This document shows positions 1 to 64,000 of a stretch of 64,000 nucleotides of DNA, in pieces. The position numbers were made by a program, and so were the translations under genes. The stretch lies in NCBI RefSeq assembly GCF_031886125.1, contig NZ_CP119391.1:1240001-1304000 (forward strand). The letters run 5' to 3'. The notes beneath the pieces were generated by a model. It saw nothing but the letters and a program-made list of their open reading frames with translations, made no database searches and had not been told where the DNA came from. Source of the stretch: Halomonas piscis (GTDB lineage: Bacteria; Pseudomonadota; Gammaproteobacteria; Pseudomonadales; Halomonadaceae). Positions within the stretch are counted from its first letter, which is position 1; each line of letters opens with the position of its first letter.

Positions 1-12
1 GGTGACCCCCTC

Positions 13-1767
13 ATGGCAAAGCAACAGGAAGCAACGGATCTGCAGCGGGCGCTCAAGGCCTGCAAGGGTTCGTTTGTTGCGGTGGGTTTTTTCAGCATGT
101 TTGTCAACCTGTTGATGCTGGTTCCGCCGATGTACATGCTCCAGGTGTACGACCGCGTTCTTTCGACCCAGAGTGAAGACACGCTTTTGATGCTTACCCT
201 GCTGGTGATCTTCCTGTTCGCCATCATGGGCGGGCTGGAACTGGTGCGTTCGCGCATTCTCGTGCGCGTGGGCAATCGCCTGGATACCATGATCAACGAG
301 CGCCTTTACAGCGCCATGTTCCGGCGCAGCCTGATGGCCCCGGGCGGGCAGAGCGCCCAGCCGCTCAGCGACCTGACCTCGCTGCGCCAGTTTCTCACCG
401 GCAAAAGTCTGTTTGCGTTTTTTGACGCCCCCTGGGTGCCGATTTACATCGGCGTGATGTTCTTGTTTCACCCCTGGCTGGGGATTTTTGCCATCGGCGC
501 CGGGCTGATTCTGGTGGCGCTTGCGGTTGCCAACGAAAAATCCACCCAGAAGCTGCTGTCCGAAGCCAACAGCGAGCACATCCAGGCCCAAAACCTGGCC
601 AATTCCAACCTGCGCAACGCCGAAGTGCTGCATGCCATGGGCATGCTGCCCGGCATCATGGGCTGCTGGTCGAAGCGCCACCACGAATTTCTGGCCAAGC
701 AGTCCAGAGCAAGCGACCGCGCCGGCGCGCTGACGAACGCTTCCAAGGTGTTCCGCATGATGGCCCAGTCGCTGATATTGGGGCTGGCCGCGCTGCTGGT
801 GTTGAAAGGCGAGCTCACCGGCGGCATGGTAATCGCCGGCTCGATTCTCATGGGCCGGGCATTGGCGCCCATTGACCAGATGATCGGCGGCTGGAAAGGG
901 TTCGTCGGCGCCCGGGGTGCCTATCAGCGCCTGAACGAGCTGCTGAGTCAGATTCCCGACGAGCAAAAGCGCATGTCGCTACCTGCGCCCGAAGGCTACC
1001 TGAGCGTGGAAAACGTGGCCGCCGCCCCTCCCGGTACGCGCATGGCCACTATCCGCGGCGTCAACTTTGCCGTGGACAAGGGGGAGCATATCGGCATCAT
1101 TGGCCCCAGCGCGGCGGGGAAGTCGACGCTTGCTCGGGTGCTGCTGGGCATCTGGCCAAGCCAGGTGGGCGATGTGCGCCTCGACGGCGGCGACATTACC
1201 CAGTATAACCGCGACGAGCTGGGTCCCCATGTGGGGTATCTGCCCCAGGACATCGAGCTGTTTGACGGCACCGTGAGCGAGAACATCGCCCGCTTTGGCA
1301 ACGTGGAACCGGAAAAGGTCGTCCGCGCAGCAAGGAAAGCCGGTGTTCACGAAATGATCCTGGAGCTGCCCAACGGCTACGACACCGTGATTTCCGGCGG
1401 CGGCGGAGCGCTTTCCGGCGGCCAGCGCCAGCGCGTGGGGCTGGCCAGGGCGCTCTACGGCGATCCGGTCTTTTTGGTACTGGACGAACCCAACGCCAAC
1501 CTCGACGACGCCGGCGAGCGCGCGCTGGCCGAGGCCATCGCCCGGCTCAAGGCGGAAGGCACCACGCTGTTTGTCATCAGCCACCGCCAGAGCGTGCTCA
1601 AGCACATGGATAAATTGCTGGTGATGAAAGAAGGCCAGGTCAGCATGTTTGGCCCGCGCGACCAGGTGCTGGCCCAGTTTGCCAAAAAGCCCCGGAGCAA
1701 GGTGGGGCAGCAGGGCTCGGCCCGGCTGTCTGCCGTGAACGGCGCGCGCGGCGGCGAGGAGTCATGA
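13..1767 (+). CDS. Type I secretion ABC exporter (PrtD/RsaD family)
   Basis: Inner-membrane permease fused to an ATPase that powers one-step export of C-terminal-signal proteins. An N-terminal membrane domain with several hydrophobic segments covers about residues 20-300. The nucleotide-binding domain follows: Walker A GPSAAGKST at 364-372, signature LSGGQ at 467, Walker B LVLDEP with D491/E492, and a switch histidine near 524. At 584 aa the length is normal for PrtD/RsaD exporters that lack the HlyB peptidase-like domain. It is the first gene of a three-gene set, one base before the adaptor gene. The surface-layer-like protein at 12339 is the obvious candidate cargo (inference). The region upstream of the start lies outside the window. 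Confidence 0.95.
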   Translation: MAKQQEATDLQRALKACKGSFVAVGFFSMFVNLLMLVPPMYMLQVYDRVLSTQSEDTLLMLTLLVIFLFAIMGGLELVRSRILVRVGNRLDTMINERLYSAMFRRSLMAPGGQSAQPLSDLTSLRQFLTGKSLFAFFDAPWVPIYIGVMFLFHPWLGIFAIGAGLILVALAVANEKSTQKLLSEANSEHIQAQNLANSNLRNAEVLHAMGMLPGIMGCWSKRHHEFLAKQSRASDRAGALTNASKVFRMMAQSLILGLAALLVLKGELTGGMVIAGSILMGRALAPIDQMIGGWKGFVGARGAYQRLNELLSQIPDEQKRMSLPAPEGYLSVENVAAAPPGTRMATIRGVNFAVDKGEHIGIIGPSAAGKSTLARVLLGIWPSQVGDVRLDGGDITQYNRDELGPHVGYLPQDIELFDGTVSENIARFGNVEPEKVVRAARKAGVHEMILELPNGYDTVISGGGGALSGGQRQRVGLARALYGDPVFLVLDEPNANLDDAGERALAEAIARLKAEGTTLFVISHRQSVLKHMDKLLVMKEGQVSMFGPRDQVLAQFAKKPRSKVGQQGSARLSAVNGARGGEES

Positions 1768-1768
1768 A

Positions 1769-3169
1769 ATGAGCGAGAACCAGCAGGAACAAGGGCAGAA
1801 GAAAGACCATCTGCCGACACGCCAGGAAATCGACGTAACGCCCAGAGGGCCGGCCACGATTGAAGGCGAGGCCAGCGAGCCTCTGCCCACCAGCGATAAA
1901 GGCTATCGCGGCCTGGGGTTTGCCATACTGCTTATTGCGCTGGGCGGCTTTGTGCTCTGGGCCACCACGGCCACGCTGGCCGTTGCCGTAGTTGCCCCGG
2001 GCGACGTCTCGGTGGCCTCGTTCAAGCGCACGATCAAGCACCTGGAGGGCGGCGTTGTCGACAAGCTGCCGGTGGAAGACGGCGACCAGGTGGAAGCCGG
2101 TGATCCGCTGCTGGTGCTGAGCGATACTCAGGTGCGCTCCCAGCGGGATATTGCCCGCTCCAAGTATCTCATCAACCGCGCCATGGAAGTGCGGCTGCTG
2201 GCGGAACAGGAAGGCGCCGAAAACCTTGACGTCCCCGACGAGCTGAAAAACGCCGATAGCCCGCGCATCCAGCAGATTCTGGCCGTGCAGCGAGGGCTGT
2301 TTCACGCCCGGCGCCAGTCCTACCTCAGTACGCTGGAATCGCTGGACGAGAAGCACAAGCAGATGAAAGAGCAGATCGGAGGGCTCAAAGAGCGCATCAG
2401 CGTCAATAAGCGCCGCCTTGCATCGCTCGAGGACGAAGCCGACGATTTCCGCTCGCTATACCGCGAAGGGCTGGGCGACAACCAGCGCCTGCGCGAGCTG
2501 GAGCGCCAGGTCCTCGAGTACGAAGGCAACAACGCCGAGTTCAACTCCAAGATCGCCCAGCTCAGGTCCCAGATCAGCGAAAACCGCGCCGAGCGCGAGA
2601 TCCGCAAGCAGGAGTTCCAGAAAGAGGTCGGGGAAAAGCTGCGCGAGGTTCAGTCCAACATCGCCCAGGCCGAAGAGCAGATCACTTCGCTTTCCGACCA
2701 GGTCAGGCGTACCGTTATCCGCTCGCCGGTGGCCGGCACCGTGGTCGGGCGCAAGGTGCACTCCGTGGGCGCGGTAGTTCGCGGCGGCGACCCGATCATG
2801 GAGGTGGTGCCCTCGAGCGACGGCTTTGTGGTGCAGGCCCGGGTACCCACCAAAGACATTGACAACATCTATCCCGGCCAGTATGCCGAGATCCGCTTCT
2901 CGGCGTTCAACCAGAAAACCACCACGACCATTGCCGGCGAGGTGATCCACGTCAGCGCCGACAGCTTCAAGGACGAGGCGACCGGCCAGCGCTACTACAA
3001 GGCCCGGGTCGAGGTGACCGATAAAGGCAAGGAAGAAATGACCGATAAGATGCATCTGCTCTCGGGCATGCCGGCCGAGGTGATGATCCGCACCGGCGAG
3101 CGTACCTTCGCCAGCTATATTGCCAAACCCATTGCCGACATGCTGTCGCGTGCCATGCAGGAGGACTGA
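1769..3169 (+). CDS. HlyD-family type I secretion periplasmic adaptor
   Basis: Membrane-fusion protein linking the ABC exporter to the outer-membrane channel. A charged cytoplasmic N-terminus of about 45 residues is followed by one transmembrane helix (about 48-72). Then come a lipoyl-like half-motif (GDQVEAGDPLLVLSDT), a long coiled-coil hairpin from about 120 to 310 rich in E, K, Q and R, the second lipoyl half (VRSPVAGTVVG-like) and a beta-barrel domain. The length of 466 aa is typical of PrtE/RsaE. The start lies one base after the exporter stop, and its stop overlaps the next start as TGATG, so the three genes are translationally coupled. Confidence 0.95.
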   Translation: MSENQQEQGQKKDHLPTRQEIDVTPRGPATIEGEASEPLPTSDKGYRGLGFAILLIALGGFVLWATTATLAVAVVAPGDVSVASFKRTIKHLEGGVVDKLPVEDGDQVEAGDPLLVLSDTQVRSQRDIARSKYLINRAMEVRLLAEQEGAENLDVPDELKNADSPRIQQILAVQRGLFHARRQSYLSTLESLDEKHKQMKEQIGGLKERISVNKRRLASLEDEADDFRSLYREGLGDNQRLRELERQVLEYEGNNAEFNSKIAQLRSQISENRAEREIRKQEFQKEVGEKLREVQSNIAQAEEQITSLSDQVRRTVIRSPVAGTVVGRKVHSVGAVVRGGDPIMEVVPSSDGFVVQARVPTKDIDNIYPGQYAEIRFSAFNQKTTTTIAGEVIHVSADSFKDEATGQRYYKARVEVTDKGKEEMTDKMHLLSGMPAEVMIRTGERTFASYIAKPIADMLSRAMQED

Positions 3170-4680
3170 TGCAACGCTATCCCACACGCACGCCCAGGTG
3201 CGGCAACGTCGCGCTGTTAACCCGGGCCGTGGCGCTCGCCGGCCTGCTGGCCAGCACGTCGCTATATGCCCAAAAGCCCCAGAACGCCCCGGACTCCGGC
3301 AGTGTAAAGGCCGGTGACGCGGCCATGGCCGAATTCAACGCCCTGGAGCAGGCCGCCGGCGAGGCCCGGGCAGCGCCCAGGCTTCCCTCGCTGCCCGACC
3401 TCTTTGCCAGGGCCCTTGAGTATGATGCCAAGCTTTCCGAGCAGCGCTACGAGCTCGAAGCCACCCGGGAAGAAAAGCCCATTGCCCGTTCGCAGCTGCT
3501 GCCCCAGCTTAACGCCAGCGGCGGCTATATGTGGCAGGACACCACCAACGTGCAGACGGAGCGGGACGACGATCCCCGCACCACGTCCCGCCCCGGCGAG
3601 TTCACCGAAGACTACTGGCGCGTTCAGCTCTCCCAGCCGCTGTTCAGCCTGGAGCGCTGGCGCAAGCTTGACGTGGCGGAGGCCCAGATCAACGCCGCCG
3701 AGCTCAAGCTGGCCACCGCCGAACGCGACCTGGCCCTTAGCGTGAGCGAAGCCTACGTCAAGGCGTACCTGGCCTCTCAGCGGCTGGGGCTGCTGAATTC
3801 CCAGCAGGAATCCCTGGAGCTGCAGCAGCGCCAGGCCAGCCGCGCCTACGAGCTGGGCGTGGGCAACCGCGTGGATCTGCTTGAGTCCCGCTCCCGGCTG
3901 GACCAGGCTATTGCCGACACCGTCGAGGCGCAAAACGAGCTGGACAACGCCCTGAGCGAGCTGGAACGCCTGACCGGCACCCGGCCGGACATGAGCCGGC
4001 TGGCGCTGAGCGAGCTGGATGAGGTGGTGCTCAAGCGCCAGTGGGAAGACAGCGACGAGTGGATCGAGCGTACCGGCAAAAACCTCGACGTGCGGCGCGC
4101 GCGCAAGGAGCAACAGGTCACCGAGGCGGATACTTCTACCCGTCGTGCCGGCTACTATCCCGAACTCAATATGAACCTGAGCTATAGCGACCGGCACAGC
4201 GAAGACGATCTGCGCACCAGCGAAGACTATACCGCCCAGATGGAAGTCAGCATGCCGCTGTACCAGGGCGGGCGCACCAACGCCCGGGTACGCCAGGGGG
4301 AAAAGCGTATTCGGGCCGGCCAGGCCGCGGTGGACAACCAGCGCAACCTGGCCGTCCAGCAAGTGCGCAAGAGCCTGCGTTCGATCAACGGCGGCGTGCG
4401 CCGGCTGGATGCGCTCAGAGAGGCCATCGAGTCCAGCCAGCTGTTCCTCGAGGCGGCACAGCGCGGCGAGCAGCTGGGCCTGCGCGACCTGGTCGACGTG
4501 CTCGACGCCCGGGCCAGCCTGTACGATCAGCGCATCAAGTACGTCGATACCCTGGGCAGCTACGCCCTGGACCGGCTCCGGCTGCAGTCCGCGGTGGGCG
4601 ATCTGAACAGCGACGACCTGGCGGACATCATGGGCCTGCTGGCCTCCATGACCACAGGCGCCGAGTCATCCGGCAGCTGA
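3169..4680 (+). CDS. TolC-family outer-membrane channel of the type I system
   Basis: Outer-membrane efflux protein forming the exit duct. A signal peptide is visible: basic MQRYPTRTPR, then a hydrophobic stretch ending near LLASTSLYA at about residue 33. Two OEP-type helical repeats follow, with characteristic heptad-rich segments and the RAGYYPELNMNLSYSDR-type strand between them. The C-terminal half carries the usual second-repeat phrase MPLYQGGRTNARVRQ. At 503 aa it is of normal size. Its start overlaps the adaptor stop by one base. A short spacer with a direct repeat separates it from the polysaccharide genes, so the secretion operon probably ends here. Confidence 0.93.
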   Translation: MQRYPTRTPRCGNVALLTRAVALAGLLASTSLYAQKPQNAPDSGSVKAGDAAMAEFNALEQAAGEARAAPRLPSLPDLFARALEYDAKLSEQRYELEATREEKPIARSQLLPQLNASGGYMWQDTTNVQTERDDDPRTTSRPGEFTEDYWRVQLSQPLFSLERWRKLDVAEAQINAAELKLATAERDLALSVSEAYVKAYLASQRLGLLNSQQESLELQQRQASRAYELGVGNRVDLLESRSRLDQAIADTVEAQNELDNALSELERLTGTRPDMSRLALSELDEVVLKRQWEDSDEWIERTGKNLDVRRARKEQQVTEADTSTRRAGYYPELNMNLSYSDRHSEDDLRTSEDYTAQMEVSMPLYQGGRTNARVRQGEKRIRAGQAAVDNQRNLAVQQVRKSLRSINGGVRRLDALREAIESSQLFLEAAQRGEQLGLRDLVDVLDARASLYDQRIKYVDTLGSYALDRLRLQSAVGDLNSDDLADIMGLLASMTTGAESSGS

Positions 4681-4688
4681 CAAAAAGC

Positions 4689-4717
4689 CTGTCGTGAACA
4701 AGGCCTGTCGTGAATAT
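4689..4717. repeat. Short direct repeat between secretion and polysaccharide operons
   Basis: The 12-mer GCCTGTCGTGAA occurs twice with four bases between the copies, in the 73-base gap after the TolC-like gene. No clear terminator hairpin with a T-run is seen here. The function is unknown. Confidence 0.5.
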
Positions 4718-4753
4718 AGCCACCATCGAAGTGATCCTGTCAGGACTGAGTAA

Positions 4754-5575
4754 GTGACAATGAATAAATATCAAGACGAAATGAGTATCGGCGACGTACT
4801 GGCCTTGCTGGCGGCTCGGCGCCGCCTTGTTATGCTGTGTTTTATAGTGCCTATCATCCTCGCTACCGCTTACGCTGTCCTGCGCGATGAAACCTACGAG
4901 TTTCAGTCTGTCTATCAGCTGGCGGAAGGCTACCTTAAGGAAAGTGAGGCGGAGGTGGCGCCGCTGGAAACGGGTGAGTCAGTCATTGCCAAGTCAAAGT
5001 CGTTATTTTTGCCACAGGCAGTCCGTAGCGCAGCGAAAGACAACGCAAGCGCGTTATCGACCCTTGATGTGGAACTCACGGCGCCCGAAGACACCAAGAT
5101 CATTACCCTCACCACCGTCGACGTCCCTGAGAGGCAGAAAGAGATCGCCCGGCTTCACGACGCCCTGCTAGAGCGTATTGCCTCGTCCCAGGCAGAAACG
5201 CTGCAGGAAATAGAGTCGCGCGTGAAGAGCCGTCTGGCGTCAGCAAAAGCCAACTATGAGTCGCTCAAGAAAAGCGAATCACGCAATGCGGCAGAGCTTG
5301 CAACACGCTATATCGAGCTCATGGCTGACTACGACAATCGTCTGATGGCGCTCAAGGATGGAAAAATTCTATCGGTTGCGGAGCCCTCATCCAAACCGGT
5401 CGGCATGAGCAGCATTATGTGGATATTGGCGGGTGTCATGCTGGGGTGTGTCTTTGCACTGCTCGGCCCGCTTCTTGTCGAGGCTATGGCCCTTGTGCAG
5501 CGCACTTATCGTCGCGCTCACGCTGAGCCAGCAGCCGATAAACGAGACAATGCTGAGCGAGAACGCACTGAATGA
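4754..5575 (+). CDS. Wzz-type polysaccharide chain-length determinant
   Basis: Inner-membrane co-polymerase that sets the length of Wzy-polymerised glycan. The layout is the Wzz plan: an N-terminal cytoplasmic segment with the SIGDVLALLAARRR motif, a first membrane helix at about residues 27-48, a periplasmic helical region, and a second membrane helix at about 218-242 followed by a basic tail. No tyrosine-kinase domain is present, so this is the short form (273 aa). Translation may begin at GTG 4754 or at ATG 4760; an AGGA lies 8 bases before the GTG. The stop overlaps the flippase start as ATGA, placing it in the same operon. Confidence 0.85.
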   Translation: MTMNKYQDEMSIGDVLALLAARRRLVMLCFIVPIILATAYAVLRDETYEFQSVYQLAEGYLKESEAEVAPLETGESVIAKSKSLFLPQAVRSAAKDNASALSTLDVELTAPEDTKIITLTTVDVPERQKEIARLHDALLERIASSQAETLQEIESRVKSRLASAKANYESLKKSESRNAAELATRYIELMADYDNRLMALKDGKILSVAEPSSKPVGMSSIMWILAGVMLGCVFALLGPLLVEAMALVQRTYRRAHAEPAADKRDNAERERTE

Positions 5576-6882
5576 GTCGTTCGGGTGGCTGGCTACGCGG
5601 TATATCCCTACTCTGGCTGGGAGCCTTTGGCGGGGCAGGTTGCGCTTTCCTGATGCAGGTGGTGCTGGCCAGGCAGCTGGGGCCTGAGCTCTTTGGCGTG
5701 TTTGGCGCCGGCCTGGCCATACTGATGCTGTTGACGCCACTGGCAAGCTTTGGCACCGGCCCTTACTGGTTGAAAGTCTTTGGCCAGGAGGGCTGGCAGG
5801 GAATGCGGTGGATTTCACCCTCTCTCAGGCTTGTCACCACAGGTACGCTGCTTTCCTTTACGGGCTTTGTGGCATGGGTTCAGTGGGGGCCGAACAACTT
5901 GCCCGGCAAAGCCATGCTGTTTCTCATGGCATTTCACCTGGTCAGCCAAGTGGCCGTAGAGCTCGTCAGCAGCAAGCTCCAGCTTGAAGAGCGCTTCAAG
6001 GCGCTGTCACTTTGGCAGCTATCACATCACGGCCTTCGCCTGTGCCTTGTGCTATTGCTGCTCCCCTTTATTGATGCGGAGCATGCCTGGCTGGTCGGGC
6101 TGGCATACGCAGTCACTGGTATATTGCTGCTTAGCGTGGCGGCAGGGCAGCTGAACGACATGCGCCGTGGAAGGTTCGCGCTGCAGGGGCATCGGGAAGA
6201 AGATGCGGCTGATGTGACCGAGCTCATAGCGATACGTGAGGTGGCTCGAAAGGCATGGCCTTTCGGCATGGCTGCCCTGGCGTACCTGGTGTATTTTCAA
6301 AGTGACGTAGCGCTTGTCAAACACCTGATAGGCGAAGAAACGGCAGGTTATTACAACGTCTCCTTTACTATCATGGCCGCCGTATATCTCACTCCTTCGG
6401 TCATATTCGAACGCTTCCTGCTACCCAAGATTCATCGTTGGGCCCACCAGGATCGTGCCAAGATGCGCAGCGTATACAGAATGGGCAATCACGCCATGTT
6501 CTGGGCCGGATGTACAGTAGCACTGCTGATATGGCTCCTTTCCGACTGGGGAGTTGTGCTTGTTTTTGGAGAGGGCTATCAAGCCTCCATTGCGTACCTC
6601 AAGGTGTTCTGCTTTTCGGTTCCAGCCATGTTCGTGTCATTTTGCGCGGGCGCTTTGCTGGCATCAGGCAACACAGCCAAGATGAAAGTCTACGCAATGA
6701 TGATAGTGGCTGTATTCAACGTGGTGTCTAACCTCATATTCATTCCCCTGTACGGTGCATTGGCAGCCGCCTGGACAACGGTAGCAAGCCAGTTCCTGCT
6801 TGCACTTTTATTCATGCTGTTGGTCAGGACGTTTATTTTCCCGTCTACCGCGCCTGGTTTGCCACTAGCATCTGGCGAATGA
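5572..6882 (+). CDS. Wzx-type oligosaccharide flippase
   Basis: Polytopic membrane protein of the MATE/MOP exporter superfamily, predicted to flip undecaprenyl-linked repeat units. It has about twelve hydrophobic segments over 436 aa, begins with the GGWLRGISLLWLGAFGGAGCAFLMQVVLARQ-type helix typical of polysaccharide biosynthesis proteins, and contains the conserved ARQLGPELFGVFG stretch. Four-base overlap with the Wzz gene. The neighbouring polymerase-like and glycosyltransferase genes support the Wzx role. The substrate cannot be read from the sequence. Codon use is somewhat less GC-rich than in the secretion operon, as is common in polysaccharide loci. Confidence 0.85.
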   Translation: MSRSGGWLRGISLLWLGAFGGAGCAFLMQVVLARQLGPELFGVFGAGLAILMLLTPLASFGTGPYWLKVFGQEGWQGMRWISPSLRLVTTGTLLSFTGFVAWVQWGPNNLPGKAMLFLMAFHLVSQVAVELVSSKLQLEERFKALSLWQLSHHGLRLCLVLLLLPFIDAEHAWLVGLAYAVTGILLLSVAAGQLNDMRRGRFALQGHREEDAADVTELIAIREVARKAWPFGMAALAYLVYFQSDVALVKHLIGEETAGYYNVSFTIMAAVYLTPSVIFERFLLPKIHRWAHQDRAKMRSVYRMGNHAMFWAGCTVALLIWLLSDWGVVLVFGEGYQASIAYLKVFCFSVPAMFVSFCAGALLASGNTAKMKVYAMMIVAVFNVVSNLIFIPLYGALAAAWTTVASQFLLALLFMLLVRTFIFPSTAPGLPLASGE

Positions 6883-6930
6883 TGCGTCTATCAGCAAGCC
6901 ACCAAGTCATCGTTTTTTCGGGTGTAAGGA

Positions 6931-8187
6931 ATGGAAAGTAATCCAGGCACGACCTTCCTGACGCCGCGCCGTGATGGCCGGCTGATTGTTTCCATGGCGG
7001 TTGTGCTGCTACTGCCAAGCTTTCTTTTCGTGGCAACGGGGGCAAGCTCTCTAGCGCCGGGCATGCTGATGGCCAGTGGTCTGGTCTGCCTGCTGAACGT
7101 CCGGCATCTGCTCAATTTCCGGTTTTCATTCCCCGTCGTCGTGCTGCTGGCCATTTTCGGGCTGGCACTCGTCAGCGCAGTATTCAGCCTGCTGGATCAA
7201 GCGGTACACAAGCCCATCATGTCCCTGGTGATCCTGCTTGTGCTGGTGTCCGCCCTGGTGCTGGGGCGGCGAATCAGCGACATGGAGCCAGAAGCCACCC
7301 GGCGGAGCCTCTCGTGGCTGGTTGGCTTTTTGCTGCTGCTTGGCTGGCTGGCCATCGTATGGAGCCCGAGGTTCTCAGGGTACGCACCGCTTGAAAAACC
7401 GGTGTTCCCCTTCTCGGAAGAAAGCCATTACGCATTGGCGCTAGGGGTGCTGGCCTGCGGCATGGTCTACGCCGAGACCACCCTGAAAAGCCTGTTCATT
7501 CTGGGGAACATGCTGGCGCTGGCGCTGGCTTTTCCCAATCTGACGCTGCTTGTCTTTGTGTTTATCGGCTGCTTTGTGTTCAGCATGCGGTTTCCCAGGC
7601 TTGTTTTCTGGAGTATTTTTCTGGCGGGTGGGCTGGCCCTGCTGCTTGGATATTTTTTCGTCCTTCCGCAATTCACCTACTTTGCCGACAGGCTGGACTT
7701 TTCCGACACCACCAACTTGACGACGCTGGTCTATCTGCAGGGCTGGGGCCTGGCCTGGCTGAATATGCTGGATACCCAGGGCCTGGGTCTGGGTTTTCAA
7801 ATGCTGGGCGAGGCCGGCACGCGCTATCCACACTACACGGACAGAATCGTCGAGCTTACCGGCCAGGAGTTCAACATATCGGATGCAGGATTTCTGGCAG
7901 CAAAGTGGATAGCTGAGCTGGGGTGGTTCGGCAGCTTGATGGCAGTCGCCTTTCTTGCGTTTCTGCTCGGCTTTGCCTGTGTCGGGAACGCGCTGCGGCG
8001 CCAACTGAAATACCTGCCCGAGGTGGATCGCGCCCGCCATGTTCGCCGGCTATGGCTGTTAGGATCCATATTTGGCTTTGTTGTCGAAGTGTTTCTCAGA
8101 GGCTATGGATACTTCTCACCCGGCGTCTTCTGGATAATAGCTTCGCTGTATGCCTTGCACTGTGATCGAGCCCGGAGCCTGACATGA
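6931..8187 (+). CDS. O-antigen polymerase/ligase-like membrane protein (Wzy/WaaL superfamily)
   Basis: A 418-aa polytopic protein with ten or more hydrophobic segments and one large periplasmic loop at about residues 240-310. This is the arrangement of Wzy polymerases and WaaL ligases. Family-level sequence identity is always low for such proteins, so the call rests on topology and context: it sits between a flippase and a glycosyltransferase. Polymerase is favoured because Wzz and Wzx are adjacent. The start at 6931 has an AAGG very close upstream; a later internal Met is possible. The stop overlaps the next gene (ATGA). Confidence 0.75.
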   Translation: MESNPGTTFLTPRRDGRLIVSMAVVLLLPSFLFVATGASSLAPGMLMASGLVCLLNVRHLLNFRFSFPVVVLLAIFGLALVSAVFSLLDQAVHKPIMSLVILLVLVSALVLGRRISDMEPEATRRSLSWLVGFLLLLGWLAIVWSPRFSGYAPLEKPVFPFSEESHYALALGVLACGMVYAETTLKSLFILGNMLALALAFPNLTLLVFVFIGCFVFSMRFPRLVFWSIFLAGGLALLLGYFFVLPQFTYFADRLDFSDTTNLTTLVYLQGWGLAWLNMLDTQGLGLGFQMLGEAGTRYPHYTDRIVELTGQEFNISDAGFLAAKWIAELGWFGSLMAVAFLAFLLGFACVGNALRRQLKYLPEVDRARHVRRLWLLGSIFGFVVEVFLRGYGYFSPGVFWIIASLYALHCDRARSLT

Positions 8188-9425
8188 GCCATCGTTTCGC
8201 ATCAATCAATGTCGTCATCATCAACGACTTTGCCCATGTTCAGGGCGGGGCCGCAAAGGTGGCGATAGAAAGCGCTATTGGGCTGGCGGAGGCAGGGCAT
8301 CGGGTGTTTTTCATCTATGGCGACGGCCCGGCCAGTGAGGCACTTTTTCATCCCAACATCCAGCTGATTGACCTTGAAGAACAGGAACTGTTGAACAACC
8401 CCAGCCGTTTCCTTGCCGCCAGGGAGGGCCTGTGGAACCGCCGCGTCGCTTCCAGGGTGGCAGAGGTGCTGCGTGGACTCTCAGCCGAGCATACGGTTGT
8501 TCACTTGCACAGCTGGGTCAAGGTGCTCTCACCCAGCGTCATCCACGCTATTCGCCGTGCGGGATTGCCGCTGGTCACGACGCTTCATGATTACTTTTCC
8601 GTATGCCCCAACGGCGGGTTTTACAACTACCGTACACAGTCGACCTGTCCGCTTAGGCCTCTGTCGGCCGCCTGCCTGGCAACGAATTGCGATGCGCGAA
8701 GCTATCCGCAAAAAATCTGGCGCTCGGCGCGTCAGTTCCTGACCTCAATGGCTGGCATGCCGAGGCATCAGCGACATTTCATCTATGTCTCCGAGTTCAG
8801 CAGGCGCGTCGTGGAGCCTTACCTGCCGAAAGCGGCCAATCTATGGCACGTACCCAACCCCATCAAGGCCAACAAAGAGGAGCCGGTGCTGCCTTCACGC
8901 TCCACGACAATGAGTTTCATCGGTCGGTTGACGCCGGAAAAAGGCGGCGATGTCTTCGTTGAAGCTGCGCGGCTTACGGGCATTCACGCCAAGCTGGTAG
9001 GCGCAGGAAGCATGCAGGACACATTGGAGGCCAGGCTGCCCGACGCCCAGTTTACCGGATGGCAGCCTCATGCGGCGGTGATTGACCATATGAAGACATC
9101 ACGCTGCGTCGTACTTTCCAGCCGCATTTATGAGACCCAGGGCATGGTGGTAGCCGAAGCCGCGGCATACGGGGTGCCCAGCATTGTTTCCAGCGATTGC
9201 GCCGGCAGCGAGTTTATTGAAGATGGCGTGACCGGTCTGCTGTTCAGAAGTGGCGACATCAACGATCTGGCAGAAAAGATGCGCCGACTCGCCAATGACG
9301 ATGCCCTGGTCAATCGGCTTGGCAAGCAGGCCTATGCGCGCTTCTGGGAGGCGGATCTGACAGCGCAGCGTCATGTCGATAACTTGATGACCTGCTACCG
9401 CCACATGCTTGCCACGCAGCGCTGA
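8184..9425 (+). CDS. Glycosyltransferase family 4-like protein
   Basis: Cytoplasmic GT-B glycosyltransferase of 413 aa. The N-terminal Rossmann-like half begins with NVVIINDFAHVQGGAAKVA and carries HLHSWVKVLSPS. The C-terminal half starts at the hinge FIGRLTPEKGGDVFVEAA and contains the family-4 E-x7-E region (SRIYETQGMVVAEAAAYG) that binds the nucleotide sugar. A Cys-rich stretch around residues 135-175 (CPNGG, CPLRP, CLATNCDA) resembles GT4 enzymes that have a small zinc-binding insertion. Start overlaps the polymerase stop. Donor and acceptor are unknown. Confidence 0.88.
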   Translation: MSHRFASINVVIINDFAHVQGGAAKVAIESAIGLAEAGHRVFFIYGDGPASEALFHPNIQLIDLEEQELLNNPSRFLAAREGLWNRRVASRVAEVLRGLSAEHTVVHLHSWVKVLSPSVIHAIRRAGLPLVTTLHDYFSVCPNGGFYNYRTQSTCPLRPLSAACLATNCDARSYPQKIWRSARQFLTSMAGMPRHQRHFIYVSEFSRRVVEPYLPKAANLWHVPNPIKANKEEPVLPSRSTTMSFIGRLTPEKGGDVFVEAARLTGIHAKLVGAGSMQDTLEARLPDAQFTGWQPHAAVIDHMKTSRCVVLSSRIYETQGMVVAEAAAYGVPSIVSSDCAGSEFIEDGVTGLLFRSGDINDLAEKMRRLANDDALVNRLGKQAYARFWEADLTAQRHVDNLMTCYRHMLATQR

Positions 9426-9494
9426 TAAGCCAAAGCCAGCTTGATATCATGCATCAGCCGACGCTGACACCACTCGACAACAGAGATATGTTCC

Positions 9495-10406
9495 GTGCCA
9501 ACTGAAACCGCGCAAAGCCTGATCGTTGTGCCTACGTGCAACGGCCTTCGCGACCTGAGGCGTCTCGTTGCCAGCCTGCCCGAGGACATCGATCTCTTCG
9601 TGATCGATTCCTCCTCCTCCGATGGCACCGGCGAGTATCTGCAGGCGCAGGGAATCGACCACCTGGTCATTGCGCAAAGCGAGTTCAACCACGGCGCCAC
9701 TCGCCAGCGCGCCCTGCGTGAGCGCCCCGGGTATGCGTACTATATCTATCTGACGCAGGATGCCTGCCTGGCAGAGCCGCAGGCGCTTGAGCGCCTGCTG
9801 GCGCACTTTGAAGACCCGCAGGTGGGGGCCGTCTGTGGTCGCCAGCTGCCACATCCCGATGCTAATCCTCTGGCCGCTCATGCACGGTATTTCAACTATC
9901 CCGCCCCGTCTCGTCACAAGCGTCTGGCCGACGCGGAAGAGCTGGGGGTCAAGGCGGCGTTCATGTCGAATTCCTTCTCCGCGTATCGTGCCGACGCCCT
10001 GCAGGCAGCCGATGGCTTTCCGGCTCATGTCATCCTGGCGGAAGACATGTACGTCGCGGCGCGCATGTTGCAGAAGGGCTGGACAGTCGCCTACGCCGGG
10101 GATGCCTGTTGCCATCATTCCCACAACTATACCCCCTGGCAGGAATTCAAGCGCTATTTCGATACCGGTGTCTTTCATGCCAGCGAGCCATGGATTCAGG
10201 ACGAACTGGGCGGCGTCAGCGGTGAAGGGCGGCGTTTCGTGCTGTCGGAGCTTCGCTACCTTGGAAAGGCTCACCGGGTCTGGTGGCCTGCGTCGATGCT
10301 GGCCACGGCCATGAAACTGGTCGGCTATCACCTGGGCAAGCGGCACAGCTATCTGCCACCACGCCTTCGCCAGGCGTTCAGCATGCACAGAGGATACTGG
10401 AATTGA
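9495..10406 (+). CDS. Family 2 glycosyltransferase, rhamnosyltransferase-like
   Basis: GT-A inverting glycosyltransferase of 303 aa. It has the N-terminal VVPTCNGLRDLRRLVASL nucleotide-binding segment, an acidic DSSSSDGT motif, QDACLAEP in the donor site, and the HNYTPWQEFKRYFDTGVFH stretch common in the rhamnosyltransferase branch of family 2. Only a GTG at 9495 gives the full N-terminal strand; the nearby ATG at 9488 is out of frame and closes quickly. Rhamnose as donor would fit the rfbBDA genes at 46.5-49.4 kb, but this is inference. It sits in the polysaccharide locus, 69 bases after the GT4 gene. Confidence 0.85.
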   Translation: MPTETAQSLIVVPTCNGLRDLRRLVASLPEDIDLFVIDSSSSDGTGEYLQAQGIDHLVIAQSEFNHGATRQRALRERPGYAYYIYLTQDACLAEPQALERLLAHFEDPQVGAVCGRQLPHPDANPLAAHARYFNYPAPSRHKRLADAEELGVKAAFMSNSFSAYRADALQAADGFPAHVILAEDMYVAARMLQKGWTVAYAGDACCHHSHNYTPWQEFKRYFDTGVFHASEPWIQDELGGVSGEGRRFVLSELRYLGKAHRVWWPASMLATAMKLVGYHLGKRHSYLPPRLRQAFSMHRGYWN

Positions 10407-10457
10407 ACAAGATGCCTCACGCCGATCCGTCAGCATTGCATCAGGAGGACTGCGCCC

Positions 10458-11843
10458 ATGCCATCTAGTCTGCACACGCTCAGCGGCTTTTCCGCCTATA
10501 CGACTCAGGCCGTGCGGCTGGTGGACCTTACTATCGTGCTGCTGTGCGGCTGGCTTGCCTATTGGCTGCGGCTGGGCACGTTCAGCATGGATGAACGCTA
10601 TCTGTGGCTGCTCACCCTGGGCGCTCTGCTGACGCTGCTGGTATTACCCAGCCTTGGCATTTATCAGTCGTGGCGCGGGCGCATGCGCGGGCAGCTGATG
10701 CTGCGCCTGCTGAGTGGATTTTTCCTCATTGGTGCGCTGATCACGCTGATCCTGTTTCTGGCCAAATCCGGCATGGCCTACTCGCGACTATGGCTGGTCG
10801 CCTGGATGCTGAGCGCCGCCGGTGGCTGCATTTTGATTCGCGCAGTGGCATACCCTATTCTCAACCGGCTGCGCGCCAGCGGGCGCAATCGCCGCACCCT
10901 GCTGCTGATAGGCGACGCCCATTCGTGCGCAACCGCCTGGCGGCAGCTGCAGCGCGTGCCCACCGCCGGCTTCGAGGTCGAGCGCATTCTGCTGATAGAT
11001 GATGATCATCAAGAGGAGCTGGCGGGCATCCATCACGAGCGCTATACGCTGGGCGATCGGTTAGAGCACACGGAAGAAGAAGTGTGGATCTGCCTGCCGC
11101 TGGCCGAAGGCGATTGGGTCAAGGAAATACAGAACGCTCTCAGCCAGTCCACCGGTAACGTGCGCTACATGCCGGATCTAAGAGACTTTAGGCTGATCAA
11201 CCATAGCGTTTCACAAGTGGCAGACCTGTACCTGCTCGACCTGAGCTGCTCGCCGATGACCGGCAGCAACCGCCTGCTCAAGTGGCTGGAAGACAAGCTG
11301 GTCGCCGCCCTGATACTGCTGCTGATCTCGCCCGTGCTGGCGGTGCTGGCCGTTGGTGTCAAGCTCAGCTCGCCGGGGCCGGTGTTCTACCGCCAGGAGC
11401 GGGTGGGGCTCAACGGCGTGCCGTTCATGATGCTCAAGTTTCGCTCCATGCCGGTGAATGCTGAAAAAGGAGGCGTTCAATGGGGCGGCGCGCGTAACAA
11501 GGAAGTGACCGCTTTTGGTGCCTTTCTGCGCAAGACCAGCCTGGATGAGCTGCCGCAGTTTCTCAACGTGTTCAAGGGCGACATGTCGATCGTCGGCCCG
11601 CGGCCCGAGCGCACGCAGTTTGTGCAGACGTTCAAAAACGAGATTCCCGGCTACATGCAAAAGCACATGGTCAAGGCCGGCATCACCGGCTGGGCGCAGA
11701 TTAACGGCTGGCGCGGCGACACTGACCTGACCAAGCGTATCGAATGCGATCTCTGGTACATCAAGAACTGGTCGCTGTGGCTGGATGTGAAGATCATTCT
11801 ACTTACCGTGCTCAAGGGGTTCGTTCACCGTCACGCCTATTGA
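10458..11843 (+). CDS. Polyprenyl-phosphate sugar phosphotransferase (WcaJ/WbaP-type initiating enzyme)
   Basis: Transfers hexose-1-phosphate to undecaprenyl phosphate to start each repeat unit. About four N-terminal membrane helices (residues 20-130) are followed by a soluble CoA-binding-like domain (about 145-260). The C-terminal catalytic sugar transferase domain begins with a re-entrant helix near 280 and carries the signatures [34 protein letters not shown] and GPRPERT. At 461 aa it is the normal length for exopolysaccharide polyprenyl glycosylphosphotransferases. AGGAGG lies nine bases before the ATG. Last gene of the polysaccharide operon. Confidence 0.92.
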
Positions 11844-12128
11844 CGGCGCGCTACCCGCCCTGACAGCCTGAAGGACATGAGTGAAGGATGTTTTGCCATA
11901 GGCATCCAGGCATGGAACATCGCAAAAAGTGCCATGATGCGGGCCATGCGCCCGTAGGTTCATTGCTACCAAGCGGCGCAGGCTTGGCCCCTACCGCGCC
12001 ATGTATAATGAACTAGGTGCTTGCACCGGAGACGAGTTAGGCGCTATGGTCTCATGCGGATAGAAAGTATGACGAAACGATGCGCCCATCGTTACACTGC
12101 CGGCTGGCCAAGCAGGCCGTGCAACACA

Positions 12129-12157
12129 TTGTTAATGAAGGATGAACTTAGTGTTAT
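12129..12157 (+). promoter_or_regulatory. Candidate sigma-70 promoter for the surface-layer-like gene
   Basis: TTGTTA (12129-12134) and TGTTAT (12152-12157) are separated by 17 bases. A perfect TATAAT at 12004-12009 is an alternative further upstream but has no well-spaced -35. Either would give a long 5-prime leader that includes the hairpin at 12210. Confidence 0.35.
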
Positions 12158-12209
12158 CTCACTGGCTAACGCAGCAGCAACAATGTATTTTGCACCTGGG
12201 CAGGCCAAA

Positions 12210-12250
12210 ACCGCTCTCAAAGTTGCTTGACGAGCAACTCTGAGAGCGGT
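12210..12250 (+). promoter_or_regulatory. Strong hairpin in the 5-prime leader of the surface-layer-like gene
   Basis: The arms ACCGCTCTCA and TGAGAGCGGT pair perfectly, with a second six-base stem AGTTGC/GCAACT inside and a small loop. The hairpin ends 88 bases before the start codon at 12339 and has no following T-run, so it is not an ordinary terminator. An mRNA-stabilising or regulatory leader is possible. The rest of the 495-base gap 11844-12338 shows no gene. Confidence 0.6.
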
Positions 12251-12338
12251 CATGGCGCCATGGTCGCTTGCTTGGTATGGCCAAGCCTCGGTCGTTCCAT
12301 TGGTTCAGTGAATATTCACCACGAGGAAGAAAACGATT

Positions 12339-15128
12339 ATGTCTATGCAATTTAACGAAACGTATTACCTGGCACAGAACCAGGACGTTGCGACAGAAGT
12401 CGAAGAAGGCCTGCTGTCTGCCGAAGAGCACTGGCTTGAGTACGGTGCCAACGAAGGGCGTAACCCCAACGAAGTCTTCAACACCAGCGAGTATCTGGAA
12501 GCTAATCCGGATGTTGCTGAATCCGACATGAATCCGCTGACTCACTTCCTGGAGTACGGCGCTGCCGAAGGCCGCGCGCCGAACGCCGCCTACGCTGACG
12601 TTGCTGAAGGCTTCGACGAAGACGAGTATCTGGCAGCCAACGAAGACGTGGCCAATGCCATTGATGCCGGCGACTTCGAAAACGGCTACCAGCACTGGGT
12701 CATGTACGGCCAGTTTGAAGACGACCGCCCGGAAGCCACCGTCAACGGCACACCGGTCAGCGAAGTTATCGATGCCGGCGCCGGCACACCTTCAGACCTC
12801 ACTGAACCTCTAAGCCTCGAAGAAGCACGTGCGGCGAAGGATGCGGACAACCTGCCGGCTGAGTACACGCTGCAGGACAGCGTTGCCAACATGGAGACAG
12901 CAGCGCGTGATCTGTACGACGACGCTGAAAGCATTATTGTCGTGGGTAGCGTTGATGAGCTGACCGATGGTGGTGAGCTGGTTGACATTGCCGGTGCAGC
13001 CGATACCACTTACCAGATCGAAGACACGCTGGCCAACATCGTGGCGGCGGATGACTCTCTGGTAGACAACGCTGAAGAAGGCTACGTCCTGACCGACGAC
13101 ACCGAAGGGCTGATCTTCGAAGATGCGAAGGCTGACAGCGAAGAGGTGGTTGTTCTGGCCGGCGCCAAAAACTCTGACGACTACAGCTACACGCTGCAGG
13201 ACACCGTCGAGAACCTGAAGAACGCTGAAGACGGCGTAGTCGAAGGCGCGGAAAGCGTTGACATCACCGACTACGAAGAAGGCGATCTGGGTGGCGAAGT
13301 GACCGTGGCCGAGGCGATTCTGATTCAGAAAGCCGACATCGACGTTGACTACACCGTCAAGGATACTGCCGAGAACATCCTGGCAGCCCAGGACGAGCTG
13401 GAAGGCGTTGAGTTTACGGTAAGCGATGATGGCATCATCGAGGACGTGTCTGTTGAGGACGCAGAGTTCCTCCAGAACGCTGAAAACGCCCGCGACATCG
13501 ACTACAGCATTTCCGGCACTGTTGACGAACTGACCTCCGACAGCGGCAACCTGCTGAGCGTTGTAACCGGTGCTAAAGAGTCCACCATCGTTGACAGCAT
13601 GGCGAACATCGCCGGTGCTAGCGCAGGCGTAATCAACGCGGTTAACAACTACACCATCTTTGATTCGCTGGAGAACCTGGCGGCTGGCGAGAGTAGCTTG
13701 GTTCAAGATGCAGAAGAGCTTCAGCTGACCGACGGCGAAGGCGAAGAGATCGCTGAGGATGGCTTTGACCTGGGCACCCTGAGCGTTGCCGAAGCGGCGA
13801 TTGTCCAGAAAGCCGTTTCCGACGGCAACGTGCCGAAGGATGCCGGCGGCTCTGATGTCACATATCAGCTCGACATTCAGGACAGCTACGAGGCGTTGAC
13901 GACAGAGGCGAGCGATAACGACGATCTGTTGGGCGAAGACCTTTCCGATGTTCTGGGTCAAGGCGACGTCACGCTGGTGAACGACACCGTTGACGGTAAC
14001 GGTGGCACAGGCATGGGCACTGACAATCCACAGCCGAACGAAGCCAATGAAAACGGCGAAACTCGCGACAGCGACATGGATCTGGACAAGATCGGCAAGT
14101 CCGATCAAAGCAGCGTTGTTCCTGCCGACGTTGTCTCCGACTTTTCCGGCCTAACCGTTGAATCTGACTGGAACCAAGGCTACGCGAACTACACGAATGC
14201 CGACGGCGAGACCACTTTCACCATCGCCAATGTGGCATCGCAGGTGAAAGATGCTGAAGACAACTTTGACGTCTTCAAGGCTGGCATCACCGTCAACGAT
14301 ACCGTCAACGATACCGTCAGCTTTGACGACCCGCTGAAGCTGAACCTGTCCGGCAACGCCGAAGACAGCTTCTACAGCGTTAAGACTCCGGCTACTGTCT
14401 TTGACATCACTGCAGAAGAAGGCAACAGCGGCGTCGTTTCGCTGGATAGCACGACAACTAATGTCGGCGACGAGGTTGCTAGCATCACCGTCAAGGGTGC
14501 TGGCGACCTGTCGTTCCAGGACCTCGCATTCAGCAACCTGAGCACGCTCGATGCCAGCAAGTCTGAAGGCGACATCAGCTTCGGCAACATCGACAAGACC
14601 ACTAACGGTGACTTCTCTGGCGATGACGGTGCGAACCTGAAAGTGGCCGACGACTTCACCGCCACCACTGGCTCGGGCAACGACACGATCGACCTGACCA
14701 ACGTGGGCACCGGTGGCCTGAACGGCGAAGTTGCAGTCAGCACCGGCGCAGGCAACGACGAGATCACTGCTAACGTAGGCCTGATTGAGAGCAACGAAGG
14801 CAGCAAATCGCTGGAACTGTCCGGCGGCAAGGGCAACGACAGCTTCGTGCTGAGCGGTTCCAACAGCGACAGCGAAACCGTCACCATCACGGACTTCTTC
14901 CGCGGCGATAATACGCTGACGCTGGAAGGCGTAGAGGGTGCTCTGAAGCTGGGCGAAAATCTCGGTGAGGACGGCGTCAACGTTGCGTTTGATGATGCTA
15001 GTGGCAACAACACTACGCTGACCGTCAACACTGACGACAGTGGCTCTGATGCCAACATGACCATCGAGCTGGCCGGCGTCTCCGGCGACGATCTTGCCGT
15101 AGAAGATGGCAACATCGTCATCGCGTAA
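12339..15128 (+). CDS. Secreted acidic surface-layer/RTX-like protein, likely type I cargo
   Basis: A 929-aa, highly acidic protein with no cysteine and no Sec signal. Residues 6-135 hold three copies of a Y-L-x-x-N-x-D-V-A ... H-x-L/V-x-Y-G-x-x-E motif seen in type I-exported proteins. Residues about 170-560 hold at least six copies of a Y-x-hydrophobic-x-D-T/S-x-x-N-L unit. The rest is beta-rich with RTX-like repeats (GSGNDTIDL, GAGNDEITA, GGKGNDSFV) and a C-terminal tail rich in hydrophobic and acidic residues, as expected for a type I signal. A GAGGAAG lies upstream of the ATG. The three-gene exporter at 13-4680 and the SapC gene after it support a surface-layer role (inference). Confidence 0.85.
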   Translation: MSMQFNETYYLAQNQDVATEVEEGLLSAEEHWLEYGANEGRNPNEVFNTSEYLEANPDVAESDMNPLTHFLEYGAAEGRAPNAAYADVAEGFDEDEYLAANEDVANAIDAGDFENGYQHWVMYGQFEDDRPEATVNGTPVSEVIDAGAGTPSDLTEPLSLEEARAAKDADNLPAEYTLQDSVANMETAARDLYDDAESIIVVGSVDELTDGGELVDIAGAADTTYQIEDTLANIVAADDSLVDNAEEGYVLTDDTEGLIFEDAKADSEEVVVLAGAKNSDDYSYTLQDTVENLKNAEDGVVEGAESVDITDYEEGDLGGEVTVAEAILIQKADIDVDYTVKDTAENILAAQDELEGVEFTVSDDGIIEDVSVEDAEFLQNAENARDIDYSISGTVDELTSDSGNLLSVVTGAKESTIVDSMANIAGASAGVINAVNNYTIFDSLENLAAGESSLVQDAEELQLTDGEGEEIAEDGFDLGTLSVAEAAIVQKAVSDGNVPKDAGGSDVTYQLDIQDSYEALTTEASDNDDLLGEDLSDVLGQGDVTLVNDTVDGNGGTGMGTDNPQPNEANENGETRDSDMDLDKIGKSDQSSVVPADVVSDFSGLTVESDWNQGYANYTNADGETTFTIANVASQVKDAEDNFDVFKAGITVNDTVNDTVSFDDPLKLNLSGNAEDSFYSVKTPATVFDITAEEGNSGVVSLDSTTTNVGDEVASITVKGAGDLSFQDLAFSNLSTLDASKSEGDISFGNIDKTTNGDFSGDDGANLKVADDFTATTGSGNDTIDLTNVGTGGLNGEVAVSTGAGNDEITANVGLIESNEGSKSLELSGGKGNDSFVLSGSNSDSETVTITDFFRGDNTLTLEGVEGALKLGENLGEDGVNVAFDDASGNNTTLTVNTDDSGSDANMTIELAGVSGDDLAVEDGNIVIA

Positions 15129-15174
15129 TCTCCCTCCCTGAGCGAGATGCCTATCGCCTGATAGGTCAAACGCC

Positions 15175-15200
15175 AACCCCCGCTCCGGCGGGGGTTTTTT
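15175..15200 (+). terminator. Rho-independent terminator after the surface-layer-like gene
   Basis: CCCCCG and CGGGGG arms around a short loop are followed by six T. The terminator lies between the surface-layer-like gene and SapC. It is nearly the same hairpin as the one that follows the second surface-layer-like gene. Confidence 0.9.
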
Positions 15201-15227
15201 GTTTCCTGCCCCCTTGAGGAGAGTGTT

Positions 15228-15995
15228 ATGCCCCAATGGACCGCGTTATCCGCCACCGCGCACCGCGACAAGCGCCTGTTGCCCCGGGACGGCTACCGCC
15301 ATGCCGCGCACGACCCGGTGGTGCCCGTGCTGCTGGCCGAGTTGAACCGGCTGATTCCCCATTACGCGCTGGGCTTTATCACCCGCGCGGACGCCTACCT
15401 CCCCGTGGCCCTGCTCAGCCTCGACGGGGAGCGTAATCTCTACGTCGCCCCCGACGGTCGCTGGATCGGCTCCTACGTCCCCGCGCTGATGCGCAGCTAT
15501 CCCTTTGCCCTGGCCGACGGCCAGGAGGGCAACAAAATACTAGCGGTGGACGTCGAGCGCCTGAGCGACGACGGCGGAGAGCCGCTGTTCGAGGATGGTG
15601 AGCCGAGTGCCACGGTGCAACAGACCCTCGACTTTTTGCAGCAGTGCGAAGCCAACCGCCAGCAGACCCAGGCCGCCACGCAGGCGCTCCAGCAGGCCGG
15701 GGTGATTGCCCAGTGGCCCCTGACGATTCAGCGCCACGGCGAGGATGCCGAGCCGAAGGCGGTAAAGGGCCTGTACCGTATCGACGAAGCCGCGCTCAAT
15801 GCCCTGGACGCCGAGACACTGGCCACGCTGCAAGGGGCACCCCTGGCATTGGCCTACGCCCAGATGTTCTCGACGGCCCAGCTGGAGCAGCTATCCGAGC
15901 GTGACAAGCGCCTGAAAGACACGGGCGATGTGCCCGAGAATCTGGACGGTTTTTTCGGGGAGGATGACGACGAGCTGAGCTTTGATTTTGACTGA
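15228..15995 (+). CDS. SapC-family protein, copy 1
   Basis: A 255-aa cytoplasmic-type protein of the SapC family, named after a Campylobacter surface-layer locus; its biochemical role is not established. It has the family opening MPQWTALSATAHRDKRLLPR, the LLAELNRLIPHY segment, a central VAPDGRWIGSYVPALMR-YPFAL block and an acidic C-terminus. GAGGAG sits seven bases before the ATG. It lies directly after the terminator of the surface-layer-like gene, so it is probably expressed separately or by read-through. A clearly related copy is at 42856, sharing most conserved blocks. Confidence 0.88.
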   Translation: MPQWTALSATAHRDKRLLPRDGYRHAAHDPVVPVLLAELNRLIPHYALGFITRADAYLPVALLSLDGERNLYVAPDGRWIGSYVPALMRSYPFALADGQEGNKILAVDVERLSDDGGEPLFEDGEPSATVQQTLDFLQQCEANRQQTQAATQALQQAGVIAQWPLTIQRHGEDAEPKAVKGLYRIDEAALNALDAETLATLQGAPLALAYAQMFSTAQLEQLSERDKRLKDTGDVPENLDGFFGEDDDELSFDFD

Positions 15996-16248
15996 GGCGC
16001 AGGGCGTTTTGCCAGCTACACTCCGGCATAATGGACAGGAGGTAGCCATCCTGCGGTAAGAGAAGGCACGTATACCGGAACCGGGTGGGTTACTGAACTC
16101 GCACCCAGCCGACTGCCGTGCGTTGCACAGTATGACCTGAACCCTGGTACCCACGCGCACGGTGGCTTATCCACCGAGGCAGGGATAGCCTCGGATACCC
16201 GCACAGGCGGTCCACTGCCCAGCTGAATCATGCGATAACAAGCCAACG

Positions 16249-16267
16249 ACGCCCCGTGCGGCGTTTT
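16249..16267 (+). terminator. Possible small terminator hairpin
   Basis: ACGCC/GGCGT stem with a six-base loop and four T. It is one of several island hairpins followed by TATGCCG. The preceding 16020-16245 holds no gene but several short stems (for example GGTGG/CCACC at 16161-16175 and CCGAGGC/GCCTCGG at 16174-16194). Confidence 0.45.
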
Positions 16268-16354
16268 ATGCCGCTACCTGACTATTGGCCCGGATGAGTA
16301 GAAAAAGACCCGCCACAACGCCCTGACGCGCTTACAGCCTGCTATGATTCGGCC

Positions 16355-16681
16355 ATGACCGATCTTATTAACCCCGAGCCCTCAACGGCGAGCTACGACA
16401 TGCCCGTGATACCTCACGATACCCGCCAGGCGCTGATGCTCCAGCTGGAACGCTACGAGCACCTTCTTTTCGAGCCCATGAGCCAAGCGGATCTCGACAG
16501 CCTCTACGCGCTGTACGACCACTGGCAGGCCACGCTGGGCGATAGCCCCGAATCCATCGCCCTGAGCGACGCCCTGGACGACTTTATCAGTGCGGGGATA
16601 GAAGACGACGGCCAAGACAAGGACGGCCTCACACGCGCTTATATGGCGCTGTTTCAGACCGTGCGAGAAGGGGGAGAGTAG
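16355..16681 (+). CDS. Small acidic hypothetical protein
   Basis: A 108-aa acidic soluble protein that I do not recognise. It is predicted mainly helical, with phrases such as MLQLERYEHLLFEPMSQADLDSLYALY and a run of acidic residues near the C-terminus. No signal peptide, membrane helix or known motif was seen. No strong ribosome-binding site precedes the ATG. It ends six bases before the next gene on the same strand, so the two are likely co-transcribed. It lies at the left edge of the accessory island. Confidence 0.6.
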   Translation: MTDLINPEPSTASYDMPVIPHDTRQALMLQLERYEHLLFEPMSQADLDSLYALYDHWQATLGDSPESIALSDALDDFISAGIEDDGQDKDGLTRAYMALFQTVREGGE

Positions 16682-16687
16682 GGAAGA

Positions 16688-17290
16688 ATGTCAAAAATGA
16701 TTATTTTCGATGAGAAGGTCAGTTTTCGGACGCAGGTACGTGTGGCTCAGGTACACGCCATGATAAAAGCTTGCCGCCAGCTGCAAAGCGCTTATCGTGC
16801 TTTTCAGAGTGGAGCAATCCGTATAACGCTGCCTGGTCAAGTCGGCACCCAGCAGATGCAGGAAGCCTGGTTGACATCAACAGAACCCTTTCTCCTTGAT
16901 ATCCTGTCCAATTTTCGGCACGTAGCTTTATCGAACCATTTTGTCTGCGGTAACTGGGAGACATGCGACAAGCTTGAAGCGGATGACCCAAACTACTTGA
17001 GCCGCGATGCCTTGCGGCACCCAATCGATACGCGAGCAAGAATCCCCATTAGAAGGAGCGGCCCGAATCTTCTACCTCAAGCACCGGACTTTATGTGGCT
17101 GCGCCGGTTCATTCATTCTGTTGTGACTTGGGATATTACGGCAGCAGAGGGAGAAATGCCGATCAGGGATGTCGCGCTGTGTACCGATAACTGGGACGTT
17201 ATTGCCGACCAGCTGGAGCATGAGCTGGATAAAGCCGTTGGCCCCGACCATGACCCTTGGCACTGGGTACGCCCACAAAACTCATCCTAG
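16688..17290 (+). CDS. Hypothetical protein of unknown function
   Basis: A 200-aa soluble protein with no family I can name. The N-terminal third is basic and helical (VAQVHAMIKACRQLQSAYRAF); the middle has scattered Cys (FVCGNWETCDKLE) and Trp-rich segments near the C-terminus (DPWHWVRPQNSS). No signal peptide or membrane segment. AGGGAAG lies just before the ATG. Its codon use is less GC-biased than the chromosome backbone, consistent with an accessory gene. It is followed by a terminator and then the convergent MvaT-like gene. Confidence 0.6.
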   Translation: MSKMIIFDEKVSFRTQVRVAQVHAMIKACRQLQSAYRAFQSGAIRITLPGQVGTQQMQEAWLTSTEPFLLDILSNFRHVALSNHFVCGNWETCDKLEADDPNYLSRDALRHPIDTRARIPIRRSGPNLLPQAPDFMWLRRFIHSVVTWDITAAEGEMPIRDVALCTDNWDVIADQLEHELDKAVGPDHDPWHWVRPQNSS

Positions 17291-17358
17291 CTGGCACCCA
17301 CGGCATTACCAAAAACTGGGCAGCCGCTTGTTTTTGCGATGCCCCAGCCACATGGAAG

Positions 17359-17388
17359 ACGCCTCATCCTCGCCGGGTGAGGCGTTTT
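17359..17388 (+). terminator. Rho-independent terminator
   Basis: ACGCCTCA and TGAGGCG arms with an 11-base loop, followed by TTTT. Lies in the gap between the plus-strand hypothetical gene and the convergent MvaT-like gene. Confidence 0.75.
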
Positions 17389-17454
17389 GCGTTGCGCTAC
17401 GGGAAAGGCGGTGCCTACCCCTACATGACGGCATAAAACGGCCTGACGGCCCTG

Positions 17455-17889
17455 CTAGCTCTTCTTATCGGGTTTAGACGGCTCGGTAGTGTCATCACTC
17501 GCCTGGGCAGGTTTCTTCTCGGTCTTCGGGTCGAACTCCCAGCCCTCAACGGTTTCTCGACCGTATTTTTTCGCCCATTCTTTCAGCATGGTATTTTTGA
17601 AGCTCCGTGCTTCTACTACCTCCTCCGTATGTGGATTGCGGTAGTGCTTGAGCGGCAGGGATTTTTTTGCTTTTTTCGGGGACTTGCTGGTTTTTTTGGC
17701 GTCGCTGTCGCCATACAGCTCAAGCAGATCTGTTTCTGTCTTGCCATGCTGCTTCATGACTTTCTCAATCGCTTCCTTGAAGGCAATAGCGTTTTGATAG
17801 CTATCACTGTTCTCCAGATCCTTTCTTTCCTTCTGAATACGTTCCTGTTCCTGTACCAGGTTCTCATGGCGTTTGATGGGGTTGGGCAT
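17455..17889 (-). CDS. MvaT-like H-NS-family nucleoid protein
   Basis: A 144-aa xenogeneic silencer candidate. The N-terminal 60 residues form a charged coiled coil suited to oligomerisation. A Lys-rich linker follows, then a C-terminal DNA-binding module with KHYRNPHTEEVVEA and LKEWAKKYGRETVEGWEF, which closely follows the MvaT pattern Y-x-N-P-H-T-G-E-V-V-E...L-K-x-W-x-x-x-Y-G-x-x-x-V-x-x-W. A Lys/Ser/Pro tail ends the protein. The start at 17889 is chosen because GAGGAG lies seven bases upstream; a longer frame to 17937 lacks a site. Being inside the AT-rich island, it may silence island genes (inference). Confidence 0.8.
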   Translation of the reverse strand: MPNPIKRHENLVQEQERIQKERKDLENSDSYQNAIAFKEAIEKVMKQHGKTETDLLELYGDSDAKKTSKSPKKAKKSLPLKHYRNPHTEEVVEARSFKNTMLKEWAKKYGRETVEGWEFDPKTEKKPAQASDDTTEPSKPDKKS

Positions 17890-18125
17890 GCTTGGGCTCC
17901 TCGGGTTGATTATTGTCCGTAACGTACCACGCTTCACCCGCGCTATCGAACGATGAGGTCATGCGTCAGCATCAGGTAAGTGCCTATGCAGATATTTTGA
18001 TGTATAGAATCACTAGCTGGCCCTAGAAGCTTATCGATCGCCTAGACGCCTCTGTAATGGGGTTCACCGGCTGCTCAGGGCTACGGCAAAAATGCACGAT
18101 TAATTATGCATAGCTACTTACCGGC

Positions 18126-19373
18126 TTATGGTTTTCCTTTGTCTTTTTTTGGGAGGTGGTTGTTTTTTTTCTTTTTATTGGTTGTTTTTTTAATACTGGA
18201 TGTGCCAAAGGTGTGCATGTTTTTAGGGGATTCGGGCTTGACGTACATCTGGTATAGACCCATGAAGCGAGCTAGGGCATCAATGCCGCGTTGAGCTTCT
18301 TCGCTATCTTTTTTGAGTAGGCCAAAATATTGTTCTTGTGCCCTCTGGTTGCTGTTCAGAATGGGCGTTTTGTAACTGCTTCCCTGACCTGCGACAGATT
18401 CCCAATATTTTCCAAGGGCATGAGTCAAGCTGTATTGCTGGGTTTCCAATACAGCATTATAGATAAGGAGCATCATGCAGGTGATGCCCTCACCGTGTGT
18501 GTATCGGTATTTCCATACGTAGTTGATGAGCCCATTGAACAGCGGGTGGTGATTTCGTTTTTTGAGGAAGTTTTTTCTGGCTTCATTAATTGAATGGTAG
18601 TCAATATATTTTTTTCCTTTCATTTCATTCAATATTCTATTAGCTTCATCAACGTAACTTGAAGTGCTGAGGTCAAGAAAGATAAATAAGACCTCTGGTG
18701 ATTTTTTGAACGATTGATTGAATACATTTTTTATCGTTTCTTCATGTTTTTTGGATTGATTTTTACGTAATCGATGGTGTTTTTTTACGTCAGAATGTCG
18801 TAGCAATTTAACGAGATAGGAAAGGTGTTCGTTAATTACTAAGAGGTGATGTTGGGCTTCATCAAAAGTAAAGGTTTTTGTTCTTATTTCTACCCATGAT
18901 AAGTGTAAATATGAGTGTTGAGGGCGACTTATTTTTTCATGTATTAATGTCGCTGTGGCATTCTGTATTGATGCGTGATGTGGGTGTTTTTCTTGCAGCG
19001 TTTGGCTTGTCATAAAAGCGCGATGAAACGCCTGGGTGTGAATAGATAGGTGTTCTACAGGAAGTGCTTTCAATGCGTCGTTGATTTTTTCCAGGCAATA
19101 ATGAATCTGCCAAAGCCTTCCACGATTGTTGATGCCGTATGAGGCATCTTGAATATTTTGATGAAAACTTTTGGGTAGAAATTCATCCTTCAGGGAAAGA
19201 TTCAGCGCAGCACCCTCTGCAAGATTTTGAGTGAGTTTTTCAACCTCTCGTAATGAATCAATGATGGCCAGTTCATACTGATCAAAAGGGCCCATATGCT
19301 TGCCTTGCCTGAGTGCGAGTATCGGGCTGGTATCGCTTGCTCTGAGCTGATCATCACGGCGAGGGCGCTTCAT
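18126..19373 (-). CDS. AT-rich hypothetical, possible degenerate relative of inovirus Gp2/YagK-YfjJ proteins
   Basis: A 415-aa Lys/His-rich protein with a strongly basic C-terminal tail. The DNA is markedly AT-richer than its neighbours. Residues about 240-360 can be aligned by eye with the Gp2-like protein at 20064: a VLFIFLDLSTSS strand resembles its VRFDLHIPRS, and ITCMMLLIYN sits where the other has VHFHVMLLVN. If this is right, the catalytic His-x-His has been lost. The start at 19373 is preceded by AAGGAA; extension to 19493 is possible but has no site. Function unknown; the relationship is an inference needing a profile search. Confidence 0.6.
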   Translation of the reverse strand: MKRPRRDDQLRASDTSPILALRQGKHMGPFDQYELAIIDSLREVEKLTQNLAEGAALNLSLKDEFLPKSFHQNIQDASYGINNRGRLWQIHYCLEKINDALKALPVEHLSIHTQAFHRAFMTSQTLQEKHPHHASIQNATATLIHEKISRPQHSYLHLSWVEIRTKTFTFDEAQHHLLVINEHLSYLVKLLRHSDVKKHHRLRKNQSKKHEETIKNVFNQSFKKSPEVLFIFLDLSTSSYVDEANRILNEMKGKKYIDYHSINEARKNFLKKRNHHPLFNGLINYVWKYRYTHGEGITCMMLLIYNAVLETQQYSLTHALGKYWESVAGQGSSYKTPILNSNQRAQEQYFGLLKKDSEEAQRGIDALARFMGLYQMYVKPESPKNMHTFGTSSIKKTTNKKKKNNHLPKKDKGKP

Positions 19374-19488
19374 TATGTCGTTCCTTATAGGCAAAAAATG
19401 TAGCTGTATAGTACCCTCATAAAACTCAAAAAAATAGATATTTTTTAGTGGAAAGTTATTTTCCCACCCCGCTTCCATGGGGCTTGCG

Positions 19489-19504
19489 GCCATAAAAGCG
19501 GGGG
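19489..19504 (+). repeat. Left copy of a 15-base direct repeat (candidate attachment site)
   Basis: GCCATAAAAGCGGGG occurs here and at 32576-32590 in the same orientation, and similarity continues through TAGG after two mismatched bases. The pair encloses the integrase and most island genes. Confidence 0.4.
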
Positions 19505-19894
19505 CTAGGCGTTTTCCTGGTGCTGCGCGAACCAGCGCTCAAGCAAGGTCGCTCCCGGCCTTTTGGGATATCGTCGAAACTGCAACCATTCCTCCAGCGT
19601 GCGACGGGGGACACCCAGCTCGGCTGCGACCTGTGCCTGGGTGATACCGCGCCGTTTGGCCAGTGCCTTTACGTCCCGGATCAACCGACGCTTGGGTTCG
19701 TTCTGTTCCATCCTGGCGAGTCGTTGCAGGTCGTCATCGACATCCTGCATGGGGGGTTCAGAAGACGTCTGTACGGCATTGTGAGACGTGGAGAAAGAAT
19801 CCCGGGGGATTGGTCCGGATGAATCATTCGCGTGGCTGTGTGACGCCTGTGGAATGATAGGCGCGATGTTGAACGGGTTGGGTCGTTGAAACAT
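19505..19894 (-). CDS. Helix-turn-helix DNA-binding protein
   Basis: A 129-aa protein with a disordered, Ser/His/Pro-rich first half. The C-terminal HTH (about residues 65-110) has the recognisable pattern VKALAKRRGITQAQVAAELGVPRRTLEEWLQFRRYP. It resembles regulators found with YagK/YfjJ-type genes on integrated elements. The start at 19894 follows AAGGAG by seven bases; the frame extends to 19969 without such a site. It lies 169 bases downstream of the Gp2-like replication gene on the same strand and may regulate it (inference). Confidence 0.7.
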   Translation of the reverse strand: MFQRPNPFNIAPIIPQASHSHANDSSGPIPRDSFSTSHNAVQTSSEPPMQDVDDDLQRLARMEQNEPKRRLIRDVKALAKRRGITQAQVAAELGVPRRTLEEWLQFRRYPKRPGATLLERWFAQHQENA

Positions 19895-20063
19895 GATCAA
19901 GCTCCTTGGGCCAACCATAAAAAAGGCCTGCACCAAAAGCGCAGGCCATCTCGACAGTAAGGGAATCACCGGCTTCTTTTCTCCGTCATTGGTTGGCGGC
20001 GGTGAGTTATTCCATGTTTTTTACGTGGGTGCGGTAGATGTGCATACCATAGGCACAACAGGC

Positions 20064-20747
20064 TTACTTTTTGCTGGTCATCAATCCGCGCTGCCACTGC
20101 CCGAAGTGTTTGGTCTGCGCCTTGCATAGATAACTGACCCGGTGAAAGGCTTTCGGGAGCTTGTCGTAGTCTTCCAGGGGATCGAGGTAATATTGGCAAA
20201 CGCCAGGCTTGAATCGGTACTGCACGCTGTTAATCGCCTCTTCCAGTAGAATACCCAAGGCACTGGCCCACGCTTCACCAATCATCCAGAATAGGTTAGG
20301 CATCTCGGAGTCCATCGTCCCCAACTGACGATAGGCATGGCCGTTCACCAACAGCATGACGTGGAAATGCACACGTCCGTTACGCGGACCGATCTCCCGG
20401 GCCACGATGTAACGCAGGGGACATTGATGCGGGCTCTGCTTACGCTTCAGGTTCGCGTCAATCTTGCTTTGTATGGAAGCAAGAAACCGGCGAATGATCT
20501 GGCTGCTTTCCTTGTGGTCAGGCAGGGTCATACTTCGCGGGATATGCAAATCAAACCGCACGGCAAGGATACGGCTGTGATGCTCCAGCGCCTTGCGAAA
20601 AACCGCGTAGGCCTGATCCAGATAACTGTCGACCAACGGTCCTTGCTTGGTCATCACCGGATACACCACGCCTTCGGCAGGGGAGTATTCGGGGGCGTAA
20701 TGCAGGCTGTGGTTACGGTTGTCTTTGGAACGCTTGGGGTGGGACAT
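20064..20747 (-). CDS. Inovirus Gp2-type / YagK-YfjJ family HUH protein
   Basis: A 227-aa protein of the YagK/YfjJ C-terminal (inovirus Gp2-like) family, linked to rolling-circle replication initiators. Visible features: AVRFDLHIP strand, LRYIVAREIGPRNGRVHFHVMLLVNGHAY containing the HUH-type HFH pair, an AWASALG helix and a closing FHRVSYLCKAQTKHFG block with a candidate catalytic Tyr. The start at 20747 has TGGAGAT upstream; a longer frame to 20810 lacks one. The unusually hairpin-rich 20811-21071 lies directly upstream. It probably replicates or mobilises the element, although an inactive satellite remnant is also possible. Confidence 0.78.
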   Translation of the reverse strand: MSHPKRSKDNRNHSLHYAPEYSPAEGVVYPVMTKQGPLVDSYLDQAYAVFRKALEHHSRILAVRFDLHIPRSMTLPDHKESSQIIRRFLASIQSKIDANLKRKQSPHQCPLRYIVAREIGPRNGRVHFHVMLLVNGHAYRQLGTMDSEMPNLFWMIGEAWASALGILLEEAINSVQYRFKPGVCQYYLDPLEDYDKLPKAFHRVSYLCKAQTKHFGQWQRGLMTSKK

Positions 20748-20853
20748 GACGATATCTCCATTCGTGTCAGAAAGAATCGGCGAGGCTTGTAACCTCGCCG
20801 TTATCGCCACGTTGCGACGTAGAGTAGGGCGGTATGACGAGATGGCTGGCAGA

Positions 20854-21071
20854 GGCGAAGTGAGCAGGCTTCGCCCTCACTGTCCCCGACCGTATCAGGA
20901 TCATCACATGCAGCCCTTTTGGGGGCTGCATGAGTGCCTGGCGTCATCGGTATCAAGTCCTTGACAGGACTACGGTATCCGCCTTCATGGCTGAGCTATT
21001 GTCGTCCCTCTTGAAGGGGACGATAGACACCTTGTCGGTCTACTGTTGAACTACTGTATATTAACATATAC
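20854..21071. other. Hairpin-dense, gene-free stretch upstream of the HUH gene (possible origin)
   Basis: The gap 20748-21376 holds no gene I can support. Within it are five inverted repeats: GGCGAAG/CTTCGCC (20854-20875), CATGCAGCCC/GGGCTGCATG (20907-20932), AGTCC/GGACT (20956-20971), TCGTCCC/GGGACGA (21002-21023) and the AT-rich GTATAT/ATATAC (21056-21071). Such clustering beside an HUH initiator suits a replication origin or operator region, but no nick site has been identified. Confidence 0.45.
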
Positions 21072-21376
21072 CTAAATGGACGCTGAGCCGAAAGGCCGGA
21101 AATGACGGGTCAAGGGAATCCCATTATCCGGCAGGGGCTATCCGTCCTTGTCTGTCAACCACTCTAACGAGAAATGAACGTGGCATCACATGATACGCCT
21201 ACGTAAGAAATGACATCAGGCCTTCCCATGACGCGAAAAGTCGTGATCTTCTTTCACCCCGCCTAATCTGCTTCCCTTCTCGATTTGATTCAAAAAAATC
21301 TCAGCCCTGTATTACCAAGGTGAAGCTAGTGCACACCACTGGCCTCACACAACCACACGTACAGGAGCACATAGCC

Positions 21377-21709
21377 ATGTCGGTATATTGCCCGAGCTGC
21401 GGCTCGCATCAGGTGATCACGCGCAACGTCGGCCGCAAGGTCGGTGGGGCCACGGGAGCCGCTGCCGGTACGGCGTCAGGCGCAGCAGGGGCGTTTAGCG
21501 GCGCAGAAGCCGGCGCGCTGGTCGGCGCCTTTGCCGGCCCTGTGGGTATCGGCGTTGGCTCGCTTGCTGGTGCCGTGTTCGGCGGCCTGGTGGGTGGCAC
21601 GGCCGGTGGCGTAGCCGGTGCCAGGCTGGGCGACGAGCTGGACAGCAAGGTACTTGATAATCACGAGTGCCGCGCCTGCGGCCATGCCTTTGGCTCGCCA
21701 GTGGAGTAG
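21377..21709 (+). CDS. Glycine-zipper protein flanked by split zinc-ribbon cysteines
   Basis: A 110-aa protein. The first residues carry CPSCG and the last carry CRACG, which together could form a zinc ribbon. Between them is a long Gly/Ala-rich glycine-zipper segment (residues 20-85, repeats of G-x-x-x-G) that could form a membrane hairpin. The start at 21377 is chosen because AGGAG lies nine bases upstream; the open frame continues to 21320. It is the first gene of the plus-strand recombination module. The role is unknown; similar small proteins accompany mobile elements (general impression). Confidence 0.65.
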   Translation: MSVYCPSCGSHQVITRNVGRKVGGATGAAAGTASGAAGAFSGAEAGALVGAFAGPVGIGVGSLAGAVFGGLVGGTAGGVAGARLGDELDSKVLDNHECRACGHAFGSPVE

Positions 21710-21775
21710 GGCACAGCCCGTCACCCCACCAAAATTTACCACAGCGCCTTGCTGTTATATCCGTCCTTCATCAGC

Positions 21776-21800
21776 GGCCCGTTGCCCCAAGGCACGGGCC
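21776..21800 (+). promoter_or_regulatory. Hairpin before the YqaJ gene
   Basis: GGCCCG...TGCC pairs with GGCA...CGGGCC around CCAA, followed by TTATGCCG. The same hairpin-then-TATGCCG layout occurs at 16249 and 24288. Confidence 0.5.
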
Positions 21801-21841
21801 GTTATGCCGTGAGCGGAAGAAATATTATCAGGAGAAACATC

Positions 21842-23089
21842 ATGAGCCAGAAAGCCATACACGCTAAAACGCCGCTGTTTCCGGTCACGCAGGAAGAAAT
21901 CGAGCGCAGCACGCTGATTCCGTTTGAGCAGGCCGGTCAGGATATTCACGCGGATACAGCGCCTTCCATCGATACAGCGCAGGACAAGCCGCTCTCGTCC
22001 AAAGCCAGGCCTGGGAGCGTGACGGCGTCTGTACTGGACGCCATCGAGCAAAGCGGTATGCCGGAGCCCGTGAGTCGTGATGCCCGTGTTAAACGCCCAC
22101 AACCGCAACAACGTCGCTATCGCGCTCACGCCCGCCGTCTGGTGGATACTCGAGCTCTAGATCGCAGTGCCTGGCTGAACATTCGTCAGGGCGGTATCGG
22201 CAGCTCAGATGCCGCCGCGGCCATCGGCCTGCATCCGTACAAGTCTCAGCTGGAACTCTGGCTGGAAAAGACCGGCCGTCAGCCGGGAATGACTGAGCCG
22301 GATAAAGAAGCTCAACTCACCAGCCCGCTTCACTGGGGGCAGGTACTGGAACCGATTGTGGCTGACCATTACGCCAAGCACACCGGTTATCGTGTTCAGC
22401 GGGTCAACGCGATTCTGCAGCACACGAAGTATCGGTGGATGATGGCCAACCTTGACCGTGAGGTGGTGGGCAATGCCGATGTCGAGGTACTGGAGTGCAA
22501 GACGGCGGGTGTGCACGGGGCACGCCTCTGGAAGGACGGCGTGCCCGAGTACGTACAGGTACAGGTGATGCATCAGCTGGCCGTCACGGGGCAGCAGGTA
22601 GCCGACGTGGCCGTATTGCTGGGCGGCCACGAGCTGCAAATCCACCGCATCGAACGCGACGAGGCCATGATCGAGCAGCTGATTGCCCTGGAACGCCAGT
22701 TCTGGGACTGCGTGGAGCAGGACATACCCCCGCAGGCCAACGGCACGGAGTCCGACGACCGCGCCCTGCGTCAGCTGTTTCCCCGGGACGACGGCGAGAT
22801 ATTGGATTTCACCGAGGACGGCGAGCTAAGCCAAGCCTTTGCCGCTTTGCAACAGGTACGCCAACAGCTCGACACGGCAAAAAAGCAGGAAGCCAAGCTC
22901 AAGCATCGCCTTCAGCAAGCGATGGGTACCGCTACTCAGGCGACGTTCCCCAGCGGCAGCCTTAGCTGGAAACAATCCAAACCCAGCACGCGACTGGATG
23001 CCAAGCGGCTGCAGCAGGAGCACCCCGAGATTTGCGCGGACTATCTCAGGACCGTGCCCGGCTCGCGTCGCTTTGTGGTGCGCCAGTAG
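21842..23089 (+). CDS. YqaJ-like viral recombinase (lambda-exonuclease-type nuclease)
   Basis: A 415-aa protein with a disordered N-terminal 100 residues, then a YqaJ domain. The opening WLNIRQGGIGSSDAAAAIGLHPYKS is the family signature. The PD-(D/E)XK core follows, with ANLDREVVGNADVEVLECKTAG supplying the acidic and E-x-K residues, and a C-terminal helical region (QVRQQLDTAKKQEAKLKHRL). Such enzymes resect double-stranded DNA in phage-type recombination. AGGAGAAACATC precedes the ATG at 21842. It is followed by a terminator and by metal-binding, DUF932 and RadC-like genes, a set often found together on integrative elements and plasmids. Confidence 0.85.
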   Translation: MSQKAIHAKTPLFPVTQEEIERSTLIPFEQAGQDIHADTAPSIDTAQDKPLSSKARPGSVTASVLDAIEQSGMPEPVSRDARVKRPQPQQRRYRAHARRLVDTRALDRSAWLNIRQGGIGSSDAAAAIGLHPYKSQLELWLEKTGRQPGMTEPDKEAQLTSPLHWGQVLEPIVADHYAKHTGYRVQRVNAILQHTKYRWMMANLDREVVGNADVEVLECKTAGVHGARLWKDGVPEYVQVQVMHQLAVTGQQVADVAVLLGGHELQIHRIERDEAMIEQLIALERQFWDCVEQDIPPQANGTESDDRALRQLFPRDDGEILDFTEDGELSQAFAALQQVRQQLDTAKKQEAKLKHRLQQAMGTATQATFPSGSLSWKQSKPSTRLDAKRLQQEHPEICADYLRTVPGSRRFVVRQ

Positions 23090-23188
23090 GGCGGTGACGA
23101 CCCGATACCCACGCCAGCGGTGAAGCGCATCAAGGCCGTTACAGCGGCGATGACGTCATACCCGCACCTATATCAACTCATACCACGC

Positions 23189-23232
23189 AACGCCTCAGCG
23201 CGGCTTCTCTGGCCGCTCTGGGGCGTTTTTTT
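23189..23232 (+). terminator. Rho-independent terminator after the YqaJ gene
   Basis: Long interrupted stem (ACGCC, CAG, GCGGC pairing with GCCGC, CTG, GGCGT) with a seven-base loop, followed by seven T. The next gene begins only 18 bases later. Confidence 0.85.
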
Positions 23233-23249
23233 ATGTCAGGAGCACTCTC

Positions 23250-24233
23250 ATGCTTAAAGGACTCGCCATTACCCCGCCGATACTCGGGCGGATCGCCATC
23301 GGTAAGGTGGTCGAACAGAACGGTAAGCGCCTGCCCCGCAAGGACGATCAGTTCACTATCACCTCCCAGCTTCAAACCAAAGAGGGCTGGATACCGCACC
23401 CCATGGACGAGCTGCTGCGTGGCAAACAGGACGGCAAGCTCCGCGAAATCCCCATCCGCTTTTTGTTCAACGACCCCGACCTCAATCTGAGGGCCGAATA
23501 CACGCTGTTTGATCGCCAGACCGCACGCCCGCTGTGCGTAGGCGACGGGGAACAGTGTAAACGCCGCACCCGCGACGGCATGGAGACGCTGCCGTGTCCC
23601 TCGCCAGATATGTGCCCGCTGGCTCAGGGCGGTGCCTGCAAGCCCTACGGACGGCTTAACGTGCTGATAGGCGACGACGACCCGTTGGGCAGCTTTATCT
23701 TCCGTACCACGGGCTTCAACTCGATCAGAACGCTCGCGGCTCGCTTGGCCTATTTCAAAGCCGTAGCCGGCAACCGGCTGGCCTGTATGCCGCTGGCTCT
23801 ACGCCTGCGCGGGAAATCCACCCGGCAAAGCCGGGGTACTCCGATCTTCTACGTGGACATCACTCTACGCGAGGGCTGGACGCTGGAAGACACCCTGGCC
23901 GAAGCCCGGCGTATCGACGAGGAACGGCAAGCGATGGGCTTTGATCAGAAAGCCCTCGATAAGGCCGCCAAAAGCGGTTTTGCCAACGGCGCGTTTGAAG
24001 ACAGTGCGGAGGAATCCGCCGACGTGGTGGAAGAGTTTTATCCCGAAGCCACCCAAGCGAACGATGCCGGGCAGCAGGGCCAAGCGGCCAATGCCCCCAA
24101 CACGCTGGCTGACAAGCTCCAGGCGAAGACCGAGCAGGCGCATAAGCAGGAAGGGCAAGGCCAGAACGGCCAACAGCCAAAGCCCACGGGAAAAGGGCTG
24201 ACCCCGGCGGATAAAGATCCCCGGAAAAAGTAA
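23250..24233 (+). CDS. Mobile-element hydrolase/metal-binding-like protein
   Basis: A 327-aa protein resembling those annotated as hydrolase or metal-binding proteins next to YqaJ, DUF932 and RadC genes. A middle Cys cluster (CVGDGEQC, LPCPSPDMCPLAQGGACKPYG, about residues 96-132) suggests a bound metal. The C-terminal 90 residues are Ala/Gln/Lys-rich and probably disordered. AGGAG lies before the ATG. The molecular function is not established. Position in the recombination module suggests DNA metabolism of the element. It is followed by a strong hairpin before the DUF932 gene. Confidence 0.7.
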   Translation: MLKGLAITPPILGRIAIGKVVEQNGKRLPRKDDQFTITSQLQTKEGWIPHPMDELLRGKQDGKLREIPIRFLFNDPDLNLRAEYTLFDRQTARPLCVGDGEQCKRRTRDGMETLPCPSPDMCPLAQGGACKPYGRLNVLIGDDDPLGSFIFRTTGFNSIRTLAARLAYFKAVAGNRLACMPLALRLRGKSTRQSRGTPIFYVDITLREGWTLEDTLAEARRIDEERQAMGFDQKALDKAAKSGFANGAFEDSAEESADVVEEFYPEATQANDAGQQGQAANAPNTLADKLQAKTEQAHKQEGQGQNGQQPKPTGKGLTPADKDPRKK

Positions 24234-24287
24234 GCCTGACTCACTCCACCCAACAAGCTGTTATCACGCCATTTTTTACCCCTACGC

Positions 24288-24330
24288 CATAGCCCGCTCC
24301 CCGCTGCCTGAAGGGGCGCGGGGCGCTATG
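24288..24330 (+). promoter_or_regulatory. Hairpin before the DUF932 gene
   Basis: CATAGC/GCTATG outer arms and CCCCGC/GCGGGG inner arms. The second arm runs directly into TATGCCG. No T-run follows, so it is more likely a leader structure than a terminator. Confidence 0.5.
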
Positions 24331-24377
24331 CCGTGGTGTGGGTATCCGAATGAGAAAAACATATCAGGAGATAGACC

Positions 24378-25196
24378 ATGCAAATTTTGACCCACGACCG
24401 CCTGCACCGTCATGCCCCCGCGATCTTTGCCCAGGAGCCCGATAACGCCGTGTCCGAGCGCTACGGCTTTGTGCCCACCATCAACGTGGTGGATGCCCTG
24501 CAGGCCGAAGGTTGGTATCCGGTACGCGCCCAGCAAACCAACGTGCGCGACATGAGCCGCCAGACCACCGCCCGGCACATGATCCGCTTTCGGCAGGAGC
24601 CTGACCGACAGATAGACCTGGGCGACAGCGTGGCCGAGTTGGTACTCACCAACAGCCACGACCGCAGCGCCGCCTATCAGCTGGATCTGGGCCTGTTTCG
24701 GCTCATCTGCTCGAACGGCATGGTGGCCCCCGTCAGCGACATGGGCGGGATACGGGTACGCCACGGCAAGCATGTGGTGGACGAGATACTGGAAGGCTCC
24801 GTTGCGCTTAGCCATCAGGTGCCGCGTATTGCCGAGGGCATGGAGGTGTTTCAGTCGACGATGGTGCATAGCGGCGAAGCCCGGCTATTTGCCGAAGCCG
24901 CGCTCGCCCTGCGCTATGGCGATGATTGGCAGCAGCACAGTCCCATTCGCCCGGACAACGTTCTCCAGGCCCGACGCACCGAGGATGCGGGCGGCACGCT
25001 CTGGCAGGTATTCGGGCGAACCCAGGAAAACCTGTTTAAGGGCGGCGTGCGTGGCAAGTCGGCTAGTGGCCGTCGTACTCGCACTCGAGCCATTAATAAC
25101 GTCACCGAGGACGTGCGCCTCAACCGCGCCCTCTGGACGCTCACCGAACGCTTTGCCGAGCTGAAAGGCGCGACGCTCCCCGCGTTTCCTGAATAA
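24378..25196 (+). CDS. DUF932 / phage-plasmid-like protein
   Basis: A 272-aa DUF932 protein. Recognisable blocks are the start QILTHDRLHRHAPAIFAQEP, the VPTINVVDALQAEGW motif, LVLTNSHDRSAAYQLDLGLFRLICSNGMV and a basic C-terminal region. The biochemical role of this phage/plasmid family is unknown. AGGAG lies before the ATG. Neighbours are the metal-binding protein and the RadC-like gene, the usual arrangement on integrative elements. Normal length, no truncation seen. Confidence 0.85.
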   Translation: MQILTHDRLHRHAPAIFAQEPDNAVSERYGFVPTINVVDALQAEGWYPVRAQQTNVRDMSRQTTARHMIRFRQEPDRQIDLGDSVAELVLTNSHDRSAAYQLDLGLFRLICSNGMVAPVSDMGGIRVRHGKHVVDEILEGSVALSHQVPRIAEGMEVFQSTMVHSGEARLFAEAALALRYGDDWQQHSPIRPDNVLQARRTEDAGGTLWQVFGRTQENLFKGGVRGKSASGRRTRTRAINNVTEDVRLNRALWTLTERFAELKGATLPAFPE

Positions 25197-25288
25197 CCCT
25201 CGGCAGGCGATCCCCAGCCTGCACGGCCCAATTACGCCCATTTATCCCGGTCTGGTTTTACGCGACCGGCTTATCTACTGGAGGCCAC

Positions 25289-25807
25289 ATGTCTCAACCA
25301 CAAGCCCACCAACCACAGCCCAAGCTCATGGCCGGCGAGCAGCCCGGCACCTATCAGCTGTCGCAGGACGTGACCGCCGAGGAACTGCTGTATCTGGCCA
25401 AGATGATCGCCCGCCGCAAGCTGCGCAAGGGCAACAAGCTCACTGCGCCCCACACGGTGCACCGCTGCCTGCAAACCCTGATGCTCGACTACCCGCATGA
25501 AGTCTTTGGTGTGCTGCTGCTCGATAGCCAGCATCGCCTGATCACCTTCGACGAGCTGTTTCGGGGCACGATCGATTCGGCAAGCGTCTACCCGCGCGAA
25601 GTGGTCAAGCACGCGCTCCACCATAACGCTGCCGCCGTGATACTGGTTCACAACCACCCCAGCGGCGAACCCGAGCCCAGCGACGCTGATAGACGCATTA
25701 CCCGCCGCCTGCAGGATGCCCTGGGGCTGGTGGATATCCGGGTACTGGATCACGTCGTGGTAGCTGGGGAGGGCTTTACCTCGTTTGTCCAGCGGGGGTG
25801 GCTGTAA
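25289..25807 (+). CDS. RadC/YeeS-like JAB-domain protein
   Basis: A 172-aa protein with an MPN/JAB domain. The JAMM-type motif is clear: VHNHPSGEPEPSDAD, giving H-x-H-x7-S-x-x-D. The N-terminal helical part (TAEELLYLAKMIARRKLRKGNKL) replaces the helix-hairpin-helix region of chromosomal RadC, so this is the shorter mobile-element type. GGAGG precedes the ATG at 25289. It closes the recombination module. The activity of the family is still unclear despite the name. Confidence 0.88.
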   Translation: MSQPQAHQPQPKLMAGEQPGTYQLSQDVTAEELLYLAKMIARRKLRKGNKLTAPHTVHRCLQTLMLDYPHEVFGVLLLDSQHRLITFDELFRGTIDSASVYPREVVKHALHHNAAAVILVHNHPSGEPEPSDADRRITRRLQDALGLVDIRVLDHVVVAGEGFTSFVQRGWL

Positions 25808-25860
25808 GGCTGACGCCAACGCCACTGCCCGCTTTTTCTTCCATCCTTTTTATTACCGCT

Positions 25861-25900
25861 CTGTCTCACGGTCGTCCTTAACGACACTGTGGGACAGGGC
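25861..25900. repeat. Inverted repeat in the gap before the first Rpn gene
   Basis: CTGTC-CAC pairs with GTG-GACAG, with an inner GTCGT/ACGAC stem. No T-run follows on the plus strand. Confidence 0.45.
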
Positions 25901-25985
25901 ACGGCGATGGGTATGCTTTTTTTTTTGGTTTTATATCGGACGTACTGGGCGCACGGCATGACCCGGCGGGGCCTGGCAGGTGGTG

Positions 25986-25994
25986 TGCTATAAT
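25986..25994 (+). promoter_or_regulatory. Extended -10 promoter of the first Rpn gene
   Basis: TGCTATAAT, a TG-n-TATAAT extended -10, about 25 bases before the ATG at 26019. No -35 hexamer is obvious. The stretch GTGCTATAAT...GGCATTGAAACAGGAGC is shared with the second Rpn gene. Confidence 0.6.
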
Positions 25995-26018
25995 GGTGGC
26001 ATTGAAACAGGAGCACGC

Positions 26019-27017
26019 ATGGCCAGTCACTCGCACGATATCGCCTACAAGGAACTGTTCAGCCATCCCGAGTTTGTGCAGCAGCTGATCGAAGGCTTTG
26101 CGCCTGACGACATCGCGGCGCTGATGGACGTCACGACGCTCAAGCAGCACAACGGGCATTACGTGACGCCGCTGAATCAGGAAAAGATCGAGGACGTGGT
26201 GTGGTCGGTGAAGGCTACGTGGGAAGGCGTGACTCAGCGGGTCTATCTCTACATCCTGCTGGAGTTTCAGTCCCGCGTGGATTACATGATGCCCGTGCAG
26301 ATGATGCACTACGTGGCGGGGTTCCACGATCAGCTGATAAAAAACGGCGTGACGACCCCCAGCAAGGGGTTGCCGCCGGTATTTCCTATCGTGCTGTATA
26401 ACGGCGCTCAGCGCTGGACAGCCGAGCGGGACGTGTCTGACATGATCACCCCGCAGCCCCCCGGTTTCTTGCAGCCGTATCAACCGCATCTGCGCTACTA
26501 CCTGGTGGATGAAGGGCGCTATAGCGACGAAGACCTGGCCGAGCGTAACAGCGTGCTGAGCGGGATTTTTGGTATCGAAAAAGCAAAAGATGGTCGCGAA
26601 GCGCTGCAGAAAGCCGTCGATCGTATCGTGGCGATTATTCAAGCCGACCCGGACAAGGACCGCATCGACCGCATTGTCACGCGCTGGATCAAGCGGCATT
26701 TTGAACGTTTGGGGGCGAAGGTCGATCTAACAGAGCTGAATAGCCTGGTGGAGGATAGAAATATGTTGGCAGATAATCTGGAAAATTGGGCGAAGCGCGA
26801 GCGTGAGGAAGGCGAGAAGCGCGGCGAGGCCAAAGGCCGTACAGAAGGCCGTACAGAAGGCCGTATCGATACGCTACGCAAGCTGATCGAGCTCAAGTTC
26901 AATCAAGTACCGGCGTGGGTCGATCAGCGTCTGGAGCAGGCCAGCGAGCACGAACTGAATCATTGGGTGGAGCAGATATTGGTTGCGGATTCGCTGGACG
27001 TGCTGTTCGGCGACTGA
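26019..27017 (+). CDS. Rpn-family PD-(D/E)XK nuclease/transposase-like protein
   Basis: A 332-aa protein of the recombination-promoting nuclease (Rpn, YhgA-like) family. The N-terminal nuclease half has HDIAYKELFSHPEF, DVVWSVKATWEG and YILLEFQSRVDYMMPVQMMHY (E-x-Q-type catalytic strand). The C-terminal half is a charged helix with short tandem repeats GRTEGRTEGR encoded by a 12-base DNA repeat, then a tail LIELKFNQVPAWVDQRLEQA that recurs in fragments downstream. The ATG at 26019 follows AGGAG by five bases. Rpn proteins promote RecA-independent recombination in E. coli (family knowledge). Confidence 0.82.
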   Translation: MASHSHDIAYKELFSHPEFVQQLIEGFAPDDIAALMDVTTLKQHNGHYVTPLNQEKIEDVVWSVKATWEGVTQRVYLYILLEFQSRVDYMMPVQMMHYVAGFHDQLIKNGVTTPSKGLPPVFPIVLYNGAQRWTAERDVSDMITPQPPGFLQPYQPHLRYYLVDEGRYSDEDLAERNSVLSGIFGIEKAKDGREALQKAVDRIVAIIQADPDKDRIDRIVTRWIKRHFERLGAKVDLTELNSLVEDRNMLADNLENWAKREREEGEKRGEAKGRTEGRTEGRIDTLRKLIELKFNQVPAWVDQRLEQASEHELNHWVEQILVADSLDVLFGD

Positions 27018-27045
27018 TTAACGTAGCCCGGTGGAGAACAGGAAC

Positions 27046-27114
27046 ATGCTGGCAGACAACCTGGAGAATTGGGCGAAGCGTGAGTGCGAGGAAGGCGAAG
27101 CTAATGGCGGCTAA
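27046..27114 (+). pseudogene. Fragment of an Rpn gene tail
   Basis: The 22-residue reading MLADNLENWAKRE... repeats a segment of the full Rpn gene near 26764 and stops after 22 codons. It is a remnant, overlapped in another frame by the next gene start. Confidence 0.6.
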
Positions 27115-27515
27115 TTCACCGCTGGATTGGCTGTATCGCGTTGCTCGACAACCTTTGGAACAGCCTCTTGATAGCGTCACAGACTTGGCTGAAGCCGTTT
27201 GGTATCACGGCTATGTACCGACGGCCAAAGAGCTGAAAGGCCTCCAGCGTGCTGTGGAGCAAGAGCAGTTTCAGCGTGTGTTATGTGCCTTGGAACTCAT
27301 CAGCCAGTACCCAGTATGCCAGCGTAAAACGGCGCGTTATTTGCAGACGCTAACAGACCAGTTTCACGAGCAGCTGTTTGGGCCAGCCGCCAAGCCGACA
27401 CAGGGGCGGTACTCACCAAGCTTACGCTGGGGGCTGAAAGAAAGAACTGAAGTGGACCCCAAAATTTGGACAGGGGCCTAAGCTCTGATTCACCATCTCC
27501 ATGAGGAGAAAAATC

Positions 27516-27800
27516 ATGAGCAAAAAACGCCAGCAGTACAGCGCATCATTCAAGTCAAAAGTCGCTCTGGCCGCCCTCAAGGGCGAGCAGACCACGTCTG
27601 AAATAGCCGCACGCTTCCAGGTTCACCCCACCATGGTGAGCACCTGGAAGCGTGAGCTGATGGAGAACGCAACCGATCTCTTTGAGGGCAAGAAAAAGAC
27701 GAGCAAGCCGTCCAATGAGCCCAGCAGCGACGAGCTTTACCGCGAGATAGGCCGACTGACGGTGGAACGCGATTTTTTATCGCGCAAGCTCGATCAGTAA
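27516..27800 (+). CDS. IS3-family OrfA (helix-turn-helix)
   Basis: A 94-aa protein with the IS3 OrfA HTH: SASFKSKVALAALKGEQTTSEIAARFQVHPTMVSTWKREL. A leucine-zipper-like helix at the end (LYREIGRLTVERDFLSRKL) mediates multimerisation. The start at 27516 follows GAGGAG; an earlier ATG at 27501 overlaps that site. A frameshift signal near its end allows fusion to OrfB. Confidence 0.93.
   Translation: MSKKRQQYSASFKSKVALAALKGEQTTSEIAARFQVHPTMVSTWKRELMENATDLFEGKKKTSKPSNEPSSDELYREIGRLTVERDFLSRKLDQ
27773..27779 (+). promoter_or_regulatory. Programmed -1 frameshift site (TTTTTTA)
   Basis: T-TTT-TTA is in the zero frame of orfA. A -1 slip enters the orfB frame, which stays open from here through 27815. 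This would yield the OrfAB transposase. Confidence 0.8.
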
Positions 27801-27814
27801 GCCGTCAACGCCGA

Positions 27815-28648
27815 TTGACGATGATCGAGCGTGGCCACCCCCAGGTCAGCACTTCACGCCAATGTGAGCTACTCAAGCTGAGTCGTTCCTCGGTGTATTA
27901 CATCTCCCGTGCGCAACGCCACGAGGATCTCGACATGATGTATCTACTGGATCAGCAGCACCTGGAAACGCCGTACTATGGCTCTCGCAAGATGCGAGTT
28001 CACCTGCAGCACCAGGGCTACCGGGTGAATCGGAAGCGGGTGCAGCGCTTGATGCGCACCATGGGCATTCAGGCGGTGTATCCGCGTCCGAGAACCAGCA
28101 CCCCGGGCGATGGGCACAGGATCCATCCGTATCTGCTGAAAGGCCTCAGGATAGATCGGCCCAACCAGGTGTGGGCAACGGATATTACCTATCTTCCGCT
28201 GGCTCGGGGCTTCATGTATCTGATCGCCATCATCGACTGGTACAGCCGCAAGGTGCTGTCCTGGCGGGTCTCCAACACCATGGACACGGACTTCTGTGTT
28301 GACGCGCTTGAGGAAGCGCTACAACGCCACGGAACGCCGGAGATCTTCAACACCGATCAGGGCGTTCAGTTCACCAGCGACGCCTTCACCAGTGTGCTCA
28401 AGGAGCATGGTATCCGTATCAGCATGGACGGCAAGGGCTGCTACCATGACAATATTTTCGTGGAACGGCTCTGGCGTAGCGTCAAGTATGAATGCGTTTA
28501 CCTCACCGCCTTCGAGGACGGCCATCACTTGAAGCAGTCGCTCAGCCGATACTTCCGGCATTACAACCGGACTCGGTATCATCAGGGCCTTGATTACCAC
28601 ACACCGAATCAGGTGCACTACCAACAGGTCACGACCCTGGCAGCTTGA
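27815..28648 (+). CDS. IS3-family OrfB, DDE transposase
   Basis: A 277-aa integrase-like catalytic domain. The DDE triad is visible: D in WATDITYL, D in NTDQGVQF and E in ERLWRSVKYE, spaced as in retroviral-type integrases. The N-terminal HTH_21-type helix precedes it (SRKMRVHLQHQGYRVNRKRVQRLMR). Independent initiation could use TTG 27815 or ATG 27821, but production as an OrfAB fusion by frameshifting is expected. Confidence 0.93.
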   Translation: MTMIERGHPQVSTSRQCELLKLSRSSVYYISRAQRHEDLDMMYLLDQQHLETPYYGSRKMRVHLQHQGYRVNRKRVQRLMRTMGIQAVYPRPRTSTPGDGHRIHPYLLKGLRIDRPNQVWATDITYLPLARGFMYLIAIIDWYSRKVLSWRVSNTMDTDFCVDALEEALQRHGTPEIFNTDQGVQFTSDAFTSVLKEHGIRISMDGKGCYHDNIFVERLWRSVKYECVYLTAFEDGHHLKQSLSRYFRHYNRTRYHQGLDYHTPNQVHYQQVTTLAA

Positions 28649-28805
28649 GCCGGGAATACAGCCGAAACAGAGCTTAATGGCGCCTTCAAGCTGTCCAACT
28701 GATTGGGTCCACCTCAAACAGGCCCGCTGCGTAAGGCTCTATTGCCGCTACAGACTCGTACCTATGCGGATGCTACAGGACGTACTCATGGGCTGAGCGC
28801 ATAGC

Positions 28806-29046
28806 TGCTTGCTAGAGGATAAAAATATGCTGGCAGACAATCTGGAAAATTGGGCGAAACGTGAGCGGCAGGAGGGGGGGTATAACTGCACTGGAAGGCG
28901 CGTTACGCAACCAAATCAAGCTAAAGTTTGGTGAAGTGCCCGCGTGGGCAGATCAGCGCATTCAGCAAGCCGGTGACACTGAGCTTAGCGAATGGGTCGT
29001 GCAGATCCTGTCAGCAGATTCACTGGAAGCGCTGTTCGCGCACTAA
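28806..29046 (+). pseudogene. Chimeric, frameshifted Rpn-gene remnant
   Basis: The first part, from ATG 28827, reads like the tail of the Rpn gene at 26019 (MLADNLENWAKRE). After a G-run near 28870 the reading shifts, and the rest (ALRNQIKLKFGEVPAWADQR to SLEALFAH) matches the tail of the other Rpn gene at 29193. It is therefore a join of two different family tails plus a frameshift. A terminator follows. Confidence 0.7.
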
Positions 29047-29086
29047 ATCTCCGCTCATCCCGCCTGTATCCTGAAGCACCACGCAT

Positions 29087-29117
29087 AAAAAAGGCAGCCC
29101 GTTGAGGCTGCCTTTTT
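29087..29117 (+). terminator. Rho-independent terminator, repeated copy 1
   Basis: AAGGCAGCC and GGCTGCCTT arms with A- and T-runs, so it may work in both directions. About 70 bases around it recur at 30367-30440. Confidence 0.9.
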
Positions 29118-29143
29118 CGCACTGTAGCGTGGAGAAAAAACGC

Positions 29144-29168
29144 TTGACAGATGGTCGTGTGCTATAAT
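29144..29168 (+). promoter_or_regulatory. Promoter of the second Rpn gene
   Basis: TATAAT at 29163-29168 has the TGC extension. A TTGACA lies at 29144-29149, but with only 13 bases between, so the extended -10 is probably what matters. Shares its sequence with the promoter at 25986. Confidence 0.6.
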
Positions 29169-29192
29169 AAAGGCATTGAAACAGGAGCCCCC

Positions 29193-30128
29193 ATGAGCGA
29201 CGCGGACACATCCCGAAGCAGCGATCACGACAGCCCCTGGAAGATGGCTCTGGACGCCTATTTCCAGGAGTTTCTGGGGCTGCTGTTCCCCGACATCGAA
29301 AAGCAGGTGGACTGGTCGCGGGGCTACAGCTTTCTGGATAACGAGCTGCAGAAAATTACCGCCGACGCCAACAGCGGGCGGCGCTATGCCGATAAGCTGA
29401 TCAGGGTCTACGCCCGGGACGGCTGCGAAACCTGGGTATTGATTCACGTTGAAGTGCAGGGCGAACCGGAAGACGACTTTGCCGAGCGGATGTATACCTA
29501 TCAGTACCGGCTACGCGACCGCTACGGCATGGATGTGGTGAGTCTGGCGGTGCTGGCCGATACCCGCGAGACCTTCCGGCCCACGACGTTTCACTACGAG
29601 CGTTGGGGGTGCGAGCTGACTTACACATTCCCCACGGCCAAGTTGATTGATTGGGAGCAGCACTGGGAAGCGCTGGAACAAAACCCCAACGAGATGTCGC
29701 TGGTGGTGATGGCCCAGTTGCACGCCAAGCGGTTGAAGGACGGCGCGACACGCAAGGATACCAAGGTTGCGCTGACGCGCCTGCTGTTTGAGCGGGGCTA
29801 TGAGCGCGCGGAAGTCGTGCGTCTATTCAACATCATTGACTGGATGATACAGCTGCCGTACGGGTTGGAACCGATATTTTCTCATGAGGTCGATGAGATA
29901 CAAGAGGAGAAGAAAATGGCTTATGTAAATACGTTGGAGCGTCAGGCGTTGGCCAAAGAGCGTATGAGCGTGCTGGAAAGCACGCTGCGCAATCAGATTA
30001 AGCTCAAGTTTGGTGAAGTGCCCGCCTGGGCAGATCAGCGCATACAGCAAGCTGATGATACTGAGCTAAGCGAGTGGGTCGTGCAGATCCTGTCGGCAGA
30101 TTCACTGGAAGCGCTGCTGAACACTTGA
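29193..30128 (+). CDS. Rpn-family/DUF4351-type PD-(D/E)XK nuclease-like protein
   Basis: A 311-aa protein. The N-terminal nuclease-like part has DNELQKITADANSG, RRYADKLIRVY and VLIHVEVQGEPEDDFAERMYTYQYRL, giving the D and E-x-Q catalytic pattern of the superfamily. A helical middle region is followed by the tail LRNQIKLKFGEVPAWADQRIQQADDTELSEWVVQIL, which resembles the DUF4351-like end seen in related proteins. The ATG at 29193 follows AGGAG by five bases. It shares its promoter/leader with the Rpn gene at 26019 but belongs to a different branch. Its tail is duplicated immediately downstream. Confidence 0.8.
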   Translation: MSDADTSRSSDHDSPWKMALDAYFQEFLGLLFPDIEKQVDWSRGYSFLDNELQKITADANSGRRYADKLIRVYARDGCETWVLIHVEVQGEPEDDFAERMYTYQYRLRDRYGMDVVSLAVLADTRETFRPTTFHYERWGCELTYTFPTAKLIDWEQHWEALEQNPNEMSLVVMAQLHAKRLKDGATRKDTKVALTRLLFERGYERAEVVRLFNIIDWMIQLPYGLEPIFSHEVDEIQEEKKMAYVNTLERQALAKERMSVLESTLRNQIKLKFGEVPAWADQRIQQADDTELSEWVVQILSADSLEALLNT

Positions 30129-30153
30129 GTTATGGGGCGGGCCGGAGAAGAAA

Positions 30154-30366
30154 GTGGCTTATGTGAATACGTTGGAGCGCCAGGCGTTGGCCAAAGAGCG
30201 TATGAGCGCGCTGGAAAGCACACTGCGTAAACAAATGACACTCAAATTTGGTGATATACCGGCATGGGCGACTCAGCGTCTGGCTGACGCCAGCCAACAA
30301 GAGTTGGAAGTGTGGGCGGAGAAAAACATGACGGCCGATAGTCTGGAAGCGGTATTCGCGCACTGA
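30154..30366 (+). pseudogene. Duplicated C-terminal tail of the preceding Rpn gene
   Basis: A 70-residue frame from GTG 30154 repeats the last part of the gene before it (AYVNTLERQALAKERM...LKFGDIPAWATQR), but is diverged. A GGAGAAGAAA lies upstream, so it might still be translated as a small protein. It lacks the nuclease domain. The same terminator sequence as copy 1 follows. Confidence 0.55.
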
Positions 30367-30406
30367 CTCTCAGCTGATACCGCCCGTATCCTGAAGCACC
30401 ACGCAT

Positions 30407-30437
30407 AAAGAAGGCAGCCCCTGGAGGCTGCCTTTTT
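30407..30437 (+). terminator. Rho-independent terminator, repeated copy 2
   Basis: AAGGCAGCC/GGCTGCCTT stem with five T, nearly identical to the hairpin at 29087. The minus-strand integrase gene ends 15 bases further on. Confidence 0.88.
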
Positions 30438-30451
30438 CGTATCTGTCCGTT

Positions 30452-31696
30452 TTATTCCTGCGGATCTTCCGTCTCCGACCCGATGCGATCCCTTGCCCGG
30501 GGCAGTGTTCTGTCTGCCTGTGCCCGCTGCCGTCGGGTTTTATCCCACGGCACGGACTGGGCCGCTGAATCTGCTGCTGATACCAAGGAGTCATGGCTCA
30601 GGTGGGCATAGCGCTGAGTGGTAGTGATCTGGTGATGGCCCAGCAGTCGCTGCACCTCGTAGAGGCTGCGTCCGGCGTTGACAAGCATACTGGCGAAGCT
30701 GTGGCGTAAATCGTGAATGCGGAGCTCGGGCATCCCCGCCTGACGTCGTGCCGTATCCCAGCTGTAGAAAATGGCGGTAAACGGCTTACCTGTTCTCGGG
30801 TTGGGAAAGAGAAATCCTTGCCCCTCCTCCCTCGGAATCTTGGCCAGTAGCGACAGCATCCCGTCCGACAGCGGCACGAAGCGCGTTTTCCCCGTCTTGT
30901 TGAACTTGATACGCCAAATTTGCTTTTCCTGGTCCATGTCTTCCCACCGAGCCGTCAGCACCTCCCGTCGCCGTGCGCCGGTGAGTAGTAGCATGGCAAC
31001 AATGAAAGGCAGCTGTGTATTGCGCGATGTCTCCAGCGCCTCGAACAACCTTACCGATTCTTCCTCCTTCAGATACCGATCCCGCTTGTTATTCACCGGG
31101 TACAGGTCAATCCCGGTCGTCGGGTTGCGCGTCACACCTTCTACCTCCCATCGCAGCGCACAGTTATAAATGTAGCGACACAGCACCAGAGCGCGGTTAG
31201 TCGAGGCAGGCGCATGGGTCTGGCGGTGATAGGCCAGCATTTCGATCACATGCTGCTTTTTCACCTGGTCCATATGCAGTTTGCCCAGCCAGGGCAGGAT
31301 ATGCAGACGCAGGAAGGTTTCATCGGTTTCCCAGCTGCGCTTGCGGCTTTTGATGTGGGGCATGTACCAGCGCTCCACGAAATAGCCGAGCGTTGGCACT
31401 TTCTTCAGGGTTTCGCGCTTCTCGAACGGATCGTCGCCGGTCGCCACTTGAGAGAGCACGTCATGGGCTATTTTCCGCGCATCAGCCAGCTTCATTACGC
31501 TTACGCTGCCCAGCTTGCGCTCTATCAGCTTGCCGCGTGCATCACGGTAGCGGATATAATAGGCTTTGTTGCCTGACTTCAGCACCTTGAGGGAAAAGCC
31601 CACGAGCTTGGTATCGTAGTAATCCATCCGGGCTTTATTGGCGGGGCAGGTAGCGGCGCCGTCGACAAACTGCTGGGTTAGTGTCATTTTGGGCAT
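30452..31696 (-). CDS. Tyrosine recombinase / phage-type integrase
   Basis: A 414-aa site-specific integrase. An N-terminal arm-binding domain (GFSLKVLKSGNKAYYIRYRDARGK) and a core-binding domain precede the catalytic part. Active-site residues are visible: R in TGARRREVL, K in NKTGKTRFVPL, H-x-x-R in IHDLRHSF, H in GHHQITTTQRY and the nucleophile Y in QRYAH. AAGGA lies upstream of the start at 31696. The gene points into the island with its start towards the right edge, as is usual when the attachment site is next to the integrase promoter. No tRNA gene was seen nearby. Confidence 0.93.
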   Translation of the reverse strand: MPKMTLTQQFVDGAATCPANKARMDYYDTKLVGFSLKVLKSGNKAYYIRYRDARGKLIERKLGSVSVMKLADARKIAHDVLSQVATGDDPFEKRETLKKVPTLGYFVERWYMPHIKSRKRSWETDETFLRLHILPWLGKLHMDQVKKQHVIEMLAYHRQTHAPASTNRALVLCRYIYNCALRWEVEGVTRNPTTGIDLYPVNNKRDRYLKEEESVRLFEALETSRNTQLPFIVAMLLLTGARRREVLTARWEDMDQEKQIWRIKFNKTGKTRFVPLSDGMLSLLAKIPREEGQGFLFPNPRTGKPFTAIFYSWDTARRQAGMPELRIHDLRHSFASMLVNAGRSLYEVQRLLGHHQITTTQRYAHLSHDSLVSAADSAAQSVPWDKTRRQRAQADRTLPRARDRIGSETEDPQE

Positions 31697-31798
31697 ATAG
31701 GCATCCTTCAGCTATTTAAGGCCTTTTTTTGTCACAAAAGTCAGCATCGATAACTTCAGTGTATGCTAGCTGGCGAAAACCCGGAGCACAAGCCCTGT

Positions 31799-32446
31799 AT
31801 GTACGACACAACGCGATTGGCTATTGCCCTGCGCATGTCGCGTGCCGTCACGCGGATGACGCAGCAGGAACTGGCCAAAGAACTGGCCGTGAGCAAAACC
31901 GTCATTGCACGGAATGAAAAGCCTGACATGGCCATGCGAGCTGACACGTTGATGCGGCTTGTTTATGTGATGAACGCGAACGGTATCCAGGTCGATGTGT
32001 TCAGCACTCTTGACCAGGTGGAGCTCTATGTTTGGGGCGAAGACCTTTCTTCTATCAGCATGCGAGTGGCACGAGCCGCACTAAACCTCAACCAACAGGA
32101 ATTTGCTGACCTTATCGGTGTGCCCAAGGTAAGGGTGACGCGAGGAGAGCGCCCGGGCTCGTCAGTACGGGCGGATGTGCATGGATTGCTCAGGGAAAAG
32201 ATGCGACAAGAGGGCGTCACGATAGAATGGTCGCCGACGACCCAGGAATTGGCTGTCACGGTGCATCCCCAGGCACTTCAACGGCAGGAAGCGCTGCGTA
32301 AGGGAGAAAGCCTCCCGGGCGAGCCTGACGAGGACCTGGTGCCGACGCCACTGCATGAAAAGCTCAGTAATGATGCCTTACCCCGTTATCGCACGGAAAA
32401 GCGAAATACAGGGCTAAAGCCACCTTCCTCGCCGGACAAAACGTAA
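31799..32446 (+). CDS. Regulator with two XRE-type helix-turn-helix domains
   Basis: A 215-aa putative repressor. The first HTH (about residues 5-50) reads RLAIALRMSRAVTRMTQQELAKELAVSKTVIARNEK. The second (about 85-130) reads SISMRVARAALNLNQQEFADLIGVPKVRVTRGERP. The rest is a polar tail. The frame can also start at 31763; 31799 is preferred by the position of a GGAG, but the choice is weak. It is divergent from the integrase, sharing its 102-base upstream gap, and probably controls it (inference). Confidence 0.72.
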   Translation: MYDTTRLAIALRMSRAVTRMTQQELAKELAVSKTVIARNEKPDMAMRADTLMRLVYVMNANGIQVDVFSTLDQVELYVWGEDLSSISMRVARAALNLNQQEFADLIGVPKVRVTRGERPGSSVRADVHGLLREKMRQEGVTIEWSPTTQELAVTVHPQALQRQEALRKGESLPGEPDEDLVPTPLHEKLSNDALPRYRTEKRNTGLKPPSSPDKT

Positions 32447-32575
32447 ATGGTCCAAGTGAATATTTGATGGAAAAAGTGGAAAATATAAAAAAACAATAAA
32501 ATCAGTGGCTTAAGTGAAGGCGGTGGAGTTGGCTCATGCAATGTCCATCAGGAGAAAGTGGATATGTGATGGAAA

Positions 32576-32590
32576 GCCATAAAAGCGGGG
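32576..32590 (+). repeat. Right copy of the 15-base direct repeat (candidate attachment site)
   Basis: GCCATAAAAGCGGGG matches 19489-19503 exactly. It lies 58 bases before the truncated surface-layer-like gene, at the switch from AT-rich to GC-rich DNA. The gap 32447-32647 holds no other gene. Confidence 0.4.
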
Positions 32591-32647
32591 AATAGGGAAG
32601 GAGATAAAGTCATTAAAAACAGTGAGTTATCAAGGTGCCCGACTCGC

Positions 32648-34933
32648 ATGCTCACTGCAGACATCATCGACACCCTTGCCGGCGACAGCGGCAACAACGT
32701 GTTCGACGCCACCGAGCTCAACAGCCTCGCATCCGGCGACTCCATCATTGACAACAACCCCAATGATAACGACGTGCTCAACGCCGAGATCAAAACGGCC
32801 AACCTGACCGGCGTGACCATCCAGAACGTCGAGGAGATCAACCTCAACGCTCAGACGCTGGGAGCAACCCAGTTTGATGCGGGCAGCGTCACCCACACCA
32901 ACGTCGGCGGCACCACCATCACCGTGAGCAACCAGCGCGCGGCGTTCGGTGACTTCACCGTTTCCGGCGCGGATGACAACAACGTCACCGCCGGTAACAA
33001 CATCACCAAGCTGACCGTTAACGACCTGACAGGCGGCGTGGTAGACGCCGGCCAAGCCGAGACCGTCACCGTTTCCGGCTCTGGCGATACCGACGGCGCA
33101 GCGAACGTGATTGCCAACGGCGAACTGACGCTGAACGTGTCTGGTTCTGCCACTGGCCTGAACCTCGAAGCTACCGTCGACTCTACCGTTGACCTGACTA
33201 CTGCTAGTGTTACCGACATCGCCGGCTCCGGCGAAGGCGCGCTGACGCTGGAAGGTGATTTTTCTGGCGCCACCAGCGTCACCGGCGTTGATACCGTCGT
33301 TCAGGATACTGACGCATCCGTTAACGCCTCCGAGTGGGAAGTGGGCACCATCGACCTCGCAGCAGCTGACTACAGCGGCTCGCTGACCGTTGCCGACGGC
33401 CAGGACGTGACCATCTCCGAAACGCTTTCCGGCGACGGCTCCGGCGGTACCATCAAGGGCGACGCCAGCAACACCGCTGATACCGTCAACGTCACAAGCG
33501 CGCTGGCAAGCCTGGGCAACCTGACGTTTGCCGACCTCGCCACGGCCAGCATCGAGCTGACCAACGCCGAAGGCGCGGCGCTGGGCACGCTGACCACCGC
33601 GGGTGCTGATACCACCATCACCAGCGCGTCTGACCTGGCGATCGACACGCTGGCCTCCAGCGGTGACGAAGTCACGCTGAACGTAGCAGGCGATGTCAAC
33701 CTGTCTAGCGGCTCCAGTGCAGAAAACCTCGACGCCTCCGGCGTGACCGGCGCACTGCAGAAGAGCACCGACGGCGGTGCTGATGGTGCACAAGAAGCGG
33801 CTGACTTCACCGCTGACAACGTCGTCGTCACCGGCGGCCAGGGCAACAACAACGTCTCCTTCACTGGTGACTCAGGCTCCGAAGATACGGTCGAATACAC
33901 CGGCTTCGCCGGCGACGACACGATCGAGCTGGGCAGCTCCGGCGGCACATCAGCCGTCAGCCTCACCGGCGGCGAGAACACCGTTACCGCAACGGCGCTG
34001 ACTACCGGCACGTTAGCCGTAGCTACCGAAGGCGGCAACACCACCGTTGAGCTGGCTGATCTGACCGACGGCGGCACCGTGGTGTTTGACGCGCTGGGCG
34101 CAGGCAACGACACCATCAGCATCACGTCTGACGATATCGGCACGTCCAACATCATCGGCACCTTCGCCAGCGGCACCAACACCCTGGAGCTGACCGAATC
34201 TGGTAGCGGCAGCGGCTCCGATGTGTCCAAGGCCAACCTGCAGCTGGAAGGCCTGACCGACATCGCACTGGGCAGCGACGCGACGTTTGCGGTTAGCCAG
34301 CTGAGCGGCGAAACGCTGAACGTGTCCAACGTTGCAGACAGCAACAACAACGTGCTGAAAGTCGGCGATGCTGCCGAAACAGCCGCTCAGACCATCGACC
34401 TGTCCGGCCTGACGCTGCAAAATACCGGCGGTATCGAAGATCTGGAAGTGACGGCTAGCGTCACCGGCGGCAGCGGCGATGACACCATCACCGTGGGCAC
34501 CGGCACGTTCGCTGTTAACCAGTCTGAAGGCACCGACAGCTACACCTTCGGCGCAGGCGCAGACACCTACGTGGCTGCTGCTTCTGCCAAGAGCGAAATC
34601 GACGTCATCAGCGGCTTCGATGCCAGCGAAGACAAGATCGACTTCAGCGATGCCTTCTCTGGCGATGGGTTCACCGACCTGACTGAAGGCAACGGTGCCA
34701 TCGAGTTCTCCACGGCGGACTACGCCAACGTAGACGCGGTGCTGGCGACCTTTGCTGCTGAAGGCAACGATCTGGCCACCGGCGCAACCGTGTTCGAGTT
34801 TGACGGCAGCACCTACGTGGTCGGCAGCGCTGATGGTGAATACGGCGCATCTGCTGACACCGTCATCGAGCTGACCGGCGTTGACCTCGGCCTGACGTCT
34901 GCCAACTTCGAGCTGGCTACCAGCGGCACCTAA
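32648..34933 (+). CDS. Second surface-layer/RTX-like protein, N-terminus apparently missing
   Basis: A 761-aa beta-repeat protein of the RsaA-like type I-secreted class. It begins abruptly inside a common internal motif (LTADIIDTLAGDSGNNVFDATELNSL, cut into here), without the anchoring N-terminal domain. The body is Thr/Ser/Gly/Asp-rich; RTX-like units appear late (GGQGNNNVSF, GGSGDDTITVG, GAGADTYV) and the end is typical of a type I signal region (VIELTGVDLGL). No good ribosome-binding site precedes ATG 32648; AAGGAG at about 32599 instead precedes an ATT in the same frame. Probably truncated by island insertion or rearrangement. Confidence 0.75.
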   Translation: MLTADIIDTLAGDSGNNVFDATELNSLASGDSIIDNNPNDNDVLNAEIKTANLTGVTIQNVEEINLNAQTLGATQFDAGSVTHTNVGGTTITVSNQRAAFGDFTVSGADDNNVTAGNNITKLTVNDLTGGVVDAGQAETVTVSGSGDTDGAANVIANGELTLNVSGSATGLNLEATVDSTVDLTTASVTDIAGSGEGALTLEGDFSGATSVTGVDTVVQDTDASVNASEWEVGTIDLAAADYSGSLTVADGQDVTISETLSGDGSGGTIKGDASNTADTVNVTSALASLGNLTFADLATASIELTNAEGAALGTLTTAGADTTITSASDLAIDTLASSGDEVTLNVAGDVNLSSGSSAENLDASGVTGALQKSTDGGADGAQEAADFTADNVVVTGGQGNNNVSFTGDSGSEDTVEYTGFAGDDTIELGSSGGTSAVSLTGGENTVTATALTTGTLAVATEGGNTTVELADLTDGGTVVFDALGAGNDTISITSDDIGTSNIIGTFASGTNTLELTESGSGSGSDVSKANLQLEGLTDIALGSDATFAVSQLSGETLNVSNVADSNNNVLKVGDAAETAAQTIDLSGLTLQNTGGIEDLEVTASVTGGSGDDTITVGTGTFAVNQSEGTDSYTFGAGADTYVAAASAKSEIDVISGFDASEDKIDFSDAFSGDGFTDLTEGNGAIEFSTADYANVDAVLATFAAEGNDLATGATVFEFDGSTYVVGSADGEYGASADTVIELTGVDLGLTSANFELATSGT

Positions 34934-34992
34934 TCCCTCTCTCTGAGTTGGATGCCGGCGCATGAATTAACCATGCGTAACGGATAAAGCCT

Positions 34993-35017
34993 CAAACCCC
35001 CGCCTCGGCGGGGGTTT
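34993..35017 (+). terminator. Rho-independent terminator after the second surface-layer-like gene
   Basis: AAACCCCCGCC and GGCGGGGGTTT arms with a two-base loop, followed by a T-run. Almost the same hairpin as at 15175. Confidence 0.9.
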
Positions 35018-35027
35018 TTTTATGGCC

Positions 35028-35090
35028 TCTAGGTTGCCCCGGCAGGCCTTTGGCCTGCGTCGCGCACTGAAGTGCGTTTCTGTGGCAATC
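35028..35090. repeat. Isolated REP-like hairpins
   Basis: GCAGGCC/GGCCTGC followed by CGCACT/AGTGCG stems. The first resembles part of the repeat units at 54.5-57.7 kb. The rest of the 314-base gap 34934-35247 shows only the terminator. Confidence 0.45.
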
Positions 35091-35247
35091 TGTGCATGGT
35101 GTCGGTGGCGTTGCGCCGCTGCGCTCGCTATCCTTGCGCTTTGTTTTTCTCCGCCTTTGCAAGGATGTGTCATGCCTTTGTGGATAGCGTTATCCCGCCC
35201 CTGGCGCTGCGGCCGATGCCGGCCGTGCCGTAGCCCGAGCCGTCGTC

Positions 35248-36435
35248 TTGATTGAGCGTGGGCGTCAGTGGGGCTGGGCGGCGGGTGCCGTGGCCGTGGC
35301 GCTGCTGGCGGTGTGGCTGCGGGCCAGCCCGGCGCTGTTTATCCACGGCGCCAGCGGTCTGATTGACTGGAACTATACCCAGCTTCTGTTCCGCTATGAT
35401 GCCGGCTTTATCAAGCGTGGCCTGCTGGGCACGCTGCTTGGGTGGCTGCCCGGCACGCTGGACTACGCCACGGCAAGCCGGGTGGCCTATGCGCTGCTGG
35501 GCGTGCTCGCCGTGGCGTTTTTGCTGCCGTTTGTGCGGGTGTGGCGCGCAGCCGAAGGGCGAGCGGGGGCGCTGTGGCTGCTGCTGCTGGCGGTAACGTC
35601 GCCGGCCACCCTTGGTCACTTTGCCCGGGACGTAGGGCGCACGGATGCCGTGGTGCTGGCGCTCGCTATAGCGCTGCTGCTGGGGCTTGGCCGCTTGGGC
35701 GGTGCCCGGCGCGGCGCGGCGGCGGCGCTGGTGCTGAGCGTTAACGGCGCGGCCATACTCATTCACGAGGCGGCATTTTTCATGGTGGTGCCGCTGACTC
35801 TGGCCTTTTGGCACTATCGCGATGCAGCCCGCGCGGCGCTGGCATGGCAGGGGGCGTGCCTGGCAGCGTTGACGGCGCTGACGTATCTGGTGTCGACCCG
35901 GGGCGGGTTTGACGCCGTGCCGCTGGCCGAGCGCTTTGCCGAGCTACAGAGCGCTTATGGGGCGCATGTAGATAAGGGTTCGCTCAGCGTTTTGTACCAC
36001 ACGGGCCTTGCCGAAAACGTGCGCCATACGCTGGCAGAAGGGTTTCGTCCGGCGCGGCTGGCGCACCATGCGGTGCTGTTAGCCGCGCTGTTGCCGTTTG
36101 GCTATGTGGCGGTGCGGGTGCTGGCGGCGGTGCGCCGAGACATGAGCGTACGGGCCTGGCTGCTGCTGGCAGCGGCGTTTTCACCGCTGGCGCTGTATCC
36201 GCTAGGGCATGATCATTTTCGCTGGTGGTCGCTTGCTATCACCAACGCGCTGGTGGCGTTTGCCCTGCTGTGCCGGGCCGAGGGAGCGGTCGCTGAGCGG
36301 GCGCTGGCCTGCCTGGAAGCCAGCCGGCGCTGGGTTTGGGCTGCGCTGCTGCTGGCGCTGGTCACCGGCCCGCTTGGGGTGGTGACCAGCGTGGATGTGG
36401 CCGCCGCACTGCCCTGGCTGGAAACGCTGCGTTAG
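35248..36435 (+). CDS. Polytopic membrane protein of unknown function
   Basis: A 395-aa protein with about ten hydrophobic segments. A conserved-looking periplasmic stretch after the first helix reads DWNYTQLLFRYDAGFIKRGLLGTLLGWLPG, a feature I associate with large families of uncharacterised glycan-related membrane proteins. The frame begins with TTG at 35248; no good ribosome-binding site was noticed. Its stop overlaps the stop of the converging AftB-like gene by four bases. Context suggests a role in surface glycan assembly, but no catalytic motif was identified. Confidence 0.7.
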   Translation: MIERGRQWGWAAGAVAVALLAVWLRASPALFIHGASGLIDWNYTQLLFRYDAGFIKRGLLGTLLGWLPGTLDYATASRVAYALLGVLAVAFLLPFVRVWRAAEGRAGALWLLLLAVTSPATLGHFARDVGRTDAVVLALAIALLLGLGRLGGARRGAAAALVLSVNGAAILIHEAAFFMVVPLTLAFWHYRDAARAALAWQGACLAALTALTYLVSTRGGFDAVPLAERFAELQSAYGAHVDKGSLSVLYHTGLAENVRHTLAEGFRPARLAHHAVLLAALLPFGYVAVRVLAAVRRDMSVRAWLLLAAAFSPLALYPLGHDHFRWWSLAITNALVAFALLCRAEGAVAERALACLEASRRWVWAALLLALVTGPLGVVTSVDVAAALPWLETLR

Positions 36436-38108
36436 CGGGTAAACACGCCGCGAAAGTCTGCCGTGTGCTTCATGTCAAGATAGCTGCGTCGGGCCTCGGG
36501 GGTGAAGCTGTGGCCCAGTGCGCGCAAGAAGTCGTCCACCGCCAGCCGGCCGCTCCGCTTGACCAGATACAGATGATCGTGCCCGGCGTAGTAGCGCACG
36601 GCAAACACTCGGTAGGCGTCGGGGTGCTGCTCCAGGTGGGCGAGTACCGCCAGCGGCGCGCGGGACACGCCATAGTTGACGTCCTGCCAGTGTGCGCCGT
36701 GGCGCTTGCCGGCCAGCGCCCGGGCGGGGGTCAGTTCGCAGATGTCTTGCTGGCACATGCTGTCGTAGTGGGCCATACCGGCGGTATGGGTAAAGATCAG
36801 GTCGGGGTCGAGCCGCTGCAGATAGCCGGGCGATACCTTGTGGCGCGCGGTGTGGGCGGTGTTGAGCCCGACCAGGTCGTATTTCTTGCCCTGGGCCCAG
36901 TAGGCAAAGCGCCCGGCTTCCGTCAGGGCGATGGTGGTGTCCGGGGGCAGGTAGCGGTCCAGATAATAGGAGAAGTAGTAGATATATTCATTGCCCTGCA
37001 GCGCACGGATAATCCGTGCCCCGCTGGAGGCCTGCTGGGCGGTGGCAGCCAGTGCCAGCACGGCAAGGCCGACGATGGCCGCCCGGCGCAGCAGCGTGGG
37101 ACGCACGCGGTGAGCCAGGGCCTGGGGGAGCAGCGCGGCCCACATGATGAGCACGATTGTCCCCGGTGCCTGAAACCGAAAGGCGGCGTTCTGGCTTTGG
37201 GTGGCAAAGGCAAAGGCCAGCAGCAGGACCAGCATCGGCACCGCGGCGGCCAGCATGCGGCCGCGGCGGGGGTGCAGGGCCAGTGCAGCCAGCGCCAGCC
37301 CTGTTAGCAGCCGGTTGCTCCATAGCCAGTCCAGATGCGGGCCAAGCCCCGGTAGGCTTTCCACCGATGTGCTCTTGACGTATAGCGGCAGCGGCAGCAG
37401 CTGGCCAAAGTAGGCGTAGCGCCAGCCAAAGTAGGCAAGCCCCACGGCAGCGCAAGCCAGCGCAGCGGCCAGGTAGGGTTTGAGCTCGCGCTGGCGCCAG
37501 GCGATAACGGCGCCCAGCAGCGTGGCCGTGACGCCCATCAGCACGCCGTCCGGGCGCAGCAGCCCAAGAACAATGCCCACCGCCGGTATCAGCCATGTCC
37601 GCCGGCTGGGAGCGGCATATAGCAGGCAAAACAGGGCGGCGGTCAGCGCGCCATATAGTGCGGTACTGAACCCGGCCAGCGCGGCCTGAGCGATCTGGGA
37701 AGACAGCATGTAGAGCGTCACCAGCACGCCGGCCAGAAGGTAATGGTACCCCCGGTCGGCGGGGGCCAGCAGGCGCATGGCCAGCCAAACGATGCCGGCA
37801 AGCCCCAGGCCGTTGAGCAGCCCGGCGGCCTGGGCGACGTCAAGCCCCAGGTAGCGAGCGCCGGCAAGCATGATCATCCAGAGAAAGTCCGTTGCGCCTT
37901 CTGCCGGCGGGCCGCCGGGGAAGTAGGCGATGCCGTTGCCGTGAGCCAGGCTTTCGGCGTAGATGTACAGGATATAGGCGTCTTCGTGCAGGTGGCCGGT
38001 GGTCAACAGGTACTGCGTTAGCCCCCAGTAGGCCACCATGGCGACAACGGGAAATAGCCAGGCCGGTAGGCGCGGCGGATTATTCGGCGGAGTGTGTTCC
38101 AGAGACAT
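36432..38108 (-). CDS. AftB-like membrane glycosyltransferase (GT-C fold), putative arabinofuranosyltransferase
   Basis: A 558-aa GT-C-type protein with about ten membrane helices and a soluble C-terminal domain. The first periplasmic loop has the acidic motif HEDAYILYIYAESLAHGNG followed by GGPPAEGATDFLW. This resembles mycobacterial AftB and polyprenyl-phosphate-sugar-dependent transferases that use decaprenyl-phospho-arabinose. It is the last gene of the six-gene minus-strand operon and overlaps the HAD phosphatase end. Start is either 38108 or 38144. The acceptor (surface protein, pilin or lipopolysaccharide) cannot be told from sequence. Confidence 0.72.
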   Translation of the reverse strand: MSLEHTPPNNPPRLPAWLFPVVAMVAYWGLTQYLLTTGHLHEDAYILYIYAESLAHGNGIAYFPGGPPAEGATDFLWMIMLAGARYLGLDVAQAAGLLNGLGLAGIVWLAMRLLAPADRGYHYLLAGVLVTLYMLSSQIAQAALAGFSTALYGALTAALFCLLYAAPSRRTWLIPAVGIVLGLLRPDGVLMGVTATLLGAVIAWRQRELKPYLAAALACAAVGLAYFGWRYAYFGQLLPLPLYVKSTSVESLPGLGPHLDWLWSNRLLTGLALAALALHPRRGRMLAAAVPMLVLLLAFAFATQSQNAAFRFQAPGTIVLIMWAALLPQALAHRVRPTLLRRAAIVGLAVLALAATAQQASSGARIIRALQGNEYIYYFSYYLDRYLPPDTTIALTEAGRFAYWAQGKKYDLVGLNTAHTARHKVSPGYLQRLDPDLIFTHTAGMAHYDSMCQQDICELTPARALAGKRHGAHWQDVNYGVSRAPLAVLAHLEQHPDAYRVFAVRYYAGHDHLYLVKRSGRLAVDDFLRALGHSFTPEARRSYLDMKHTADFRGVFTR

Positions 38109-38784
38109 GAGCAATTCGCTGCCAGCAGTGGGGTGAAAAGACATCGGCCGAATCGGCGTCGGGCGGCGGCCGGCGGCGCTTGCGCCGCATCAGCCCGGTC
38201 TCTACCAGTTGCAGCATGGGCAGGTCGCCTTCGGTATCGCCATAGGCGTAGGTGGTGGCCGGGGCGGCCCGGGCCACCAGCGGCGCGATGCGGCGGGCCT
38301 TTTCGGCACCGTGGCAGTTGCGCCCGGCCAGCCGCCCGGTGACCCGGCCGTGAGCGGTTTGGGCCAGCGAGCTGCATATCACCCGGGAAAATCCCGCCTG
38401 AGCCGCCCAGGGGGCGAGGTAGATATCCAGCGAGGCACTGACCAGCACGCATTCATGCCCCCGGGCCTGGTGCCAGTCAAGCTGTGCCATGCCGCTGGGG
38501 CAGAGCATGGCGGGGATGGCCTCGGCGGCAAAGCGGCGGCCGCATGCCTGCAGTTCGGCCATGGCATGACCGGCGAGATAGCGCTTGAGCACGATCTGCT
38601 TGGCGATGTCGTTGCGCAAAAGCCCCGCGGCATAGGCTCCCAGCACCGGCGACAGCCAGGCCAGCCTGGCGTAGTAGGCCGGCGCGCCGACGGCAAAGCG
38701 CAAAAACGGCATCAGCGTATCGCCCCAGGTCAGGGTGCCGTCAAAGTCAAAAAAGGCCACAGGTTGCGGGGGCGCCTGGTTCAT
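38080..38784 (-). CDS. HAD-IB family phosphatase
   Basis: A 234-aa hydrolase. HAD motif I is FFDFDGTLTWGD (nucleophile Asp and acid Asp), motif II is VSASLD, and motif IV is YGDTEGDLPML. In the pathway model it would remove the 5-phosphate from decaprenyl-phosphoryl-5-phosphoribose before the epimerisation step; mycobacteria are thought to use a different phosphatase class here. Start 38784 overlaps the SDR stop by four bases (ATGA). The pathway role is inferred from operon position. Confidence 0.85.
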   Translation of the reverse strand: MNQAPPQPVAFFDFDGTLTWGDTLMPFLRFAVGAPAYYARLAWLSPVLGAYAAGLLRNDIAKQIVLKRYLAGHAMAELQACGRRFAAEAIPAMLCPSGMAQLDWHQARGHECVLVSASLDIYLAPWAAQAGFSRVICSSLAQTAHGRVTGRLAGRNCHGAEKARRIAPLVARAAPATTYAYGDTEGDLPMLQLVETGLMRRKRRRPPPDADSADVFSPHCWQRIAHVSGTHSAE

Positions 38785-39563
38785 AGTGACAGCCGCTTGA
38801 ACAGCGTCTCGGGAATATGGCGAATAATCAGCATGATGGGATGCCAGAACCATGGCAGGTAAACCACGCTTTTGCCCCGCTGCATGGCGCTGACGATGCC
38901 GCGGGCAACCTGCTCGGGGGTGGCCCAGAGCGGGCCGCCCTTGTTGATGTCTGCGGTCATGGGGGTGTCCACAAAGCCGGGCTTGACGGTCACCACGGCC
39001 ACGCCGGCACCGGCTAGCCGGTTACGCAGCCCCTGCAAGAATACCGAGACCATGCCCTTGGCGGCACCGTAGACGTAGTTGCTCTGGCGGCCGCGGTCGC
39101 CGGCGACCGAGCTTATCACGGCCAGCACGCCGTGGCGGCTGGCTTCCATGCGGTTGGCCAGGTGCGTCAGCAGGCTGACGGTGCTGAGCGCGTTGGTCTG
39201 GCACTGGGCCAGGGTCAGGTCGGCATTGCCCTGGCAGGCGGCCTGGTCGGGCAGCGAGCCGTGGGCGATGAGCGCGGCGTCAAGGCTGCCCAGATGGGCT
39301 TCGGCGGCGTCGATCAGGGCGCCGTGGCCGTCGGTGTGATTCAGGTCTGCGTGGCAGCCGTCAATTCGCCGGGCGTCGCCGGCGCGGACGCGCAGGTCGT
39401 CCAGCAGGGCCTGTAGCTTGTCGGGGTCGCGGCCTATGCAGTAAAGCGAGGCTCCGTGCGCAACCAGTTGTCGGGCGGTCTGCTCGGCAATGGCTGAGGT
39501 TGCGCCAAAAATCACCACGCGCCGTAACGGCCGGGCAGATGCGGTAAACGAAAGCAGGCTCAT
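38781..39563 (-). CDS. dprE2: DprE2-like short-chain dehydrogenase
   Basis: A 260-aa SDR. NAD-binding motif FGATSAIAEQ near the N-terminus, catalytic SSVAG...YVYGAAKG (Ser, Tyr-x-x-x-Lys), and a C-terminus ending RHIPETLFKRLSL that closely parallels the end of mycobacterial DprE2 as I recall it. DprE2 reduces the 2-keto intermediate to decaprenyl-phosphoryl-arabinose. Start 39563 overlaps the DprE1-like stop (ATGA), so the two subunits of the epimerase are coupled. Assignment is strong because both partners are adjacent. Confidence 0.85.
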   Translation of the reverse strand: MSLLSFTASARPLRRVVIFGATSAIAEQTARQLVAHGASLYCIGRDPDKLQALLDDLRVRAGDARRIDGCHADLNHTDGHGALIDAAEAHLGSLDAALIAHGSLPDQAACQGNADLTLAQCQTNALSTVSLLTHLANRMEASRHGVLAVISSVAGDRGRQSNYVYGAAKGMVSVFLQGLRNRLAGAGVAVVTVKPGFVDTPMTADINKGGPLWATPEQVARGIVSAMQRGKSVVYLPWFWHPIMLIIRHIPETLFKRLSL

Positions 39564-40858
39564 GGGGTGACTCGCTGCCAGAAACGGGAAGAAAAGTCGG
39601 GGTCGATAAAGCGGCTGAACGCCTCCCACTCGGGGAAGCCGGACTGAAACAGGTGGGCCGGCATGCGCGCATCCTTGGCCGGGTACAGTGCGCCGCCTGC
39701 CGCGCTGACAATCGCGTCCAGGTCAGCCAGCAGCCGCTGAGTATCGCGGCCGCGGTTGGGGAAGTCCAGCGCCAGGGTGGTGCCCGGCCGGCAGAACGAC
39801 AGCATGCCCGGGGCCGGCGCATGGCCCAGGGTCTTGAGCACGGCCAGAAAGGAGCCGTCGCCGCGCCGCGCTACGGCGTCTAGCAGGGCGGCTATGGCAT
39901 CTTCGGCACTTTCGGGCGGGATGACGCACTGGTACTGATAAAAGCCGCGCCGGCCGTAGATGCGGTTCCAGCGCTGAATGGCGTCCAGCGGGTAGAAAAA
40001 CGGCACGTAGTGGCCAAGGGTGCCGCCGGGGTGGGTCGGCTGACGGTAGTAAAGCGCGTTGAAGGCGCGCAGGCTCAAGCCGTTGACCAGCGAAAACGGC
40101 GGGTCGAACGGTATGCGCCGGCGACGCTCGTGAAACTGGGGGAGGCGGGGTTGAGGGGCGGCATGGCGTCCGGCCATCAGCAAGCCGCGCCCTCGTGCCC
40201 GGCCCCGTGCCAGGCAGTCAATCCAGGCGACGGTGTAGGGCCAGTCTGCCTCGGCCTGACGGCTGAGCGGCCAGAAAGCGTCCAGGTTGCCAAAGCGCCA
40301 GGATGCGGTGTGCAACCAGGGGTTGTGTATGGGCAGAAGGGCAAGCTGTACTTCGAGAATCAGCCCGGTCAGCCCCAGCCCGCCCACGGTGGCGGCAAAC
40401 CAGCCGTCGTCGTCGGGGCGGCAGTGAAGCACGCTGCCGTCGCTGCGCGCCAGCGTGAGCGCGTGAACGTGGTGGCCAAAGCTGCCGGCCACGTGGTGAT
40501 TCTTGCCGTGGACATCGTTGGCTACGGCACCGCCGACGGTGGCAAGGCGGGTACCCGGGGTGCAGGGCAGGAACCACCCGCAGGGCACCGTCAGCGCCAG
40601 CACCTCGGCCAGGGTGGTGCCGGCTTCGCAGCGCAGCAGGCCGCGTTCGGCGTCAAACTCGATGAAGCGATCCAGCCCCCGGGTCAGCAGCAGGGTGCCG
40701 CGCTCGGTCAGGCAGACGTCGCCGTAGCTGCGGCCGTTGCCGTGGGCCAGCAGCGGGCGCGGCAGCCGGGCCGGCAGCCCGGCGTGGCGCTGGGTCAGGG
40801 CGTGGGTGGCGTCCGGCGTCACCCGGGGCAGGCGGTTCCAGGAGCCGGGGGCATTCAT
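39560..40858 (-). CDS. dprE1: DprE1-like FAD-dependent oxidase (decaprenyl-phosphoryl-ribose 2-oxidase)
   Basis: A 432-aa FAD-linked oxidase of the VAO type. The FAD-binding part has AHGNGRSYGDVCL and PGTRLATVGGAVANDVHGKNHH; the C-terminal part has FLAVLKTLG, LALDFPNRG and GGALYPAKDARM, matching the mycobacterial enzyme pattern. The position equivalent to its inhibitor-reactive cysteine (Cys387 in M. tuberculosis, in ...CVDFP) is here Ala, near residue 363 (alignment by eye). The start at 40858 overlaps the preceding stop; a longer open frame upstream is not needed. Confidence 0.88.
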   Translation of the reverse strand: MNAPGSWNRLPRVTPDATHALTQRHAGLPARLPRPLLAHGNGRSYGDVCLTERGTLLLTRGLDRFIEFDAERGLLRCEAGTTLAEVLALTVPCGWFLPCTPGTRLATVGGAVANDVHGKNHHVAGSFGHHVHALTLARSDGSVLHCRPDDDGWFAATVGGLGLTGLILEVQLALLPIHNPWLHTASWRFGNLDAFWPLSRQAEADWPYTVAWIDCLARGRARGRGLLMAGRHAAPQPRLPQFHERRRRIPFDPPFSLVNGLSLRAFNALYYRQPTHPGGTLGHYVPFFYPLDAIQRWNRIYGRRGFYQYQCVIPPESAEDAIAALLDAVARRGDGSFLAVLKTLGHAPAPGMLSFCRPGTTLALDFPNRGRDTQRLLADLDAIVSAAGGALYPAKDARMPAHLFQSGFPEWEAFSRFIDPDFSSRFWQRVTP

Positions 40859-41823
40859 GAGGCGGGCTCCGTCAGGCGTTTCTCGAGGCGGCTGCCCATC
40901 AGGCAGCCAAGGCCAATGGCCACGGCAAACCACAGGGTGGCTAAACGTGTAAAAACGGTGGCGGCCACTGCCGCAGCGGGGGGCATGCCGGCCACGGTGA
41001 GCAGCGAGACCATGACCGCCTCGGCGCTGCCCAGTCCGCCGGGCAGGAAGCTTAACGCGCCGGCCAGCATGGCCAGCGCGTAGATAAAGCAGGCAAGGCC
41101 CAGCGACACGTCGGCGCCCAGCCAGCCCAGCACCCAGTGAAAGGCCAGGGCTTCGGCACCCCAGGCGACCAGGCCAAGCAGGGTGGCCTGTGCCAGCATG
41201 GCCGGCTGGTGGCAGCGCCGCGCCCGCAGGAGAACATCGCTGGCGTGGCTCAGTAGCGTCATCAGTCGGCCGCGGCGGCGTGCGGCAAAGCGGTAAAGCG
41301 CGGCCGGCAGGGCCTTGCTTGTCAGGCAGCCAAGCGCCAGCAGAAGGCTCGCGGCACCGGCCAGTACCAGCCCGTGGGCCTGTGGGTATTGCGCCAGCCC
41401 GAACAGCGTGAGCATGAGCACGGCCAGCAGGTCCGACAGGCGTTCGCTGATAAAGGCGGCGAAGGTGGCCGGGTAGGGAACGCCATGGGGCTTGAGCAGC
41501 ACGCCGCGAAACGCCTCGCCGGCCTTGCCCGGGGTGGTAGTGAGGGCGAAGCCGCCGAGGTAAATGCGCAGGCTGGCAGGCCAGGTCACGGCGTGCCCCA
41601 GCTGTTTCAGATACCGCTGCCAGCGCACGAAGCGCAGGCCGTAGTTGACCAGCGATAGCCCCAGTGCTGCGCCGGTGCCGGCAAGGCCAATCTGCCCGAA
41701 GGCAGCGGTGACGTCGTGCCAGCCGCTCCAGAAGGCAACGCCCAGGTAGCCTGCCGCCGCCACGCCGATGGAGAGTACCAGGGCGCGCAGCGGCCAGCCG
41801 CGGGTGACGGTACGGCGGGTCAT
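40855..41823 (-). CDS. Flippase-like membrane protein (lysylphosphatidylglycerol synthase TM/UPF0104 family)
   Basis: A 322-aa polytopic protein with about seven to eight helices. The family signatures are LRIYLGGFALTTTPGKAGEAFRG and AGALSFLPGGLGSAEAVM. Members include the membrane half of MprF and proteins in glycolipid loci; a lipid-flipping role is often suggested. Start 41823 overlaps the UbiA-like stop as ATGA. In this operon it could move lipid-linked arabinose across the membrane, which is an inference. Confidence 0.82.
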   Translation of the reverse strand: MTRRTVTRGWPLRALVLSIGVAAAGYLGVAFWSGWHDVTAAFGQIGLAGTGAALGLSLVNYGLRFVRWQRYLKQLGHAVTWPASLRIYLGGFALTTTPGKAGEAFRGVLLKPHGVPYPATFAAFISERLSDLLAVLMLTLFGLAQYPQAHGLVLAGAASLLLALGCLTSKALPAALYRFAARRRGRLMTLLSHASDVLLRARRCHQPAMLAQATLLGLVAWGAEALAFHWVLGWLGADVSLGLACFIYALAMLAGALSFLPGGLGSAEAVMVSLLTVAGMPPAAAVAATVFTRLATLWFAVAIGLGCLMGSRLEKRLTEPAS

Positions 41824-42713
41824 GCCAGTATCCACAGGGTCGCGATGAGCCAGATGCCGAGGGTGGCAAGCATGTGCCGATCCTGAATCAGGTCCCGGGC
41901 GGTATCGTTGCCTCGGGCACGCCGATGGAGCAAGAACACGTAGCGGAAAATGCCGTACACCACCAGCGGCAGGGTGTAGACCAGCGCGGTACTGCCGTGA
42001 AGCTCGACGGCCTGGGGCGAGACGGTATATAGCCCGTAGGCCAGAATGGTGCAGGCCGCCGTGACGCCGATGAACTGGTCCAGCATGGCCGGGCTGTAGT
42101 CGTCCAGCACGCGCCGCGCCAGGCTGCGGTCGGCGCGGGGGTCGTCGAGCACCAGCAGTTCGGCACGGCGTTTGGCAAAGCCCAGAAACAGGGTCACCAT
42201 CAGGCCGCAGAGCAAAAGCCAGGCGGAGGGTGCCAGGCCCAGCCCGGCCGTGCCGGCGAGGATGCGCAGCATAAAGCCTGATGAAATCAAAAAGACGTCG
42301 AGTATGACCACGTGCTTGAGCCGCCATGAGTACAGCACGTTCACTCCGAGGTAGGCCGTCAGGCAGAGCGTGACGCCGGGGCTGACCCAAAGCGAAAGCG
42401 CCAGGGCGCTGGCCGCCAGTATCGCCAGTAGCTGGATGGCACGGCCGTGGGAGAGCGCCCCGCTGGGCAGCGGGCGATGCTGCTTGACCGGGTGCGCCCG
42501 GTCAGCCTCGATGTCCATGAGGTCGTTCATCACATACACTGCGCTTGCCATGGCGCAGAAGGCGGCAAATACCAGCAGAGCCTGACCCAGCGTGTCCAGG
42601 CTCCACTGGTGGGCGAAAAGCGGCCCCAGAAAGACAAAGCCGTTTTTCAGGTATTGGTGAGGGCGCATCAGCGTGAGAGTCGGCCGCATGGTCACAGCAT
42701 CCGGTACGGGCAT
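41820..42713 (-). CDS. UbiA-family phosphoribosyl-polyprenyl transferase (DPPR synthase-like)
   Basis: A 297-aa membrane prenyltransferase with about eight to nine helices. Its N-terminal part contains MRPHQYLKN and SAVYVMNDLMDIEADRAHP, combining the Asp-rich N-D-x-x-D-x-x-x-D motif with the His-Pro and Arg-Pro context typical of decaprenyl-phosphate phosphoribosyltransferases (mycobacterial Rv3806c type). The second Asp-type motif is less obvious. It would commit phosphoribosyl pyrophosphate to lipid-linked ribose. First gene of the operon; the divergent SapC gene starts 142 bases away. A later ATG at residue 9 is an alternative start. Confidence 0.85.
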   Translation of the reverse strand: MPVPDAVTMRPTLTLMRPHQYLKNGFVFLGPLFAHQWSLDTLGQALLVFAAFCAMASAVYVMNDLMDIEADRAHPVKQHRPLPSGALSHGRAIQLLAILAASALALSLWVSPGVTLCLTAYLGVNVLYSWRLKHVVILDVFLISSGFMLRILAGTAGLGLAPSAWLLLCGLMVTLFLGFAKRRAELLVLDDPRADRSLARRVLDDYSPAMLDQFIGVTAACTILAYGLYTVSPQAVELHGSTALVYTLPLVVYGIFRYVFLLHRRARGNDTARDLIQDRHMLATLGIWLIATLWILA

Positions 42714-42855
42714 AGGCTTGAAAGGGAGCCGATTCTACTCGACTCCGAGCAAAAATGCTCGCCATCGCCGGGCCGGGTTCCGGTAGTGGCGTCGCACCGT
42801 GACACCCGATACTCTTGGAGCCCGCTGACTTTTCTGTAACCGCAAGGACTTCTTC

Positions 42856-43629
42856 ATGCCTCAGTGGATCGCGTTATCCAGAACCGAGCATCGCCACAAG
42901 CGCCTGCTGCCCCGGGACGGCTATCGCTTTGCCGCCGCCGAGCGCGCGGTGCCCGTGTTGCTGGCCGAGCTCAACAAGGTGATTCCGCATTATTTGCTCG
43001 GTTTTATTGCCCAGGGCGAGGCGTTCGTGCCGGTCGCGCTGCTGGGCACCCGGGACAATGCCTATCTGGCACCGGACGGCCGCTGGCTGGGTGCCTACGT
43101 GCCGGCCACGCTGCGCGGCTATCCCTTTACCCTGGCCGGTGCCGAGGACGGCAGCCGGGTGCTGGCCGTGGAGGCCGGCCACCTGACCGACGACGACCAG
43201 GGCGAGCCGCTGTTCGACGGTGATGCGCCGAGTGCTACGGTCAATCAGACGCTGGAGTTTCTTCAGCAGTGCGAACAAAGCCGCGAGACCACGCTCAAGG
43301 CCACCCGGGTGCTGGCTAAACACGGCCTGCTGGCCGAGTGGGATCTGGCCGTCCCTACCGATGCCGACGGCGGCACGCCAGTCAAGCTCGACGGCGTCTA
43401 TCGGCTGGATGAAGCCAGGCTGAATCAGCTCGACGGCGAAGCGCTGTGCGACCTCAAGGGCGCGCCGCTGACGCTGGCCTACGCCCAGATGTTTGCCACC
43501 GGGCAGCACAAGGCGCTGGCCGAGCGGCTGGCGTTTCAGGCCAGGCACGCAGCGCAGCAAGAGGCCCCCGATGATCTGGAGAGCTTCTTCGGTGAAAGCG
43601 ACGACGAGCTGACCTTTGACTTTGACTGA
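42856..43629 (+). CDS. SapC-family protein, copy 2
   Basis: A 257-aa SapC protein, clearly paralogous to the copy at 15228: same opening MPQWIALSRTEHRHKRLLPR, same LLAELNKVIPHYLLGF, same APDGRWLGAYVPATLRGYPF block and same acidic DDELTFDFD end. An imperfect ribosome-binding site (AAGGAC) precedes the ATG. It is divergent from the arabinose-lipid operon and followed after 46 bases by the metallo-beta-lactamase gene. Its link to surface-layer biology comes from family naming and from copy 1. Confidence 0.88.
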   Translation: MPQWIALSRTEHRHKRLLPRDGYRFAAAERAVPVLLAELNKVIPHYLLGFIAQGEAFVPVALLGTRDNAYLAPDGRWLGAYVPATLRGYPFTLAGAEDGSRVLAVEAGHLTDDDQGEPLFDGDAPSATVNQTLEFLQQCEQSRETTLKATRVLAKHGLLAEWDLAVPTDADGGTPVKLDGVYRLDEARLNQLDGEALCDLKGAPLTLAYAQMFATGQHKALAERLAFQARHAAQQEAPDDLESFFGESDDELTFDFD

Positions 43630-43675
43630 CCCGGCGGTCGGCACAACCCCGGCATGACGTTTCACGGAGGAGACC

Positions 43676-45139
43676 ATGTCACTGAAGGATCAGCATCATA
43701 CCCCGCGTATCATCCACCACGGCGGCGCTTCGGGCGTCACCGGCAGCTGCCACGAGCTGGTGGCAAGCCCGGAGCACTCGCTTTTGGTGGACTGCGGGCT
43801 GTTTCAGGGCGAAGACGCCGCGGCTGACGCCTTCGCCCAGCTTGAGGTGAACTTCGATATCAGCCGGGTGCGGGCGCTGGTGATCACCCACGTCCACATC
43901 GACCACGTGGGCCGGCTGCCGTACCTGCTGGCGGCGGGCTTTAGTGGGCCGATTATTTGCTCCAAACCCACCGCCGAGCTTTTGCCGCTGGTATTGGAAG
44001 ACGCGCTGAAAATCGGCTTTACCCGCAACCGGGCGCTGATCGAGCGCTTTGTTGACCGGGTCCGCGAGCTGACCGTGGCGCTTGGCTACCGCCGCTGGCA
44101 CGACGTGGTGAATGACGCGGGCCTGGCGCTGCGGGTCAAGCTCAAGCGGGCGGGGCATATTCTGGGGTCGAGCTACGTGGAAGTCGCCGTCAATGACAAG
44201 ACGCATGGCGACAAGGGCCCTGGCCAAAGGCACCGGGTGGTGTTCTCGGGAGACCTCGGCGCGCCGCATTCGCCGCTGCTGGCGGCACCCCGTTCGCCCT
44301 ACGGGGCGGACGTGCTGGTGCTGGAATCCACTTACGGTAACCGCCACCACGAAGGCCGGCGCGAGCGCAGCCAAGCGCTTGAGCGTGCCATCGAACAGGC
44401 GCTTGAGAACCGCGGCACGGTGATTATTCCGGCGTTCAGCATCGGCCGTACCCAGGCGCTTTTGTACGAGCTGGAGGGCATCGTCCACCGCTACAAGACC
44501 CGGGCCGCTCAGGCCGGCCGGCTGGACTGGAGCGCGCTGGAGATCATCGTCGACTCCCCCCTGGCCGCGCGCTTTACCCGGGTCTACCGGCGGCTTGCGC
44601 CATACTGGGACGCCGAGGCGCAAAGGCGTTTGCGGTCAGGCCGCCACCCCTTGAGCTTTGCCGGCGTCTACACCGTGGACGACCACGCCGAGCACGAGCA
44701 GACCGTCAAGTATCTGGCCCAGAGCGGCCGCCCGGCGGTGGTGATTGCCGCCAGCGGCATGTGCGCCGGCGGGCGGGTGGTCAACTATTTGCGCGCGATG
44801 CTGGGTGACCCGCGCCACCAGGTGCTGTTTGTGGGCTATCAGGGCGCGGGCACCCCGGGGCGGGACATTCAGCGCTACGGCCCCGCCGGCGGCTACGTGG
44901 TGCTCGACGGCGAGCGCATTGACATTCGCGCCGGTGTGACCACCATCAGCGGCTATTCGGCCCACGCCGGGTGCGACGACCTTTTGCGCTTTGTACGCCG
45001 CATGCGCCGCTGGCCGGGGGAGATCCGTCTGGTGCACGGCGACGACCACGCCCGCCGGGCATTGAAGCAGGAGCTTGAGGCCATGGCGCAAAAGCGCGGT
45101 GAGAACGCCAGGGTGATGCTTCCGCAAAACGCGGTCTGA
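43676..45139 (+). CDS. Beta-CASP metallo-beta-lactamase-fold RNase-like protein
   Basis: A 487-aa protein. Zinc-binding motif HVHIDHVG (H-x-H-x-D-H) near residues 72-80, further metal ligands in GHILGSSYVE and SGDLG, then the beta-CASP part with ESTYGNR, IPAFSIGRTQALLYEL and a late GYSAHAG histidine. This is the plan of bacterial CPSF/YcjI-like exonucleases that process RNA. GGAGGAG precedes the ATG. No obvious functional link to its surface-related neighbours; it may be a stand-alone gene with SapC copy 2. Confidence 0.88.
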   Translation: MSLKDQHHTPRIIHHGGASGVTGSCHELVASPEHSLLVDCGLFQGEDAAADAFAQLEVNFDISRVRALVITHVHIDHVGRLPYLLAAGFSGPIICSKPTAELLPLVLEDALKIGFTRNRALIERFVDRVRELTVALGYRRWHDVVNDAGLALRVKLKRAGHILGSSYVEVAVNDKTHGDKGPGQRHRVVFSGDLGAPHSPLLAAPRSPYGADVLVLESTYGNRHHEGRRERSQALERAIEQALENRGTVIIPAFSIGRTQALLYELEGIVHRYKTRAAQAGRLDWSALEIIVDSPLAARFTRVYRRLAPYWDAEAQRRLRSGRHPLSFAGVYTVDDHAEHEQTVKYLAQSGRPAVVIAASGMCAGGRVVNYLRAMLGDPRHQVLFVGYQGAGTPGRDIQRYGPAGGYVVLDGERIDIRAGVTTISGYSAHAGCDDLLRFVRRMRRWPGEIRLVHGDDHARRALKQELEAMAQKRGENARVMLPQNAV

Positions 45140-45223
45140 CCGGCCCGGGGGTTTGCTTTTGTGCCGCGAGTGGTTTTAACTGGCCGCCGATTATCGCTTG
45201 GCTGAAACATCGGGGAGTATTTC

Positions 45224-45424
45224 ATGGCAGACACGCAAACGCTGACCATAGACGGTGTCGATTACCGGCTGGAGGAACTTTCCGAAGGCGCGCGCCAGCA
45301 GGTGGCCAACCTGCGCGCCGTGGACGAAGAAATCGAGCGGCTGCAGCGTAGCCTGGCCATTGCCCAGACGGCCCGGAGCGCTTACGCTCGCGAGCTGGGC
45401 GATGCCCTGCCCAAAAAACACTGA
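45224..45424 (+). CDS. Small DUF6447-like protein
   Basis: A 66-aa protein. It starts TLTIDGVDYRLEELSEGARQQVANLR and continues with a helix VDEEIERLQRSLAIAQTARSAYARELG, a pattern seen in small proteins named DUF6447. The function is unknown. GGGGAG lies seven bases before the ATG. It lies 23 bases before the acyltransferase gene and could be co-transcribed with it. Confidence 0.7.
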   Translation: MADTQTLTIDGVDYRLEELSEGARQQVANLRAVDEEIERLQRSLAIAQTARSAYARELGDALPKKH

Positions 45425-45447
45425 ACGTTGGCTGACAGGGCACACGG

Positions 45448-46482
45448 ATGACGCTGGCTGCCGGGCACCGCGAGCGGGATGAACAGCGCACGCGGGCGCT
45501 ATTCAATGCCTTGAGCCTGATAAAGGTGTTCGGGGCGTCATTGGTGATGGCCTCGCACTATGCCGGGGCGTATTTTTCGACGTCGTTTTATAGCTATGGC
45601 ACAGGGTGCTTTTTTGTCGTGGCAGGTTACTATGCGCTTAATCAGGAGCGCAGCCGCGGTTTTTACTACCTGCTAAAGCGCCTTGCGCGCCTGTACCCAG
45701 GGTATTTGCTCGCAGTACTGATATATTTACTGGCGCGTCCGCTGCCGCTGGCCGAGTGGCCGGAGCTGCTTGGGCATCATTTGGTGTTTTTACTGACGGC
45801 GTCCGAGCCGGCGACGGTGTTTGCCCTGAATCCGCCGTTTTGGTCGCTGCCGGTCTTTTTCACATTCTTTGCCCTGGTGGCCTGTCTGCCTCGCCTTGAA
45901 GTGCGCGGCTGGCAGGTGGTGGTGCTGATGGGGATGGCTGCAGCGACCGTCATGCTGGGGGCAGATCAGTGGCGTAACGGCTACCTTGAGCTTCTGGCGT
46001 GGCCGCTGCACTTGTATGCCTTCTGGCTGGGCGGCTGGCTGGGGCGCGTCGTGCAGTTTTGCCTTGAGGGCATGCGCCACCGCTATACGCTGCTGGCGGG
46101 CGGGCTGATGCTGGCCGTCATTGCCTGCGGGATGTTTCATGAATGGCTGACCCAGACGGTATTTGGCGGCGAAACCTATGCCTACCGCGGCGCCATGGTC
46201 GTGCTGCATGCCGCACTGTTCTGGTGCGTCAGCCGCAGTCCGCTGATCACAAGGCGCCTGGCTGTGCTCAACTTTCTGGGTACCGTCAGTTTTGGCGTGT
46301 TTTTATTCCATGAATTGCCGATACTCTGGCTGAAGTCCGTTTTTCCAGCGCCTATCGCCGTGGTGGGGTCGGCGGCGTTGTCGGTGGTGCTGGCCTGGCT
46401 GTCCTGGCGCTGGGTTGAAGTGCCCGCCCAGCGCTTTATTCGGCCTCGGCTGGCGCGGTGGCAGGCAAGCGTGGCGTCATGA
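45448..46482 (+). CDS. Acyltransferase family 3 (OafA-like) membrane protein
   Basis: A 344-aa protein with about ten helices. The family signature is present: FNALSLIKVFGASLVMASHYAG carries the catalytic-type His, followed by FYSYGTGCFFVVAGYYALNQ and RLARLYPGYLLAVL. C-terminal FGVFLFHELPI fits the last helices. Such proteins add acetyl or other acyl groups to glycans. It stands next to dTDP-sugar genes, so modification of an O-antigen or exopolysaccharide is likely. It has no SGNH extension. Confidence 0.85.
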   Translation: MTLAAGHRERDEQRTRALFNALSLIKVFGASLVMASHYAGAYFSTSFYSYGTGCFFVVAGYYALNQERSRGFYYLLKRLARLYPGYLLAVLIYLLARPLPLAEWPELLGHHLVFLLTASEPATVFALNPPFWSLPVFFTFFALVACLPRLEVRGWQVVVLMGMAAATVMLGADQWRNGYLELLAWPLHLYAFWLGGWLGRVVQFCLEGMRHRYTLLAGGLMLAVIACGMFHEWLTQTVFGGETYAYRGAMVVLHAALFWCVSRSPLITRRLAVLNFLGTVSFGVFLFHELPILWLKSVFPAPIAVVGSAALSVVLAWLSWRWVEVPAQRFIRPRLARWQASVAS

Positions 46483-46540
46483 CGGTGGCCGGGTGACGCA
46501 GCAAGCCCTCAATAGACATATGGCGAAAGGAGCCTGACAG

Positions 46541-47611
46541 GTGAAAATATTGGTAACCGGCGGGGCGGGGTTCATCGGCTCCGCCGTGGTGCGCCACTTG
46601 ATCCACGATACCGAGCACGCGGTGGTCAACCTCGATGCGCTGACCTACGCGGGCAATCTGGAGTCGCTTTCCGGCGTGGCGGACCATGAGCGCTACGTCT
46701 TCGAGCACGTCGACATCACCGATGCCGAGGCGGTGGCGCGGGTGCTGGGTGAGCACCGGCCCGACGTCATCATGCACCTGGCGGCGGAGTCCCACGTGGA
46801 CCGCTCCATCGACGGCCCGGCGGCGTTCATGCACACCAATATCATGGGCACCTACACGCTGCTGGAGGCCGCCCGCACCTACTGGCAGGGTTTGCAGCAG
46901 AGTGCGCCGGAAAAGGCCGCCGGGTTCCGCTTTCATCACGTCTCTACCGACGAGGTCTACGGCGATCTGGAAGACCCCGCCGAGCTGTTCACCGAAGAGA
47001 CCTCCTACGCGCCCAGCTCGCCGTATTCGGCGAGCAAGGCAAGCTCTGACCACCTGGTGCGCGCCTGGCAGCGTACCTTCGGCCTGCCGGCGGTGCTGAG
47101 CAACTGCTCGAACAACTACGGGCCGTATCACTTCCCCGAGAAGCTGATCCCGCTGATGATCTTGAACGCGCTGGCGGGCAAGCCGCTGCCGGTGTACGGC
47201 AACGGCCAGCAGGTGCGCGACTGGCTGTACGTGGAAGACCACGCCCGGGCGCTGGTACGCGTGGCCCTCGAGGGCCACAACGGCGAGACCTACAACATCG
47301 GCGGCCACAACGAGAAAACCAACCTTGAGGTGGTTCATGCCCTGTGCGACCTGCTCGACGAGCTGGCGCCGGAAAACGCCCCCCGGGGCGGAGGCTACCG
47401 CGAGCTGATCACCTTCGTCGCCGACCGCCCGGGCCACGACCTGCGCTACGCCATCGACGCCGGCAAGATCGAGCGCGAGCTTGGCTGGCGGCCGGAGGAG
47501 ACCTTTTCCACCGGCCTGCGCAAGACCGTGGAGTGGTACTTGCACCACCGCGAGTGGTGGCAGCGAGTGCAGGACGGCAGCTACCAGGGCCAGCGGCTGG
47601 GGGTGCTGTAA
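46541..47611 (+). CDS. rfbB: dTDP-glucose 4,6-dehydratase
   Basis: A 356-aa extended SDR. N-terminal [11 protein letters not shown] binds [26 protein letters not shown] (Thr, Asp, Glu of the active site) and [12 protein letters not shown] (Tyr-x-x-x-Lys) are all present, as is [18 protein letters not shown]. It converts dTDP-glucose to the 4-keto-6-deoxy sugar. Start is GTG at 46541 with AGG close upstream. The next gene begins directly after its stop, so rfbB-rfbD-rfbA form an operon. Confidence 0.95.
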
Positions 47612-48538
47612 ATGGCGGATACGGTACCGCAGCAAAAAACGATACTGGTGACCGGCGGCAACGGCCAGGTCGGCTTTGAGCTGCGCCGGGCGCTGGCCCC
47701 GCTGGGCCGGGTGCTATCACCCGGTCGGCAAGAGCTGGACCTGACCGACAGCGCCGCGGTAGACCGCTGGCTCGAGCGCCACGCGCCGGATCTGATCGTC
47801 AACGCCGCGGCCTATACCGCGGTGGATAAAGCCGAGGACGAACCGGCGCTTGCCCGGCGGCTGAACGCCGAGCTTCCCGCGCAGCTGGCGGCTTACTGCG
47901 CCGCGCGCGGGGCCTGGCTGGTGCACTATTCCTCGGACTACGTCTACAGCGGCGAGGGCAACACCCCCTGGCAGGAAGACGCCGCCACCGCGCCGGTCAA
48001 TGTCTACGGCGAGACCAAGCGCGACGGCGACGCGGCGGTAGCGGGGAGCGGCTGCGAGCACCTGATTTTTCGTACCAGCTGGGTGTACAGCGCCCCGGGC
48101 GGCAATTTCGTCAACACCATGCTGCGCCTGGGGGCGGAGCGCGAGGCGCTGAGCGTGGTGGCCGACCAGATCGGCGCGCCGACCCCGGCGCGGCTGATCG
48201 CGCAACTCACTGCGCTGGCGCTTTCCGCCTGGCCGCGCACCGGCGAAGCGTCCGTGGCGCCCGGCGTTTACCATCTGGCGCCCCGGGGCGAGGCCAGCTG
48301 GCACGACGTGGCCGTGGCCACCTTTGATGAAGCCGCCCGGCTGGGCATGCCGCTGACGATAACCCCCGAGGCGGTGGCGCCCATTGCCACGGCGGATTAC
48401 CCCACGCCGGCGCCAAGGCCGCTGAATTCGCGCCTGAACCTCGCCCGCCTGGAGGAGGCGCTGGGCGTGACGCTGCCCCACTGGCAGGCGCAGCTGGCGC
48501 TGACCGTAGAAGAAGCAAGGAGGCACCATGCAACGTAA
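47612..48538 (+). CDS. rfbD: dTDP-4-dehydrorhamnose reductase
   Basis: A 308-aa [14 protein letters not shown] binds [33 protein letters not shown] and [10 protein letters not shown] carry the catalytic Ser/Tyr/Lys region. This enzyme performs the last step of dTDP-L-rhamnose synthesis. Its ATG follows the rfbB stop with no gap, and its end overlaps rfbA by 11 bases. Its presence implies rhamnose is the intended sugar even though no rfbC epimerase is in view. Confidence 0.95.
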
Positions 48539-49403
48539 GGGCATTATTCTCGCAGGCGGCAGCGGCACGCGCCTGCACCCGATTACCCGCGGGGTTTCCA
48601 AGCAGCTGTTGCCCATTTACGACAAGCCGATGATCTACTACCCGATTTCGGTGCTGATGCTGGCCGGCATCCGCGAGATTCTGATCATCTCCACCCCGGA
48701 GGACTTGCCCCAGTATAAAAACCTGCTGGGCAGCGGCGAGGCCTTTGGCCTGCGCTTCGAGTACGCCGTGCAGCCAAGCCCGGACGGCCTGGCCCAGGCG
48801 TTTCTCATCGGCGAAGACTTTATCGGCGACTCTCCGGTGTGCCTGGTGCTGGGGGATAACATCTTCCATGGCCAGCACTTTTCCGACCAGCTGACACGTG
48901 CCGCGGAGAAGCCCAGTGGGGCAACGGTGTTCGGCTATCTGGTCAACGACCCGGAGCGCTTTGGCGTGGTGGAGTTCGACGCCGACGGCCGGGCCATCTC
49001 CATCGAGGAAAAGCCCGAGGTGGCGAAGTCGCCCTATGCCGTCACCGGGCTTTATTTCTACGACAGCGACGTGGTGGATATCGCACGCCGGGTCGAGCCC
49101 TCCGAGCGCGGCGAGCTGGAGATCACCAGCATCAACAACGCCTATCTCGAGCGCGGCGACCTGAGCGTGGAGCGTTTGGGCCGCGGCTTTGCCTGGCTGG
49201 ATACCGGCACCCATGACAGCCTGCTGGAGGCCAGCCAGTACGTTCAGACCATCGAGCACCGGCAGGGACTGAAAGTGGCTTGCCTGGAAGAAATCGCCTG
49301 GCAGCAGGGGTGGCTGAGCGATGAGGACCTGGCCACCGCGGCGGAGGCGCTGAAAAAGACCGGCTACGGCCAGTACCTCAAGCGCCGCCTTCGGGCCGGC
49401 TGA
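48528..49403 (+). CDS. rfbA: Glucose-1-phosphate thymidylyltransferase
   Basis: A 291-aa nucleotidyltransferase. The start [30 protein letters not shown] is diagnostic; [18 protein letters not shown] and [19 protein letters not shown] follow in normal order. It makes dTDP-glucose, the first step of the pathway. Overlaps rfbD by 11 bases. A terminator lies 54 bases after the stop, so the operon ends without rfbC. Confidence 0.95.
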
Positions 49404-49456
49404 GCCGCAGAGGATGTCCTGGCGCAGCCGCCATTGCCGGCACTCAGCCGCCCCGC

Positions 49457-49483
49457 AAAGCAGCCTTGAGGGCTGCTTTTTTT
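49457..49483 (+). terminator. Rho-independent terminator after rfbA
   Basis: AAAGCAGCC and GGCTGCTTT arms with a five-base loop and seven T. Confidence 0.92.
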
Positions 49484-49603
49484 ATGCTTGCCACATACCG
49501 GCTCTGGCGCAATTTCACCGTTAGCATGTTAATGTTTAGCGGCCAAGGCAGTGCCGCAACGCATGCCTGGCAGGGAGGAAACGCAGGGCCAAAGAGGTAG
49601 CAG

Positions 49604-50524
49604 GTGAGCAAGGTAAAGCCGTCGGCGCGGTCCGACATCAGACCCCGGGGGCCGGCGGGAGACGCCGCTTTTGCGCCGCTTTATGATCCCAGCCTGCGCT
49701 GGCCGGTGCGCCGGGCCTGGCTGGAACTGTTTGTCCGCGAGGGCGTACAGCAGGCGCTGGGGCTGCCCCTTGAGCGCTTGCTGATGGGCGTGTGGCTTGG
49801 CCATGCCCCCGGCAGTGCTACCGTCGAGCGGCTGGGCTTGCCGCGGCGGGCGCTGGGCGAGGCCATGGGCGAGGCGCTGACGCTTGCCGTCCCCCCTCGG
49901 GAGCTGATTCAGAGCGTGCGCTGGGGCCCCGTGCCGCACCGTCAGCGGCCGTCGTCGGTGACCTTTATCTGGAACGGCGAATGGGATCGCCACCGCGGCG
50001 ATTTGCGCTTCAGCTCGCGCTATGAGCTGATCCGCGAGCTTGATATCCACCGCGACGCGCTCACCCGGACTCGGCGTTTTCACGAGCTGGCGGCGCGCCT
50101 GGCCGCAGGCCGCCCCTGGCAGTCGCACCAGCAGGGCGTGCTGCTCAACACCCGGGCGCGTATTCTCACCTATCTGCAGGCCTACCTGGGGTTTCTTGAC
50201 GACATGGCGGCGCACGGCTTCAACGCCGCGCGGGGCAAGGATGCGCTCGGCGTGGCGGTGAGCCGCAACGGCGGGCTGCTGAAAATCAACCGCGGCCTGC
50301 ATCGGCTGGCCATGGCCCAGTACCTGGGGCTGGAAACCGTGCCGGTGCGGGTGCAGGCGGTGCATCGTCAGTGGTGGCATGAGGTGGTGGGCAGCGCCCG
50401 GGGCGCAGACGCGCTGGAGCGGCTGCGCGACGCCCTGGGCCGCTGCGTGCCGGAAAGCGCTCCCGGCGTTGAAGGCTTGGCGCCGCCGGCGCAGGACTTT
50501 CACTGGCCGGCCCCCAGAGGCTGA
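49604..50524 (+). CDS. Hypothetical protein with a ParB-like/HR-motif C-terminal segment
   Basis: A 306-aa soluble protein with no clear family. The C-terminal half contains GKDALGVAVSRNGGLLKINRGLHRLAMAQYLGLETVPVRVQAVHRQWW. The pattern H-R-L-x-x-A-x-x-L-G-L-x-x-V-P-V is common in proteins with ParB-like nuclease-like modules, often near glycan loci. The N-terminal part is Arg/Leu-rich with no signal peptide. Start is GTG at 49604. It stands alone after the rfbA terminator and before the two-component system. Confidence 0.65.
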   Translation: MSKVKPSARSDIRPRGPAGDAAFAPLYDPSLRWPVRRAWLELFVREGVQQALGLPLERLLMGVWLGHAPGSATVERLGLPRRALGEAMGEALTLAVPPRELIQSVRWGPVPHRQRPSSVTFIWNGEWDRHRGDLRFSSRYELIRELDIHRDALTRTRRFHELAARLAAGRPWQSHQQGVLLNTRARILTYLQAYLGFLDDMAAHGFNAARGKDALGVAVSRNGGLLKINRGLHRLAMAQYLGLETVPVRVQAVHRQWWHEVVGSARGADALERLRDALGRCVPESAPGVEGLAPPAQDFHWPAPRG

Positions 50525-50609
50525 GCGGCACTCGGCTTCTGTCCCGAGGCCTGTTAACGTCCGCTTAATCCCGGGTCGTCATGATCTGGCCAATTTGAGG
50601 GAGCCGCCC

Positions 50610-51314
50610 ATGCACGTACTGCTGGTCGAGGACGACGCCCTGGTGGCGTCGGGAATTCGCGCCGGACTGGAAACCTTCGACCTGGTGGTGGACGAGGTCG
50701 CCACCATGGCCGAAGCGCGCCGGGTCATGGCGTCCATGCAAAGCGACGTCGTCATTCTTGACCGCGGCCTGCCCGACGGCGACGGCCTTTCGCTGGTGGA
50801 AGAGTGGCGGGCCGCCGGGGTGCAGGCGCCGGTGCTGATTCTCACCGCCCGGGACGCCGTGCGCGACCGGGTGGACGGGCTCTCCGGCGGCGCCGATGAC
50901 TATCTGGTCAAGCCGTTCGACCTGGACGAGCTGGTGGCCAGGCTGTACGCGCTTTTGCGCCGGGCGGCCGGGCGTGCCAGCGGCGTGCTGTACCACGGCG
51001 AGCTGAGCCTGGACCCCGCGGCCCGCCGGGTGTGCGTGGGCGGCGAGCCGGTAGCGCTTTCCCGCCGGGAGCTGGTGCTGCTGGAGGCGTTTTTGTACGC
51101 TCCGCGCAGCGTGCTCTCGGCCGGGCAGCTCAAGGATAGCCTCTACGGGCTGAACGACGACGTCGAGAGCAACGCCCTCAACGTTCATATTCACCACCTG
51201 CGCCGCAAGCTGGGCGCCGGCGTGATTGAAACCGTGCGCGGCCTGGGGTATCGCCTGGGCCGGGCCGACGCCGTGGCGCTACCGGACGCCGGAAGAAAGG
51301 GGCCGTCGCCTTGA
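50610..51314 (+). CDS. OmpR/PhoB-family response regulator (QseB/PmrA-like)
   Basis: A 234-aa regulator. The receiver domain has acidic residues D8 and D9, phosphorylation site D51 in ILDRGLPDGDG, T in LTARD and K in VKPFD. The C-terminal winged helix shows LSRRELVLLEAFLYAPRSVLS and NVHIHHLRRKLG. The start at 50610 follows GAGG at a suitable distance; an open frame upstream to 50379 is not supported. The stop overlaps the kinase start (TTGA), a normal two-component operon. Confidence 0.94.
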   Translation: MHVLLVEDDALVASGIRAGLETFDLVVDEVATMAEARRVMASMQSDVVILDRGLPDGDGLSLVEEWRAAGVQAPVLILTARDAVRDRVDGLSGGADDYLVKPFDLDELVARLYALLRRAAGRASGVLYHGELSLDPAARRVCVGGEPVALSRRELVLLEAFLYAPRSVLSAGQLKDSLYGLNDDVESNALNVHIHHLRRKLGAGVIETVRGLGYRLGRADAVALPDAGRKGPSP

Positions 51315-52675
51315 GCCTGCGCGCGCGTCTGCTGCTGACGCTGGGCCTTGCGCTTGCGCTGTTCTGGGCCAGCGCGGCGGCCTGGCTGGCGAAGGATTTG
51401 GAGGACAAGCTGGTGGAGACGCTGGACCAGCGTCTGGCGCAGTCGGCGCGGATGGTCGCGGGGCTGATGCTGCAGCTGCCGCCGGAAGCGTGGCAGCAGG
51501 CCGATCGGCGCTCGCTGTCGATCCCTCCCATCGAGGGGCTGGCCTGCCAGGTGCATTCTCCCAGGGGCGAAATCATGGCGCGCACCCACAGCGACCTGGA
51601 GGGCGTGCTCGACCCCCGGGAGCCGGGCCACGCCTATCGCCGCGAGGATGGCGTGACCTGGCGGGTGTTCACCTATCGGCGCGGCGGGCTGACGATCACC
51701 ACCGCCGATCGCATGGACGAGCGCGACACTGTGATGAGCGGCGTGCTGTGGGTGGCGGTGGTGCCGTTCATTGTGGCGCTGGTGGGCAGCCTGGTGGCGC
51801 TGTGGGTGGCGGTGTGGCGCGGGCTGGCGCCGCTTTCCCGGCTGCGCGAATCGCTGGCCCGGCGTGACCCGGACACGCTCGCGCCGGTGGCGCTGAAGGG
51901 GCTGCCGGCGGAGCTGCGCCCGCTGGTGGCAACGCTCAACTCACTGCTCGTGCGGGTGGACGAGGCGTTTGCCCGGGAGCAGCGCTTCACCAACGACGCC
52001 GCCCACGAGCTGCGCACCCCGCTGACCGCGATCAAGACCCACGTCCAGGTGGCGAAAAGGGTCAAGGGGCAGGCCGCGATCGACGCGCTGGACTACGCCG
52101 AGCAGGGGATCGTGCGGCTCAATCGCACCCTGGACCAGCTGCTGCTGCTGGCCCGGGTCGAGGGGCGCAAGCCCTGGCAGGAGCCATCCTGCGACGCCGC
52201 TTCTGTCGCCCAGTGCGCGGTAGAGGATACCGGCCACCCCGAGCGCGTCAGGCTGCCCGCCGAGTGGCCCGGCGCGAAGCTGCTGATGCCCCACGAGCTG
52301 GCGGTGACGGCGCTGCGCAACGTGCTCGACAACGCCCTGCGCCACGGCCCGCCGGAAACCCCGGTCCGGCTGGAGGCGCGCTGGATAGACAACAACGCTC
52401 CGGAGGGCGGCGCGGCCTCCGGGCATACCGCTGAGCTGGCGTTTTGCGTGCGCGACGAGGGCGCGGGGCTTTCGCCCCAGGGGCTTTCGCAGCTGACCCG
52501 GCGCTTCTGGCGCGACAGCCGCGCCGGAGGCAGCGGGCTGGGGCTTGCCATTGTCGCCGCCATCGTCGAGCGCTTCGGCGGCCGGCTGGCGTTTCACAGT
52601 CCCCCCGGCGAAGGCCTCAGCGTCGAACTGTTTGTGCCGGCCGTGGCCCCTGATCACGGCGACAGGGCACCGTAG
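51311..52675 (+). CDS. Sensor histidine kinase (QseC/PmrB-like)
   Basis: A 454-aa membrane kinase. Two transmembrane helices (about 5-27 and 143-168) flank a periplasmic sensor of about 115 residues. A HAMP-like linker and the H-box NDAAHELRTPLTAIKTH follow. The ATPase shows the N-box LRNVLDNALRHG, DEGAGL and GGSGLGLAIV. Translation begins at TTG 51311, overlapping the regulator stop. The signal is unknown; QseC/PmrB relatives sense cations or envelope state. The next genes, encoding cytochromes, may or may not be targets. Confidence 0.93.
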   Translation: MSLRARLLLTLGLALALFWASAAAWLAKDLEDKLVETLDQRLAQSARMVAGLMLQLPPEAWQQADRRSLSIPPIEGLACQVHSPRGEIMARTHSDLEGVLDPREPGHAYRREDGVTWRVFTYRRGGLTITTADRMDERDTVMSGVLWVAVVPFIVALVGSLVALWVAVWRGLAPLSRLRESLARRDPDTLAPVALKGLPAELRPLVATLNSLLVRVDEAFAREQRFTNDAAHELRTPLTAIKTHVQVAKRVKGQAAIDALDYAEQGIVRLNRTLDQLLLLARVEGRKPWQEPSCDAASVAQCAVEDTGHPERVRLPAEWPGAKLLMPHELAVTALRNVLDNALRHGPPETPVRLEARWIDNNAPEGGAASGHTAELAFCVRDEGAGLSPQGLSQLTRRFWRDSRAGGSGLGLAIVAAIVERFGGRLAFHSPPGEGLSVELFVPAVAPDHGDRAP

Positions 52676-52724
52676 TATCCCGGCAAAGCACTGCCGGGAA
52701 AACAATAATGCAAGGGAGATCGTG

Positions 52725-53414
52725 ATGAACAAAAAGATGCTTGGCGGGCTTGGCCTGCTATTGGGCGCCGGCGTCTATGCCGGCGCCGCCACGGCGCTGG
52801 AAGGCGATCCGGAGAAAGGGGAGGAGGTGGCGCGCGTCTGCGTCGCCTGCCACCAGGAAGACGGCATGGGCAAGAACAACCCCGACACAGAGTCCTGGCC
52901 GCGGCTTGCCGGCCTGCCGGAAGCCTATATGGTCAAGCAGCTGCACGACATGAAGGCCGACAAGCGCCACAACGCCAGTATGGCGCCGATTCTCGGTACG
53001 CTCGATGACCAGGACATGGCCGACGTGGCGGCCTATTACGCCGAGCTTGAGCCCTGGCCCGAGCTGCCCACCGCCTACCACGCCGCCGACCCGGACAACG
53101 CCGCCGAGTGGCTGGCCGAGCGCGGCGACTGGGAAGACGGCAACTTTATTCCCGCCTGCAGCCAGTGCCACGGCCCCAACGGCCAGGGCGTGGGCGACAG
53201 CTTCCCGCCGCTGGCCGGCCAGCACGCAGCCTACCTCAAGACGCAGCTTGAGCACTGGCGCGAAGGCCAGCGCCACAACGACCCCAACGAGCTGATGGCA
53301 GGCGTCGCCAATCGCCTGGATGACAGCCAGATCGACATGATCGCGGAATACTACGCCACGCTTCCCGAGCGCCTGGAAGCGCGCGGTAACGAGCAAGAGG
53401 AGAGCGCCCAATGA
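52725..53414 (+). CDS. tsdB: Diheme cytochrome c4-like protein (TsdB-type partner)
   Basis: A 229-aa periplasmic cytochrome. Signal peptide at residues 1-23 or so (MNKKMLGGLGLLLGAGVYAGAATA). Two heme sites: CVACH and CSQCH, each followed by a distal Met in cytochrome c4-like positions. Such proteins accept electrons from TsdA and pass them to oxidases. Start 52725 follows AAGGGAG; the open frame extends further upstream but without a signal peptide start. The stop overlaps the next cytochrome gene by four bases, arguing that the two work as a pair. Confidence 0.88.
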   Translation: MNKKMLGGLGLLLGAGVYAGAATALEGDPEKGEEVARVCVACHQEDGMGKNNPDTESWPRLAGLPEAYMVKQLHDMKADKRHNASMAPILGTLDDQDMADVAAYYAELEPWPELPTAYHAADPDNAAEWLAERGDWEDGNFIPACSQCHGPNGQGVGDSFPPLAGQHAAYLKTQLEHWREGQRHNDPNELMAGVANRLDDSQIDMIAEYYATLPERLEARGNEQEESAQ

Positions 53415-54391
53415 ACCTGCATATATCCCATTGGCTCATCACCGGTGGCGTCGTTTCTGCTCTGAGCGCCTCGGCGCTGGGGTTCTCGCTGGTGGCACTG
53501 GCGCAAAGCGGCGAGGTGGAGCGCGACTACCAGATCCAGCTGCCCGACCCGCCCGAGGGCGAAGTCACGTTCACGCCGCCGGCGGAGGCCGAGCTGGGCG
53601 ACAGCCAGTATGACGACATGGTGCGCCGGGGGCGCGATCTCTTCATCAACACCCAGTCGCTGCGCGGCGAAAACGTGTTCAACGAGCAGAACTGCGCCAA
53701 CTGCCACCTGGACGCCGGCCGGCTGGCGCACTCTGCGCCCATGTGGGCAGCCTTCGGCGTCTATCCCGCCTATCGCGGCAAAAACGACATGGTCAACACC
53801 CTGTCCGACCGCATCCAGGGCTGTATCACCTACTCGATGAACGGCAAGGCGCCGGAAAAGGGCAGCGACGTGCTGGTCGCCCTGCAGACCTATCTGCACT
53901 GGATGGCCACCGACGCGCCCAACAATACCTCGATGCCCGGGCGCAGCTACCCCACTCTTGACGATCCCGAGAAAGAACCCGACCGCAAGCGCGGCGCCGA
54001 GGTTTACGCCAACCAGTGCGCGGTGTGCCACGGCGACAACGGCGAAGGGCAGAAAGTCGGCGAACGCCAGGTGTTTCCGCCGCTGTGGGGCGACGGCGCC
54101 TACAACTGGGGGGCGGGCATGCACCGGGTCAATACCGCCGCCAACTTCATCCACGCCAATATGCCGCTGAGCAAGTCGTACTCGCTGAGCGAGCAGCAGG
54201 CCTGGGACGTGGCGGCCTTCGTCAACAGCCACGAACGCCCCCAGGACCCGCGCCGCCGCACGGTGGACTCGCTTGACGAAACCCAGGAACTGTTCCACCA
54301 GCACCAGGGCTTTTACGGCAAGGAAGTCGACGGCAAGCGTCTGGGGGACCACGAAAACTTCGGCGAGCATCCGGACGGCATCGACGACTAA
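53411..54391 (+). CDS. tsdA: TsdA-like thiosulfate dehydrogenase (diheme cytochrome c)
   Basis: A 326-aa periplasmic diheme cytochrome. An N-terminal hydrophobic helix serves as signal or anchor. Heme sites are CANCH near residue 96 and CAVCH near 203. Between them is RIQGCITYSMNGKAPEKGS; the Cys in a G-C-x-x-x-S-M-N-G context matches the unusual Cys heme ligand of TsdA enzymes, which oxidise thiosulfate to tetrathionate or do the reverse. ATGA overlap with the c4 gene. Reaction direction cannot be told from sequence. Confidence 0.85.
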   Translation: MNLHISHWLITGGVVSALSASALGFSLVALAQSGEVERDYQIQLPDPPEGEVTFTPPAEAELGDSQYDDMVRRGRDLFINTQSLRGENVFNEQNCANCHLDAGRLAHSAPMWAAFGVYPAYRGKNDMVNTLSDRIQGCITYSMNGKAPEKGSDVLVALQTYLHWMATDAPNNTSMPGRSYPTLDDPEKEPDRKRGAEVYANQCAVCHGDNGEGQKVGERQVFPPLWGDGAYNWGAGMHRVNTAANFIHANMPLSKSYSLSEQQAWDVAAFVNSHERPQDPRRRTVDSLDETQELFHQHQGFYGKEVDGKRLGDHENFGEHPDGIDD

Positions 54392-54415
54392 GCCGCTTTG
54401 CTTGCCGGCACGATC

Positions 54416-54446
54416 AACCCCGCTGCCATTGGTAGCGGGGTTTTTT
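54416..54446 (+). terminator. Rho-independent terminator after tsdA
   Basis: AACCCCGCT and AGCGGGG arms with a short loop, followed by six T. Confidence 0.92.
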
Positions 54447-54463
54447 GTGGATACGCGTTTCGG

Positions 54464-55280
54464 CAGGCCTTCGGCGAACCTGTGAGAGGCTACTGAACTT
54501 GAGGAAGAGAGGCTGTTGAGCCTGTGTGAGAGCACTGAACTTGTAGGAGGGCGGCTTCGCCGCGCGACGGGCGCCGACAGGTGCCCTGGGGTTGCCAGGC
54601 TGCAGGGCCAGCATCCGGCAGGCCTTCGGCCTGCATCGCCCGGTAAACCGGCCTCCCACAAACCCCGGTAGAGCCACTGAGCTGATGGGAGGTTGGCTGC
54701 TGAACCTGTGAGAAGCTGCTGAACTTGTGGGAGGGCGGCTTCGCCGCGCGACGGGCGCCGCCAGGCGCCCTGGGGTTGCCAGTCTGTAGAGCCAATATCC
54801 GGCAGGCCGTCGGCCTGCATCGCCCGGTAAACCGGCCTCCCACAAACCCCGGTAGAGCCACTGAGCTGATGGGAGGTTGGCTGCTGAACCTGTGAGAAGC
54901 TGCTGAACTTGTGGGAGGGCGGCTTCGCCGCGCGACGGGCGCCGCCAGGCGCCCTGGGGTTGCCAGTCTGTAGAGCCAATATCCGGCAGGCCGTCGGCCT
55001 GCATCGCCCGGTAAACCGGCCTCCCACAAAACCCGGTAGAGCCACTGAGCCGGTGGGAGCTTGGCTGCTGAACCTGTGAGAAGCTGCTGAACTTGTGGGA
55101 GGGCGGCTTCGCCGCGCGACGGCGCCGTCAGGCGCCCTGGGGTTGCCAGGCTACATAGCCAGCACCCGGCAGGCCTTCGGCCTGCATCGCCCGGTAAACC
55201 GGCCTCCCACAAAACCCGGTAGAACCGCTGAGCCGGTGGGAGCTTGGCTGCTGAATCTGTGAGAGGCTGCTGAACCTGTA
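54464..55280. repeat. Tandem 184-base REP/REPIN array, left part
   Basis: Four units spaced exactly 184 bases apart begin at about 54537, 54721, 54905 and 55089. Each starts GTGG/GTAG-GAGGGCGGC-TTC-GCCGC and ends with the inverted partner TTTACC...GGCCTCCCAC, with palindromes GGCGCC and GGCAGGCC/GGCCTGC between. This is the layout of Pseudomonas-type REP pairs. There is no gene in the 980-base gap 54392-55371 apart from the left end of the next element. Confidence 0.88.
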
Positions 55281-55371
55281 GACATGATGGATGGACCTGC
55301 CCCGCTTCAACGTCGTGGGTTATGTTGAAGTAGGGACCACAACACAGTGCCAATATTGAAGGAGGCAGGTC

Positions 55372-56574
55372 ATGAAACAGTCTAACGCAACAAATCCCGT
55401 TCTTGTAGAAAGTGAAGCCGCAAAGCGGCTCAACGCCGTCGGCAGCGGCCATGCCGCCTACATCGGGCTGGACGTCCACAAGGTCAGCATCTCTGTCGCC
55501 GTTGCAGAAGAAGGTCGACAAGCGCCTGAATTCCTGGGGGAAATACCCAACGAGCCCAAGGCCATCGATCAGCTGATTCGGCAAATGAGCGAACGCTTTG
55601 CCGGGCAGCCGCTGCTGTTCTGCTACGAGGCGGGGCCATGCGGCTACGGCATTTATCATCAGATCCAGGCTAGCGGGCATGATAGTGAGGTGGTGGCGCC
55701 GTCGCTGATTCCCCAGCGGCCGGGGGACAGGGTGAAAACCGATCGACGAGACGCCGTGTTGCTGGCTCGCCTGTCACGTGCCGGGGAACTGACGGCCGTA
55801 TGGGTGCCAACGGCTGAACAGGAGGCCATACGCGACTTAACACGGGCGCGAGAAGACATGAAGGCCGCCGAGCTCCGAGCACGGCAACGTCTCAATGCGT
55901 TCCTGTTGCGCCACAACAAGCCCTATCCCGGCAAGAGCCGTTGGACAGCAGCACACTACCGCTGGCTGGAAACCGTCCGATTCGACTCGCCCATTCAACA
56001 GCTTGTGTTGCAGGAGTACATCGAAAACGTCAGGGAAGCCGAGCGTCGTGTGGCCGGCCTGGAAAAGCAGATGCGAGCCGCGTTGACCGAGTGGTCACTG
56101 GCTCCCGTGGTGGAGGCGCTCATGGCGCTGCGCGGCGTCAGCTTGATCACCGCCATGACCGTGCTGTCCGAGCTGGGCGATATCAGCCGCTTCGACTCGC
56201 CCCGTCAGCTCATGGCCTACCTGGGCCTGGTGCCCAGCGAGCACTCCAGCGGCGGCAGTCGTCGACAAGGCGGGATCACCAAGACGGGCAACGGTCACGT
56301 CAGGCGTGTGCTGGTGGAGTCGGCCTGGAGCTATCGCTACCCGGCGCGCAAAACTCGTATTATCCAGCAGCGTGCCGAGCGAACGTCCCCGATGGTACAA
56401 GCCATCGCCTGGGAGGCGCAGAAACGCCTGTGCGGCCGTTATCGCCGGCTAGCCGCTACGGGGAAGGCCAAACAGCAAGTGACCACGGCGGTCGCTCGCG
56501 AGTTGGCGGGCTTCTTGTGGGCCATCGCCTGTGAAGCCATGGGCAAGCCCCACGGCAGTCGGGCCACGGCATAA
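55372..56574 (+). CDS. IS110-family DEDD transposase
   Basis: A 400-aa bridge-recombinase-type transposase. The RuvC-like domain supplies D in YIGLDVHKVS, E in CYEAGPCG and the D pair in KTDRRDAVLLA. The C-terminal Transposase_20 domain has LRGVSLITAMTVLSELGD and the serine region SSGGSRRQGGITKTGN. AGGAGG lies upstream of the ATG. The frame is intact, so the copy may be active. Confidence 0.93.
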   Translation: MKQSNATNPVLVESEAAKRLNAVGSGHAAYIGLDVHKVSISVAVAEEGRQAPEFLGEIPNEPKAIDQLIRQMSERFAGQPLLFCYEAGPCGYGIYHQIQASGHDSEVVAPSLIPQRPGDRVKTDRRDAVLLARLSRAGELTAVWVPTAEQEAIRDLTRAREDMKAAELRARQRLNAFLLRHNKPYPGKSRWTAAHYRWLETVRFDSPIQQLVLQEYIENVREAERRVAGLEKQMRAALTEWSLAPVVEALMALRGVSLITAMTVLSELGDISRFDSPRQLMAYLGLVPSEHSSGGSRRQGGITKTGNGHVRRVLVESAWSYRYPARKTRIIQQRAERTSPMVQAIAWEAQKRLCGRYRRLAATGKAKQQVTTAVARELAGFLWAIACEAMGKPHGSRATA

Positions 56575-56824
56575 CCGTGCGGTTCCCGTGTTCATGGCTC
56601 AGGGGGCGTCGGGCCGACAGGAGAACCCCAGCTCCTCCTATGAGGCCCTGCCCTCCGGGGTAAGGTGACCCTCGATTGTAGACCCGGGAAGCTCCGCGAC
56701 GAAGTGATGACAGGTCGGTAACCAACCCACAAATACCAGAGAGATCCACCGTCGCTAACAGCCCTTCGCTTCCTGAGCCATGAGCATGGAGAGCATCGCA
56801 TGTAGTTAGCCTCAGCCAGTCGTT
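56575..56824 (+). ncRNA. Candidate bridge-RNA region of the IS1111-type element
   Basis: The long non-coding part lies 3-prime of the transposase, as in the IS1111 group, and contains GC-rich inverted segments. Family knowledge says such regions encode a guide RNA that pairs with target and donor ends. No loops were matched to the REP target here; this is inference from position. Confidence 0.35.
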
Positions 56825-56841
56825 GACAGGTCAATCCATAC

Positions 56842-57165
56842 CAGGAGGGCGGCTTCGCTGCGCGATGGCGCCGTCAGGCGCCCTGGGGTTGCCAGTCTGT
56901 AGAGCCAATATCCGGCAGGCCTTCGGCCTGCATCGCCCGGTAAACCGGCCTCCCACAAAACCCGGTAGAACCGCTGAGCCGGTGGGAGCTTGGCTACTGA
57001 ACTTGTAGGAGGGCGGCTTCGCTGCGCGATAGGCTGAACTTGTAGGAGGGCGGCTTCGCCGCGCGACGGCGCCGTCAGGCGCCCTGGGGTTGCCAGTCTG
57101 CATAGCCAGCACCCGGCAGGCCTTCGGCCTGCATCGCCCGGTAAACCGGCCTCCCACAAAACCTC
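56842..57165. repeat. REP/REPIN array, right part
   Basis: Continuation of the array beyond the insertion: REP units at about 56843, 57007 and 57043, with inverted partners at about 56938 and 57138. Sequence is slightly diverged (CTGCGCG in place of CCGCGCG). Confidence 0.85.
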
Positions 57166-57212
57166 GCAATAGCGACTACCCTGCAGGATATTGCCTGGTG
57201 GAGGAGTTTGCC

Positions 57213-57647
57213 ATGTCGACTCCCGGTTACGTCTCTCTTCGCAAGGGGCGGCTATCGCTCCCCGGTTACTGCTATCACATCACCATGTGCACTCGAAATC
57301 GACAGCCTGTATTTCTGGACTACCTTCACGCAAGGTCTGCATGCCGCACATTCGGGGAAAAAGCCATTGGTCGATACGGCGCCACTCAGGCTTTTGTGGT
57401 CATGCCGGATCACGTTCACTGGCTTTTGCAGCTTGAGGGCGATTTGTCCGGTGCGGTAAGGGTGTATAAATCCAAGGTGTCGATCGCCGTAGGGCAACCG
57501 GTATGGGAGGACGGCTTTCATGATCGCGCGCTGCGTCATGAGGATAATATTCGGCAGGTGGCGCGCTATGTTGTGGCCAATCCCCTGCGAGCTGGCCTGG
57601 TCGATGAGATAGGCCAGTATCCCTACTGGGATGCTATCTGGCTATAA
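57213..57647 (+). CDS. REP-associated tyrosine transposase (RAYT)
   Basis: A 144-aa single-domain HUH transposase of the Y1/IS200-like superfamily. It starts RKGRLSLPGYCYHITMCTRNR, has the metal-binding HVH in VMPDHVHWLLQL, and the canonical catalytic-helix region ARYVVANPLRAGLVD with the nucleophile Tyr. GGAGGAG lies just upstream of ATG 57213, so a longer open frame to 57090, which reads through repeats, is rejected. REPs lie on both sides, as is typical for a RAYT and its own repeats. Confidence 0.92.
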   Translation: MSTPGYVSLRKGRLSLPGYCYHITMCTRNRQPVFLDYLHARSACRTFGEKAIGRYGATQAFVVMPDHVHWLLQLEGDLSGAVRVYKSKVSIAVGQPVWEDGFHDRALRHEDNIRQVARYVVANPLRAGLVDEIGQYPYWDAIWL

Positions 57648-57674
57648 CCTGCAAGCCGGAGAATGCTATATGGC

Positions 57675-57728
57675 CTGTGGGAGGGCGGCTTCGCCGCGCG
57701 ACGGGCGCCGCCAGGCGCCCTGGGGTTG
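57675..57728. repeat. Single REP copy downstream of the RAYT
   Basis: GTGGGAGGGCGGC-TTC-GCCGC head and the GGCGCC palindrome recur once, ending ten bases before the dsbG stop. No inverted partner follows, so it is a half unit. Confidence 0.8.
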
Positions 57729-57737
57729 CGTTTCGGG

Positions 57738-58580
57738 TTACTGGGGTTTTTCACTGCCCATCATCTTGACCAGGGCGTCGTCGGCGGGCATGCCCTGTAC
57801 TCGCTTGATGCGGGTGCTGCCGCCGTCGGTTTCGCGCTGGTAGGCGCTGGTCGGGGTGGCGTAAAGCCCCAGGCCTTCAAACAGCTGGTTGTTGGCGTAG
57901 ACCTGTTCTTCAAACTTCTGGGGCTGGGCGCTGGGCGTCACGGCTTCGCCCTGTTTCTGGTTGCGCAGGGTGGCCGAGGGGTCGTCCGAGGCGAGGATGG
58001 TGGCGGCCTTGGCCGGGCTGTCGGCGGCGAGAATGCCCACCATGATGTGGCGCATCTGCACCTTGCCGGCTTCTACCCAGGGACGCGAGGCGTCCCACAG
58101 CTGCTGGCAGTAGGGGCAGTTGGGGTCGGTAAAGGTATAGATGATGCGCGGGGCGTCTTTATCGCCGTCCTGAATCCAGTGGCTGTCTTCCAGCAGGCTC
58201 CAGGTCTTGGCCTCCAGCGGGGCGCGAACGTGCTCGTCGAGCTCGGGCTCGGTGAGGTCGTTGCCCTCGGCGTCCATCAGCGTCCCCACGACGACGTGGT
58301 CGCCGTCCGGGGTGAGATAGGCGGCCATCTCTTCGCCCTGGGGAGAGCTGGCACCGAAGCCGGTCAGCCCGCTGGGGGCGTCAAAGCGCTCGTGGATCTC
58401 GATGCCCTGCTTGGCAAGGGCCTGCACCGGGGCAGGCAGGTTTTCATCGGCGAGCGCCGGAGGGGCCATGGCCAGCGCCATGCCGATAGCGCTCAGCCTG
58501 CCCAGCGGACCTCGCAGGCGCGCTGCCAGCCCGGTGCGCAGAGGGGTATCGCCGAGTATATGCATAAATCGTAGTGTCAT
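57738..58580 (-). CDS. dsbG: Thiol:disulfide interchange protein DsbG-like
   Basis: A 280-aa periplasmic thioredoxin-fold protein. Signal peptide with the hydrophobic part LSAIGMALAMAPPALA (about residues 30-45). An N-terminal dimerisation region is followed by the active site TDPNCPYCQQLWD and a cis-Pro region near YATPTSAY. CPYC is the DsbG form. Start 58580 follows AAGGT; the open frame to 58613 is not needed. It would protect or isomerise cysteines in exported proteins. No DsbD is seen in the window. Confidence 0.88.
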   Translation of the reverse strand: MTLRFMHILGDTPLRTGLAARLRGPLGRLSAIGMALAMAPPALADENLPAPVQALAKQGIEIHERFDAPSGLTGFGASSPQGEEMAAYLTPDGDHVVVGTLMDAEGNDLTEPELDEHVRAPLEAKTWSLLEDSHWIQDGDKDAPRIIYTFTDPNCPYCQQLWDASRPWVEAGKVQMRHIMVGILAADSPAKAATILASDDPSATLRNQKQGEAVTPSAQPQKFEEQVYANNQLFEGLGLYATPTSAYQRETDGGSTRIKRVQGMPADDALVKMMGSEKPQ

Positions 58581-58788
58581 GGTGATGACCTTTAGCGGTG
58601 GATGCCGTGGCAATATGGCGTCATGAAGAAGGCGTCAGTCGCTGCCAGTATGGCAGCGCCGGATTAGGTCCGAATTAGGCGATTGGGGAGCAAAGTGCAA
58701 GAAATACTGCAGATTATGTGCCGAATCGTTACACTGGCCGACCCATGTTCCACCGGTAAGATATCTTGCTGAATCAGGGTAGCCTTTA

Positions 58789-59286
58789 ATGCATTGCCCC
58801 TTTTGTGGTGATCACGACACCCGCGTTTCCGACTCGCGCCTGGTGGCCGACGGCGATCAGGTGCGCCGCCGCCGCCAGTGTGCCCGCTGCCAGGAGCGCT
58901 TTACCACTTATGAGACCGCCGAGCTGATGATGCCGCGGGTGGTGAAGTCCGACGGCTCCCGGGCGAGCTTCGACGAGCACAAGCTGCGCGCGGGGATGCT
59001 GCGCGCGCTGGAGAAACGTCCGGTCAGCGCCGAGGCCATCGAGGTGGCGGTGGAGCGCATCCGCCAGACCCTGCGCTCCCGGGGGGAGCGCGAGGTCGAC
59101 GCCCGGGATATCGGCGAGCTGGTGATGCAGGCGCTGGACGATCTCGATCCGGTGGCCTATATCCGCTTTGCCTCGGTGTATCGCAAGTTCCAGGATCTGA
59201 ACGAGTTCCGCGCCGAAATCGACCGCCTGGCCGGCGCGTCGGGGCGTGACGAGGCCGACCGCGGCGATGCGGATGGGGAGCGCTAG
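58789..59286 (+). CDS. nrdR: NrdR transcriptional repressor
   Basis: A 165-aa regulator of ribonucleotide reductase genes. N-terminal zinc ribbon [17 protein letters not shown]...[17 protein letters not shown], then an ATP-cone domain ([30 protein letters not shown]). Normal length and order. The gap to dsbG carries the probable promoter. It precedes ribD by four bases, the usual proteobacterial operon order. Confidence 0.97.
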
Positions 59287-59290
59287 CCCC

Positions 59291-60466
59291 ATGGCGACCT
59301 TTTCTGCCGCAGACCACCGCTATATGGCCCGGGCGCTGCGCCTGGCCGAGCGCGGGCGCTATACCGCCGACCCCAACCCTCGGGTGGGCTGCGTCATCGT
59401 CCGCGAAGACGGCGCGGCGCCGGCTATCGTCGGCGAAGGCTTTCACCGCCGGGCCGGCGAGGCCCACGCCGAAGTCAACGCCCTGGCGGCGGCCGGCGAG
59501 CGCGCCCGCGGGGCAGTTGCCTACGTCACTCTGGAACCGTGCTCGCACACCGGGCGCACCGGGCCCTGCGCCAAGGCGCTGGTGGAGGCCGGCATCGCCC
59601 GGGTGGTCGTTGCGATGGAGGACCCCAACCCCCGGGTCAGCGGCCGCGGCGTGGCGCTTTTGCAAAGCGCCGGCGTCAAGGTGGAGACGGGGCTGCTGGC
59701 CGACGACGCCCGGCGGCTGAACCCGGGCTTCATCGCGCGGATGGAGACCGGCCGGCCGCTGGTACGGCTGAAGATGGCCATGAGCCTGGACGGACGCACC
59801 GCCATGGCGTCGGGGGAATCCCAGTGGATCACCGGCCCCGAGGCCCGCGCCGAGGTGCAGCGCCTGCGCGCGCGTTCCAGCGCGGTGCTCAGCGGGGTGG
59901 AGTCGGTGCGCACGGATGATTCGCGGCTGACGGTACGCGCCGCCCAGCTGGGGCTGGAGAACGCCGACGAAGCGGCTCGCCGCCAGCCGCTGCGGGTGAT
60001 TGTCGATTCGCGCCTGCGCCTGCCCGAGACGGCGGCCTGCCTGGCCGAGCCCGGCCGCACCCTGATCGCCACGGTGCCCGGCCACGACGCCGAAAAGCGC
60101 AGCGCCCTCGAGGCCGCCGGCGCGGAAATACTGATCCTTGAGGCCGGCGCCGACGGCCGAGTGAGCCTGGCCGCGCTGGTGGCCTACCTGGCCGCGGCCG
60201 AGGCGGTCAACGAGCTGCTGGTGGAAACCGGCGCTACACTTGCCGGGGCCATGCTGGACGCCGGGCTGGTCGACTCGCTGTGGCTGTTCATGGCGCCGAC
60301 GCTGTTGGGCGCCGGGGCCCGGGGCGCGTTTGCGCTGCCGGGACTTGAGCGCATGGCGGACCAGCGCCGGCTTTCGATTGACGACGTTCGCGCCGTGGGG
60401 CCGGACTGGCGCATTATTGCCTCGCCGCTGCCGGCTGGCGCACCGGGCGATACCAAGGTACCCTGA
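59291..60466 (+). CDS. ribD: Bifunctional riboflavin deaminase/reductase RibD
   Basis: A 391-aa enzyme. The N-terminal deaminase has zinc motifs HAEVNAL and [11 protein letters not shown]. The C-terminal reductase has [24 protein letters not shown] and [15 protein letters not shown]. It carries out the second and third steps of riboflavin synthesis. Start 59291 with GGGGAG upstream is preferred over an in-frame ATG at 59246 inside nrdR. No FMN riboswitch is visible in the small nrdR-ribD gap. Confidence 0.96.
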
Positions 60467-60555
60467 CGCGCGGCTGTCGGCGCTGGCCGTTCGGCAGCGT
60501 CGCGTTTCGGCACTGCGCAAGTTCGGCACTGCGAAAGACACTACTGGGAGACTTC

Positions 60556-61698
60556 ATGGCGCAATCCTCCGCCGGGGGGCTGGCCCCCATCGCCGATCTG
60601 GTTGACGATATTCGCCAGGGGAAAATGGTGATCCTCATGGACGATGAGGATCGCGAGAACGAAGGCGATATCATCATGGCCGCCGAGAAGGTCGAGGCCG
60701 AGCACATCAACTTCATGGCGCGCTTTGCCCGGGGGCTGATCTGCCTGCCCATGACCCGTGAGCGCTGCGAGCAGCTGAGCCTGCCGCTGATGGTGCATAA
60801 CAACGCCTCGGGCTTCGGCACCAAGTTCACGCTCTCCATCGAGGCGACCGAGGGCGTGACCACGGGGATTTCCGCCGCCGACCGCGCGCGTACGGTGCAG
60901 GCCGCCGTGGCCCCCGGCGCGGGGCCTGCCGATATCGTCCAGCCCGGGCATATCTTCCCGCTGATGGCCGAGCCCGGCGGGGTGCTGCGCCGCGCCGGCC
61001 ACACCGAAGCCGCCTGCGATCTGGCCGCGCTGGCCGGCTGCGACCCCAGCGGGGTGATCTGCGAAGTCATGAACGACGACGGCAGCATGGCTCGGCGCCC
61101 GGAGCTCGAGGCGTTTGCCGAAGCTCACGGCATCAAGATGGGCACCATCGCCGATCTGATCCACTATCGCATCGTCAACGAGCAGACGGTGGAGCTGCTG
61201 GAATCGCGCCCCCAGCAGACGATTCACGGCGAGATGACCCTGCACGTGTTTCGCGACCGCATTCAGGGGGCGCACCACCTGGCGCTGGTCAACGGCCGGC
61301 CCGAACCGGAGACGCCGACCACGGTGCGCGTGCACCTGGCCGACACCCTGCGCGACGTGCTGGGGATGCTGCAGGACGACAAAAACCGCTGGGACGCCGG
61401 CAGCGCGCTGGCCGAGATCGCCGGCAGCGAGCCGGGGGTGTTTGTCCTGATCGATGAAAATCTGCCGCCGCCGGATCTGAAAGACCAGCTGGACGTGTTC
61501 CTCGAGCGCCGGCGAACGCCGCGCACCAGCGACTCCGACGGCGCCGGCAACTACCTGACCATTGGCACCGGCTCGCAGATTCTGCGCCATCTGGGCGTGG
61601 GCAGGATGCGCCTGCTCAGCTCGCCGTGGAAATTTTCTGCGCTTTCCGGCTTCGATCTCGAAGTCGTGGAGCGTCTTGGACCGAACGACAAGGCCTGA
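60556..61698 (+). CDS. ribB: 3,4-dihydroxy-2-butanone-4-phosphate synthase with a degenerate GCH II-like domain
   Basis: A 380-aa RibBA-like protein. The N-terminal RibB part is complete: [40 protein letters not shown] and [25 protein letters not shown]. The C-terminal 170 residues resemble GTP cyclohydrolase II but lack the three-cysteine zinc site, so only the RibB activity is expected. It supplies the butanone phosphate to RibH. GGGAG lies before the ATG. The 89-base gap from ribD contains a near-direct repeat (TTCGGCACTGCG twice) but no RFN element. Confidence 0.93.
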
Positions 61699-61719
61699 GG
61701 GCCTTGCAAGCAGGAAGAC

Positions 61720-62214
61720 ATGATGGAACCGCTCGCCCAAATTGAAGGCAACTTTTTCGACGTCAACGGCCGCTACGCCATCGTGGTCGGGCGCTTTAAC
61801 CACCACGTGGTCGACAGCCTGGTGGAGGGCGCCGTGGACAGCCTGGTGCGCCACGGCGTGGACCCGGAAAACATTCAGCTGATACATGCGCCGGGCGCCT
61901 GGGAGCTGCCGCTGGCGATCAAGCGCGTGCTGGGCGTGGTCAAGCCCGACGCGGTGATCGCGCTGGGCGCGGTGATCCGCGGCGGCACGCCGCACTTCGA
62001 GTACGTGGCCGGCGGCTGCAACTCGGCGATGAACAGCCTGCAGCTGGAGTTCGATACCCCGGTGGCCAACGGCGTTCTGACCGTGGAGTCCATCGAGCAG
62101 GCCATCGAGCGCGCCGGCACCAAGGCCGGCAACAAGGGCACCGAAGCCGCCATGGCAGCCATGGAGATGGTTTCGCTGCTGCGCACGGTGGGAACGACAG
62201 GAGCGGCGCAATGA
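61720..62214 (+). CDS. ribH: 6,7-dimethyl-8-ribityllumazine synthase
   Basis: A 164-aa lumazine synthase. [47 protein letters not shown] and [24 protein letters not shown] are all recognisable. AGGAAG precedes the start, which may be ATG 61720 or the next ATG. It joins the RibD product pathway to the RibB product. Its stop overlaps nusB by four bases. Confidence 0.97.
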
Positions 62215-62708
62215 GTCGGCAACGCAAGCCCTCGGCCGCCGGACAAAGCCGCCACGCCGCCCGGGAGCTCGCCGTCCAGGGGCTTTATCAGTGGCAGATG
62301 AACAGCAAGTCGATGACCGCCATCGAGGCCGAGTTTCGCGCCCAGAGCCCGGATGACGACCTCGAGCCCCACGAGAACTGGGCGACGGTGATGGGCATTG
62401 CCGACCAGGCGCTGTTTTCCGAGCTTCTGCACAATATTGCCCGGCTCAAAGGCGAGATCGACCGCGATATTTCGCCGGTGCTCGACCGCCGGCTGGAAGA
62501 TCTCGACGGCGTGGAGCTTGCCATTCTGCGCCTGGGCGCCTATGAATTACGCTATCGCCTGGAGGTGCCGTACCGCGTGGTGATCAACGAGGGCGTGGAG
62601 CTGGCCCGCTCCTTCGGCGCGACCGACGGGCACAAATACGTCAACGGCATTCTGGACAAGCTGGCCAACCGGTTGCGCAGTGCTGAAGTCAGCGCGCGGC
62701 GACGCTGA
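62211..62708 (+). CDS. nusB: Transcription antitermination factor NusB
   Basis: A 165-aa helical RNA-binding protein. [20 protein letters not shown] at the start and [31 protein letters not shown] at the end are the family blocks. It works with NusA, NusE and NusG in rRNA antitermination. The ATGA overlap with ribH is the usual operon arrangement. Confidence 0.97.
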
Positions 62709-62755
62709 TGCCTGCCGCCGCGTTCGAGGTGCCACTTCCTGTTTAAGAGGCCGTT

Positions 62756-63775
62756 GTGCTTGCCGAATTCGACCTGATCCGACGCTATTTCACGCCCGGC
62801 GGTACTGCCGGGGCAGAAAGCCGCGGCATGACGCTGGGGGTGGGCGACGATGCCAGCCTGCTCTTGCCCCGGTCGGGCCATGAACTGGCCGTCAGCGTCG
62901 ATACTTCGGTGGTGGACGTTCACTTTCCCGGGGACGCCCCGGCGCGCGCCTTGGGCCACCGGGCGCTGGCGGTGGCGGTGAGCGACCTGGCGGCCATGGG
63001 CGCGCGGGGGCGCTTTTGCTGGATGGCGCTGACCCTGGACGCCCAGCGCCTGGCCGACGAACATGCCGCCGAGGCGTGGCTTGCCGGCTATGCCCGCGGC
63101 TTCATGGACGGCTGCGCGCGCTGGGAAACGGCGCTTGCCGGGGGCGACGTGACCTCGGGGCGGCTTGCCATCAGCGTCACGGTGATGGGGGAGGTTCCGG
63201 CCGGCCAGGCGCTCAGGCGCAGCGGGGCGCGGGTGGGCGATGTCGTCGCCGTGACCGGGGCGCTGGGCGGCGGTGCCGGCGGGCTTGAGCTGTGGCAGCG
63301 CGGCGAGCGCGACCTTGATCACCCTCTGCTGCGCCGCTACCTGCTGCCCGAGCCGGCGCTTGAGGCCGGTATGGCGCTGCGCGGGCTGGCCTCCAGCGCC
63401 ATGGACATTTCCGACGGCCTGCTGGCGGATCTGGGCCATATCCGCTGCGCTTCCGGCGTCGACGCGGTGCTGAAAGTTGACGCGCTGCCGCTCGCCGACG
63501 GCCTGGGCGCCGCGCTGGGCGCCGATGAGGCCCGCCGGGCGGCGCTTTCCGGCGGCGACGACTACGAGCTTCTGGTCACGCTGCCGCCGGCGAATCTCGC
63601 CCGGGCGCAGCAGGCGCTTGAGGCCGCGGGCATCGCCCTGACGGCCATCGGCCGCTGCGTGGCGCCGGGAGAGGGGCAAAACGCCGCCGAGATTCTCGAG
63701 ACCGCCACCGGCGGCCGGCGCGGCTGGCAGCACTTTACCTCACCGGACCCGGCGCCGACGGAGCCACCCCGATGA
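62756..63775 (+). CDS. thiL: Thiamine-monophosphate kinase
   Basis: A 339-aa kinase. Starts LAEFDLIRRYFTP, then GVGDDASLL (Mg-ATP binding), VDTSVVDVHFP, LGHRALAVAVSDLAAMGA and SSAMDISDGLLADLGHI. It makes thiamine diphosphate. Start is GTG at 62756. The stop overlaps pgpA (ATGA). No TPP riboswitch is seen in the 47-base gap after nusB. Confidence 0.96.
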   Translation: MLAEFDLIRRYFTPGGTAGAESRGMTLGVGDDASLLLPRSGHELAVSVDTSVVDVHFPGDAPARALGHRALAVAVSDLAAMGARGRFCWMALTLDAQRLADEHAAEAWLAGYARGFMDGCARWETALAGGDVTSGRLAISVTVMGEVPAGQALRRSGARVGDVVAVTGALGGGAGGLELWQRGERDLDHPLLRRYLLPEPALEAGMALRGLASSAMDISDGLLADLGHIRCASGVDAVLKVDALPLADGLGAALGADEARRAALSGGDDYELLVTLPPANLARAQQALEAAGIALTAIGRCVAPGEGQNAAEILETATGGRRGWQHFTSPDPAPTEPPR

Positions 63776-64000
63776 ATCGCGCCCCGGCCAGCGTCTGGCG
63801 GCGCCCGACCCACTTTTTCGCCTTCGGGCTGGGTAGCGGCACCATGCCCTGGGCGCCGGGCACTTTCGGCACCCTGGCGGCCATTCCCTTTTATTGGCTG
63901 ATGGCCGATCTCAGCCAGGGCTGGTATCTGGGCATCGTGCTGGTGGCCTTCGCCATCGGCGTCTGGCTGTGCGACAAAACCTCCCACGACCTGGGGGTGC
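63772..64000 (+). CDS. pgpA: Phosphatidylglycerophosphatase A, cut by the window end
   Basis: The first 76 residues are present. RPTHFFAFGLGSGTMPWAPGTFGTLAA is the family opening with the G-S-G and PGTFGT motifs. Later DKTSHDLGV begins the segment around the conserved H-D. Membrane helices follow from about residue 27. The remainder lies outside the window. Confidence 0.92.
   Translation, partial: MNRAPASVWRRPTHFFAFGLGSGTMPWAPGTFGTLAAIPFYWLMADLSQGWYLGIVLVAFAIGVWLCDKTSHDLGV

Follow-up and report, generated by a model that had tools for sequence, protein, structure and literature searches.

Seven genes in the window, by which we mean the whole 64,000-nucleotide stretch of Halomonas piscis DNA analysed here, probably make and use polyprenyl-phosphate-D-arabinofuranose, with a Wzx/Wzy-type polysaccharide as the likeliest acceptor of the sugar. 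Computation established the protein families, the active-site stretches, the operon conservation, the co-occurrence across genomes and, for the first of the transferases, a GT-C fold; we infer the enzymatic activities, the lipid carrier, the role and direction of the flippase, the linkage and the acceptor. The lipid-linked D-arabinofuranose (D-Araf) would be built inside the cell, flipped and then attached in the periplasm: a separate HAD protein would strip the 5'-phosphate from the phosphoribosyl lipid, C2 would be oxidised by DprE1 and reduced by DprE2 to give the D-arabino epimer, and a PF03706 protein would move the lipid-linked sugar across the inner membrane to its outer face. There, a GT-C protein with an AftB-like donor site, and probably also a second GT-C-like protein, would transfer D-Araf to a periplasmic acceptor, most likely the polysaccharide encoded in the window, perhaps one holding the surface layer.

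Gene layout and predicted donor synthesis

Six of the genes lie on the minus strand at 36432-42713 and share 4-base overlaps at four of their five joints, as the preliminary description had it (an operon with nearly all joints overlapping in this way). The fifth joint, between the HAD and GT-C genes, overlaps by 29 bases if the GT-C gene starts at the ATG at 38108, or by 65 with the in-frame ATG at 38144. A convergent gene at 35248-36435 on the plus strand, missing from that earlier list, is the seventh. The motifs first noticed by eye, MNDLMDIEADRAHP in UbiA, LYPAKDAR in DprE1 and RHIPETLFKRL in DprE2, are present in the translations. Profile searches of Pfam and NCBIfam (matches up to E 0.001), which had been proposed for all six proteins, placed the UbiA, PF03706, DprE1-like, DprE2-like and HAD proteins in families and gave no match within that threshold for the GT-C protein.

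The UbiA-type polyprenyl-phosphate phosphoribosyltransferase (297 aa; 41820-42713, minus strand) scored 259.6 bits against NF008977 (decaprenyl-phosphate phosphoribosyltransferase), exceeding the cut-off of 234, and matched 8j8j with an E-value of 4.3e-31, the stretch NDxxDxEADRxHPxKxxRP being common to both. The DprE1-like FAD oxidase (432 aa; 39560-40858, minus strand) reached 325.9 bits with NF053785, a value under the equivalog cut-off of 500, the next-best family scoring 38.7 bits, a gap that serves in place of a tree with mycobacterial and unrelated oxidases; it has the HGKNHH, QYQ and AKD stretches in common with 4aut (E 3.7e-65), and an alanine at the position of the 4aut cysteine in NVCVDF. 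For the DprE2-like SDR reductase (260 aa; 38781-39563, minus strand) the score with NF053786 was 171.3 bits, also under the equivalog cut-off (250), and that with the unnamed SDR model PRK07102 was 301.5 bits (cut-off 267); its top PDB match (E 1.5e-30) was chain C of 21gq (DprE2), which aligns at YxxxK and has the same RHIPxxxFxxL end. A first-look profile search found no ALO (PF04030) oxidases in the genome.

DprE1 was detected in 69 of the 390 genomes of the order, a frequency suggesting that the lipid-linked form of D-Araf is common among Gram-negatives. These order-wide searches scored at most 3-4 candidates per genome, and one sequence search scored the 7999 candidates with most words in common. 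The sole matches of this genome to DprE1, to the GT-C profile and to the profile of the seventh protein (395 aa) are all in the window. Gene neighbourhoods were surveyed in 60 of the 68 other DprE1-positive genomes of the order (all but G112, G114, G197, G214, G249, G308, G370 and G387), and 59 loci were counted, locus L066 being without a UbiA ORF. In relatives' loci the UbiA, phosphatase, DprE1, DprE2 and flippase-type genes recur together. ORF calling used a simple script that takes the longest frames first and is error-prone in GC-rich DNA; tblastn recovered the genes that it had overlooked, DprE1 and the flippase in L021 and UbiA and the flippase in L025. Strong support for the original proposal of lipid-linked D-arabinofuranose synthesis comes from the family scores and active-site stretches, from the conserved operon and from co-occurrence across genomes.

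Phosphatase and flippase candidates in related loci

The HAD-IB protein (234 aa; 38080-38784, minus strand; TIGR01490, 148.6 bits, cut-off 98.3) is probably the 5'-phosphatase of lipid-linked ribose 5-phosphate. A long UbiA is encoded in 51 of the 59 loci, with a HAD-type motif at its front in 51/51 and a separate HAD gene in 0/51; the remaining eight have a short UbiA, accompanied by a separate HAD gene in four and by a DUF212 PAP2-type protein in three, a contig end cutting the last one. A related separate HAD gene was found only in loci with a short UbiA (59 loci with a UbiA ORF). Judged by these arrangements, the phosphatase occurs in three exchangeable forms among relatives. In a DprE1 tree of 72 rows, built from loci other than L001-L004, L045 and L046 and from DprE1 ORFs of at least 330 aa, the dprE1 of the window falls within a six-row clade (support 100/99), all six with a short UbiA.

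The PF03706 membrane protein (322 aa; 40855-41823, minus strand; 160.2 bits, cut-off 33.4) is probably the flippase of the lipid-linked sugar. Among loci L047-L106, ubiA and a flippase-type gene occur together in 38, and in 36 of these they are no more than 60 bases apart, as counted with a profile made here from the same loci, the Pfam scan covering the protein of the window alone. GT-C loci were also split by tblastn into 26 without DprE1 in reach and 14 with it; a PF03706-type gene was present in none of the former versus four of the latter. It is rather unlikely that the PF03706 protein serves another lipid while a general flippase works for the pathway: the family is broad and is named for the membrane region of lysyl-PG synthase, transport is a predicted role, and 21 of the 59 loci have no PF03706-type gene within 6 kb of dprE1, but the spacing from ubiA and the tblastn split both argue against this reading, and GtrA- or EamA-type proteins were found in five checked loci without or beside a PF03706-type gene. 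A pairing of PF03706 or LPG_synthase_TM with a D-Araf pathway was not found among the matches listed in a literature search, and may already be in print.

Two candidate membrane transferases

The GT-C protein (558 aa; 36432-38108, minus strand) gave a structure model with a pLDDT of 93.5, whose structural matches have the GT-C fold. A PDB search with the single sequence gave no match up to E 1; with a profile, the best match was mycobacterial AftB, at a non-significant E of 0.17. In this weak alignment, which stops at chain residue 278, short of AftB R372, residues D43, T73 and R185 (invariant in 36 sequences) fall on AftB D62, T91 and R221. D62 is described as catalytic, and T91 and R221 as phosphate-site residues (PMC12041299). 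The family occurs in 17 of the 390 genomes, and all 17 fall within the 69 DprE1-positive ones (hypergeometric 2.7e-14; 13 families; this genome included). Moreover, DprE1 was found in 36 of the 40 genomes behind the GT-C loci, across phyla; these 40 named genomes overlap the 390 at least in L007/G279 and L014/G099, which have identical DprE1 positions. The label AftB-like, given earlier, is thus backed by the fold and by the residue placement, the latter in a weak profile match, and the protein is probably a D-arabinofuranosyltransferase.

The convergent gene at 35248-36435 (TTG start) has 4 bases in common with the GT-C gene and encodes a second membrane protein of 395 aa. It belongs to the D-Araf system, since all 13 of the 390 genomes with its family have DprE1 (hypergeometric 6.1e-11; 9 families; this genome included), and members of the family lie within D-Araf loci or close to them in L005, L047, L095 and L100. 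Its model is moderate (pLDDT 73.5), and the best 45 structure-match rows are GT-C-type chains, which makes a GT-C fold probable. Its profile had no PDB match up to E 5, and Pfam gave none for the protein even with the threshold raised to E 10. A precomputed label, PF27463.1, is carried by three of its relatives.

Candidate acceptors and known systems

The preliminary description suggested a D-Araf-modified surface protein or glycan, and it is the glycan that gains from the gene content of the window. A polysaccharide locus at 4754-11843 (plus strand) encodes Wzz-like, Wzx-like and Wzy-like proteins, GT4 and GT2 transferases and a WcaJ-type initiating transferase (TIGR03023, 467.1 bits, above cut-off), assigned through Pfam except for the Wzz-like and Wzy-like proteins, which matched no family and were recognised by eye; rmlB, rmlD and rmlA for dTDP-rhamnose follow at 46541-49403 (plus strand; TIGR01181, TIGR01214 and TIGR01207, all above cut-off). 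Because this Wzx/Wzy-type locus and the rhamnose genes share the window with the D-Araf genes, a polysaccharide is a likelier acceptor than a type I-secreted surface-layer-like protein.

Second in rank, with a rather low probability, comes a protein of the periplasm or the cell surface, for example a type IV pilin. In P. paraeruginosa, type IV pilins are known to carry D-Araf (PMC12369383), which agrees with the earlier remark on pilin D-arabinose in some Pseudomonas; the genome has two pilin matches, and in L048 the five donor genes stand shortly after a pilin gene, one gene intervening. Against it, the pilin matches map near 1.874 Mb, some 0.6 Mb distant, while those to DprE1, the GT-C family and the 395-aa family are confined to the window; the GT-C gene of L048 is a different one (only 34 bits to the profile of the window's family); and a polysaccharide locus is at hand.

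The surface-layer-like and SapC genes said to adjoin the operon are indeed there. SapC (42856-43629, plus strand) scored 164.2 bits with PF07277, and the acidic protein of 761 aa at 32648-34933 (plus strand) owes its name to composition alone, from a composition and hydropathy scan: it has 116 D+E, 9 K+R, no cysteine and no Pfam match. Neither this protein nor a second surface-layer-like one at 12339-15128 has a hydrophobic N-terminus. Genes at 13-4680 (plus strand) encode a PrtD-type type I secretion system made up of an ABC protein (TIGR01842, 786 bits), an HlyD-type adaptor (TIGR01843, 378.7 bits) and a TolC-type channel (TIGR01844, 255.2 bits), all above cut-off. Type I secretion is a one-step exit that should bypass the periplasm, the site of GT-C action, and we therefore consider it improbable that either protein is the acceptor, even though the genes neighbour the operon, SapC genes are near both, and the cassette of Vreelandella jeotgali has a SapC gene and a gene for an acidic surface-layer-like protein in its vicinity. 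Least credible is that the genes produce a different lipid-linked pentofuranose or have a non-glycan redox role: SDR, HAD and UbiA are broad families and both Dpr scores stay under their equivalog cut-offs, but the genes recur as a set, and the DprE1 stretches match the mycobacterial enzyme, with no other oxidase model near in score.

D-arabinofuranose is regarded mainly as a mycobacterial sugar and is most familiar from the cell wall of the tuberculosis bacterium. The pathway itself is of a known kind, and parts of the version in the window look new. Like the three-component pentofuranose systems of Citrobacter youngae O1/O2, it has a UbiA-type polyprenyl phosphoribose synthase, a HAD phosphatase, a membrane flippase and a periplasmic GT-C protein, and candidate Araf systems in the same source contain DprE1/E2 homologues (PMC11127046). 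The Citrobacter-type phosphatase domain is fused to the synthase, as in 51 of 59 relatives' loci, whereas the window has a separate HAD gene; the flippase there is a MATE protein instead of the PF03706 candidate of the window, and the window has two GT-C candidates. With the mycobacterial DPA pathway (PMC12041299) it shares relatives of UbiA, DprE1 and DprE2 and a GT-C protein with three AftB donor-site residues, while the mycobacterial phosphatase Rv3807c and SMR-type Rv3789 (PMC11127046) are replaced by an unrelated HAD protein and PF03706. The P. aeruginosa synthase requires a separate phosphatase from another structural family (PMC11127046). The TfpW pilin system of P. paraeruginosa likewise combines D-Araf genes, including ubiA, with a D-Araf transferase in a gammaproteobacterium (PMC12369383). 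Unlike that system, the window has no linked pilin gene, a weak contrast, as the biosynthesis island and pilin cassette of P. paraeruginosa are, by locus numbers, also separate loci (PMC12369383).

More tentatively, there may be a widespread Gram-negative D-arabinose branch: its polyprenyl-phosphate pentofuranoses would be flipped mainly by PF03706 proteins, and two Pfam-unnamed GT-C families would be D-arabinofuranosyltransferases, one of them AftB-like and perhaps retaining, decorating the polysaccharide by which a type I-secreted surface layer is anchored. The locus supplies testable names for missing parts (the PF03706 flippase family, the three-form phosphatase and the two transferase families) and allows a link of glycan decoration with the anchoring of the surface layer to be tested. 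Halophiles of the host's genus could suit the study of DprE1/DprE2 and AftB-like chemistry; the host is probably salt-loving, in line with the halophile-like gammaproteobacterium first described, its nearest named relative being V. jeotgali.

Organization and enzymes of the putative D-Araf genes

The genome holding the window is a single contig of 3.23 Mb. The preliminary description had proposed six minus-strand genes of named D-arabinofuranose (D-Araf) families, and coordinates, overlaps and, for the first five, family matches agree with that reading, DprE1 and DprE2 being understood as relatives. From 42713 to 36432 the order is UbiA-type, PF03706, DprE1-like, DprE2-like, HAD phosphatase and large membrane protein (the GT-C gene, 36432-38108), neighbours overlapping by 4 bases at four of the joints and by more at the fifth. 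A seventh gene (35248-36435, plus strand) overlaps the last of these by four bases at its end. Three relatives of its product (P0125, P0126 and P0128) carry the precomputed Pfam label PF27463.1; P0125 and P0128 gave no family match when scanned with the Pfam copy used.

The UbiA-type protein scored 259.6 against a cut-off of 234 with the NCBIfam decaprenyl-phosphate phosphoribosyltransferase model, and its alignment to the solved enzyme 8j8j spans the NDxxDxEADRxHPxKxxRP stretch. Residues 34-421 of the DprE1-like protein align to 4aut (E 3.7e-65) and retain its HGKNHH, QYQ and AKD stretches; the NVCVDF cysteine of 4aut, the benzothiazinone target, is an alanine here. The closest solved relative of the DprE2-like protein was 21gq chain C, a DprE2 reductase (E 1.5e-30), and both the YxxxK site and the RHIPxxxFxxL end are present. 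NCBI equivalog cut-offs exceeded the scores of DprE1-like (325.9 vs 500) and DprE2-like (171.3 vs 250); the two are relatives of the named enzymes, not certified equivalogs. Elsewhere in the window, a beta-CASP metallo-hydrolase (43676-45139, plus strand) had the type VII CRISPR-associated Cas14 model as its best NCBIfam match (288.8 bits vs cut-off 800), and is probably an ordinary beta-CASP nuclease.

Pentofuranose three-component systems have been described whose Araf-containing candidates have DprE1/E2 homologues (PMC11127046), and D-Araf pilin genes have been reported in P. paraeruginosa (PMC12369383). The window's locus is of the same kind; its variant features are the separate HAD, the PF03706 flippase candidate (40855-41823, minus strand) and two GT-C candidates.

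Distribution of the genes in other genomes

Across 390 genomes from the order, counting this one, DprE1 was found in 69 (E 1e-40 or better). GT-C profile matches (E 1e-10; 5 strong, E <1e-100, and 12 weak) occurred in 17, every one of them DprE1-positive (hypergeometric 2.7e-14; 13 families represented). Since genome G279 carries the two genes on separate contigs, the association is not due to linkage alone. Scanning named genomes turned up 40 GT-C loci, labelled as coming from several phyla; of the 40 genomes behind them, 36 have DprE1 at E 1e-20, and the others (those of L011, L029, L037 and L043) are all labelled as MAGs. By tblastn within the loci, the GT-C gene has UbiA, DprE1 and DprE2 nearby in 12; 2 further loci show UbiA and DprE1 at their far end, and the remaining 26 show none of the three. 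Apibacter (Bacteroidota; L016, L017) has UbiA, DprE1, DprE2, GT-C and a separate HAD all together. Relatives of GT-C and DprE1 are also present in marine genomes or MAGs of small size (Litoricola, Pelagibacteraceae; 1.0-1.3 Mb; L013, L022, L033, L039, L040), thus even streamlined plankton may be able to make D-Araf.

Sixty loci of other genomes of the order were surveyed, 59 of them with a UbiA ORF. UbiA is long in 51, always with a HAD-type DxDG[TS] motif within its first 110 residues, and a profile search detected no separate HAD gene within 6 kb of dprE1 in any of these. Among the eight short-UbiA loci, four have a separate HAD (L047, L048, L049, L100), three a DUF212 PAP2-type protein (L054, L075, L101), and L055 ends at a contig edge. 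By profile match, 38 of the 59 loci have a gene like the window's flippase candidate no more than 6 kb from dprE1; where this gene and ubiA are both present (38 loci), they sit 60 bases or less apart in 36. By tblastn it was detected in 4/14 GT-C loci with DprE1 and 0/26 without. GtrA-type proteins were found in L008, L052, L054 and L075, and L098 has an EamA-type protein scoring under the model cut-off.

Six loci (L050, L052, L056, L081, L085, L088) share a neighbourhood in which dprE1/dprE2 are followed by a 568-612 aa membrane protein and then, in the same order, ORFs of ~320, 430, 133-164, 326-354 and 640-667 aa, a possible further transferase set. L103-L105 keep dprE1-dprE2-ubiA, and the upstream gene (767-787 aa, 11-12 predicted membrane segments) is possibly their own GT-C.

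History and acceptor of the cassette

Two of 82 genomes of the genus have DprE1, this one and another matching Vreelandella jeotgali by contig position. In the DprE1 tree the window's sequence is one of six entries forming a clade (support 100/99), all with short UbiA and separate HAD; as Advenella (Alcaligenaceae) is nested inside it, the cassette has probably passed between lineages. The cassette has a GC content of 0.675, near that of its right flank (0.658-0.671).

At its left end the window carries a type I secretion system and after it Wzz-, Wzx- and Wzy-like genes, two glycosyltransferases, a WcaJ-type initiating transferase, a surface-layer-like protein and SapC. Downstream is a mobile island (about 16000-31700; GC 0.559 over 16-32 kb) with a YqaJ recombinase, a Gp3-like directionality factor, DUF932, transposases and a tyrosine integrase (30452-31696). 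It stands between two surface-layer-like genes and between two SapC genes, being followed by the second surface-layer-like gene, the D-Araf genes, SapC and rhamnose genes. Either a surface protein or a glycan had been suggested as the D-Araf acceptor. The glycan is favoured by the polysaccharide genes in the window; the protein is disfavoured: in line with type I export, no hydrophobic N-terminus was found in the window's surface-layer-like proteins, which should then miss a periplasmic transferase. We therefore prefer, with modest confidence, a polysaccharide. At L048 the same donor genes are preceded by a pilin gene and followed by another GT-C-type gene; the donor module is thus constant, with an exchangeable acceptor end.

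This genome has two pilin matches in tandem (L118, 1874059-1874893), one with an internal TAG, close to repeated ORFs of ~147 aa. Directly left of the window (L119, genome 1226000-1242000), ORF starts alone indicated polyketide-synthase-like pieces, a transposase-like ORF and a KpsC-like ORF.
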